Shown: positions 1 through 40,590 of the stretch, piece by piece
Position numbering within the stretch: position 1 is the first letter of the stretch
Layout of the letters: each line of letters starts with the position of its first letter
From: a virus
DNA length: 40,590 nucleotides
Reading direction: 5' to 3' (one strand)
IMG/VR virus record: IMGVR_UViG_3300006335_000050
Location: 1-40,590 of that record
Made by a program: the position numbers and the translations under genes
The notes under the pieces: generated by a model
The model's input: only the letters and a program-made list of their open reading frames with translations
Told to the model about the DNA's origin: nothing
Databases searched by the model: none

Positions 1-639
1 AAATTCAATTAAACCTTTAAATTCGTCTAAATACTCTTTTTCTAAATCTACAAGTATTTGTTTTTCACTGACAGGTTCAAAATTATCAATTATACCATTT
101 TTATTTGCACGGTTTAACCAAGGACTAAACACAATATCAAAACGATAACGTAAATCAAATACATCATAATTAACAGCTAAATTTAATCTAACAGGATCTT
201 TTAACTTATTATGATTTAATAATTGTCTTACTACTAATTCTGTTCTAGGAACATGACCAAAATTAGCGGCTGTATGAACGGTACCACCATCCATTAAATA
301 AATTGTATTATTAACTAACGTCGGATGCATCTTGTCATTATCTAAGTCAATCAAATAACTAGTTTCTGCATCTATTGTTAAATGATATCTATCATCAATG
401 TCGGCGTGTTCAGAATAACAATCACCTTCATGCATTACCATAGCTCGCATTTGGCCAGCACGTGGTAATTTATTGTGCAATTCTTCTAATGATGTACCTT
501 TATATTGTGGTAATACTTCCCAAGGATCGTAAAAAAACTTTCCTGTTTGTTGCGTAAAATCGTTTTTACCTTCTTGTAATGACGGTAATATATTAACGAT
601 CTCAGCTACATCATGATAGATGTATGTGTTTTTTAACAT
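1..639 (-). CDS. 2-oxoglutarate/Fe(II) oxygenase-like protein, aspartyl/asparaginyl beta-hydroxylase type (3'-truncated)
   Basis: An open frame of 213 codons starts at the ATG complementary to 637-639 and runs off the window edge, so the C-terminus is missing. The visible part carries the pattern of the aspartyl/asparaginyl beta-hydroxylase fold: H78-A-D80 as the HxD metal pair, R84-Y-H86 where the family has its co-substrate-binding Arg/His, and D117-G-G followed by H122 and N126 as the distal metal His. Members of this group use iron and 2-oxoglutarate to hydroxylate side chains or small molecules; the substrate here cannot be read from sequence. The gene is divergent from the PP-loop/radical SAM operon starting at 697. 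No strong Shine-Dalgarno is visible before the start. A different cupin-fold oxygenase is possible. Confidence 0.6.
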   Translation of the reverse strand, partial: MLKNTYIYHDVAEIVNILPSLQEGKNDFTQQTGKFFYDPWEVLPQYKGTSLEELHNKLPRAGQMRAMVMHEGDCYSEHADIDDRYHLTIDAETSYLIDLDNDKMHPTLVNNTIYLMDGGTVHTAANFGHVPRTELVVRQLLNHNKLKDPVRLNLAVNYDVFDLRYRFDIVFSPWLNRANKNGIIDNFEPVSEKQILVDLEKEYLDEFKGLIEF

Positions 640-696
640 GGTATACATACTTATCGGAAATAATTAACTGGGCAGATAATTACGGTAAATATAATA
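640..696. other. 57-bp divergent intergenic region
   Basis: This is the only non-coding stretch between the minus-strand oxygenase and the plus-strand operon, so it should hold both start regions. TAAATA occurs at 686-691 on the plus strand, but it lies only 5 bases before the ATG at 697, too close for a normal late promoter with a leader. No convincing -35/-10 pair, hairpin or Shine-Dalgarno is seen. Confidence 0.35.
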
Positions 697-1467
697 ATGC
701 TGGAAAACACCAAATATAAAGAATCAATTGTGAAGTACGGTGATATTGAAATTCCAATGTTAAAAGCATGGAGAAACATAGGTATTAGTTTAAGCGGTGG
801 TGCCGATAGTGCCTTGTTAGCTTATTTAATATGTTCTAATACTAGAGCTAATATTCATATTTTAACTAATATTAGAATGTGGAAAACAAGACCCTGGCAA
901 AAATATAATAGCATTGATGTCTATAATTGGTTAGAAGAACGCTTTCCAGATCTTAGATTTACTAGACATGAAAACTTTATTCCACCTGATTTAGAATGGG
1001 GTCATGTAGGTCCTAATATTGTAGATGAATATGGTAAACTAAAAAGTGGTAACCAAATTATACTACGTTCACACGCAGAATATATTGCATTTAGATATGG
1101 ACTTGATGCTTGGTTTGCCGGTGTAAACAAAAATCCTACAGAAGATTTTAAAGGTAAATTAGATGATAGAGATGTTGAACCTAATGAACAAGATTTAACG
1201 CCATTAATTAGAGAACATATGGGCGTAACAGTATGTCATCCTTTTATCTATACAAGCAAAGATTGGATTATTGCACAATACTATAAACATAACATTAGAG
1301 GTTTATTAGCACGTACTCGCAGTTGCGAAGGTGATAAAACACACTACCCAGAAGTCTTTGGAGACTTAGATTATAGAACGTATATTCCAGGACAATCTGT
1401 ACCTGAGTGTGGAAAGTGTTTTTGGTGCAAAGAAAGAGAGTGGGCTATAAAGGAAGCCGAGGAGTAA
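697..1467 (+). CDS. QueC-like PP-loop ATPase
   Basis: This is a 256-residue protein with the PP-loop signature SGGADS at residues 33-38, the ATP-pyrophosphatase motif of enzymes that adenylate a carboxylate or carbonyl before amidation or thiolation. Near the C-terminus Cys210, Cys238, Cys241 and Cys244 reproduce the C...CxxCxxC zinc site of QueC, the enzyme making 7-cyano-7-deazaguanine (preQ0). Length is close to QueC (about 220-240 residues). No QueD, QueE, FolE or DNA-transglycosylase partner is in the window, so a role in deazaguanine DNA modification is possible but unsupported here. It is the first gene of a four-gene operon with two radical SAM enzymes and ends 1 base before the next start. 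It may be a QueC relative acting on another acid. Confidence 0.65.
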   Translation: MLENTKYKESIVKYGDIEIPMLKAWRNIGISLSGGADSALLAYLICSNTRANIHILTNIRMWKTRPWQKYNSIDVYNWLEERFPDLRFTRHENFIPPDLEWGHVGPNIVDEYGKLKSGNQIILRSHAEYIAFRYGLDAWFAGVNKNPTEDFKGKLDDRDVEPNEQDLTPLIREHMGVTVCHPFIYTSKDWIIAQYYKHNIRGLLARTRSCEGDKTHYPEVFGDLDYRTYIPGQSVPECGKCFWCKEREWAIKEAEE

Positions 1468-1468
1468 T

Positions 1469-2737
1469 ATGAAACAAGAATCATGTACATTCTGTATGCA
1501 CCCTTTCACAGGGTTAGCAACACGAGAAGATGGGGCAATTAAAATTTGCTGTCGTAGTCAACCTATTGGTTGGATACAAAACGAAACATTAGAAGAAGCG
1601 TGGAACAATGAAAAAATGCTTGAAGTTCGTAAACAAGTTTTAAACAACGAACGTCCTGACGTATGTAAACCGTGCTTTGATTTAGAAGACCAAGGTGTAC
1701 AAAGTTTACGTCAACGACATATTAGTAATGTTATTCCTGAATCAAGAATTAACTTATATCCTAATGCATTAGACACATTAAAAGACGATTACACAATGCC
1801 ATTTGAATTGCCAACTATGGAAATTAAAATTAATAACTTGTGTAACTTAAGATGTCGTATGTGTAATCCATTAGATAGTACACAATGGAAAGATTGGAAA
1901 TCTATTGTACATCATTATAAAGCTGAAAACAATTATCTTGTTGATGCTGTAGAAAACTTAGGATTAACTGAAGCACCTTACGTAGGTTTATTTGATGATA
2001 GCCCTAACTGGTGGAGCAGTTTTGAAAAACTATTACCACACTTTAGACGAGTAGAATTTGCAGGAGGTGAACCATTAATGGATCCTATGCACTATAAAAT
2101 TCTAGATATGTTAGAACCCTATGGTAAAAATATAGAAATTAAGTATGCTACAAACGGAACTACACTTGGTATTAAAGGTAAACGAACTGTCCACGAGTAT
2201 TGGCCTAAATTTAAAAGTGTAGCAGTTAATGTTAGTATCGATGGCCTATGGGAAGTTTACGAATACATTCGTACTGATGGTAACTTTAATGAAGTTATAA
2301 AGAACGTTAAAGAAATGAAAAAAATTCCGCAAGTAAGTAGAATTGTTGGCGCCTTTACTGTTCAAGCTAACAATGTAATGCAAATGCCAACAGTTATTGA
2401 GTACTTTTTAGATAAACTAGAAATAGTATTTTATAGTCATAGAGTACAATACCCAAGAGTATTAAGTGCCCAAGTTATACCTAGGCCTTTAAAAGAAAGT
2501 GTAATTAGACAACTAGTTGGTATGTACACTAAAATAGAGACCTATAAATTAGTAAAAAAATATCCTATTTTAAAAAATATTACAAAACAACAAATTACTG
2601 ATAACATAAACTTTTTAGAAGCAAAGGACTTATCAGAATATTGGCAAGACTGTATTGCATTTAACAAAACATTAGATACAGAAAGAAAGCAAGGCCCGTT
2701 TGATAAAATTAATCCTGAGTTTGCTGACTATGTTTAG
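1469..2737 (+). CDS. Radical SAM enzyme with N-terminal twitch domain
   Basis: This 422-residue protein has two iron-sulfur regions. The N-terminal twitch has Cys6/Cys9, Cys27-Cys28, Cys66 and Cys69 (C..C, CC, CxxC), resembling a SPASM/twitch cluster site moved to the front. The catalytic radical SAM motif is Cys125-x3-Cys129-x2-Cys132, followed by the SAM-binding motif AGGEPL near residue 197. The family generates a 5'-deoxyadenosyl radical; substrates of the twitch-first group are largely unknown. GGAG just before the ATG, inside the end of the upstream gene, is a good ribosome site, so translation is probably coupled. Three other proteins in the window share this architecture. The C-terminus ends in a Pro-Glu-containing tail related to their FPEL endings. 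Confidence 0.9.
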   Translation: MKQESCTFCMHPFTGLATREDGAIKICCRSQPIGWIQNETLEEAWNNEKMLEVRKQVLNNERPDVCKPCFDLEDQGVQSLRQRHISNVIPESRINLYPNALDTLKDDYTMPFELPTMEIKINNLCNLRCRMCNPLDSTQWKDWKSIVHHYKAENNYLVDAVENLGLTEAPYVGLFDDSPNWWSSFEKLLPHFRRVEFAGGEPLMDPMHYKILDMLEPYGKNIEIKYATNGTTLGIKGKRTVHEYWPKFKSVAVNVSIDGLWEVYEYIRTDGNFNEVIKNVKEMKKIPQVSRIVGAFTVQANNVMQMPTVIEYFLDKLEIVFYSHRVQYPRVLSAQVIPRPLKESVIRQLVGMYTKIETYKLVKKYPILKNITKQQITDNINFLEAKDLSEYWQDCIAFNKTLDTERKQGPFDKINPEFADYV

Positions 2738-3548
2738 AATATTATTTGAAAACGATAAAAATAGTAAATGGGTATACTTTAATGTATATGATACTGAGAT
2801 TGCTAAAAAGTGGTACAAAGAATTATCTAATTATAATCAAATAGACGAAGATACAAGATTTACTGATTGGCCAGGGCAAAATAAAAAGTATATTAAATTA
2901 ATTAATGAACAGATTGAACTTATTAATAGTTATGATAAAGTAATAGACATTATTGCAACAGAAAAGACTAACTTAAATTATTTGCATACTTACTTTGAAA
3001 AATTACGTGGCGAAATTACAAAAGGCACAGATTGGTTTAACAATGCCCCTAATGATATTAAAGAAGCTGTTAAGAAATTTAATATACTAATCCATGAATA
3101 TGAATCACAAAAAAGAGGTAATGCGGCTACAATTGTTATAACATTTAAAAAGAGACCTAGACAAAAATTAGAAAATTATAATAACTTTACATTTAAATGG
3201 AGATTTGGTGATGTATATATTAACTATTGCCATGTAGGTAAAAATATGTTAGATATTTTTAAAGATAATGATGAATATACTATAGATGTACCACAAACCC
3301 ATTATAGCTCTGATATTATGATAAAATTTGGGAGAAATATTAACTGGCTTGTACACGCTTTTAGAAGATTGCAAATTAATAGTTGGCTTAAGAAAAGAGG
3401 CCTTACATTTAAAAGAAATAGCTTTGGAATGATTCCTGTAGCTAAAATTAATCTTCAAGCAAGTGGACTAAATGACACAAGACATAAAGCCGTTATAAAG
3501 ACACTTTCCGAATATAATAAAATTGGGGCTGTACAATGTTTAAAGTAG
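2730..3548 (+). CDS. Protein of unknown function in radical SAM operon
   Basis: I do not recognise this 272-residue protein. I place the start at the ATG at 2730, which overlaps the upstream stop by 8 bases, rather than at the in-frame codon at 2700, because overlaps of this size are the rule here and the extra ten residues look non-native. It is Lys/Asn-rich with a helical, charged first half (residues 20-120) and a second half with predicted beta segments around FGDVYINYCHVGKN. There is no signal peptide, membrane segment or cysteine cluster. Its stop overlaps the next radical SAM gene. It could be a substrate-binding or scaffold partner of the flanking enzymes; that is inference from position only. 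Confidence 0.75.
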   Translation: MFRILFENDKNSKWVYFNVYDTEIAKKWYKELSNYNQIDEDTRFTDWPGQNKKYIKLINEQIELINSYDKVIDIIATEKTNLNYLHTYFEKLRGEITKGTDWFNNAPNDIKEAVKKFNILIHEYESQKRGNAATIVITFKKRPRQKLENYNNFTFKWRFGDVYINYCHVGKNMLDIFKDNDEYTIDVPQTHYSSDIMIKFGRNINWLVHAFRRLQINSWLKKRGLTFKRNSFGMIPVAKINLQASGLNDTRHKAVIKTLSEYNKIGAVQCLK

Positions 3549-4432
3549 AGAATAAATATGAACACTATGCTAAAAGCGTTAAGGTTGAATGGAACTTGGG
3601 TAAACGATGTAATTATGACTGCTCGTATTGTCCAGCTGAAATTCATGATATGGAAAGTCCGCACACGGATATTAAAACACTTAAAAAGGCCGTCGACGAA
3701 CTATCCAAAATTAAAAATGTAAGAATTAGTCTTACAGGCGGTGAACCATTTGTTCATCCAAACATTACTGCCCTCTTAGATTATGCTCGCCCAAAAGTTA
3801 CTTGGATTAATGTAACAACAAACGGAACAAGATCCAAAAATTTTTATGTAGATATGCTCCAAAAATACTTGGATCATATTGTGTTTAGTTTGCATCTTGA
3901 GTACAATTGGGAACGCACTCTAGATACAATTATAAGCGTCTATAACACATCTAAAAACAAGATGGTACTTGTACACGTCATGATGCTTAATCACCGCTTA
4001 AACGACGTTGTAGACGCTTGTAGACGCCTTTCTAAAGCAGGAATACCCTATGCTTTACGTCCTATACGCTGGACTGAAGCACATGATATTTTTGAAGATT
4101 TGGAACGCTATTCTAAGGAAGAATTGGACTTTTTAAAAACGGAAAATCACAATCCGCCTGCTAATACTTTAATTGATGGGAAGATTGAATGTAACGTAAA
4201 TGACTTGCTTATTAATAAAACTAATAAATTTAAAGGGTGGAGTTGTACAGCAGGAGTGGAAAGTTTAATGGTAAATTGGGATGGTGACGTACATCGTGCT
4301 ACTTGTCGCGTTGGGGGTAGTTTAGGTAATATCTATAAAGGGACTTTTAAAAGGCCAACTGAAAATATTATTTGTACACGAGATTGGTGTACTTGTGCCG
4401 CGGATATTAATCTTACGAAATATACTTTGTAA
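3536..4432 (+). CDS. Radical SAM enzyme with SPASM-like C-terminal cysteines
   Basis: This 298-residue protein has the cluster motif Cys25-x3-Cys29-x2-Cys32 (CNYDCSYC), with LTGGEPF near residues 64-70 as the SAM-binding glycine motif. The last 60 residues carry six cysteines in a SPASM-like arrangement (SCTAG, TCRVG, CTRDWCTC), which would bind an auxiliary cluster. SPASM enzymes commonly act on peptides, proteins or sugars. It belongs to a subgroup with the genes at 4413-5414 and 8076-9044, all with a C-[DN]-Y-D-C-[ST]-Y-C core. It starts 13 bases inside the upstream gene, and its last 20 bases are shared with the convergent gene. Confidence 0.88.
   Translation: MFKVENKYEHYAKSVKVEWNLGKRCNYDCSYCPAEIHDMESPHTDIKTLKKAVDELSKIKNVRISLTGGEPFVHPNITALLDYARPKVTWINVTTNGTRSKNFYVDMLQKYLDHIVFSLHLEYNWERTLDTIISVYNTSKNKMVLVHVMMLNHRLNDVVDACRRLSKAGIPYALRPIRWTEAHDIFEDLERYSKEELDFLKTENHNPPANTLIDGKIECNVNDLLINKTNKFKGWSCTAGVESLMVNWDGDVHRATCRVGGSLGNIYKGTFKRPTENIICTRDWCTCAADINLTKYTL
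4413..4432. repeat. 20-bp palindromic coding overlap of convergent genes
   Basis: The bases shared by the two convergent radical SAM genes read TTACGAAATATACTTTGTAA. The two 10-base halves are reverse complements at 8 of 10 positions. Read on the plus strand it ends one protein in T-K-Y-T-L-stop; on the minus strand it ends the other in T-K-Y-I-S-stop. The symmetry continues imperfectly outward (about 13 of 18 positions per arm). It may act as a weak bidirectional terminator, though the stem is AT-rich and has no loop spacer or U-tract, or it may simply reflect two homologous C-termini meeting head to head. Confidence 0.7.
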
Positions 4433-5414
4433 TATGAGTATCTGGTAAACAGTTACACTCTTTAAAAGGGCATTTGATTGGTTTTAAATCAAATAATTTT
4501 TCTTGAAATTCTTCTTTAAATGTTTCTGAAAAAAGATTAATTTTTGCATCTTTAAAAATATTTGCATTACATGATCCTGCAACAGTACCATCATATGTTA
4601 TAATTAAATTTTCTATAGGTACATGACAAGTCCAATCGGTAAAATAATTCCATTTATTATGAACATATCCTTCAGATTTCATAGTTATTGCACTACCATC
4701 ATTAAATAAAGCAACACTCTGAAATACATTAAAATCATCAATATGTTTTAATATGTACTTTGGATCTGGAACTCTTTTAATAGTATTTGCAACATAGTCT
4801 ATTTGTTCTTGAGTATAAGAGTTAATATCTTTACCTGGGAATTGAAGAATACTTTTAGCTTCTATAATCCAAGGTTGTTTACTAGTTTTCATCTTCTCTA
4901 CAATAGCAATACACTTGTCCCAATGCTCACAATCCATTAACATTAATGCCCCAACATTTAAATTGTTTTCATATAGAAAGTCACCTACTTTCATAAAATG
5001 ATCTACATCCATAAACTCATGATGGGCACTTAACGTTGCTCTATCTAAGTATTCAACATTTTCTTCCCACCATCTTAAAGTTCTAGAAGCATTAGTTGTT
5101 ACTTTAAGTTGAACATTGTGTTCTTTTTTAATTTCTTTACAAAATGTATTAAAGTGCGGCCAAAGGGTTGGCTCACCGCCACCTGCTATACACAACCAAA
5201 ATTCTGTTTTATTAAATTTTTTAGTATAGACATCAAACAATGTTCTAAAGTTTTTTATTACAGTATCAACATTCTTAGGATACCTATATATTCCGGGATG
5301 AGAATCAGCAAAACAATATGTACAATCATAATCACAAATATCGGTTGGGAAAAATCTAATATCTAAAACATGAGATGGTTGCGTTGAAACTATTTTGTTA
5401 GGTTTCGTAATCAT
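4413..5414 (-). CDS. Radical SAM enzyme with SPASM-like C-terminal cysteines
   Basis: This 333-residue protein has Cys27-x3-Cys31-x2-Cys34 (CDYDCTYC), then GGGEPT near residue 78. Its C-terminal 90 residues contain cysteines in WTCHVP, GSCNAN, KCPFKEC and NCLP, a SPASM-like set for an auxiliary cluster. It is the last gene of the ten-gene minus operon, overlaps the upstream stop by 4 bases (ATGA), and converges on the plus-strand radical SAM gene with a 20-base shared end. Both of those proteins finish in a C-x-C...D...[IL]-T-K-Y tail, pointing to common ancestry. The substrate is unknown. Confidence 0.88.
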   Translation of the reverse strand: MITKPNKIVSTQPSHVLDIRFFPTDICDYDCTYCFADSHPGIYRYPKNVDTVIKNFRTLFDVYTKKFNKTEFWLCIAGGGEPTLWPHFNTFCKEIKKEHNVQLKVTTNASRTLRWWEENVEYLDRATLSAHHEFMDVDHFMKVGDFLYENNLNVGALMLMDCEHWDKCIAIVEKMKTSKQPWIIEAKSILQFPGKDINSYTQEQIDYVANTIKRVPDPKYILKHIDDFNVFQSVALFNDGSAITMKSEGYVHNKWNYFTDWTCHVPIENLIITYDGTVAGSCNANIFKDAKINLFSETFKEEFQEKLFDLKPIKCPFKECNCLPDTHITKYIS

Positions 5415-6832
5415 AATAAATGTTCCAATTCTGGAAAAACATTAGACGCTTTTAATCCTCTAATAGCATCTAGTTTAGTTACATACTCTTTGAAGCCTGG
5501 AAGTAAATAACTATTATCTTGTGCATCCATATGATCCATTACTGCTTCCCAACGTTTCCAACCATAAGGATTAATTTTCCAATACTCATCATCTTGTCTA
5601 TAATTAGTAAACAGCCAATCTTTGAATTCTAAATAACGTTCTCTAACTTCTTGCTTATCTTCTTTAGGTAATATTTGTATACTTAAAAATGTAGGAATAT
5701 AAAGTAAATGCATATTAACTAATCCACCGCCCATTTGTGTTCCGCCTGGAACTGTACCTACATTAAGTTTTTTAAATTTAGATTGTACTTTCCACTTCAT
5801 AAAATCAGGTAAGTGTTTTACATTAAAAATTTGTATAGCAGTGGCTAAACTTGTTTGTATATTGTCAGGCGTATTATCTAGCATATGAAGATTCTTTTCT
5901 ACAACTGACCATTCCGTTGGAAAACGTATATATTCATCACGTTGGAAACAGGCATCCATACTAACTGCAAATTTAACTTTCTTAAACTTACTCCATAACT
6001 CAATTAAATCTTCGTCTACTAATATACCATTTGAATTATATCTTAATAAGATTTTATCTTGATAGCCTTGACGTATAATTTCTTCAATAAATGTTTTATG
6101 TTCTCTAATCATTAAAGGTTCACCACCAGCAAAATATACTTGCTTTAAGTTAGGAATTTGCTTATTCATTTCCTCCCAAAACGTTTCCTTCTCATGCCAC
6201 TTATTATTGAACTCTGATTTGTCCCAAGCCATTTGTCTTTTTACTTCAGGGTCTTCTAATTGCGGAACTAATTCTTTCCAGTCTTTAACCCATTGACTAG
6301 AATCATGCGGACTACACATTACGCATTTAACATTACACGTATGACCTAAACGTAAATCTAAATATACTAATTCTTCTGGAACTGTACCATCTTCTTGTGT
6401 TTGTTTAATTAATTCAGGAATATCTACTCCATCTTTATACCAAGTACCTGTTTCCCAAATACGTTTACTAACAACACCTATTTTTTCTTCATTAAAACAT
6501 TTAGTACAACTAGCAGGAATTTGTCCTTTAAGCATAGTAGTTCTTACTGACTTCATATAGTCATTGTTCCAAGCCTCCATAGGCGTTTCACGACCGAAGT
6601 TAGCAGGCTTACCATGTTCCATTTTTACTAACCCTACTTCATGATCACCAGTAGCCGCTCCGCTGGCATTAGCACTACAACATAAACGCATATCACCATT
6701 TGGTCTTGTTGCAAAATGTATCCACGGTAAAACACAGAACGTAGGAGATTTAGAAACGCCTTCTAACTGACGTTGCCATTTACCTAACTGTGAGTCTGCA
6801 GGATTATACCAATACTCGTTACTGTCAGTCAT
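5411..6832 (-). CDS. Radical SAM enzyme with N-terminal twitch domain
   Basis: At 473 residues this is the longest of the four twitch-first enzymes. The N-terminal cluster site is Cys33 (FCVLPW), Cys51-Cys52, Cys109 and Cys112. The radical SAM motif is Cys166-x3-Cys170-x2-Cys173 (CNVKCVMC), followed by YFAGGEPL around residue 226 and RYNSNG, both typical of the family. It ends in the shared FPEL tail (VFPELEHLL). The start overlaps the upstream isoaspartate methyltransferase stop by 8 bases and its stop overlaps the next start, so it sits inside a translationally coupled string. FCVLPW...CC is close to the CILPW...CC of the gene at 15730-16908. Confidence 0.9.
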   Translation of the reverse strand: MTDSNEYWYNPADSQLGKWQRQLEGVSKSPTFCVLPWIHFATRPNGDMRLCCSANASGAATGDHEVGLVKMEHGKPANFGRETPMEAWNNDYMKSVRTTMLKGQIPASCTKCFNEEKIGVVSKRIWETGTWYKDGVDIPELIKQTQEDGTVPEELVYLDLRLGHTCNVKCVMCSPHDSSQWVKDWKELVPQLEDPEVKRQMAWDKSEFNNKWHEKETFWEEMNKQIPNLKQVYFAGGEPLMIREHKTFIEEIIRQGYQDKILLRYNSNGILVDEDLIELWSKFKKVKFAVSMDACFQRDEYIRFPTEWSVVEKNLHMLDNTPDNIQTSLATAIQIFNVKHLPDFMKWKVQSKFKKLNVGTVPGGTQMGGGLVNMHLLYIPTFLSIQILPKEDKQEVRERYLEFKDWLFTNYRQDDEYWKINPYGWKRWEAVMDHMDAQDNSYLLPGFKEYVTKLDAIRGLKASNVFPELEHLL

Positions 6833-7478
6833 CTTCTAATTCCTTTACAAGTGGGACAAATCTTACTCCTATTAAAGATTGTTGCTCAATCAGTGGAACC
6901 CCAGCAATTTCCTTTTTCTTTGTAACTAATAATAATTCACCCTTAACAGGTATAATCATTTTTCCGCCAACTACTAACTGTTTTGTTAAGTCAACTGGAA
7001 TTTCATCTGCCATAGCTGTTACCATAATTCTATCATAAGGTGCAAATTCTTTCCACCCTTTATAACCGTCGCCAACTTTACTAATAATATTTTTATACTT
7101 TTTAAGTTTTGGTGCAGTCTTATCATATAATTCTTTAATTCGTTCTACAGTATAAACTTCCTGTACTAGTTCAGATAATACAGCGGCTTGATAACCTGAA
7201 CCCATTCCTATTTCTAGTACTCTATGCAATGGTTGGAGTTGAAGCATATCAGTCATATATGCTACAATGAAAGGTTGCGAAATAGTTTGTCCATGCCCAA
7301 TAGGAACTGGCATATCTTCGTATGCTAATTCACCTACAAAATGATGTCTTGGTATTAAAGTCATAGCATATATAATTCTTGAATCAATAGCTTTTCCACC
7401 GGCATAACTTAAAGCATGAGCATTAATTGTTTGTAACATTTCGTTCTGTAACTGTTTATCTATTAATCTAGTTTTCAT
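6825..7478 (-). CDS. pcm: Protein-L-isoaspartate O-methyltransferase
   Basis: This 217-residue protein is at the usual length of bacterial Pcm. The family hallmark GHGQTISQPFIVAYMT lies around residues 62-77, the SAM-binding motif LEIGMGSGYQAAVL follows near residue 87, and IPRHHFV precedes them. Pcm methylates isoaspartyl residues formed by damage to Asn/Asp, starting their repair. It is unusual to find this cellular repair enzyme in a phage modification cluster. It may protect long-lived virion proteins, or may have been adapted to methylate a modified carboxylate made by its neighbours, which is inference. It overlaps both neighbours (4 and 8 bases). Confidence 0.9.
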   Translation of the reverse strand: MKTRLIDKQLQNEMLQTINAHALSYAGGKAIDSRIIYAMTLIPRHHFVGELAYEDMPVPIGHGQTISQPFIVAYMTDMLQLQPLHRVLEIGMGSGYQAAVLSELVQEVYTVERIKELYDKTAPKLKKYKNIISKVGDGYKGWKEFAPYDRIMVTAMADEIPVDLTKQLVVGGKMIIPVKGELLLVTKKKEIAGVPLIEQQSLIGVRFVPLVKELEDD

Positions 7479-8086
7479 TTTCTTCCAATTATCATATACC
7501 TATCGTATTCAGGCAACTCTAATGTACCTGAATAAAACTCTTTACTAATTTTTGAATTCCATCTAAAATCTTTTAGACTATCTACACAATTAATATGTTC
7601 TTTATGTGATGCAAAATTATTACTTTGAACAACTATCCATGCATCACCAGGAACTTTTTCTAACCAAGCATCATATTGTTGTTGTGTAATATGTTCACAA
7701 CTTGTATTAATAACAATGTGTGGATCTTCTGTATATTCATAATTACACATATCTTCTGTAACTGCATTAAACTTACCGTTCATTGCATACGCTTTGTTCA
7801 TATTTACTGCTATGTCCTTACACGCAGGATCAATATCAACACTTGTAATATGTTTTGCTCCAACATCACTATTAAAAATCATTGTTGCTAGTACTCCATA
7901 CCACCCGCCAAAAATAACTATTCTATTTGATATAGTATGTTCAACGTTAGCAAGTGTTTCACATAACCATATTTTACTCTTAAGTTGTCCATGCCAGAAG
8001 CTTTCTAGCATATGATAACGCATATGATTATCTTCGTTCCGGATTCCATCCATCCAGTAAGCAATATCATTAAGATCAATTTTCAT
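7475..8086 (-). CDS. Class I SAM-dependent methyltransferase-like protein
   Basis: This 203-residue protein has a Rossmann-type SAM-binding site: IVIFGGWYGVLA around residues 56-67 as motif I, and SVDIDPACKDIA around 84-95 where an acidic residue would bind the ribose. ITEDM-like and VINTSCEHI segments follow as motifs II and IV. The motif-I glycines are spaced as GGWYG rather than the classical GxGxG. It overlaps pcm downstream by 4 bases and the radical SAM gene upstream by 11. It could methylate the same substrate as the radical SAM enzymes. The target cannot be told from sequence. Confidence 0.7.
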   Translation of the reverse strand: MKIDLNDIAYWMDGIRNEDNHMRYHMLESFWHGQLKSKIWLCETLANVEHTISNRIVIFGGWYGVLATMIFNSDVGAKHITSVDIDPACKDIAVNMNKAYAMNGKFNAVTEDMCNYEYTEDPHIVINTSCEHITQQQYDAWLEKVPGDAWIVVQSNNFASHKEHINCVDSLKDFRWNSKISKEFYSGTLELPEYDRYMIIGRK

Positions 8087-9044
8087 TTACTAGCTCTTTG
8101 GGTATTTTACTATCTGCACTACTTACACAAGTTGGTGTTATACAACGGTGGGGTTCTTTAAATAAAGTAAATCCTTCGTCAATAGTACCTAACGGCTCGT
8201 CATGACAGCTATACCCTCTTTTAATTTCGCCTCCTGGTTCTCGAATAATACAACTTTGATAGCCTGCATTACACATCCACCCTTTAAACTTATTAAATTG
8301 ATGGGCATTTAATCTTTCTGCTTGATCTAAAGTGTACTCCTTTCCGTCTTTATCATATAATGCAAGTTGACTTATTTCTTGTTCCATATCATTTTGTAAT
8401 ATTTCCCATTGTTCAGAAGTATATCCTTCAACTACTGCACTTGCTATTTCATTACTTTGCGGTTTAAGAGTAACGTGTAATCCTTCACTTTTAAAACGTT
8501 CAGCTCTTTCATAATATTCATCAAACATAGCAGGAACCATAACTTGATTAATTGTAACTAACACTCCTTGCTCTTGCAAAAATTTTAGTTTTCCCGCAAA
8601 TTCTTTTTCATCAGAAAATTCTGCATGATAACTTGCTGTTATGCTTTTACGATCTAATCCATCTGTTGCTGTTAACCATTTGTTCCACCAATTAAATCCT
8701 GGACTAGCATTAGTAGTCATATGCACACTAAGATAATCACTAACCGGCTCTTTATATGCTTTAATTAAATCTATTAATCCTTTATATGCAGTTGGCTCAC
8801 CACCACTAAAACTAAAATGAAACTTCTCAAATCCATTAGCTCTAGCTTGGCTTTTAATTTGATCCATTGTTTGAATATACTGTTCAAACGGTCTGTGGTC
8901 TACAACTTTACTTTTAGCATACGGCCAACAATAACTACAATCGTAATTACAAAATCTTCCTAAGATCCAACTAACTGAAAAAACATTATTTTCCAGCATA
9001 GTTCTTTGTCCTAGTTTAACTATATTTTCAAATGGTATTGTCAT
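8076..9044 (-). CDS. Radical SAM enzyme with SPASM-like C-terminal cysteines
   Basis: This 322-residue protein has Cys32-x3-Cys36-x2-Cys39 in the context W-I-L-G-R-F-CNYDCSYC, almost the same as W-N-L-G-K-R-CNYDCSYC in the gene at 3536-4432, so the two are paralogues. FSFSGGEP follows near residue 82. C-terminal cysteines (MCNAG, SCIIRE, YSCHDE, CITPTC) suggest one auxiliary cluster. It overlaps the upstream gene by 4 bases and the downstream methyltransferase by 11. The strongly kept N-terminal half and divergent C-terminal half suggest a different substrate from its paralogue. Confidence 0.88.
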   Translation of the reverse strand: MTIPFENIVKLGQRTMLENNVFSVSWILGRFCNYDCSYCWPYAKSKVVDHRPFEQYIQTMDQIKSQARANGFEKFHFSFSGGEPTAYKGLIDLIKAYKEPVSDYLSVHMTTNASPGFNWWNKWLTATDGLDRKSITASYHAEFSDEKEFAGKLKFLQEQGVLVTINQVMVPAMFDEYYERAERFKSEGLHVTLKPQSNEIASAVVEGYTSEQWEILQNDMEQEISQLALYDKDGKEYTLDQAERLNAHQFNKFKGWMCNAGYQSCIIREPGGEIKRGYSCHDEPLGTIDEGFTLFKEPHRCITPTCVSSADSKIPKELVNEN

Positions 9045-10111
9045 GATATATGCTTTGTTGTATTAAAGATTGTTTTAGAACACGCTTTGACACACGTCAT
9101 ACACTTACTATCGCCGTGCCAATAATCGCCCATATGTTCCCATAGTATAATATCTTCATCAAGAACGCCATCTTTACAATTTGGTACTCCAATATTTTTT
9201 AACATATCTTTTGTATTTTGTGCTGTCATATTTCTTAACGCATGAATAGGTAACGTTTCTTCTAATGGATCTTCTAAATAATCACTACCTATCAAACAAC
9301 ACGAAAAAATATTTCCATACGGGTCAACATATATACCCTGGTCTTCCATACACTTCGGTTTAATAATAGCTTTACTAATTGCTTCATATCTAACATCAGC
9401 ATCTAATAAACTATCTAATGTTTTATTTGGTACTTTTTTATATTCTGATCGTGTAGCAGGTTCAAGATCGTATTCATAATTTCCATCTAAATCTTGAACT
9501 GCAAATTTATCCAAGTCATAAAATCTTGCAGTACTAATAAAGTTTACTTTTTGCACACCTTTTCCTAATAAAAAATATTCAAGTGTTTCAACATTATCTT
9601 GATTATGTTTAAAAACTAAACTGTCTACTCTTGCTACGCCGCCTGCTTTAATAAATGCTTCCATGTTATCAATAACTTTTGAAAACTTTGTATTTCTTCT
9701 GTACAGTTCATGCGTTCCTTCAAACCCATCTATGCCAAAAACAACTTGACTATGATTTACTGATCCTATTACAGGAGCAAGTTTACTCCACCACTCTTCG
9801 TTACGCATACCACCATTAGTATGAAGTGCTAATCTACAAGTAGGATTTGCATCTCTTACATACTGAAAAATTTCTAAACAATCTTGTGCAAATGCAGGGT
9901 CACCATAATTTCCACAACTATAAAAATTTGTTAACTGAGCTAAAAATTCTTTTGGGAACCATTCTTTAAATTCAGCTATACTAATATCTCCATTACGAAT
10001 AAAAGGTTTTGTAGCACCTCCGTGAAAATTTCTTGCACACATTGGACATTGTGCTTGGCACTTATCAGTTAGTTCAATATGAACTGTTTTTATATCCTTA
10101 ATTCTCTGCAT
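9041..10111 (-). CDS. Radical SAM enzyme, SPASM-type
   Basis: I place the start at the ATG complementary to 10109-10111, giving 356 residues and a 14-base overlap with the upstream stop; an upstream in-frame codon at 10207 would add 32 basic residues lying inside the upstream gene. The cluster motif is Cys18-x3-Cys22-x2-Cys25 (CQAQCPMC) directly after IELTDK, the arrangement common in SPASM enzymes. FGIDG and a long SPASM-like C-terminus follow: KCMED...GNIFSCCLIGSD, NCKDG and KCMTCVKAC. It is more like general SPASM enzymes than its neighbours and belongs to a different subgroup from the CNYDCSYC proteins. Confidence 0.88.
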   Translation of the reverse strand: MQRIKDIKTVHIELTDKCQAQCPMCARNFHGGATKPFIRNGDISIAEFKEWFPKEFLAQLTNFYSCGNYGDPAFAQDCLEIFQYVRDANPTCRLALHTNGGMRNEEWWSKLAPVIGSVNHSQVVFGIDGFEGTHELYRRNTKFSKVIDNMEAFIKAGGVARVDSLVFKHNQDNVETLEYFLLGKGVQKVNFISTARFYDLDKFAVQDLDGNYEYDLEPATRSEYKKVPNKTLDSLLDADVRYEAISKAIIKPKCMEDQGIYVDPYGNIFSCCLIGSDYLEDPLEETLPIHALRNMTAQNTKDMLKNIGVPNCKDGVLDEDIILWEHMGDYWHGDSKCMTCVKACSKTIFNTTKHIS

Positions 10112-10778
10112 TATATTGTTCTTTAAGCCATTTAAAATCATTAATTTTAAATAATGCTTCTCTATTACCTTGGTTCGCTTCTCCGTATTTTTTACCTGCG
10201 TTTGCACCCATTATAGCATAATCACCATTTGGCTTATCCATACCTTCATTACACCATACCATTAATCGCATTTCAGTTTCTTCGTCTACTTGTCCTCTAA
10301 TAAGTCTACTTGACAACTTAACACATTCGCGGAATGCACTTTTCCACGTATTAAAAGGATCTGTATTAAATGCTGTAATATTACTAATTTCTTCATGGGC
10401 GAAAAATTTATTACTAATACTAGTTGTCATATCAGGATGAGTAACATCCATATCTATTGTAAGTTGTCTTGGCAATAACTTTACACCACCATGACCGTAT
10501 TCTAAAAAGTTTACAGGGTTTTGGCAACGCCATACATGAACAGCATCATGATCCCATTTACTTGCAATATAATCAAACTTCCAATCTTCTTTTAACTGAG
10601 CATCTCCGTCTACTACCCAAAACATTTTTGTAAAACACTTTTTAGCCGCGGCTATATGTGCTTGATGTATTCCTTTCACCCCATGGACACGCTTGGCCAT
10701 AGGAAACCTTGCCTTTAAATCTTCGTAAACTTTATCTGCATTAGGTTCTTCATAGCTTATAAAAACAATATCATACAT
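10098..10778 (-). CDS. Glycosyltransferase-like protein (SYEEPNA/DGD family)
   Basis: The start is the ATG at 10778, preceded by GAGGAA 6 bases upstream; the TTG at 10790 would put the ribosome site inside the gene. The 226-residue protein opens with IVFISYEEPNADKVYEDL, then KRVHGVKGIHQAH and WVVDGDA. The DGD resembles the DxD metal/nucleotide-sugar motif of GT-A glycosyltransferases. It is a clear paralogue of the gene at 18558-19454 (SYDEPNA, KRVHGVEG, VDGD), but about 70 residues shorter. From what I recall such proteins occur in marine phages without biochemical assignment. The gene lies between the JmjC-like gene and a radical SAM gene. Confidence 0.6.
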   Translation of the reverse strand: MYDIVFISYEEPNADKVYEDLKARFPMAKRVHGVKGIHQAHIAAAKKCFTKMFWVVDGDAQLKEDWKFDYIASKWDHDAVHVWRCQNPVNFLEYGHGGVKLLPRQLTIDMDVTHPDMTTSISNKFFAHEEISNITAFNTDPFNTWKSAFRECVKLSSRLIRGQVDEETEMRLMVWCNEGMDKPNGDYAIMGANAGKKYGEANQGNREALFKINDFKWLKEQYNAEN

Positions 10779-10786
10779 CTTATTCC

Positions 10787-11329
10787 TCAATCAAAATTAA
10801 TTGATAACGATAATCTTTCTTCAGGAACAGTAACAACCTGATGTTGTGTTCCTGTAGGTATAACAATAACATCATTTTTATGTGTAACTAATGATTTGCC
10901 TCCAACTAACCAATCAGACGAACCATGTAACTGTTTAACTATAACCTCATACTCATGCTGGTGGGCAGGAAAACTTGCAGTTTGCGTTTTATTACCTTTT
11001 GATATATAAAAATTAGCATTAATAGGAGATCCGAATCCTAAAGTTAATTTTCTTTCTAATGAACGTAATTCAGCAGTTAAATCTAAGACATTAGAAATAA
11101 TAGCAGTAAACCCTTCATCATAGTAACTTTTAAATATGTCAAAATTTATAAATCCATCATGTTTAAATAAATCATAATGATTAACTGATACCCCCTTATT
11201 AGTAATAATTTCAATTGCTGGCTGTCCCCAAGGATATGAATGGGGCCATCTACGTCTTACTTTTAAGAAGTTTAAAACATCTGCATTTTTTAAATTTATT
11301 TTATGGTCAATAATAATATTTTTAAACAT
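10787..11329 (-). CDS. JmjC/cupin-like 2-oxoglutarate oxygenase homologue with HxH site
   Basis: This 180-residue protein has the second-half signature of RoxA-type JmjC oxygenases: AHQHEYEVIVKQLHGSSDW at residues 122-140, with VIVIPTGTQHQV at 154-165. The typical sequence is H-x-D-x-Y-D-V-F...Q...G...W. Here the alignable positions are His123 and His125, so the acidic iron ligand is replaced by His, with His163 as the third ligand. Such enzymes hydroxylate His or Arg on proteins using Fe(II) and 2-oxoglutarate; a three-His site would change the chemistry or make it a binding protein. It is shorter than RoxA (about 370 residues). It overlaps the upstream SGNH gene by 8 bases. Confidence 0.65.
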   Translation of the reverse strand: MFKNIIIDHKINLKNADVLNFLKVRRRWPHSYPWGQPAIEIITNKGVSVNHYDLFKHDGFINFDIFKSYYDEGFTAIISNVLDLTAELRSLERKLTLGFGSPINANFYISKGNKTQTASFPAHQHEYEVIVKQLHGSSDWLVGGKSLVTHKNDVIVIPTGTQHQVVTVPEERLSLSINFD

Positions 11330-12173
11330 AAGGCTCCAATTCTTTTGCTAATTGCTCGTGCAATATCCGTCCTGGATGGGCATTATCAGGAAAATCATCT
11401 GACTCTTTCATATAATTAACAATTTCTTCATAGTCGTTTACTATTTTTTTAAATTCTTCTGTTTCAGCTAAATCAGGTCTAAGAGCTTGAATATTATTTA
11501 GACCTTCCCAAGATGTAACTAAAGGTATATCTCTACCTAGTATTTTTTTCAACCAATCTTTATGAACGTGCTTAATAAAAGAATAATCGTTTTCCATTCC
11601 CCAAGTGCGTCCCCATCCTTCAATTACAATCCAAGGAATGTTTGTTTCATCATAAACACGTTGAGCACCTTCAAATGCAACTTGCACTAAAGTACGATCT
11701 AATTCACGAACTGTTTTAGTATAATCTATACCAGCTTTATAACTTGCTTCAAAATGTTTTTCTAAATCTATAAGACCAGCTTCACTGGATCCAAGTCTTT
11801 GCTTTTCAACTCGTGTATAATTTCTAATAGGTTCTGTTAACATCCAAATAATAAGATCAGGATTATAAAATGTTGAAGCTGTAAAGGGAGGTGCTAATCC
11901 TAATGCTTCTTCTGATTTAAAAACTGCGTCAAAATTTCCAGCACCACCAAAAGAATGATTAGCTACAGCATGACCAAATAATGTTTCTAAGTAATAACCA
12001 AATCCAGGCCAAACTACTTGAAAAGGTTTAGGATATTTTGAATCAAGATATTTGTCTTGATTAAAAGGTCTAAAAATAGTATTGTTATTGTTATTTGCAA
12101 CGCCAGGACCTGGAGTAATTTGTCCCCATTCACCTAACCCGTTACTGTCTCCAACTATTAATATTCTTTTCAT
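11322..12173 (-). CDS. SGNH/GDSL-type hydrolase-like protein
   Basis: This 283-residue protein begins with MKRILIVGDSNGLGEW, the block I GDS with the putative nucleophile Ser10. Near the C-terminus DNAHPG supplies an Asp-x-x-His pair like block V. Middle blocks are less clear: SFGGAGNFD (residues 73-81) can stand for the Gly block, and PDLIIWMLTE for the block with Asn/Thr. SGNH enzymes are esterases or acyl-esterases, often removing or adding O-acetyl groups on glycans. It overlaps the dehydrogenase upstream by 4 bases (ATGA). Together with the second SGNH protein at 14820 it suggests acylation chemistry on a sugar. No signal peptide is seen, so it acts in the cytoplasm. Confidence 0.65.
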   Translation of the reverse strand: MKRILIVGDSNGLGEWGQITPGPGVANNNNNTIFRPFNQDKYLDSKYPKPFQVVWPGFGYYLETLFGHAVANHSFGGAGNFDAVFKSEEALGLAPPFTASTFYNPDLIIWMLTEPIRNYTRVEKQRLGSSEAGLIDLEKHFEASYKAGIDYTKTVRELDRTLVQVAFEGAQRVYDETNIPWIVIEGWGRTWGMENDYSFIKHVHKDWLKKILGRDIPLVTSWEGLNNIQALRPDLAETEEFKKIVNDYEEIVNYMKESDDFPDNAHPGRILHEQLAKELEPYV

Positions 12174-13342
12174 CGTGTGTTGCCATAATAGATAACCTTG
12201 TGTTTAGTTGATTTATACTTTCTCCAAGGATCTACTACAATACTATCATCATTCAAGTAACAATATAATTCAGAATGTGCTAATAATACAATAGCACTAA
12301 ATGGTCCTTTCTGCGGACATATCAATGGATCAACTCTCATACAATGATATTCGACTTCTGAACAATAATGTCCAACTAACAAACTATAACTACCATCCAT
12401 TATATCTACTCCTGGTTTATAACTAATACCATTTAAAAGTATTGGTAGGTTAGTTTCGTTAGCTAACATGACTAATTTCTTAGCCATGTTTTTGGCCTGT
12501 ACTTCTCTAGCTTTCATTATAGCATCAAACATATCATATTGCAAGTCCAATTTTTGAGCCATATGCCGTAATGCAATATTATCTCTTGGGTGGCAAGATC
12601 CACCATCACCCATTCCTGCTGTCATATATTTTGAACTAATAATTCGTTTTTTACTTTTTGAAAGAGCGTTAGTGACTACATCGACATTAATATTACCTTG
12701 CTTTTCAGCAACATCTTGGATCATGTTAACAAATCCAATTTTCATACTAATAAAAGTATTATAAAAGATTTTAATACATTCAGCTTCGTCCCACGTTCCT
12801 ATTTCATAACGTGGTTTATTTGCCATTATAGTTTTATAAAACTCTACTAACTGTTCTGCATCAGAAGTTAGTTTTCCATCTTCAGTTCCAATAATTACCA
12901 TTTCAGGATTTATCATATCCCACGCTACAGTTCCCATAGCTATAAAATAGGGATTATAAACAAACCGTGTGTTGGTAACTAACTGAACAAACTCATTACG
13001 AGTAGTACCTGGCAAAACCGTACTAATAAGAACTAATAATTGTTCCTTATTCATATGTTCATTAGCTTCTCGTAAAACGTCAACTACAATATCATAACAA
13101 AAATCTTTGGGTTCTAAATGCGATGTCGGCGCTTTACCGTCATAATCAGGATGATGCGGAGTTGGTACAGCAACAAAAATAATGTCTTGATCTTTAACTG
13201 TTTCTTTTATAGTATTCTTAACAGTAATAACATCACTTTTTACTTCAGCAATATCATAACCAGTTACATCGTGACCTTTTTCAGCAACGACAGTAGCACA
13301 TGGTAATCCTAATTTTCCTAAACCAATAAACGCTATCTTCAC
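12170..13342 (-). CDS. UDP-glucose/GDP-mannose dehydrogenase family protein
   Basis: The start is a GTG at 13342, chosen because GGAGAG lies 8 bases upstream and the protein then begins directly with VKIAFIGLGKLGLP, the NAD-binding glycine motif. An upstream in-frame ATG at 13387 would fall before the likely transcript start. The 390-residue protein has the expected marks: VAVPTPH, STVLPGTTR, EAECIKIFYNTFISMKI with the catalytic Lys, GGSCHPRDN with catalytic Cys250, and GISYKPGVD in the C-terminal domain. These enzymes oxidise a nucleotide sugar to its uronic acid. It is the first gene of the ten-gene minus operon, behind the late-promoter element at 13388-13394. Confidence 0.9.
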   Translation of the reverse strand: MKIAFIGLGKLGLPCATVVAEKGHDVTGYDIAEVKSDVITVKNTIKETVKDQDIIFVAVPTPHHPDYDGKAPTSHLEPKDFCYDIVVDVLREANEHMNKEQLLVLISTVLPGTTRNEFVQLVTNTRFVYNPYFIAMGTVAWDMINPEMVIIGTEDGKLTSDAEQLVEFYKTIMANKPRYEIGTWDEAECIKIFYNTFISMKIGFVNMIQDVAEKQGNINVDVVTNALSKSKKRIISSKYMTAGMGDGGSCHPRDNIALRHMAQKLDLQYDMFDAIMKAREVQAKNMAKKLVMLANETNLPILLNGISYKPGVDIMDGSYSLLVGHYCSEVEYHCMRVDPLICPQKGPFSAIVLLAHSELYCYLNDDSIVVDPWRKYKSTKHKVIYYGNTR

Positions 13343-13370
13343 ACGATCTCTCCAATCATTATATACGTAC

Positions 13371-13377
13371 ATAAATA
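13371..13377 (+). promoter_or_regulatory. Late-promoter element (ATAAATA)
   Basis: cATAAATAc matches the T4-type late -10 element (TATAAATA core) 31 bases before the start at 13409, leaving a short leader. It lies in the 66-base gap between divergent operons, 10 bases from the opposing element on the other strand. No strong Shine-Dalgarno follows. Confidence 0.6.
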
Positions 13378-13387
13378 CGTAAAACAA

Positions 13388-13394
13388 TATTTAT
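13388..13394 (-). promoter_or_regulatory. Late-promoter element (ATAAATA)
   Basis: On the minus strand the sequence reads ccATAAATAtt, a T4-type late -10 element. The GTG of the dehydrogenase gene is about 46 bases downstream and has a good Shine-Dalgarno (GGAGAG), so a transcript from here would carry a leader of roughly 40 bases. It opposes the plus-strand element at 13371-13377. Confidence 0.6.
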
Positions 13395-13408
13395 GGTAAA
13401 AATTCTAT

Positions 13409-14686
13409 ATGATCCCTTTAATTGAATACATCAAAAGAAACGTATATATACGACAACCTGGGAGCTCACTTGCGTCTCAAAAATTTCTAGAAGCATTTAA
13501 CCGAAATAACTGCTTTGATCCTAAAATAATACTTCTTCATGCTTTGATAAAATACCCACGTTGGCATAAAGAGATTAGTCTATTCCCATACCTAAATAGA
13601 AAAATGTTCAAACAATTACGTAAAAATCCAAAAGTGTTTTTTATGTTAGATGCAAGTACTGAAGGATTTAGTACCATATACGGTAATACTCCATTTTTTG
13701 ATATCTTGTATTATAATTGTAAAAAATTCCATGTGCCACCAGAAAAAATAATTTTTATTTCATCTAATATGGTTGAAGAACAAAATTTAATCAGATATAA
13801 TACTGAACATGGTATAGATAGATCTATTAATGTTGCTTGTTTTAATAACTTTGAACAGATGCTTTTTAACATGAAAAAAGAAACATTACCACAATATGAT
13901 ATTGCATTCAATCCAGTGGCACTTGATAAACTTGTAGAAGCAAGATATCTTGAAGTGCTTAGAGATACTAAAAGATTTTATTACGGTGAAAAATACTTCT
14001 TAAGTCTTAGTAGGGTAAATAGACCCCATAGAATTTTAAGTGCTTATGAATTATTTAATAGTAAGATATTTGATAAAGGTATAGTGAGTCATAATAAAAT
14101 AAAAAGTACATCTGAAAATCTATATGCACTTTGTAGCACATTACCTGCAAACTGTGGCATAACACCAAATGACTTGGCAAGGTTTAGTAAGTATCTACCT
14201 TTAGTTGCAGACACTAACGACTTCGAAACTAATCACGCTATGGCATTAAATTCTCATTTAAATAATGCTACATTATTTCAAGTAGTAGGAGAAACATTCG
14301 CAGATGATTGTTGGGGCACTAGCAGATTCTGGAGTGAAAAAACATTTCGTTCTATATTTCATATGCAACCATTTATTGTTTGGGGGCAACCTAATGCTAA
14401 TAAAAATTTACAAGATTACGGCTACAAGCTATATGATAAAATGTTTAATTATAGCTTTGATACAGAAAAGGATACATATAAGCGTTGGACAATGATTCTA
14501 AACGTAATTAATGATACTGTAAAACACTTAAATAAAATGAGTAAAGCAGAACATTTAGAATGGCGGTTTCAACAACAAGATGTGCTTAAACATAACTATA
14601 AAGTAATGTATCGTGAAAATCATACTAAAGAGGTATTTAAAAAACTTGCATTTAAAATAATAAAACTAACAACATATGAATTATAA
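13409..14686 (+). CDS. Glycosyltransferase-like protein (exostosin/fucosyltransferase-like C-terminus)
   Basis: This 425-residue protein has no signal peptide or membrane segment. The C-terminal half has FLSLSRVNRPHR (about residues 197-208), then LFQVVGETFADD, FWSEKTFRSIFHMQPFIVWG and LQDYGYKLYD. Such a TEKT-type segment, followed by a pocket that ends in pFi.wG and a Gly-Tyr/Phe-Lys stretch, resembles the nucleotide-sugar-binding half of GT-B enzymes such as exostosin or GT10 proteins. The N-terminal half is unrecognised. It is the first gene of a three-gene plus operon behind the ATAAATA element at 13371. Assignment as a glycosyltransferase is tentative. Confidence 0.5.
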   Translation: MIPLIEYIKRNVYIRQPGSSLASQKFLEAFNRNNCFDPKIILLHALIKYPRWHKEISLFPYLNRKMFKQLRKNPKVFFMLDASTEGFSTIYGNTPFFDILYYNCKKFHVPPEKIIFISSNMVEEQNLIRYNTEHGIDRSINVACFNNFEQMLFNMKKETLPQYDIAFNPVALDKLVEARYLEVLRDTKRFYYGEKYFLSLSRVNRPHRILSAYELFNSKIFDKGIVSHNKIKSTSENLYALCSTLPANCGITPNDLARFSKYLPLVADTNDFETNHAMALNSHLNNATLFQVVGETFADDCWGTSRFWSEKTFRSIFHMQPFIVWGQPNANKNLQDYGYKLYDKMFNYSFDTEKDTYKRWTMILNVINDTVKHLNKMSKAEHLEWRFQQQDVLKHNYKVMYRENHTKEVFKKLAFKIIKLTTYEL

Positions 14687-14819
14687 ACCTGAAGAAGAAA
14701 AAGATAAAAAAAGAAAAGAACGCGAAAAACTAATGAAGAAGTTTCTTGCCAAGGGTGGAAAAATTGAAAAAATTCCATATAGCGTAACAAAAGAACAGTT
14801 GAAGCGAGGACAATTTTAA
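14676..14819 (+). CDS. 47-residue basic protein of unknown function
   Basis: A short frame starts at the ATG at 14676, overlapping the upstream stop by 11 bases, and ends one base before the ATG at 14820. The protein is lysine- and glutamate-rich, with a charged helix (residues 5-24) followed by FLAKGGKIEKIPYS and a basic tail. There is no cysteine, no signal peptide and no leader-core look of a peptide precursor. The exact fit between its neighbours and the coding-like composition support it as a real gene. A nucleic-acid- or polymerase-binding role would be a guess. Confidence 0.65.
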   Translation: MNYKPEEEKDKKRKEREKLMKKFLAKGGKIEKIPYSVTKEQLKRGQF

Positions 14820-15746
14820 ATGAAAATGTTAATTACTAATAAACCTAAAAGACTATTTACATTTGGCTGTAGTTTTACAGATTATATATGGGGGACTTGG
14901 GCAAATATTTTAGGCTATGAATTCCGTAAAGCTGACTTTTATAATTTCGGAAAAGCTGGTGCTGGTAATCAATATATTTTTAATGTATTAATGCAGGCTG
15001 ATGCCGCATATAATTTTACACACGAAGATTTAATAGTAGTCCAATGGACAAATGTAAGTAGAGAAGATCGATATTTTCACGCTGGACATCATGGTGTATT
15101 ACATGACTCAGAAACAAAACACGGAGCGTGGTCTACACCAGGCAATATTTATAGTCAAGATATTTACGACGAAGAGTGGGTTAAAAAGTATTTTAGCGAA
15201 TATGGTGCATTAGTAAGAGATTTAGCATTTATTAAAGCGGCTCATGGAATGCTTAAACATAAAACTCAATGGCATTTCATACAAATGAATAATTTAGTAC
15301 ATTACGTTGATCAATGGGATTCGAAAATAACACTTGACCAACCAAAAATATTTGGTAACAAAGAACGAATACGACAATTAAGAGAGTTATATGCTGAAAC
15401 TATAAGTATTCTCCAACCTAGTTTTTATGATGTGCTTTATAACAACAATTGGACTCAGAAATTTAAAGCAGATAAAAAATTAGTTAATAAATTTTTTCAA
15501 GATGGACATCCACACCCATTAGAACATTATGACTTTTTAAAACGCACATTTAAACACGAATGGAGACCTAGCACTAACGAAAAAGTTGGTGAAATACAAA
15601 AGAAATGGGTTAAACTAATGAACGATGTATCAGCTACTATACCAAAGTTTAGTATTTACAATGAAACAAAACGTTGGCATGATATGGCAAAGTTTGAATT
15701 ATGTATACGTCAATCTAACAATATCGATTTTAGAACACACCGGTAA
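14820..15746 (+). CDS. SGNH hydrolase-like protein
   Basis: This 308-residue protein opens with RLFTFGCSFTDYIWGTWA at residues 11-28, where GCS replaces GDS of block I and Ser18 would be the nucleophile. NFGKAGAGNQYIFN (around 42-55) looks like the Gly/Asn block, and DGHPHPLEHY near residue 235 is a block V Asp-x-His equivalent. It is a different subgroup from the SGNH protein at 11322-12173. It is the last gene of the plus operon and converges on the twitch-type radical SAM gene with a 17-base overlap of their ends. An acyl-transfer or deacylation role on a glycan fits the neighbours but is inference. Confidence 0.6.
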   Translation: MKMLITNKPKRLFTFGCSFTDYIWGTWANILGYEFRKADFYNFGKAGAGNQYIFNVLMQADAAYNFTHEDLIVVQWTNVSREDRYFHAGHHGVLHDSETKHGAWSTPGNIYSQDIYDEEWVKKYFSEYGALVRDLAFIKAAHGMLKHKTQWHFIQMNNLVHYVDQWDSKITLDQPKIFGNKERIRQLRELYAETISILQPSFYDVLYNNNWTQKFKADKKLVNKFFQDGHPHPLEHYDFLKRTFKHEWRPSTNEKVGEIQKKWVKLMNDVSATIPKFSIYNETKRWHDMAKFELCIRQSNNIDFRTHR

Positions 15747-15767
15747 GTTCAGGAAATGTTTCTAAAA
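15728..15767. repeat. Inverted repeat at a convergent gene junction
   Basis: TTTTAGAACA (15728-15737) and TGTTTCTAAAA (15757-15767) can pair as an 8-bp AT-rich stem plus two pairs past a one-base bulge, with a loop of about 19 bases. It spans the overlapping stops of two convergent genes and could end transcripts from both sides. The stem is weak and there is no clean U-tract, so this is a suggestion only. Confidence 0.3.
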
Positions 15768-16908
15768 AGTTTCTATCTCTTATTTTATCATAGTGCTTTG
15801 TAAAAGATTGAAACTTAATATGCGACTCAGGATTATATTCTGAATAATCAATATACCTTAAAACTCCATTTAATTGCGACCTTATTCCGAGACCTGTAAC
15901 AGTTTTTAAATAATTTGCAATTTTTTGATAAGCTACTTGTTTATACTTGCTAGGTAATACTGCTAAAGTATAATGTTTAGGATCTACAATGTTATATAAA
16001 ATGCCATTTGATATATCAAATCCTTGACTTTGCATATATTCTAAAAAATCAGTAATAGTTATAATATTAAAAACACTAACAACTGTATTAAAATTTAATT
16101 TAACATGAGGGGACTCTTTTTTTATAATATTTAAATTATTTTCAACATCAGTCCAAACAGTTCCCTCCCTTATATATTCAGCACGATTGCCCCAGCTATC
16201 TAAACTAGCATCAACTTGAACGTTAGCAAATTGATTCCATAATGTAGTAATACATTCTTTTTTATAAAACAAATTACTAACATTAGAATTATATCTTAAT
16301 GTAACATCAGTACGATTATTATCAATTAAGTATTCTAAAATATCATAATGCTTATCAGTAAGTAATGGCTCTCCACCAGCAAAATAAAAAACATCTATAT
16401 CTTTATAATAAGGTTCAAATTGTTCATATAAAGCATCATTGTTTTCGCCGCCTGCAAAAATAAAACTATTTTCTTTACCATCTTCTTGAGCCCAACTAGA
16501 ACTAAATGTTGCACTACACGTTCTACATTTAAAATTACAAATATTACTCCAACGCACATCCATATAACGTAATTTCATTTCATCAAGACTACCGTCTGGA
16601 TTGGTTTCGTCAATAAACGACATATACTTTGCAAACTGTCTATTGTTATGCATACGTGAACTCTTATTACCTGCTTCTTCGTGTGTCCAACATTGGCGAC
16701 AAACTGTAGGCTTCATCCCAGAAAGCATTGCCAAACGTAATTTTTTATATTCAGAACTATTCCAAATATCTTTTATAGAATTTGTATGTGTATTTCCTAA
16801 TGGTTTATTATAATCGCCTATACAACAAGGTAATACTTTACCATCTGCATTGACATACATATGAAGCCACGGAAGAATACATAGTGTTTTAGAGCTGTTT
16901 GCAGTCAT
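15730..16908 (-). CDS. Radical SAM enzyme with N-terminal twitch domain
   Basis: I use the ATG at 16908, overlapping the upstream stop by 20 bases, rather than a TTG at 16941. This gives 392 residues. The twitch site is Cys10 (LCILPW), Cys28-Cys29, Cys70 and Cys73; the radical SAM motif is Cys124-x3-Cys128-x2-Cys131 (CNFKCRTC), followed by FYFAGGEPLL and LRYNSN. The protein ends TFPELTGVF, the tail shared with two other twitch enzymes here. It is the last gene of the long minus transcription unit that begins with the virion genes, and converges with the SGNH gene. Confidence 0.9.
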   Translation of the reverse strand: MTANSSKTLCILPWLHMYVNADGKVLPCCIGDYNKPLGNTHTNSIKDIWNSSEYKKLRLAMLSGMKPTVCRQCWTHEEAGNKSSRMHNNRQFAKYMSFIDETNPDGSLDEMKLRYMDVRWSNICNFKCRTCSATFSSSWAQEDGKENSFIFAGGENNDALYEQFEPYYKDIDVFYFAGGEPLLTDKHYDILEYLIDNNRTDVTLRYNSNVSNLFYKKECITTLWNQFANVQVDASLDSWGNRAEYIREGTVWTDVENNLNIIKKESPHVKLNFNTVVSVFNIITITDFLEYMQSQGFDISNGILYNIVDPKHYTLAVLPSKYKQVAYQKIANYLKTVTGLGIRSQLNGVLRYIDYSEYNPESHIKFQSFTKHYDKIRDRNFLETFPELTGVF

Positions 16909-18265
16909 TATAAAATTTTTGTAGTTCTGGAAACGTTTCAACTAAACTACATTCTCTCCTTTTATCAAACTCAGTAAACCAATGATAAAAATCAGTACGA
17001 GCTTGTTTAAGTTTTGCTTCTTCATAATGAGTAGTTCTCATATAATCTACTACACGCCGAAATTTCTCAACTTCAATGACACTGAACTTTGTTCTATCTC
17101 CTTCTCTCTCATTATCTTGTAAAAAATCCAAATGTTGAAACATATACGGCATAAAGTCGTCTTTTGGTAAAATATTCATATCGTATATGCTAGGTTCTTT
17201 TAGATGAGGGGTGTCGAATCTTATACGTTGCCATTGTGTTTCATTGTCAGTGGAGTTATATTTTGTTCTCCACTCAAGAATTTTTTCTAATAATAAAGTA
17301 AAACTAGTTACAGAAAAAATATTAAAAGTAATCATAAAAGTTACGGGCCAACCTGTGTTACTTAAATAATAATCTAAATTTTCTTCCCATAATTTAATAT
17401 CTAACCCTGTACGAGCGTACTCGGCACGAGGTCCCCACGTATCAATACTAGTATAAAGTTTAAAACTTCTAATCTTATTGCCTGCCCTTAACATCTTAAC
17501 CTTCTCTGTTAGCTTATGTACCAACGCAGGCTTAACACCCATATTACTATTAACTTCTATTTGTATATGAGGTTTAGGATCTTTATCTAACTTGTCAAAC
17601 AAGTCCCACAAACTCTTGTGCATTAAGGGTTCTCCGCCAGTAATGCGTAATATGTTTAACGTCTTACTAACTTCAGGCCACCATTTCCACCATGCTTCTA
17701 CATAGGGGTTTTCTTCTTCCCTATCATACACCTTAAACCAGTCAATATCTTGCTTATGTGTACTTGACATACTATAAGGACCATGATCTTCTATCTCTTT
17801 CCAGTATCTACTACTGGCTTTGGGGTGACAATACCCACATTTGAAGTTACATTCATTTGAAAAACTAATTTCTATGTATTCAGGATTGATATTAAAGTCA
17901 TCATCTTCCCTTTCAATCTCTTGAACACGTTCACGTGTGTATATACTTGCTGTTTTAATATGCCTATCACTAATATATCTATCACCCATTGCCTCAATCT
18001 TCCAACAATAGTTACACCCTTCTGGTTTTTCTCCGCATAACATTTGTTTACGTTGTGCTTTTTTCTCTTTTGTATTATGTAACGCACTAGGATTGTCTTT
18101 TAACTCTTCTAATGGTATAGGGTGCGGTGCAGGATGATAACAACTATGTGTTTCACCTGTTGCAAGATAGATAGTAGTATGATGCCATTTAGCTAAACAA
18201 AATGTTGGACTAAACATCTCGTTTGTGATAGGTAGTACTTTTTTAATTCTGTCTATTTCATTCAT
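16889..18265 (-). CDS. Radical SAM enzyme with variant N-terminal twitch domain
   Basis: This 458-residue protein has Cys139-x3-Cys143-x2-Cys146 (CNFKCGYC), then LRITGGEPLMH near residue 210. The twitch region is altered: Cys23, a single Cys42 followed by Tyr-His-Pro instead of the usual Cys-Cys pair, then Cys84 and Cys87. The protein ends TFPELQKFYND. Its start shares one base with the upstream stop (TAATG) and its end overlaps the next radical SAM gene by 20 bases, so the two are likely made together. The Cys/His pattern may still bind a cluster, with His44 as a possible substitute ligand. Confidence 0.88.
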   Translation of the reverse strand: MNEIDRIKKVLPITNEMFSPTFCLAKWHHTTIYLATGETHSCYHPAPHPIPLEELKDNPSALHNTKEKKAQRKQMLCGEKPEGCNYCWKIEAMGDRYISDRHIKTASIYTRERVQEIEREDDDFNINPEYIEISFSNECNFKCGYCHPKASSRYWKEIEDHGPYSMSSTHKQDIDWFKVYDREEENPYVEAWWKWWPEVSKTLNILRITGGEPLMHKSLWDLFDKLDKDPKPHIQIEVNSNMGVKPALVHKLTEKVKMLRAGNKIRSFKLYTSIDTWGPRAEYARTGLDIKLWEENLDYYLSNTGWPVTFMITFNIFSVTSFTLLLEKILEWRTKYNSTDNETQWQRIRFDTPHLKEPSIYDMNILPKDDFMPYMFQHLDFLQDNEREGDRTKFSVIEVEKFRRVVDYMRTTHYEEAKLKQARTDFYHWFTEFDKRRECSLVETFPELQKFYNDCKQL

Positions 18266-18561
18266 TAAGCTACCCAGTTCAAATTTTTTGCATATTCTTC
18301 TGGTTGGATTTTTTCTGAAGGTCTAACTTGTGGATACTTTAATTGAAACAACATAGCTTTACGTTCATCTTTAAATGTTGCATATATGTGGCAATGAAGC
18401 ATATCAAAGTCTTGGGGTACACTTCTTTCTTCCATTAGCTTTCCACCATAAAGAAATGCATCACTTAATACGTCACCTAATTGCTCTTGCATAATTGTAT
18501 CGTGCCATATATCAGAACTTTCATCATCTTTCATACGAAATGTTCCTATATAGTATCTCAT
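18265..18561 (-). CDS. 98-residue protein of unknown function
   Basis: I do not recognise this protein. It starts RYYIGTFRMKD, has an acidic middle and ends in NLNWVA. There is no membrane segment or cysteine motif. Alternating hydrophobic residues near both ends (RYYIGTF, CHIYATF) suggest a small alpha/beta fold. It overlaps the glycosyltransferase-like gene upstream by 4 bases and the radical SAM gene downstream by 1, so it is translated in a coupled string. It could be a small partner of the radical SAM pair that follows. Confidence 0.7.
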   Translation of the reverse strand: MRYYIGTFRMKDDESSDIWHDTIMQEQLGDVLSDAFLYGGKLMEERSVPQDFDMLHCHIYATFKDERKAMLFQLKYPQVRPSEKIQPEEYAKNLNWVA

Positions 18562-19454
18562 TTTCTACCTATTACCCTATCGGTATTAACGTAAACAGTT
18601 TTAAAGAACTTACTTTGATCCTTTGACAACGGTTGATGATCCATTGGTAAGCCTAATTTATTTAAACGCCAACCAAGTTCACCTACTCTATGATATATTT
18701 CTTCGTCTGCTACTTTACTATATGTTTCATTCCACATTTTATTAAGGATAGTAAAGTCTCGTGTTTGTGAAACGTCCCAATCAGTAAGTGCAAGATGACA
18801 ACCTTCTCTAGCACCATAAATTGCCCATATACCATACTCTACATCAATACCAACATTCATCCATATTAACAATCTATGATAATTTTGCCACCAAACATCT
18901 TTTGCTAAATTAGTAACCTTTGTCCCTCTGTTAAGACTCATCTTAACACCTTCTCTAAAACCAGCTCTAAAGGCTTGGGCTTTAGTTGAGTTAATAATAC
19001 TTTCACTATAGTTGTCATTTAATTGATAATAATTGTCAAAATAGCAAAACTCTATCATAGTATCATCGTTACCATCTGTGTTTTCGTGTGTACGCATATT
19101 CTTAACAAAGTCTTTAGTCCACATTTTTAAACTACCATTACCATACATTAACCCATTGACGTTAACTTTGCCGCACCAACTAAATTGATAATCATCATCT
19201 ACGCCTAACGCATCTAAGTCAAGAACAACATTTAAAAATGTAGGATTAATTATTGTATCTCCATCAACTGTAACAAAGTGTTTAGTTTCAGACAACTCTG
19301 CACACGCCTTATGAGCGGCATCTGATCCTTCTACACCATGAACCCGTTTAGCCCATGGTACTTTTTGTACTAAATCAACATAATTCTTTTCAGCATTAGG
19401 TTCATCATAGCTTAAAAATATAATATCTTGTTCTGCAAGTTTAATATCAGACAT
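18558..19454 (-). CDS. Glycosyltransferase-like protein (SYDEPNA/DGD family)
   Basis: This 298-residue protein starts with IIFLSYDEPNAEKNYVDL near residue 11, then WAKRVHGVEGSDAAHKAC and FVTVDGDTIINPTF. The VDGD is a candidate DxD metal/nucleotide-sugar motif and the flanking fold looks GT-A like. It is a paralogue of the 226-residue protein at 10098-10778, in a different operon. A later region (about 165-240) resembles the paralogue's AFRxGFREGVKxS segment, so similarity is full length. Coupled to kdsA upstream (8-base overlap), it may use a sugar made by that pathway, but a donor cannot be assigned. Confidence 0.6.
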   Translation of the reverse strand: MSDIKLAEQDIIFLSYDEPNAEKNYVDLVQKVPWAKRVHGVEGSDAAHKACAELSETKHFVTVDGDTIINPTFLNVVLDLDALGVDDDYQFSWCGKVNVNGLMYGNGSLKMWTKDFVKNMRTHENTDGNDDTMIEFCYFDNYYQLNDNYSESIINSTKAQAFRAGFREGVKMSLNRGTKVTNLAKDVWWQNYHRLLIWMNVGIDVEYGIWAIYGAREGCHLALTDWDVSQTRDFTILNKMWNETYSKVADEEIYHRVGELGWRLNKLGLPMDHQPLSKDQSKFFKTVYVNTDRVIGRK

Positions 19455-20220
19455 AACGAGCTTTCACAAATTTTGATGTTTCATACATTACGTCCCTAAA
19501 CATCGGAAACGTTAACATATTAGGACCATCTGACGGTGCATTATCCGGATCATCATGTACTTCCATAAACAATCCATCAACACCAACTGCTACTGCGGCT
19601 CTACATAACGGTGCTACATGATTTCTGTTACCACCTGTTGATGTACCCATACCTCCTGGTTGCTGTACTGAATGAGTACCATCAAATATAACTGTATATC
19701 CTGCTTCTTTCATTATATGTAAACCTCGCATATCAACAACTAAATTATTATATCCAAAACTACTGCCACGTTCTGTAATCCAGACTTCTTTAGCACCTTT
19801 AGTTTTACTCATAATACCGTCAACTTCATATGGGGATAAAAATTGTCCTTTTTTAATGTTAACAATACATCCCGAGTCACACGCTTCTCTAATTAAATCA
19901 GTTTGTCTACAAAGAAACGCTGGAATTTGAATTACATCTACTATCCCAGCAACTTTTCTAACTTGATCTCGTTCATGAACATCTGTAAGTATCTTAAGTT
20001 TAGGAAAGCGTGACTTTATTTCTGCAAAATCTATAAGCGTTTGCTCTAAACCTACTCCACGCTTACTATCAAGACTAGTTCTATTGGCTTTATCAAAACT
20101 AGTCTTAAAATAGTAATCAAACTCTTGGTTATATACTGTAGACTTACAATACTCTATAACTTTTAAGCTATGTTCTAAACTTTCATGTTGGCATGGTCCT
20201 GCTATTACTTTAAATTTCAT
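19447..20220 (-). CDS. kdsA: 3-deoxy-D-manno-octulosonate 8-phosphate synthase (KDO-8-P synthase)
   Basis: KdsA condenses phosphoenolpyruvate with arabinose-5-phosphate to give KDO-8-phosphate, the precursor of KDO in lipopolysaccharide and capsules. The 257-residue protein, a little shorter than the usual 270-285, has AGPCQHES (residues 7-14), LTDVHERDQ, VIQIPAFLCRQTDL, NIKKGQFLSPYE, ERGSSFGYNNLVVDMR, FDGTHSVQQPGG and PSDGPNML. Cys10 in AGPC, with the later His, Glu and Asp, marks the metal-dependent class; the metal-free class has Asn there. DAHP synthase is excluded by these motifs. No KdsB, KdsC or KdsD is in the window, so the host likely supplies or completes the pathway. It overlaps both neighbours by 4-8 bases. 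Confidence 0.95.
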   Translation of the reverse strand: MKFKVIAGPCQHESLEHSLKVIEYCKSTVYNQEFDYYFKTSFDKANRTSLDSKRGVGLEQTLIDFAEIKSRFPKLKILTDVHERDQVRKVAGIVDVIQIPAFLCRQTDLIREACDSGCIVNIKKGQFLSPYEVDGIMSKTKGAKEVWITERGSSFGYNNLVVDMRGLHIMKEAGYTVIFDGTHSVQQPGGMGTSTGGNRNHVAPLCRAAVAVGVDGLFMEVHDDPDNAPSDGPNMLTFPMFRDVMYETSKFVKARYV

Positions 20221-20486
20221 GCTTTACGCTTTCTCAACCATAACGGAATGTACCAAACAATCATAAAAACAGGTACCGCTATTAAAACCCAAACATATTT
20301 TGCTTCCCACAAGTAAATCATTCCAAGAACAGCAAGAATATCAATAGTACTGTGAACAATTAGGAACCATTTCCTAGTCATTCTATCCATAAGACGTTGT
20401 CTAACATCACGTAGGTATGGACTATAATGTCGGATCATACTAAATCCGTCATTTAATAGAAAAATTAATAAACATATATAAAACAT
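20217..20486 (-). CDS. Small membrane protein
   Basis: This 89-residue protein has two clear hydrophobic segments at about residues 41-60 and 64-83, and a shorter hydrophobic N-terminus (residues 2-11). Between them are basic stretches (RDVRQRLMDRMTRK, WLRKRKA) typical of cytoplasmic sides. The ATG at 20486 shares a base with the upstream stop and has GGAGG about 12 bases before it; an internal ATG at 20438 is a possible alternative that would drop the first hydrophobic segment. The function is unknown. It could anchor a glycan-modifying complex in the inner membrane. Confidence 0.65.
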   Translation of the reverse strand: MFYICLLIFLLNDGFSMIRHYSPYLRDVRQRLMDRMTRKWFLIVHSTIDILAVLGMIYLWEAKYVWVLIAVPVFMIVWYIPLWLRKRKA

Positions 20487-21037
20487 TATCGTATTACCTC
20501 CAAGGTATATTTGTCAAATCTTTTCATTGTATAAATTGAAACAGGCTCACCCTGAAATTCAAAATCTTCTGTAAATGGTAGACTATGTTCTAGTTTACCG
20601 AAATCAAATTGCAAAGTTTTATAAAGAATGTTAGGATCATTTTTTCTAGTGACACTAAAACTTAATTTATTATTGAAACTTACGTTTTGTGACAATAAAT
20701 TAACTTTAAGATTACCACCTATACTAATTGTCCAACAAGTATCCTTAATATTTTGTGTTATTGTTAAATCTGCATTACTAGTCTTTCTAGTAGGGACTTC
20801 ATATATGAGATCATTGACATTGTATGAGTCTATTTCGTCTAATAAACGAGATTTTAATTCGTATTGTTTTTTACGTTTGGAGTATTCAACACAATAATGA
20901 GATAATTGCTCGATACCTTTTAAAATACCATCAACACTCCTTGGCTCTACCTCAATAAAACTTCCTTCTGTTGGTTTAAAGTTAGGTAATGATAAAACTT
21001 CACCTGTGTCTGGATTAAAAACAGCATATCGTTCCAT
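20486..21037 (-). CDS. 183-residue protein of unknown function
   Basis: Not recognised. The protein starts MERYAVFNPDTGEVLSLPNF, has a coiled-coil-prone charged segment at about residues 45-75, and then beta-rich stretches to the end (LTITQN, TISIGGNLKVNLL, LSFSVTR). This layout is reminiscent of small phage fibre-associated or chaperone proteins, but no family can be named. It sits between GT8-like genes and the small membrane protein, 1 base after the upstream stop. Confidence 0.65.
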   Translation of the reverse strand: MERYAVFNPDTGEVLSLPNFKPTEGSFIEVEPRSVDGILKGIEQLSHYCVEYSKRKKQYELKSRLLDEIDSYNVNDLIYEVPTRKTSNADLTITQNIKDTCWTISIGGNLKVNLLSQNVSFNNKLSFSVTRKNDPNILYKTLQFDFGKLEHSLPFTEDFEFQGEPVSIYTMKRFDKYTLEVIR

Positions 21038-21038
21038 A

Positions 21039-21875
21039 TTATACTCCTACCCACTTTCTATATTTCTTAATTTTGTCATGCGTAACAAAATCGTTCTCAG
21101 TATAATGAAAGATTCCTTGTTGCATATGATTTCCTATTTTTAATTTTAATTCTGGCGTTAAATAACTACCTACACGGTTCTGCCATTTACTACCAGGCTG
21201 TTCCCACCCTTGCACATATGGTTTCATATGTATAAAACTTGGAAATAAACATTTATTATTTGTAATCTTCTTATCACAGTCAAGTATTTTAGCAACTATT
21301 GCCGCACTTAAATCTACACTTAAACTTTTTTGGTATAATTCTTTAGCATACTTGCTATAAAACAGTTCCCAATTATTCATTACCAATTCTAACCATGTAT
21401 AAAACTCTTTTGCAAACTCTGACTTTTTAAAATAATGAAATCCTGCATATAAATTTGGTAACTTATTTGCAGTAAAAGTTTTACGATAATAATCGCTTGT
21501 TATTAACTCTCCTCTATACGTGTAAACATTACTAACAAAAAATAAATCATAATTTTTTAAAAAAGTCCACCATGTATCTAAGTTTTGTAATACTAACATA
21601 TCAGTATCAAGCACAATTGTTTCGTCATATGGTGATGCATGATACAACTTCCAACGATTATCTACTTTCCAGTCTTTATTTTCTGCACTATCATTCCATG
21701 GTATTTCTTTAATGTCATCAAATAATTTATGATACCTGTTTGGAACTGTATCATTAGTAACCAAACAAATATTACAATCTTTTTGAGTTGCTTTTAAGCT
21801 CATAGCTAATAGACACGCTTGTTTTACATAATCGTCCTCACTATTTTGTGCTAAAAATACGAAACCTTTACGCAT
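21039..21875 (-). CDS. GT8-like glycosyltransferase
   Basis: This 278-residue protein has the order of a GT-A enzyme of the GT8 kind: GFVFLAQNSEDDYVKQA at the N-terminus, CLVTND for the first nucleotide-binding strand, SPYDETIVLDTDMLVL near residues 87-102 with the DxD motif (DTD), and FHYFKKSE plus IHMKPYVQGW further on. It is a paralogue of the next gene upstream, which it overlaps by 8 bases. It is cytoplasmic, with no membrane segment. The tandem copies suggest two successive sugar transfers or two acceptors. It lies downstream of the tail genes in the same transcription unit. Confidence 0.75.
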   Translation of the reverse strand: MRKGFVFLAQNSEDDYVKQACLLAMSLKATQKDCNICLVTNDTVPNRYHKLFDDIKEIPWNDSAENKDWKVDNRWKLYHASPYDETIVLDTDMLVLQNLDTWWTFLKNYDLFFVSNVYTYRGELITSDYYRKTFTANKLPNLYAGFHYFKKSEFAKEFYTWLELVMNNWELFYSKYAKELYQKSLSVDLSAAIVAKILDCDKKITNNKCLFPSFIHMKPYVQGWEQPGSKWQNRVGSYLTPELKLKIGNHMQQGIFHYTENDFVTHDKIKKYRKWVGV

Positions 21876-22719
21876 TGTCTATTATCCTATTAAGGCTAAA
21901 CTTGTTAATTACATGAACACTAGTACCTCTTATTCTTAGTGGCGTATATTCTCCTAAATAATTTTCCTTTTGTATTAAGAACAAAAAGTTATCATCTTTT
22001 AATTTCCACAAAATGTCCTTGTCACTTATAAAAAACATTTTACCTGGCATTTTATGAGAAAAATCCCCACGTTGATATCCATTCATTATATGAATAGCAA
22101 TACTAAACACCCAGTCATTACGAAACGTGCCCTTGTTAATTTGAAAGATACTATTATAATGGCCCCAATTTTCTTGGATATGCTTTGTTAGTTCAAAAAA
22201 TATCTTATTAGTTTCTGTTTTTCTAAAAAATACACACGTTGCCCAATAGAAATCAACACTAGTATCACTAACATGAACAAATTGTGCATGATCTCTAAAA
22301 CCACTTAAATCATGTGCTTCTTTATAAATTAAAAAATCATGGTCCTGTGTAAAACAATGCTTAAACAAAGAATCACTTATAACATAATCACTATCCAACA
22401 TTAGTGTTTCATCATATGGTGTTAAATCAAACGCACTAGTTCTTAAATCATTTTTAAATTCTAGTTGTTTAAAGATATTAGTACCATCATAATAACGTTT
22501 TACACTTGGTGAACACGCAACTGGCACTTCAATGACTTGGTCAAAAACTGTTTTATAATCTTTATATGTATCTTTAAGGTAATTAACACTATCCGTAACT
22601 ATAGATGTAGGAAGATTTAAGTATTCCTTAATACGCTTTGCTAGAAAATGTGCTTGTTTTACGTAATCTATTTGGGCATTATTTCGAGCAAAAATTAATA
22701 TACCTTTATTCTTGCTCAT
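21868..22719 (-). CDS. GT8-like glycosyltransferase
   Basis: The start is the ATG at 22719; the adjacent upstream codon at 22722 is TTG. The 283-residue protein has GILIFARNNAQIDYVKQA, PTSIVTDS, TPYDETLMLDSDYVIS with DSD as the metal motif, and a long C-terminal region with RNDWVFSIAIHIMNGY. The N-terminal motif, YVKQAHFLA, matches YVKQACLLA in the paralogue downstream. The GT8 family transfers glucose, galactose or related sugars with retention; the acceptor is unknown. Its start lies 14 bases inside the upstream gene. Confidence 0.72.
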   Translation of the reverse strand: MSKNKGILIFARNNAQIDYVKQAHFLAKRIKEYLNLPTSIVTDSVNYLKDTYKDYKTVFDQVIEVPVACSPSVKRYYDGTNIFKQLEFKNDLRTSAFDLTPYDETLMLDSDYVISDSLFKHCFTQDHDFLIYKEAHDLSGFRDHAQFVHVSDTSVDFYWATCVFFRKTETNKIFFELTKHIQENWGHYNSIFQINKGTFRNDWVFSIAIHIMNGYQRGDFSHKMPGKMFFISDKDILWKLKDDNFLFLIQKENYLGEYTPLRIRGTSVHVINKFSLNRIIDNA

Positions 22720-23062
22720 CAACTAATCCAGATACAGATCTTTTAGTTCTAATCTTTTCGTACTCTGTTTGATATTCATTTGTTGCTGTAAAATAAATAT
22801 CGAGTACATCATCAAAAAATTTAATTAAATCGTCAATCTTAATCGGTGTATCATTATCATCAAGCAAAACTATATCAGAATCATTACCTTTATTAATAAG
22901 CATACTTACAAAAGTAATTAATTCTTTAGTTACTGAAAATTGACCACCATTAAAATAATGAACAGCACTTTGATAATACTTTTCTTTTAAAACACGCTTT
23001 TGGTTATTGAGCGTTACCATATAATTAGAAAAGTCTAATGCTTTAGATAACCGTTCATCCAT
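22706..23062 (-). CDS. 118-residue protein of unknown function
   Basis: I do not recognise this short, helical, charged protein. A helix with Lys/Tyr (residues 22-34) is followed by a segment with acidic turns (DIVLLDDNDTPIKIDDL) and a C-terminal helix. No cysteines or membrane segments. The ATG has AGGAGA about 6 bases upstream, and a weak TAAATA element sits in the gap before it, so this gene may start a transcription subunit carrying the glycosyltransferases, KdsA and radical SAM genes. Confidence 0.7.
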   Translation of the reverse strand: MDERLSKALDFSNYMVTLNNQKRVLKEKYYQSAVHYFNGGQFSVTKELITFVSMLINKGNDSDIVLLDDNDTPIKIDDLIKFFDDVLDIYFTATNEYQTEYEKIRTKRSVSGLVDEQE

Positions 23063-23085
23063 AACTATCTCCTATAATACGTGTG

Positions 23086-23092
23086 TATTTAC
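23086..23092 (-). promoter_or_regulatory. Possible weak late-promoter element (GTAAATA)
   Basis: On the minus strand the 56-base gap before the gene at 23062 reads ctGTAAATAcac, matching the TAAATA core of the other elements but with G instead of A or T before it. It is placed about 25 bases before an ATG with a good Shine-Dalgarno. It would allow separate expression of the glycosylation/radical SAM genes from the tail genes. Nothing else is seen in this gap. Confidence 0.35.
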
Positions 23093-23118
23093 AGGAAATT
23101 TAGCTTGGAGATGTTAAA

Positions 23119-24024
23119 TTAGGTTAAGTTACTGCCAGGATCGTTGGCATACGTTGGTGTTGGAACCGAAACGTTTACGCCAGTAGGACGGAATTGTGTA
23201 ACAATACTTGTAAGGGTACCACTAACTAATTCATCAGTTGGTGTACCTGGCTCTGTAGGATCATCATCATCAAAATTAACTCTAAATTGTAATACTGATG
23301 GATCTACTGCTACATCACCTTTTACTTCAATAATATAATGGTTTTCTGCATATGGTGCCGAGCCTTGTTTGTCAAAAATTGCTTGGAAACTTGTAGTAAG
23401 ATCATGATAACCAATAGCTGAACCAGTACCTGATCCTGTTGCTGACGTGGCTGTATAGTTAAATTTTATTGTTTGCATATTAGATAATATTGTAGCCCAA
23501 TTAATTGATTTAGCTTCAGCTGGAAATGACTGAAGATTTGCTGAAAAACGAACTTCGCCGCCTGCATTAAAGAAATGCCTTGCATGATTACCATCTGTAA
23601 ACGTCACATTTACTAAATGATCAAGTTGACCATTCCAATCAGTAGTATACTGACCTTGAACGGCCGCTTCAGCAGTACCTTGATTTACATCAATTGCGAA
23701 TTTATTATTTTCTAATGTAGTAGTTTCACTTTCAAACTGAGCAACACCCTTTTTATTAACAGAGTTACTATCTTCAATTACATCTGCTACGTCAATAATT
23801 ACAATTTCGGCAGGGCCTAAGTTTGATTGGTGTTTTATACCAGCCTCTATATCATTAAACAATAACGCCATGTGAGTTGCTGTTACTGTTTCTGCTACGG
23901 CAACTTGAGAACTATTCAAGGATTGGCCATATCCGTCGTCTCCGGAGCCATTTCCCATAATCGTAGCAACTCGACTCTGTAAATTATTGTATCGAGCCGC
24001 TGTAATAATATCGCCTACTGCCAT
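23119..24024 (-). CDS. Putative virion structural protein
   Basis: This 301-residue protein starts MAVGDIITAARYNNLQSRV, followed by a Gly-rich turn (GNGSGDDGYGQ) and beta-rich sequence such as HARHFFNAGGEVRFSA and HYIIEVKGDV to the end. I recall similar openings in fibre-associated proteins of marine T4-like phages; I cannot name the part. The gene is 4 bases after the fibre gene upstream and preceded by AAGG. Being last in the structural block it may be a fibre or baseplate accessory. Confidence 0.65.
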   Translation of the reverse strand: MAVGDIITAARYNNLQSRVATIMGNGSGDDGYGQSLNSSQVAVAETVTATHMALLFNDIEAGIKHQSNLGPAEIVIIDVADVIEDSNSVNKKGVAQFESETTTLENNKFAIDVNQGTAEAAVQGQYTTDWNGQLDHLVNVTFTDGNHARHFFNAGGEVRFSANLQSFPAEAKSINWATILSNMQTIKFNYTATSATGSGTGSAIGYHDLTTSFQAIFDKQGSAPYAENHYIIEVKGDVAVDPSVLQFRVNFDDDDPTEPGTPTDELVSGTLTSIVTQFRPTGVNVSVPTPTYANDPGSNLT

Positions 24025-24028
24025 GTTC

Positions 24029-25534
24029 TTATACCTTTAATATGCATTCCACTAGTTTTTCAGAAGTACTAGCATTTGATTCGAGTGCAACACCTACAAT
24101 TAATGCGCCATTCTCAATTACTGTAGTTGCTTTTCCGGATGGACCTGCGTAAATAGATTGCCCTTTGTCTACAGGGCCAATTACTCTTACTGGAACTCTA
24201 CCTTTAAGTGCAATATTTTGTCCTGATGCATCTTTGTTCATTAAGAAAGCTGGATTTTCACTAACAACACCTACTGGTGCTGGTGCAATAAATCCTAAAA
24301 TCTTATCTTCGTTTGTTACATCACATTCTTTAAGTTCTGAACCTGCATCGCCTGATACTGCTACGACTGTACCAATAGCATATTCTTGATCAGTTGTGTA
24401 TTTCTCTGCCAAGTCAGCGTATTGTGCCGCTGTAGCTGTACCTGTAAATAGGTTTGCAAATAAATTACCGCTACCATCTCTAACTGCAACTGTATTATTA
24501 GTTGCGGCTACATCTGCGGATCTAAAATTAGCACCTACTTTAAGTGTTTCAGCTTGTGAAGCCAGTCCTGTAAAAACAGTTGAATAAATATTTGCAAATT
24601 TTAATGAAGCTGTTCCTAATTCAAATGTATCTGTTATTGGTGGATACATTCCTACGGCTGTAATTGTAAGTGGTTCTTTAACAACACCTACATCATCGTC
24701 AACTTTAAATTTAATCTTTGTACCAACCTGATTTTGTATAACACCTTCATTATCATTTTCAATGTAAATCTTCATGTCATTGGAATCACCAATGGCAATA
24801 CCAGCATCTGCGAAAGTTGTTAATCCCGTAAATGCGCCTGATCCTGCAAGAGCAAAATCTGTGTCAGATTTACCATTTAATAGTAAGGCATTACTTGCAG
24901 TCCCCCAATAAAAATCTGTTGAACTAGTTACACCACCTGTTGCGTTTGTTGTATTACGTAATGTTATACCCTTTTTAATACTGTCAAAGCCAGTAATAGC
25001 GTTAGTTGGGTCTGTTGAGTCTATTGTAAATGCTATTGAGCTAATAATAAAGATTACTTCATCATTAACAATTGCTTTAATAATAATTCTGTTTACACTA
25101 GTAGTATCACGAACGGTTGCAGTAACCATTTGTGAAACAGTACTACCAATACCTTGAGGTCCTATTAATACATAGCCTGTTCCGTTAAAAGCGTATAATT
25201 GTTCATTTGCAGAATCCCACCATAAATCACCAGTAGCTAATCCTGCCGGAGCTGTAACGGCAACTTCAGCACCACCCGTTGTACGGAATTTAGTTCCGTC
25301 ATAAAATTTTAATTTACTTGATGTAGCGTCAAACCAAATTTGCCCTGAGATAGCTTTTGGCGGTTGTGCCGCACCACTAAAGTTCTCGAGCATATGAAGG
25401 AAGTTTTCATTTTGAATTTCGCCGTATCCAGCATAGTTTTTACCTACTAATTTAATATCAGTAGTTTGGTCAACTGTGCCGTCTTCTACGACTACTAATG
25501 TTACTCCGTTATATCTGTCTATTGTATATGCCAT
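24029..25534 (-). CDS. Tail-fibre-like protein with a distinct C-terminal domain
   Basis: This 501-residue protein is one of three paralogues. The shared N-terminal module (about residues 1-140) contains GKNYAGYGEIQNENFLHMLE, GQIWFDATSSKLKFYDG, LWWDSANEQLYAFNG and YVLIGPQG. The middle has the trimeric-fibre signature FELGTASLKFANIYSTVFTG. The last 120 residues, from YADLAEKYTTDQEYAIGTVV to a Val-rich end with GRVPVRVIGPV, form a domain related by eye to C-terminal intramolecular-chaperone domains of phage tail proteins, but without a family I can state firmly. The gene follows its own late-promoter element. Confidence 0.75.
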   Translation of the reverse strand: MAYTIDRYNGVTLVVVEDGTVDQTTDIKLVGKNYAGYGEIQNENFLHMLENFSGAAQPPKAISGQIWFDATSSKLKFYDGTKFRTTGGAEVAVTAPAGLATGDLWWDSANEQLYAFNGTGYVLIGPQGIGSTVSQMVTATVRDTTSVNRIIIKAIVNDEVIFIISSIAFTIDSTDPTNAITGFDSIKKGITLRNTTNATGGVTSSTDFYWGTASNALLLNGKSDTDFALAGSGAFTGLTTFADAGIAIGDSNDMKIYIENDNEGVIQNQVGTKIKFKVDDDVGVVKEPLTITAVGMYPPITDTFELGTASLKFANIYSTVFTGLASQAETLKVGANFRSADVAATNNTVAVRDGSGNLFANLFTGTATAAQYADLAEKYTTDQEYAIGTVVAVSGDAGSELKECDVTNEDKILGFIAPAPVGVVSENPAFLMNKDASGQNIALKGRVPVRVIGPVDKGQSIYAGPSGKATTVIENGALIVGVALESNASTSEKLVECILKV

Positions 25535-25554
25535 AGTTTAACCCCTATTAAGTA

Positions 25555-25561
25555 TATTTAT
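25555..25561 (-). promoter_or_regulatory. Late-promoter element (ATAAATA)
   Basis: In the 33-base gap between two fibre genes the minus strand reads cgATAAATAtac, a T4-type late element, about 20 bases before the ATG at 25534 with AGGGG between. It supports a separate late transcript for the downstream fibre gene. Confidence 0.6.
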
Positions 25562-25567
25562 CGTTTA

Positions 25568-27412
25568 TTACCATAAACCGCCGCTGGACGATAAATCGCC
25601 ATCAAATAACCACGTTGAACCTGTTACGATAAAACGCTTTAATCCTCTACTTATTGTTACATTTACAGTACCACTTGCACTACTGAATGCAATATCCTGT
25701 AGTACACTTTCATTCTGTACACCATTTGAATCAACTGCAATAAACGACTTATTTAAAACTGGTGTATCAACATTAATTCCACTAACTGTGGCTCCTGTTA
25801 TTGAAGCAGTTGTAATATAAGCATATGAGCCAGTTTTCTTATTTCCTGCTGGATACACATCTTCAATTACTGTAGCAATATCACCATTTGAAAGCCCTGT
25901 TATGTCTAAATTCATAATAACAGGCTCTTGATTTATTTGATCATCAACATAAAACTTTGTAGCAACTGATTGATTAGTAGTTGGGTCAGCTACCCCTTTA
26001 ATTTCTTGTTGTCCGCCGTAAGTATTAGGTCCTTCAACTATTGTTACAAGCTCAATAGGTCCTGTACTAGCAATTTGTAATCCAGGAGCGGTAGTTCTAA
26101 TAGCAACACCATCAAGTCTAATATCATCAACAGTTAATTCAGCAAGTGTTCCTATTTGTGTTAACCCTAATGCTTGGGTTACTGTTGATCCTATTTCTGT
26201 CTTGTTTAATACTTCTGCACCGTCAACTTTATAACCTTTTGTTGCGGCTAAATCAATATTATCTGAACTAGTCCATGCTTGAGTTGTGTTTTTCCACACC
26301 CATTCTTTATCTACTTGTGATGATCTAAGTATAAGACCTCCACCATCAACTCCAGCATTATCAAGTGGAGTATTATCACTTGTTATTGCCAATTCAATAT
26401 TCTTATCTTGTACCTTTAAATCCGTTGTTTCTACAAAAACTGAAGCACCACCTACTGTAAAGTCGCCATCAACTTTCATATCACCACCAACATGAAGTGC
26501 GTGTTGTGGATCTGATTGGAATACTCCGAAATGATCTTCTGATGTATCAACTACAAGAGCATCAACAAAGCCTGTTGGTTTTCTAACTCTAACTTTCCAA
26601 TCATGATTAGATAGTTGGTTTTCACTAACAAACGAGGTACCTACTACTTTTAAAATATTATTTTGTGCTAACCCAATTGTAAGGCCGCCTGAGTTTTGTA
26701 TTGTTAATGAACCAGTTGTAGTTGAATCAGCATCTGCAGGCAAAAATTGTGCCGCTGATTTAACATTTCCAAAAGTATCTCTTAATGCACTAGCTTGGTC
26801 GGCAATACCTCGGTATCTAAAATCATCAAGACTAACTGGTGTAAATCCCTTTTTAATCTCTCCAGTTATACCAGAAATAGTAAAGCCAGTTGCGGGTTGA
26901 AAATCTGTATTACTCCAAACACCAACAATAGTTCCAGCAATAAAATATTTCATTACAACATGACTATTATTAAATGTATCTATAAGAGTAACAATGTCAA
27001 ATCCACTTTTACCTTGACCTTTAGTATAAAGCGGTCCAGCTAATTCTAAATCAGTTCCATCATAAAAATAAAGTTGATTATTGTCACTATCAATCCAAAT
27101 ATCCCCAGCAACCAAGTTACTTGGTTGTTGAGCCTGAACTGCTGGTGCACCACTTGTTCTAAATCCAACACCGTCATAAACTTTTACTCGTTGTGTTGCT
27201 GTATCATACCAAAGCTGACCAATTAAAGGATTACTAGGAGCAGATGACTTTGAGAAGTTCTCAAGCATCTTAATTAAATTTTCATTTAATGCTTCACCAA
27301 ACCCTGAATAGTTTTTTCCGATTAAAGATATATCAGTTGTAGTAGTATCTAATTGACCATCAACTAAATCAACTAATAAACTTCCGTCGGATTTGTTTAA
27401 CTTATAACTCAT
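25568..27412 (-). CDS. Tail-fibre-like protein
   Basis: This 614-residue protein has the same N-terminal module as its neighbours: GKNYSGFGEALNENLIKMLE, GQLWYDTATQRVKVYDG and IWIDSDNNQLYFYDG. The centre holds SQFxP-type and beta-helix-like repeats typical of trimeric fibres, including GLTIGLAQNNILKVVG, LKVQDKNIELAI and GGLILRSS. It lacks a collar or cleavage-type domain and ends in WLFDGDLSSSGGLW. The start codon shares one base with the upstream stop (TAATG), so it is coupled to the collar-bearing fibre gene. Confidence 0.78.
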   Translation of the reverse strand: MSYKLNKSDGSLLVDLVDGQLDTTTTDISLIGKNYSGFGEALNENLIKMLENFSKSSAPSNPLIGQLWYDTATQRVKVYDGVGFRTSGAPAVQAQQPSNLVAGDIWIDSDNNQLYFYDGTDLELAGPLYTKGQGKSGFDIVTLIDTFNNSHVVMKYFIAGTIVGVWSNTDFQPATGFTISGITGEIKKGFTPVSLDDFRYRGIADQASALRDTFGNVKSAAQFLPADADSTTTGSLTIQNSGGLTIGLAQNNILKVVGTSFVSENQLSNHDWKVRVRKPTGFVDALVVDTSEDHFGVFQSDPQHALHVGGDMKVDGDFTVGGASVFVETTDLKVQDKNIELAITSDNTPLDNAGVDGGGLILRSSQVDKEWVWKNTTQAWTSSDNIDLAATKGYKVDGAEVLNKTEIGSTVTQALGLTQIGTLAELTVDDIRLDGVAIRTTAPGLQIASTGPIELVTIVEGPNTYGGQQEIKGVADPTTNQSVATKFYVDDQINQEPVIMNLDITGLSNGDIATVIEDVYPAGNKKTGSYAYITTASITGATVSGINVDTPVLNKSFIAVDSNGVQNESVLQDIAFSSASGTVNVTISRGLKRFIVTGSTWLFDGDLSSSGGLW

Positions 27413-29445
27413 TATACTTCTTCCACTACACCTGCATATATAATATAATTTACTGCCATATATGGGTTCATAATATCAACAGGTTGCCCCAATGGTACCT
27501 GTTGCGTTGTTAATACTCCACCACTTGTTGGATAGGCTTGTCCTGCACCTGTCCCAGTTGGTGAATCATATTGAATTGCTTCTGGATCATTTGGTGTTCC
27601 TTCAACATCTCTAAGAGCATAATACTGATCACCACTTGGACCTCTTAAATCGTGTTCATGTTCTGGCAAGTTTGTAAGTGCAACTTCCTGTGTTTCTTGG
27701 CCTGCGTGTGTTCCTATATTATCAGCGGCTGAACTTGTAACAGTATTTGCTGATGTCCCGCCCATAGAATCTATACCTAATGGGTACCTTCCTCTTAAAT
27801 CTGGTAAGCAGAAAAATCCTGCTGTAACTAATATTTGATCTTTAAAATTATAATTAATAACACTAAACAAGTTTTGGTATAATGCAATAGCAACTTCACG
27901 TCCATCACAAAGTAGCCAATTAATAGGCGCACTTTCTCCACCAAATGGACTAATCATTCCAATTGGCATTGTTGGAATTGAAGCAAATAAGTTATTTCTA
28001 TTAACTTTAAATACGCCAGTATCTCCACTTATTCTGTTAATTAATATTTCATCATCAACTTGACTAATAGCACTTTCTACTTTATTAGCAATAAAAGTGT
28101 TTGCAATACTTGTAGTAAATGTTTTAGTACTCTCGTCTTGTCCGTCAAAACTAAACGATGGTGCTGAAACATCACCTTGCATTTGAAACGTTGTTGGACT
28201 AGCAAGTTTATCTGCTGAGCCTGAACGTCCACTAACAGTTCCTGTAATATTTCCTGTTAGATTGCCAACGAATGTTTGTGCATAAACGTTTAACCATTGT
28301 TCATTTGACGTTCCTAGATTACGTGCTAATGTTAAATTAGGAACAATGTTTTGTGTTGTAAGTAATCCTGCAATATTAGTATCACTACCAACAAATAACT
28401 TTTTAGCAATTCCTACGCCACCTTTAGTTGTAATACTTCCTGTACTAATAGTTGACGCATCTGTAGTTCCTTCAACTAGTAACGAACTATCAGTTTGAAT
28501 GTTACCAACAACATCTAATGACTCATCTGGTGATAAGTTATTAATACCTACTTTAGCTTGTGAATCAATTCTAATTACTGTTTTAATTGTGCCAGCATCA
28601 TTAACTCTTATGTCAATATTTGATCCTGAAGTTTGGTGGGCAACGATTCCTGCTTGACCTTCTACGCCAATTGATAATGCACTATCGGCACCAACAATAA
28701 TACCTGAATTGTTTTTAATCTTAAGTGGAAATAAACTTGTACTGAGTACATCATTTCTTAAGAAACTCGATGCAGGTACATTTTCTCCAAGAACAATTAA
28801 GTTCTCTGCTTTTTCTGCCGTACCATAATATTTTCCGGCACCATCACCTGTAATGTCTGCTGTACTTAAATTGTATCCTGGCTTAATTGTAGTAAATCCA
28901 GTAATAACAATCTTTGGTGTAAACCCATCTGTTGAAATAATTGCGAGTATTTTTGCTCTAACTTCTACTTTTAAAACTGTATAAGAAACATTATCAGTTC
29001 CAATAAGAACTGCTGGCTTTACGCCAGTTGATAATCCATCACTAAATGTTGGGCCTACTAATATCCATCCTGAACCTGTATAAAGATAAAGTTGTTGGTT
29101 ATCAGTATCAACCCATAAGTCACCTACAACTGATTGATTAGCGGCAGGTTCGTTTGTTGCTTTTTTTAATCCACTCGCAGAAATCCAGTTTGTACCATCA
29201 AAGATTTTTAACTGATTAACACCTACTGTAGTATCATACCAAAGCTGACCTTCTACAGGATTTCGTGGTGATGTATTAAAAGCAAAATTTTCTAGTAAGT
29301 GTAAAAAGCTATCTGCAATAGCTGTACCATAAGCCGTAGTATTACGTCCAGGAATATCTAAACTAGTAACCTGGTTGATAGTATTATCTTCAACTGTAAT
29401 AGTACCTTTATTTGCTAGGTCAGTATGTGATACTAGATATGCCAT
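27412..29445 (-). CDS. Tail-fibre-like protein with phage tail-collar domain
   Basis: This 677-residue protein begins with the module shared by the next two genes (GRNTTAYGTAIADSFLHLLE, GQLWYDTTVGVNQLKIFDG, LWVDTDNQQLYLYTG). Residues about 497-677 form a tail-collar domain as in short tail fibres: PIGMISPFGG, WLLCDGREV, FCLPDLRGRYPLGID, LPEHEHDLRG and a closing MNPYMAVNYIIYAG. The middle has LGTSNEQWLNVYAQTFVGNL repeats of trimeric fibres. In T4 the collar family includes gp12, which fixes the phage to lipopolysaccharide. The start is 4 bases after the upstream stop with GAGG in front. The HEH cluster could bind metal as in gp12. Confidence 0.85.
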   Translation of the reverse strand: MAYLVSHTDLANKGTITVEDNTINQVTSLDIPGRNTTAYGTAIADSFLHLLENFAFNTSPRNPVEGQLWYDTTVGVNQLKIFDGTNWISASGLKKATNEPAANQSVVGDLWVDTDNQQLYLYTGSGWILVGPTFSDGLSTGVKPAVLIGTDNVSYTVLKVEVRAKILAIISTDGFTPKIVITGFTTIKPGYNLSTADITGDGAGKYYGTAEKAENLIVLGENVPASSFLRNDVLSTSLFPLKIKNNSGIIVGADSALSIGVEGQAGIVAHQTSGSNIDIRVNDAGTIKTVIRIDSQAKVGINNLSPDESLDVVGNIQTDSSLLVEGTTDASTISTGSITTKGGVGIAKKLFVGSDTNIAGLLTTQNIVPNLTLARNLGTSNEQWLNVYAQTFVGNLTGNITGTVSGRSGSADKLASPTTFQMQGDVSAPSFSFDGQDESTKTFTTSIANTFIANKVESAISQVDDEILINRISGDTGVFKVNRNNLFASIPTMPIGMISPFGGESAPINWLLCDGREVAIALYQNLFSVINYNFKDQILVTAGFFCLPDLRGRYPLGIDSMGGTSANTVTSSAADNIGTHAGQETQEVALTNLPEHEHDLRGPSGDQYYALRDVEGTPNDPEAIQYDSPTGTGAGQAYPTSGGVLTTQQVPLGQPVDIMNPYMAVNYIIYAGVVEEV

Positions 29446-29449
29446 TTAC

Positions 29450-30064
29450 TTACGCCTCGTTAAAGCCAGTTAGACTTTGTACCCTTACGGTATAATCAAT
29501 TTGAATTAATCTATTTAAACTCTTTTGTACTGGATGGAAAACCACATGAGTTAAGAGTCTACCAGTACCTGAAGTTGCATAACTTACAAGTCCTAACTCA
29601 TCAAACACATAAAGGCTTTCACTTCCTGTTGCATTATCAATTGCATCTTGTCCACTAGGTTCACCATAATCTAATAAACAAGTTGCTAAAATATCTGTAT
29701 AATTTGTACCGCTAACATGGCGGGTTTCTAGCTTATTTCTTGTAGGATCTGTATTGTTAATCGAATTATCGTCAATTACCTTAGTATGTGTTTGACTATA
29801 TAAACTAGCGTTAGTACCTGTAGAATTTGGTGACAAATAGGTAATAATACCAGTTGGATCAACAGATGTTCCTCCATTGCCGAAAACCATGCTATTAATA
29901 AACCCTTGACCTTGGTTTGCTAAACTTTCAGCTAATGCAAGGCTCATGTTTTCATAATGAATTGCATTTCGCTTATTCACGAATATTTCACCCGAGTCTG
30001 GGTCGAAAATCTTAATGTGTCCTTCTAAAAGTACACCGTTTTGTTCATTAAAGTTATCTATCAT
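29450..30064 (-). CDS. Putative virion structural protein
   Basis: This 204-residue protein starts MIDNFNEQNGVLLEGHIKIFD and continues with DSGEIFVNKRNAIHYENMS, MVFGNGGTSVDPTG and a beta-rich C-terminal half. Similar small proteins lie next to tail fibres in marine myoviruses as far as I recall. It has its own late-promoter element overlapping the stop codon of the giant gene and AGGA about 10 bases before the ATG. The exact position in the virion cannot be deduced. Confidence 0.7.
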   Translation of the reverse strand: MIDNFNEQNGVLLEGHIKIFDPDSGEIFVNKRNAIHYENMSLALAESLANQGQGFINSMVFGNGGTSVDPTGIITYLSPNSTGTNASLYSQTHTKVIDDNSINNTDPTRNKLETRHVSGTNYTDILATCLLDYGEPSGQDAIDNATGSESLYVFDELGLVSYATSGTGRLLTHVVFHPVQKSLNRLIQIDYTVRVQSLTGFNEA

Positions 30065-30082
30065 ATTAATATCCTACAAGTG

Positions 30083-30089
30083 TATTTAT
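30083..30089 (-). promoter_or_regulatory. Late-promoter element overlapping a stop codon (AAATAAATAC)
   Basis: On the minus strand ctAAATAAATAc contains ATAAATA; the TAA stop of the giant gene lies within it. The start at 30064 is about 20 bases downstream. This lets the smaller tail genes be transcribed apart from the very long upstream gene. Confidence 0.6.
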
Positions 30090-33000
30090 TTAGGTAACGT
30101 TGCCTCTTCACTTCTTAAGAAACGTCCTATATTGTTTTCCTGTCTATGCAACGGAACTCCTGGATCTGTCCATTTCTTTCCGAGCTTTCTCACCACTATA
30201 ATTTTACTATTAATAGCTGGTGTATTCAACATTGTTACTGTTGATGTTGTCCCATCTACACTAAATTCAGCAGGTAAAGTAATATCTGCTTCAGGGCTAT
30301 CTAAATCAACAGTTTTATCAAACGAACTAATTGAAACTTTGCGTAATCTCTTGCCTGCCACAAAAATCTCAAACTCATTAACATCTTTAGGAATAAAATC
30401 AACAGTTATAGCATTTGTTGACCCATCCGCTTCAAAGACCTGCGTTAATATTTCATCTTTATATGGTACTGTTTGAGTTGCACTCTGATCAAATAAATGT
30501 GATCCAGCTTTATGTAACTCTGCAATACCTGTGCCTAAAGTACCTCTGCGTAATTGCCTAATAGCACCACCTTCTTTTAAATAGTATTCTATACGTTCAC
30601 CATTTATGAAAATTATACCTGGAATACCTTTATCCTTGTTAGGAAGCGGTAAATTATCATAATTTGTTACATAAATTCTACTATCGTACCAATGTAAATC
30701 TTCTGCTAATGTATATTTATTACTATCGCCAAGGCGCTTATAGTGTGTTCTATTAAGCATATCCTTGAAAATTCTGAACCCAAATTTAGGAACAATTACA
30801 GGATTAGTAAAGTGTATAACTTCTATCGTATCATTAGGATCGATATCAACTACAATTCTAATATGTTTTTTATCATCAGTAACATAATACTCAATACTTG
30901 GAGTTAATAATGTCTGATTTACTGTAACCCATACATATTCAGCATCAATGGCTTCTTCACGTAATCTAATTATGCCATTAGTTAATTGATGGAATTCAGT
31001 ATAATCATCTGTTCCAACTGTAACAGGATTTCTAGCCACTACATCAAATGTTTCTCTTTCAATTTTTCTAATATCATGTTTACTAAATTTATATATTGTA
31101 AGTTTTTCACCATTTGGTGGCGGAGTATCTAAGTAAAGATCGTCTGGTGTTTTAACAAATAAACTTGTACCAGGATCAAAAAATCCAAATTGATAATCAC
31201 CACTATCAATAACAAATACTTCTAAATTATCTCCAGTTATTCCTACATCAGCAAACAACACAACTGATCCATTAAAAGTATCCCAACGCCATTGTTGATT
31301 TAGTTCTATCTCAACACTATTCAAAAAGACTTTAACATTTTCAGCACTAACTGATGCTTGTGAAATTTGCCATTGTCTTAGTTGATATTCACGTTGTTGT
31401 ACAACTGAAAATTGTTGATTGTATCCTGCATTTAAAATCTTATCACCAACTTTAACTATAACATTATGACTTACTGGTAAACTACTAAACGGAGCCTGAC
31501 TTAAAGTAAATTTAGTCGTTACACTATTACCAATAAACTCATCTGTTGTTATTTGACTAAACACTTGACTAGCACTATCATAAACTACATATTGAATTAT
31601 TGCTCCTGGATTTGGAATAGTTCCTAATTTAAATACGGCCCTGCCTGCAATTTCATACGTAGAATCTGTTTCTTGTAGATCCGTAGTTACAATTTCTCCA
31701 TCCACTGTAAGTGTATATGTTAATCCTAATTTGTAAACAACTGGTGTTACAAAATGTGACGTTGAACCATCACCTATAAACTTGTCAAAATCAAGAATCT
31801 TTTCACCATTGTTCGACATTGTTGAAATATGTACTGCATCGCCAGTCTGTGGAGCGTTAACAAATTCTACTAATTTAGTTTGATAGTTTACAGTATATTC
31901 ACTACTATCTAAAATTGATCCATTTACTTTTACAAATAAATCTTCTTGACTAGCTGGTAATTGATTAATAGGAAATCCACTAACTGAAGATTGACCAACG
32001 TAATTATAACTATTAATAATACTTGACCCATCCGCAGTTCTGTCGTATACTTTAAAATCAACAGTATCCATAACTTGTCCTGGAATTAATTCTTCAGGAC
32101 CTTTAGACGTTAACGGAGTAACAAACCCATCACCATCAACAACAATCTCTTCTGACAAAAGTCCTTTAGCTGTTTGATACGCTAAATCGCCACCTTGTAA
32201 TGCTGTATCATAAGCATCAGGATCTGGAATAAAACTACCATCACTTGTTGCTTTTCTAATAATAATAAGATCACCATCAACTGTTGGTATTAATTCTTCA
32301 TTTAAAGTAATTGTTTGAGTAACACCGTCACCTGTAATTGTTTGCATAACTGCACTAGGATTACCAGGTACAGTACTACCATCATATTCTGGATCGTCTA
32401 CTCTAACACCATTTTTGTATACATTATAAAGTACACCATCTGCTAATGGTTGGGCAAGGTTAAAAACATTTGTGCTTCCATCTAATTGAAATACTTCGTC
32501 TTCATATGTATTATCAAACGTATCCCAAGTTGATGTAAACCAAGGTTCTGAAAACCAACCTGCGCCTCCACCAAAGTCAAAACTTCTAACTTCTACACCA
32601 CCATAATCAATACCTTCCATTAATTGTGCTATATCATTTCCTAGCATTCCATCGGTTGGTTTATAAAATAAATTAATACGATCTTGTGCTTGGAGCATAT
32701 CAATAGCTTTACTATACTTGATTACTATTGAGGCTAAATTAGCTGGAGGTTCTGTAAAGAATATTTGTCCTCTATATCTTGTATATGATTTGTCTGTATA
32801 AGCAATATTTTCAAAAGTATATTCGCTTGTTAATTTCTCAACATCATTAATTGTAATATAAATCTGACTAGGTCTTACATCCATTGGCCATTTTAAATCA
32901 ATCTTTTGTTTACTTGCATTACCAGTAAAAGATTCTGTTTCTTCAAGAGTAGTAATTAAAAATGCTCCACTAACTCTATCAAACCTTGATACAATGTGAG

Positions 33001-36000
33001 CACTACGAACTTTTCCATTACCAAGTTTCGCTGAAACAACTGCTAATTTACTACCGTCTGATTGTGTGCCATTAACTATAACAGTTGGTGCTGACAAGTA
33101 TCCTGAACCAGCATTTACTATCTTAATCCAAGTAATCTTTCCACCTGTACCAATATATGCTTGTGCCTTGGCTCCTGTACCGCCGCCTCCACTTATTGTA
33201 ATAACAGGAATTTCAAGAAATCCTGTACCGCCATCTTTAATTTGAATCATTACAACTTCATAACCTAAATTATCTTTCCAATGTTTGTTTGGATAATTTA
33301 TAAGTCCAGGATCTACACCATATAATGCATCATCTTTAACTTTTAATGATGAAGGAATAATTCTTCCATCTTGCACACTATAAGCTGGTGGCAAATCAAA
33401 ATCAGTTGTTATTGAATTAGTATTATCTAATTTTGTATAAGAAGTTAAGTACTCTCTAATCTTTGTTTTATAAGGTTTAGCTTCTTCAACAAATTTTTCA
33501 TAACTCGGAAGATTATCATTTTGGAAGGTAACTTTTTCAGCTAACTCTCCAATGTTATGCTTTGCTTTCATGAAACTTGTTTTAAATACCCAATCAACAA
33601 AACTTTGTTCTGAAAATACATAACGTACACTTGCTACGAATAATTTATTATATTCTACTGCAAGATCATCTATAAAAATATCATCACGTAATGCTTGTAA
33701 AATTACTCTAAACTCATGTACTGGTTGATTATCGTAATCACTTGTATCATAACTTAAACTATCATAACCTATATTCCATTCCGGATAATTATATAAACTT
33801 GAAGCAAATTTAATTGTTCCATTCTGTCGACCAACTGTTTCATAATTTGTAGTATAATCTGCATCTATTACATCCTTAATTTTCTTTAATAATAACCAGC
33901 CACCTGTACCAACTGTTTTAATTTTAACAATATCACCAACAGAGGCATCTAAAGATGTTAATTGATAACTTTCATCAATTAAATAATCAACGTCTGTAAA
34001 CTGATTATAATCTATCGCATACCAATCAACATACCCCCAAAATTCAGGAACATTATACGCTTGACTATCTGTTCTTTCCCATAATGTGGTAGCAGTATTA
34101 TAAGCATGAATTGACCACTTACCACTAATATTTTCATCTACTTTAACAAGTGTACTATATTTTCTAACTAAAATTCCAGAAGTTTCAGCATAATTTCTTC
34201 CAGCGTGTTTAACATCTACAGTAGTAATTTTTCCTAAAGTATCAATTGTTATAATAAGTTCAGCACTGGTACCATTACCAATATTAGTGAAAAGATATGT
34301 AGGTGGTACTTTATACCCTCTACCACCATTAACAATCTCAACTCTCTCCAACCTACCATTATTCCAAATAGGTGTTAATTGTGCTTGTATAATATTTGCA
34401 GTACCTACAAAAACAATTTCTGCATACGTATCAACTGACTGATCAAACTTACCAGAATTTAACGTTGGCATTACATCAATGTCTTTTAACTTACTAAGAT
34501 CATATTCATCAACAATAATATGTTGTTTAAGAACACCATTAGCTCGTTCAATAAGTTGTTTTACTGCTTCAAGACGATTTACAAACCAACTTTGTCGCGG
34601 ACTATTTAATGCACCATATTTTTGTTTAACACTTAAATCAGGATCAGGAACTGCTCTATAATTTACATCCCATCCTATTAAACTATCAAACCACTTACGT
34701 TCTATATCTACTTTAGGTCTACTTGTCTCTAATCCATCACTTAAAAGTTGATATTCATTATGAATATTAGTTGGATTAGCAATAGTCCAATAACGGAAAT
34801 TAATTGCTGAATTTACATCATTAAATAAAGCATCAGTATTATATAATGCAAATCTATTATCTGCTAATAACGATACAAACTTATATCCTACAGCTTGAGG
34901 ATCTTCAATTAATTGTGCTACATCATATGCACTTGTCTTTCTAAACTCTACATTATGCGGAGTAAATTTTCTATTTTTAACCCAATAAAAGAATTTGTCT
35001 GAAAAAGATTGAGAAGCTTTATTAAAAATTTTAACTGATGACAAAGTATTATCATCAAACTTCGGTGTTCCGCTAATTCCTTCTGCTAACCCTTCTTCAG
35101 TATCTGCTTGTTCAAGCCATTCTGACGGTAAAAGTGTTGTTTCAACCCATTCGTAAATATCAATTGAAGCACCTTTAAATAATTTATTCCAATTAGCAGT
35201 CTGATAAATTATATTTCCTTGATAAGGATTATGATATTTTGCTGTACTTAAATCCCACCATAATCTTCCAACTTGTTTTTTACCCCAATAATTTGACGTA
35301 TCAACGACGGACGGTGCTGTACCAATTGTATATACTGCGGGATCGTATAATGTTTTAAATGATATTTCTTCTTCGGCTGTCCCTGCAATCTTTCCTTGAA
35401 TAGGATCAATATAATCTAGTTGACTACCTAATAAATTCTTTTCTGTGTCGTAAATAAACACACCTCTAAATTTTGTTAAATCAATTTGATCAATTGGTGA
35501 ACGTAACATTTGCCATGATAAAATATTTCTTTCACGTCTAAAATCAATTATTGTTCCCATATAATTGTCTTCAGGAGTAATAGTTAATTCTGGCATCGCA
35601 ACGTAAACATGATTATCTGTAAATAATACATAATCACCAAAGCGTCTTGTTATAGGATTCTTAAAAACAAATTTTTCACTATACAATAATGAGTTATTAT
35701 ATCTTTGGAAAATAAGAACTTGTCCACTATCTTCGTTTGCATTTTTAAACTGAGTAAGATTATTATCAAACGATGTAGGTACAACTGTAGTATTTGCATC
35801 AAATGTTGTAGTTGCTATAAGATCTCCACCACGAGACGAAACAGCTAAATTATTTTTATCAAAGTCTAATGTTGCTCCAAATCTTTCTGCTACATCATCT
35901 TCTGGACTATAAAGTGTTTGTGACCATATGAAGCTACCTGACTCTTGTCTATAAACATAAACGGCACCATTGTTAGTATCTACTTGATCTTGAAGTGGGG

Positions 36001-39000
36001 CACCAATTGCAATTAACGTTCCATCATCTGAAACTGCAATAGCTGTACCAAATCCTATACCTACTATAGGTGTTACAATTTGTTGACTAAATTCGTAATG
36101 TCCATTGTTTAATCTATAAACAAGTACCTTAGGATCACTATCAGTAAATTCAGCTACAACAACTAAAATATTTCCATCTCTATTAGTTGTAAATGGATGA
36201 CTAAAATTCTTTAATGTTGCTTGGTCGACAATAAGTTCATTATCAACAACTAAATTTAAGTCATTAGGAGTATATCCTACATAATCTATATGAGATGATA
36301 ACTGGGTCCAAAGGGTCGGACTCCAAGCACCTGCCGGTAAATTAGTTTTATTTTGCCAGAAATATTGATCATGTAAAACAATGTCATTTTCATAATATGC
36401 TTGAGATACATCAAACACACCTTTATAATATTGATTTTTTCCAGTTGCGTAATCAAATACTTTTCCATTAATATCAGTACCATGATTAAAGAAATATACT
36501 CTACCAGCATTTCCAACTATACTAAGATCTTCTGTACTAACATAAAGATAATGTAATGATCCGTTTGTAGCAAACTCTATTTGCTTACCAAGAAGTTTAT
36601 TAGTAGCTGTATGTTCAGAAATATATCCATAATTTAATGAATACTCACCATTAGCAGTTTTATCATAAGTTAAAAAGATACCTTCGTTAGTATTTCCGCT
36701 TTCAACACCTTCTGCGTGTGCAGGGATATTATGTTGCTGAATCCAGTCTTTGTTTAGTGGTGTTGGGTAATTGGGTGTTCTAGCAATACCACTAACTTCA
36801 CTGCTAGAATAAAAATGTACTTCTAATTCAATTTGAAAAGTCGGCGAAGTGACTGGTAACTGAGTTGAATCTGTGTTTTTAACAACCACCATCTCACCTG
36901 TAACCGCACTATCCATATCCGCATGATCTAATCTCCCAGATAAACGATTGACGCCAGGGCTGATAGCATCTTTTATACTAATAGTACTTGTTGCACTATT
37001 ATTAAATCCGAAACTAAATGTGCCAGTTCTGTCTTTTACAAATACTCTAGCTGTTAATAACTGTTCTTGTAAATACGCAACTGTAGCCGTAGCACCTGTA
37101 ATATTATCCATAATAACTTCGTTTTCTTGAGGAACATAAGGATTACCCAAGTTGTCAAAGTTTGTAAATGTTATATCAATATACCCTGACCATAAATCAA
37201 AGATTTGATGGGTATTATTTAAATATGTAAATGGTAAGCCTAATGATGCAGGATCAAAGACTGAAATTGGAGCAACACCGCCTCTAATAGTATTAACCCA
37301 CATTTTAAACGTATCGTCTTTATTAGATACATCTGTAAAACTTGTTGGTGCTCTGATAAACCATAGTTCACTTAAATTAGGTAATCCTTGTTTATCATAA
37401 TAACTTAAATGTCCTAATCTGCCACCTCTTGTTGGATCAGTAATTAAACTCAATGCATGAACATCATCCATTGTATTACTAAACGGAACTGGTGATCTTG
37501 ATTCGCTTGAAGTTATAAAATCTTGCCCTATAAGATTTGGTATTGAAATTTCTTGTGCGGTATTTACAGTTGTAGTAAATAAAGGTATTCCGTCAATTTT
37601 CCACCATCCACCAAATGTCTCTGTCGCAATAGCTGGTTTGATTAATTCAAATGTTCCACAACTTACTGCATTTAAGAAAAATTCATCTGTAGGAAGGTAT
37701 TCTCCACTAACATCTTTCATATAAATTACTGCTTGGCTAACATTTTCAATTCGAATATATACTACTTCACCAACCGCAGTACTTGATGATAATGAATCAC
37801 CAACTGTTGGAATACGTATTAAGTTATCAACATATAAAACAGCATCAATTTTTGCCGCAATAGTTCTTTCACCTTCAACATTAGCAACTCCAGGACCTGT
37901 TGCACCCCACGGTAAAACACCAGTTGGATAATTTTGTGAAAATTCATTCCAATTAAGAACTATTGTATCACTTGCTGATGATCCTTCATATTGTTCAACC
38001 GGGGCTCTAATTAAATAATGATCTGTAGTAACATCTAAACCATAGTCTCCTCTTATAGCATAAACTATTTCAGGATATGAATTATTTACAGCATCAAAAT
38101 TTGCTTCTTCAATAAATGCTGATGAATAAAAACTTTGAAATAATAATGCACCCGTTGCCGCCGCAATATCAAATTGTGCTTCCCAGAAAGTTTCTAAATA
38201 CTTAACAACGTCACCAGGAACATAAACTATACCACCATCAAAGTCACCTTTCCATTTAGTTCTTACATTACTAGCATACGGGGCACCGATAACTAAATGA
38301 TCTCCATCATCAGTTAATGCAACACTAGTACCAAACTTTCCTGGGCCAGTATAAAGTTCTATTGGAGCCTCGATTGTTTGTCTATGGGTATAATTTACAT
38401 TATCAGAAACTCTAGTAAACACATAAACTTGTTCTTTTTCAGCGGCTGATACAATTAAAATTGTATTTCTATCATTAGTCGCAATAACTTTACCAAATAA
38501 ATGTCCTTCACCAGTTTCTACATTTGAAATTTGCTGGAATGTACTATATGTTGGTTTATTTTGTAATACAACCCAACGTTCGTTATCATCGTCATCAACC
38601 CAAATTAATTCACCTACTTGTAATTCACTATTAAGAACTCTAACATTTGCTTCTTCTAAGTTGGCAACTCTAGCTGAAATAAATTTAGTAACAAAACCAT
38701 CTGCAACATCTACATCTTCTGTTTCACCATTTGCATAACAAATTATATTTGCTAAAGAAACACTTTTAACTTTAAAGAATTTTTCTGCACCAGTTACATC
38801 AAGAATACCTATAATTTCCTTTTCTTCATACCTAGCTTGTGTATTAAGAGTTATTGTTGTTGTTCCAGCATCAGTATCTGAAGTTACTTGTACAACTCTA
38901 TCTGCTGTTCTTATATACTTGACAACATCCCATGTTGTTCCTCGCGATCCTACCCAAACATAATCACCAACATTTAACTCTGTAATAGTAGTATTAAGAA

Positions 39001-40590
39001 TATCATCATATTTTGCAACTGTTAATTCAACATCTTCTTCATTAACAAATCCTGCTGTTTGCACATATTCAAACTCTTTTGTATGTGTTGGAAATGGCTT
39101 ATGATTATAAGAATTAGGTTTAAGATAAACTTCAAATGGTCGTATACGATAAATTAAATCTGTTTCTGCACCTGAAACCGTATCAACTAATTCAAATGGT
39201 TGTGGACTTAATTTAAATTTACCTTCATCTAACTTAAATTCAACTTCATCAAATCCATCAGCAGAACCGTACTGTCCTAACTTAACGGCCCATTCTTCAA
39301 AAAATTCAATACTGTCTTTATCTGCATTACTTAAAGTATCAAATAACTTTGTTAAACTATTTTGTGTTCCTTTATCTTGAATAAACCCTTGATAAAATTT
39401 ATACTGACTAACATCATCATTAATAATATTTGCAAGATACTCTCTTTTTTGATATCCAATAAGATGTTGTGCTATAGTTTGCTGGTTTGTATCAAAGTTA
39501 TCTGTATCTAAATCATAATAATCTTTAAATTGTTTTGCTTTGTAATCTAAATTAGGTCTTAATACAGAAGTGGGTTTCTCCTCTAAACGTTCCCATAAAG
39601 AAGCATCAAAAGATTCAGTACCTATAATTTTTTGTTTAGCAAGGTAATAAAATTCTTTATACTTTACTGTATCACCTGCATCATAAGTTCTATATTCACT
39701 CCATTCACTAACAATTGCATTATCATAAACAAATCCTGGAATATTTAAACTACCATTCCAATCGTCTGTACGGTAACCTAAAACTTTAATTCGTTCTTGT
39801 CTATACCCTGGTTCTAAGTCATATATTATATCATTAAAAACAGTATAATTATCTAGTAAAACAACGTGTTCTTTTTGTATTAATGGTAACTTAACAGCAT
39901 ATACACCGTCTGCACTATTTTTTGCTGTAAGTTTAAATTCACCTTCAGCACCTCTATAAACATCAACAAATTCTGGTAATAATTTTTGTCCATCAGCTTT
40001 TAAAAGTGTATAATCATAAAAACTATCAAAAATATTGTCTGAAACATGAAGTTCTCTTTTAAATGATAAATGATTAGCTGTAGGACTTAAAGTTATTACA
40101 CTATTTTCAGCCCAATTCTGTGTAGTCCAGAATAAAAACTCTCTGGCACTTAAAGCCCAATTTTCAACTGAATTAATATCAGGATTAAAGAAATTAAAAT
40201 CAAACCCTTTCTCTTCTAACCAATTTCCGTAACCTAATAAGAAATCAACTACATCTTGAATGTTTGTTAATAAAGTACCATACGCTATTTCTTTTATACT
40301 ATTAATAATAGGAGGTGTGTGATCAAAGTGACGTCTAAAGAACGCATCTCGTCCACCAGTTATAGGTAACTCAGCTAACTTAACAAAATTCTCAGAATTA
40401 AAATTAAACCCGGCTTTGTGTGCTATTTTAACAGTATAATACTCATTATCAAATTCAACAATTTGTCCTTCAAGATAATTTTGTTCAGCAAACCACCTAA
40501 CAAAACTTTCAGAAATACCTCCAACATTTACTACCGGATCATCTGCTGATATACGAACATTAAAATATTTAAAATATGGATTAGTAGTGT
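30086..40590 (-). CDS. Giant virion protein with FG-GAP-like and carbohydrate-binding-like repeats (5'-truncated)
   Basis: The frame is open from the window edge to the stop at 30086, giving at least 3,500 residues; the N-terminus is missing. No ATG, GTG or TTG lies in frame above 39064, so the GTG there is not a start. Integrin-like FG-GAP motifs (FGTSVALTDDGDHLVIGAP near 38281-38340, FGTAIAVSDDGTLIAIGAP near 36001-36060, a third near 35880) suggest a beta-propeller. GDxV..W segments near 39690, 38220 and 36390 resemble chitin-binding-type modules. GxGY-type repeats with a GGGGTG loop lie at 33070-33240 and 34180-34340. The far C-terminus has IFINGERIEYY and LRRGTLGTG. Size, repeats and position before the fibre genes fit a tail or baseplate adhesin; the role is inference. 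Confidence 0.8.
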   Translation of the reverse strand, partial: TTNPYFKYFNVRISADDPVVNVGGISESFVRWFAEQNYLEGQIVEFDNEYYTVKIAHKAGFNFNSENFVKLAELPITGGRDAFFRRHFDHTPPIINSIKEIAYGTLLTNIQDVVDFLLGYGNWLEEKGFDFNFFNPDINSVENWALSAREFLFWTTQNWAENSVITLSPTANHLSFKRELHVSDNIFDSFYDYTLLKADGQKLLPEFVDVYRGAEGEFKLTAKNSADGVYAVKLPLIQKEHVVLLDNYTVFNDIIYDLEPGYRQERIKVLGYRTDDWNGSLNIPGFVYDNAIVSEWSEYRTYDAGDTVKYKEFYYLAKQKIIGTESFDASLWERLEEKPTSVLRPNLDYKAKQFKDYYDLDTDNFDTNQQTIAQHLIGYQKREYLANIINDDVSQYKFYQGFIQDKGTQNSLTKLFDTLSNADKDSIEFFEEWAVKLGQYGSADGFDEVEFKLDEGKFKLSPQPFELVDTVSGAETDLIYRIRPFEVYLKPNSYNHKPFPTHTKEFEYVQTAGFVNEEDVELTVAKYDDILNTTITELNVGDYVWVGSRGTTWDVVKYIRTADRVVQVTSDTDAGTTTITLNTQARYEEKEIIGILDVTGAEKFFKVKSVSLANIICYANGETEDVDVADGFVTKFISARVANLEEANVRVLNSELQVGELIWVDDDDNERWVVLQNKPTYSTFQQISNVETGEGHLFGKVIATNDRNTILIVSAAEKEQVYVFTRVSDNVNYTHRQTIEAPIELYTGPGKFGTSVALTDDGDHLVIGAPYASNVRTKWKGDFDGGIVYVPGDVVKYLETFWEAQFDIAAATGALLFQSFYSSAFIEEANFDAVNNSYPEIVYAIRGDYGLDVTTDHYLIRAPVEQYEGSSASDTIVLNWNEFSQNYPTGVLPWGATGPGVANVEGERTIAAKIDAVLYVDNLIRIPTVGDSLSSSTAVGEVVYIRIENVSQAVIYMKDVSGEYLPTDEFFLNAVSCGTFELIKPAIATETFGGWWKIDGIPLFTTTVNTAQEISIPNLIGQDFITSSESRSPVPFSNTMDDVHALSLITDPTRGGRLGHLSYYDKQGLPNLSELWFIRAPTSFTDVSNKDDTFKMWVNTIRGGVAPISVFDPASLGLPFTYLNNTHQIFDLWSGYIDITFTNFDNLGNPYVPQENEVIMDNITGATATVAYLQEQLLTARVFVKDRTGTFSFGFNNSATSTISIKDAISPGVNRLSGRLDHADMDSAVTGEMVVVKNTDSTQLPVTSPTFQIELEVHFYSSSEVSGIARTPNYPTPLNKDWIQQHNIPAHAEGVESGNTNEGIFLTYDKTANGEYSLNYGYISEHTATNKLLGKQIEFATNGSLHYLYVSTEDLSIVGNAGRVYFFNHGTDINGKVFDYATGKNQYYKGVFDVSQAYYENDIVLHDQYFWQNKTNLPAGAWSPTLWTQLSSHIDYVGYTPNDLNLVVDNELIVDQATLKNFSHPFTTNRDGNILVVVAEFTDSDPKVLVYRLNNGHYEFSQQIVTPIVGIGFGTAIAVSDDGTLIAIGAPLQDQVDTNNGAVYVYRQESGSFIWSQTLYSPEDDVAERFGATLDFDKNNLAVSSRGGDLIATTTFDANTTVVPTSFDNNLTQFKNANEDSGQVLIFQRYNNSLLYSEKFVFKNPITRRFGDYVLFTDNHVYVAMPELTITPEDNYMGTIIDFRRERNILSWQMLRSPIDQIDLTKFRGVFIYDTEKNLLGSQLDYIDPIQGKIAGTAEEEISFKTLYDPAVYTIGTAPSVVDTSNYWGKKQVGRLWWDLSTAKYHNPYQGNIIYQTANWNKLFKGASIDIYEWVETTLLPSEWLEQADTEEGLAEGISGTPKFDDNTLSSVKIFNKASQSFSDKFFYWVKNRKFTPHNVEFRKTSAYDVAQLIEDPQAVGYKFVSLLADNRFALYNTDALFNDVNSAINFRYWTIANPTNIHNEYQLLSDGLETSRPKVDIERKWFDSLIGWDVNYRAVPDPDLSVKQKYGALNSPRQSWFVNRLEAVKQLIERANGVLKQHIIVDEYDLSKLKDIDVMPTLNSGKFDQSVDTYAEIVFVGTANIIQAQLTPIWNNGRLERVEIVNGGRGYKVPPTYLFTNIGNGTSAELIITIDTLGKITTVDVKHAGRNYAETSGILVRKYSTLVKVDENISGKWSIHAYNTATTLWERTDSQAYNVPEFWGYVDWYAIDYNQFTDVDYLIDESYQLTSLDASVGDIVKIKTVGTGGWLLLKKIKDVIDADYTTNYETVGRQNGTIKFASSLYNYPEWNIGYDSLSYDTSDYDNQPVHEFRVILQALRDDIFIDDLAVEYNKLFVASVRYVFSEQSFVDWVFKTSFMKAKHNIGELAEKVTFQNDNLPSYEKFVEEAKPYKTKIREYLTSYTKLDNTNSITTDFDLPPAYSVQDGRIIPSSLKVKDDALYGVDPGLINYPNKHWKDNLGYEVVMIQIKDGGTGFLEIPVITISGGGGTGAKAQAYIGTGGKITWIKIVNAGSGYLSAPTVIVNGTQSDGSKLAVVSAKLGNGKVRSAHIVSRFDRVSGAFLITTLEETESFTGNASKQKIDLKWPMDVRPSQIYITINDVEKLTSEYTFENIAYTDKSYTRYRGQIFFTEPPANLASIVIKYSKAIDMLQAQDRINLFYKPTDGMLGNDIAQLMEGIDYGGVEVRSFDFGGGAGWFSEPWFTSTWDTFDNTYEDEVFQLDGSTNVFNLAQPLADGVLYNVYKNGVRVDDPEYDGSTVPGNPSAVMQTITGDGVTQTITLNEELIPTVDGDLIIIRKATSDGSFIPDPDAYDTALQGGDLAYQTAKGLLSEEIVVDGDGFVTPLTSKGPEELIPGQVMDTVDFKVYDRTADGSSIINSYNYVGQSSVSGFPINQLPASQEDLFVKVNGSILDSSEYTVNYQTKLVEFVNAPQTGDAVHISTMSNNGEKILDFDKFIGDGSTSHFVTPVVYKLGLTYTLTVDGEIVTTDLQETDSTYEIAGRAVFKLGTIPNPGAIIQYVVYDSASQVFSQITTDEFIGNSVTTKFTLSQAPFSSLPVSHNVIVKVGDKILNAGYNQQFSVVQQREYQLRQWQISQASVSAENVKVFLNSVEIELNQQWRWDTFNGSVVLFADVGITGDNLEVFVIDSGDYQFGFFDPGTSLFVKTPDDLYLDTPPPNGEKLTIYKFSKHDIRKIERETFDVVARNPVTVGTDDYTEFHQLTNGIIRLREEAIDAEYVWVTVNQTLLTPSIEYYVTDDKKHIRIVVDIDPNDTIEVIHFTNPVIVPKFGFRIFKDMLNRTHYKRLGDSNKYTLAEDLHWYDSRIYVTNYDNLPLPNKDKGIPGIIFINGERIEYYLKEGGAIRQLRRGTLGTGIAELHKAGSHLFDQSATQTVPYKDEILTQVFEADGSTNAITVDFIPKDVNEFEIFVAGKRLRKVSISSFDKTVDLDSPEADITLPAEFSVDGTTSTVTMLNTPAINSKIIVVRKLGKKWTDPGVPLHRQENNIGRFLRSEEATLPK

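Follow-up and report, generated by a model that had tools for sequence, protein, structure and literature searches.

Is a marine-phage JmjC-like protein with histidine in place of its acidic iron ligand a one-off mutant, or does it function as an enzyme whose metal site has been altered? The question was raised by a reading made from sequence alone of one open reading frame in a viral DNA of 40,590 nucleotides (IMG/VR record IMGVR_UViG_3300006335_000050, hereafter the window), and it matters for a fold whose 2OG oxygenases have the two-His-one-carboxylate triad as their textbook signature. We consider the second answer probable, because the acidic ligand is replaced by His in every relative found. 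The frame at 10787-11329 begins with ATG and overlaps the adjoining genes on either side; its features are as follows.

10787..11329, minus strand: compact JmjC/cupin-fold protein of 180 aa, PHROG 29157 family (ORF translation, Pfam, PHROGs, AF2, fold search)
10961..10963, minus strand: codon of His123, first predicted metal ligand (conserved in 89/89)
10955..10957, minus strand: codon of His125, at the JmjC Asp/Glu ligand position (His in 89/89; aligned with RoxA D127)
10916..10918, minus strand: codon of Ser138, at the JmjC 2OG-binding Lys/Arg position (aligned with RoxA R140 and the MINA53 Lys)
10841..10843, minus strand: codon of His163, distal predicted metal ligand (His in 88/88; aligned with the RoxA distal His)
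10796..10816, minus strand: C-terminal strand R172-L-S174-L-S-I-N178, proposed 2OG anchor K/R-x-S and conserved Asn (conservation)

Fold and alignment register

The window protein matches phrog_29157 in PHROGs, a family of unknown function (E 6.5e-53), and has relatives in the cyanophages S-SSM7 and S-SSM6a, in Pelagibacter phage HTVC008M and in many IMG/VR contigs; copies 99-100% identical to it are present in five other IMG/VR contigs. In Pfam, JmjC_2 (PF08007) scored 25.6 bits against a gathering score of 22 and matched 49 of 57 family members at E <= 0.01, while Cupin_2 fell just under its gathering score (26.3 vs 27.2) and the AraC_binding profile also matched. The AlphaFold2 model (57 sequences) reached a pLDDT of 91.6 and a pTM of 0.89. 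When it was searched against the PDB with Foldseek, the best 24 matches were NO66 or MINA53 throughout (16-21% identity, E 1e-8 to 4e-7 and, with one exception, TM by query 0.72-0.74), with an alignment to NO66 spanning about 200 columns; YcfD and YxbC came next, then small cupins, and the cupin phosphoglucose isomerase and EutQ were among the matches. The best named matches in a viral structure library were cyanophage JmjC proteins. The AF2 model, the Foldseek search and the JmjC_2 score thus all indicate a JmjC-type double-stranded beta-helix barrel.

RoxA carries further C-terminal domains after its barrel, for dimerisation and a winged helix. The window protein is only 180 aa long, its chain stopping two residues beyond N178 in the final strand of the barrel, and therefore has no C-terminal domains of this RoxA/NO66 kind.

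The sequence-only reading had placed HQHEYE at residues 123-128 and assigned V129, Q133, G136, W140 and H163 to the rest of the signature, all of which were found in the ORF translation. The RoxA-type register that it proposed was recovered by the family profile, which paired H123, H125, S138 and H163 with H125, D127, R140 and the distal His of E. coli RoxA (the RoxA fragment was compared without its first Met, and its own numbering is one lower). RoxA reads H125-L-D127-Q-Y-D and H187 where the window protein has H123-Q-H125-E-Y-E128 and H163. A phmmer alignment with MINA53 gave the same register, with HYDD over HQHE and GEKHW over GSSDW, and began at residue 83, so that the stretch before the motif is included. 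As the RoxA and MINA53 alignments agree, the acidic ligand is truly replaced by His, and the claim of such a replacement on a JmjC/RoxA-type fold also holds by the model and the fold search.

Conservation of the predicted metal site and a candidate 2OG anchor

Conservation was analyzed in 89 distinct phage proteins, forming 34 clusters at 70% identity with a lowest pairwise identity of 34%. H123, H125, Y127, W140, N106 and Y108 were invariant, and H163 was found in all 88 rows that reach it, one further row being truncated. Indeed, at identities of 34-45%, the three His together with about 20 further residues show little or no variation. The HxD/E...H triad of JmjC oxygenases is absent from this set, HxH being present throughout. 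Two outcomes that the sequence-only reading had named as refuting its claim were not observed: no homologue carries Asp at 125, and neither E126 nor E128 is a hidden ligand, because both positions vary freely (D/E/P/S/T/N/K/A/G at 126; D/H/N/E and others at 128), which rules out a concealed carboxylate there. Because the first family scan included the HxH motif and could have been biased by it, we scanned again with residues 1-117 only, and this motif-blind search still returned HxH proteins only. With HxH and H163 conserved in this way, a one-off loss is excluded and a dead enzyme is made less likely, and the three-His metal site is very probably real. A genome-contig scan for cellular HxH homologues with narrow patterns gave only an AraC-like protein (L092), 21% identical.

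A second change, which the sequence-only reading did not mention, is that the JmjC 2OG Lys/Arg is missing, Ser138 standing in its place. From general knowledge and the present alignments, we take FIH K214, MINA53 K194 and RoxA R140 to be equivalent. The 2OG-binding lysine of JmjC enzymes is K214 in FIH, K336 in JMJD5 and K206 in KDM4A (PMC9712658). A Lys or Arg at 138, where the C5 carboxylate of 2OG would be bound, never occurs in the 89 homologues, which have S/C/A/T/G instead. On the last strand, K/R172 is present in 87/88, S174 in 87/88 and N178 in 87/87. In a 38-row comparison, rows without Lys/Arg at 138 had K or R at 172 and rows with Lys/Arg at 138 had none, the single exception being HTVC008M, whose reading frame ends early. 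R172 is presumably placed like Arg383 of the prolyl hydroxylase PHD2, nine residues past the distal His and on the final strand of the barrel. In PHD2, this Arg383 binds the C5 carboxylate of 2OG (PMC11525979). Tentatively, the 2OG anchor would thus have shifted to the candidate K/R172-x-S174 on the last strand, a conserved pair that may replace the JmjC lysine.

K132 (K in 85/89, R in 4/89) was also considered as a new anchor and was ranked below K/R172, because strand alternation should turn it outward. The HTVC008M member (L002:5980-6507) ends early, at EKNYH, compared with a near relative in L081, and lacks the K/R-x-S-x-x-x-N strand through a frameshift or a sequencing error.

Relatives, origin and genomic surroundings

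The nearest cellular kin found for the HxH family are HxD JmjC proteins. A tblastn search of plasmids identified such proteins in Nostoc, Klebsiella, Pantoea and Streptomyces, all HxD with Lys at 138, and in five bacterial HxD proteins compared, K/R was present at 138 in 5/5 and at 172 in 0/5. The Nostoc protein shares with the window protein the NANLYFS context ahead of the motif. One scan with it as query returned no viral relatives; it also led to cyanophage HxD JmjC proteins (S-WAM1, syn9, Syn30, S-H38 and others). All 11 of the cyanophage HxD proteins examined have R172 and, at 138, Thr rather than lysine; the P-TIM40 protein has the Arg on the last strand without the S of the RLS-type motif. 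Like the HxH family, these proteins are small, phage-encoded, devoid of Lys at 138 and mostly equipped with the RLS motif; unlike it, they keep HxD and have Pro/Ala for N178 (Arg in P-TIM40).

The HxH proteins are of single origin. On a tree built leaving out positions 125, 138, 172 and 178, their rows formed one clade (support 99/99) beside the bacterial HxD proteins, and the phage HxD group stood apart from this clade, with deep placements unsure owing to long branches.

The plasmid genes have neighbors of their own. In Klebsiella (L176:5396-10778) and Pantoea (L177:5352-9865), an arginase-family gene is followed by two cupin/JmjC genes, with GNAT and MFS genes further along in Klebsiella, and the set looks like an uncharacterised biosynthetic operon. 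In Streptomyces (L178:2395-6981), YcaO-like, TfuA-like and JmjC HxD genes lie close to each other, possibly as a peptide-modification cluster.

To describe the surroundings of the phage family, genes within 6 kb were counted at 83 distinct loci. A 2OG-FeII_Oxy_3 cluster was met 50 times and a 2OG-FeII_Oxy_5 (PF13759) cluster 37 times; with the latter, these phages have another HxH barrel family. 2OG oxygenases are numerous in cyanophages, and an effect on nitrogen signalling and 2OG in the host has been proposed for them (PMC3037559). Most relatives lie in phage modules rich in 2OG oxygenases, a hint that some protein, nucleic acid or metabolite may be hydroxylated in the course of infection.

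No recognisable 2OG-oxygenase neighbor was found in the window, where radical SAM genes and sugar genes are present instead. Eight radical SAM genes lie in 17 kb (1469-18265), starting at 1469+, 3536+, 4413-, 5411-, 8076-, 9041-, 15730- and 16889-; the one at 5411-6832 is of twitch-domain type, above the NCBIfam cutoff, and a protein-L-isoaspartate O-methyltransferase gene (6825-7478, above NCBIfam cutoffs) adjoins the radical SAM genes. Sugar genes include a 3-deoxy-8-phosphooctulonate (KDO8P) synthase (19447-20220, above NCBIfam cutoffs) and a nucleotide-sugar dehydrogenase-like gene (12170-13387). The frames 10098-10790 and 18558-19454 have no Pfam match and similar starts (ISYEEPNADKVYEDL... 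and LSYDEPNAEKNYVDL...), as apparent paralogues. An FG-GAP repeat is present in a 2992-aa protein (30086-39064) that lies near a tail-collar-domain protein.

Proposed reaction and comparison with known systems

We propose a phage mononuclear non-haem metal enzyme on a JmjC (RoxA/NO66-type) barrel, in which H123, H125 and H163 would hold Fe(II) instead of two His and one Asp. Most likely, O2 would be activated and a substrate oxidised; in the likeliest mechanism, 2OG would sit on the metal through its keto acid end, and K/R172, together with S174, would grip its far carboxylate from the last barrel strand in place of the usual JmjC lysine. Metal identity, O2 use and 2OG use are predictions from sequence. 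That the protein is an oxygenase of some kind is likely; 2OG dependence is about evenly poised. Against it, the protein lacks both JmjC sequence hallmarks, HxD/E as well as the Lys/Arg on the barrel, and the characterised three-His cupins work without 2OG (PMC4019311). For the whole reading, an Fe(II) three-His JmjC-barrel enzyme that still activates O2, likeliest with 2OG held by K/R172, we see as much in favor as against.

The protein could instead be a dioxygenase with three-His Fe(II) in which an organic substrate sits directly on the metal and no 2OG is needed, like the gentisate, cysteine and diketone dioxygenases. We hold this to be rather unlikely: its top fold matches are 2OG hydroxylases and not cupin dioxygenases, K/R-x-S is retained and 2OG oxygenases are its genomic company, although HxH...H without a conserved cupin Glu, the pattern of the phage family, fits such sites (PMC4019311), the JmjC 2OG Lys is gone, and there are weak sequence matches to gentisate 1,2-dioxygenase 3bu7 (E 0.014) and other Cupin_2 proteins. 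A non-oxidative metal-binding cupin (isomerase, epimerase, lyase or ligand sensor), perhaps loaded with Zn, Mn or Ni, could explain the Cupin_2 and AraC_binding matches, the sugar genes in which the window is rich (KDO8P synthase, nucleotide-sugar dehydrogenase-like) and the phosphoglucose isomerase and EutQ in the fold list. However, similarity to JmjC proteins extends ahead of the motif (to MINA53 from residue 83), the model aligns to NO66 over about 200 columns, and HxD JmjC proteins were the nearest cellular relatives found, making this reading improbable.

The loss of two catalytic hallmarks would be expected of a dead JmjC remnant retained as a binding protein, but dead sites usually drift, and the near-invariance of the three His and their companions at such low identity leaves this idea very little room. 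Finally, D125 might have been lost in a single mutation or misread in sequencing, an idea for which no supporting point was found. It is refuted by His in 89/89 homologues, and the near-identical copies in five contigs likewise speak against it; its probability is negligible. The altered-site enzyme thus remains our preferred reading. It would give phrog_29157, hitherto of unknown function, a testable enzyme class. Moreover, a small, abundant and fixed natural family with His for the carboxylate, together with sister groups that keep the Asp, makes directly testable why most 2OG oxygenases retain the carboxylate.

Compared with NO66, MINA53 and RoxA (YcfD), iron-dependent oxygenases that act on ribosomal proteins by hydroxylation, the phage protein has the same barrel fold, metal-site register and G and W of the signature, and shares an N-x-Y strand with MINA53; it differs in having HxH and not HxD, in the lost Lys/Arg at 138 and in the presence of K/R-x-S. 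With the cupins CDO, Dke1 and gentisate dioxygenase, in which three-His Fe binds substrate directly without 2OG (PMC4019311), it shares a three-His site on a cupin barrel; overall kinship to CDO, Dke1 and GDO was not found, the similarity being weak and limited to the cupin core and the fold search being led by JmjC proteins.

The PF13759 neighbors resemble the phage protein in HxH...H (37/37), and their C-terminal strand has Arg in 32/37 and Asn in 37/37 (an example lies at L134:5184-5777); the PF13759 profile matched neither the window protein nor its family in Pfam. The PDB entries 2rg4 and 3bvc are solved, uncharacterised PF13759 relatives sharing HxH.

In the open-licence papers covered, HxH in a JmjC fold is not unprecedented, as human JMJD8 illustrates; HxH...H is also present in PF13759, and with three-His cupin dioxygenases known as well, the phage family is not a new category. 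JMJD8, grouped with JMJD7/FIH, has an HxHxnH conserved among species, on account of which it was earlier suspected to be inactive (PMC5684140). It was later reported to demethylate lysine with Fe(II) and 2OG, an activity that the H179A/H181A double mutant lacks (PMC9820096). This speaks for the reading preferred here, but the activity report is a single one and faces the earlier suspicion (PMC5684140). Unlike the phage protein, JMJD8 is a eukaryotic ER protein, and our guess is that the two HxH motifs arose by convergence. Work on the phage family would inform the debate over whether JMJD8 is active. Tentatively, and with more doubt than belief, we picture a marine-phage clade that altered both halves of its active site and yet stays an active three-His 2OG oxygenase, an independent counterpart of JMJD8 beside PF13759.
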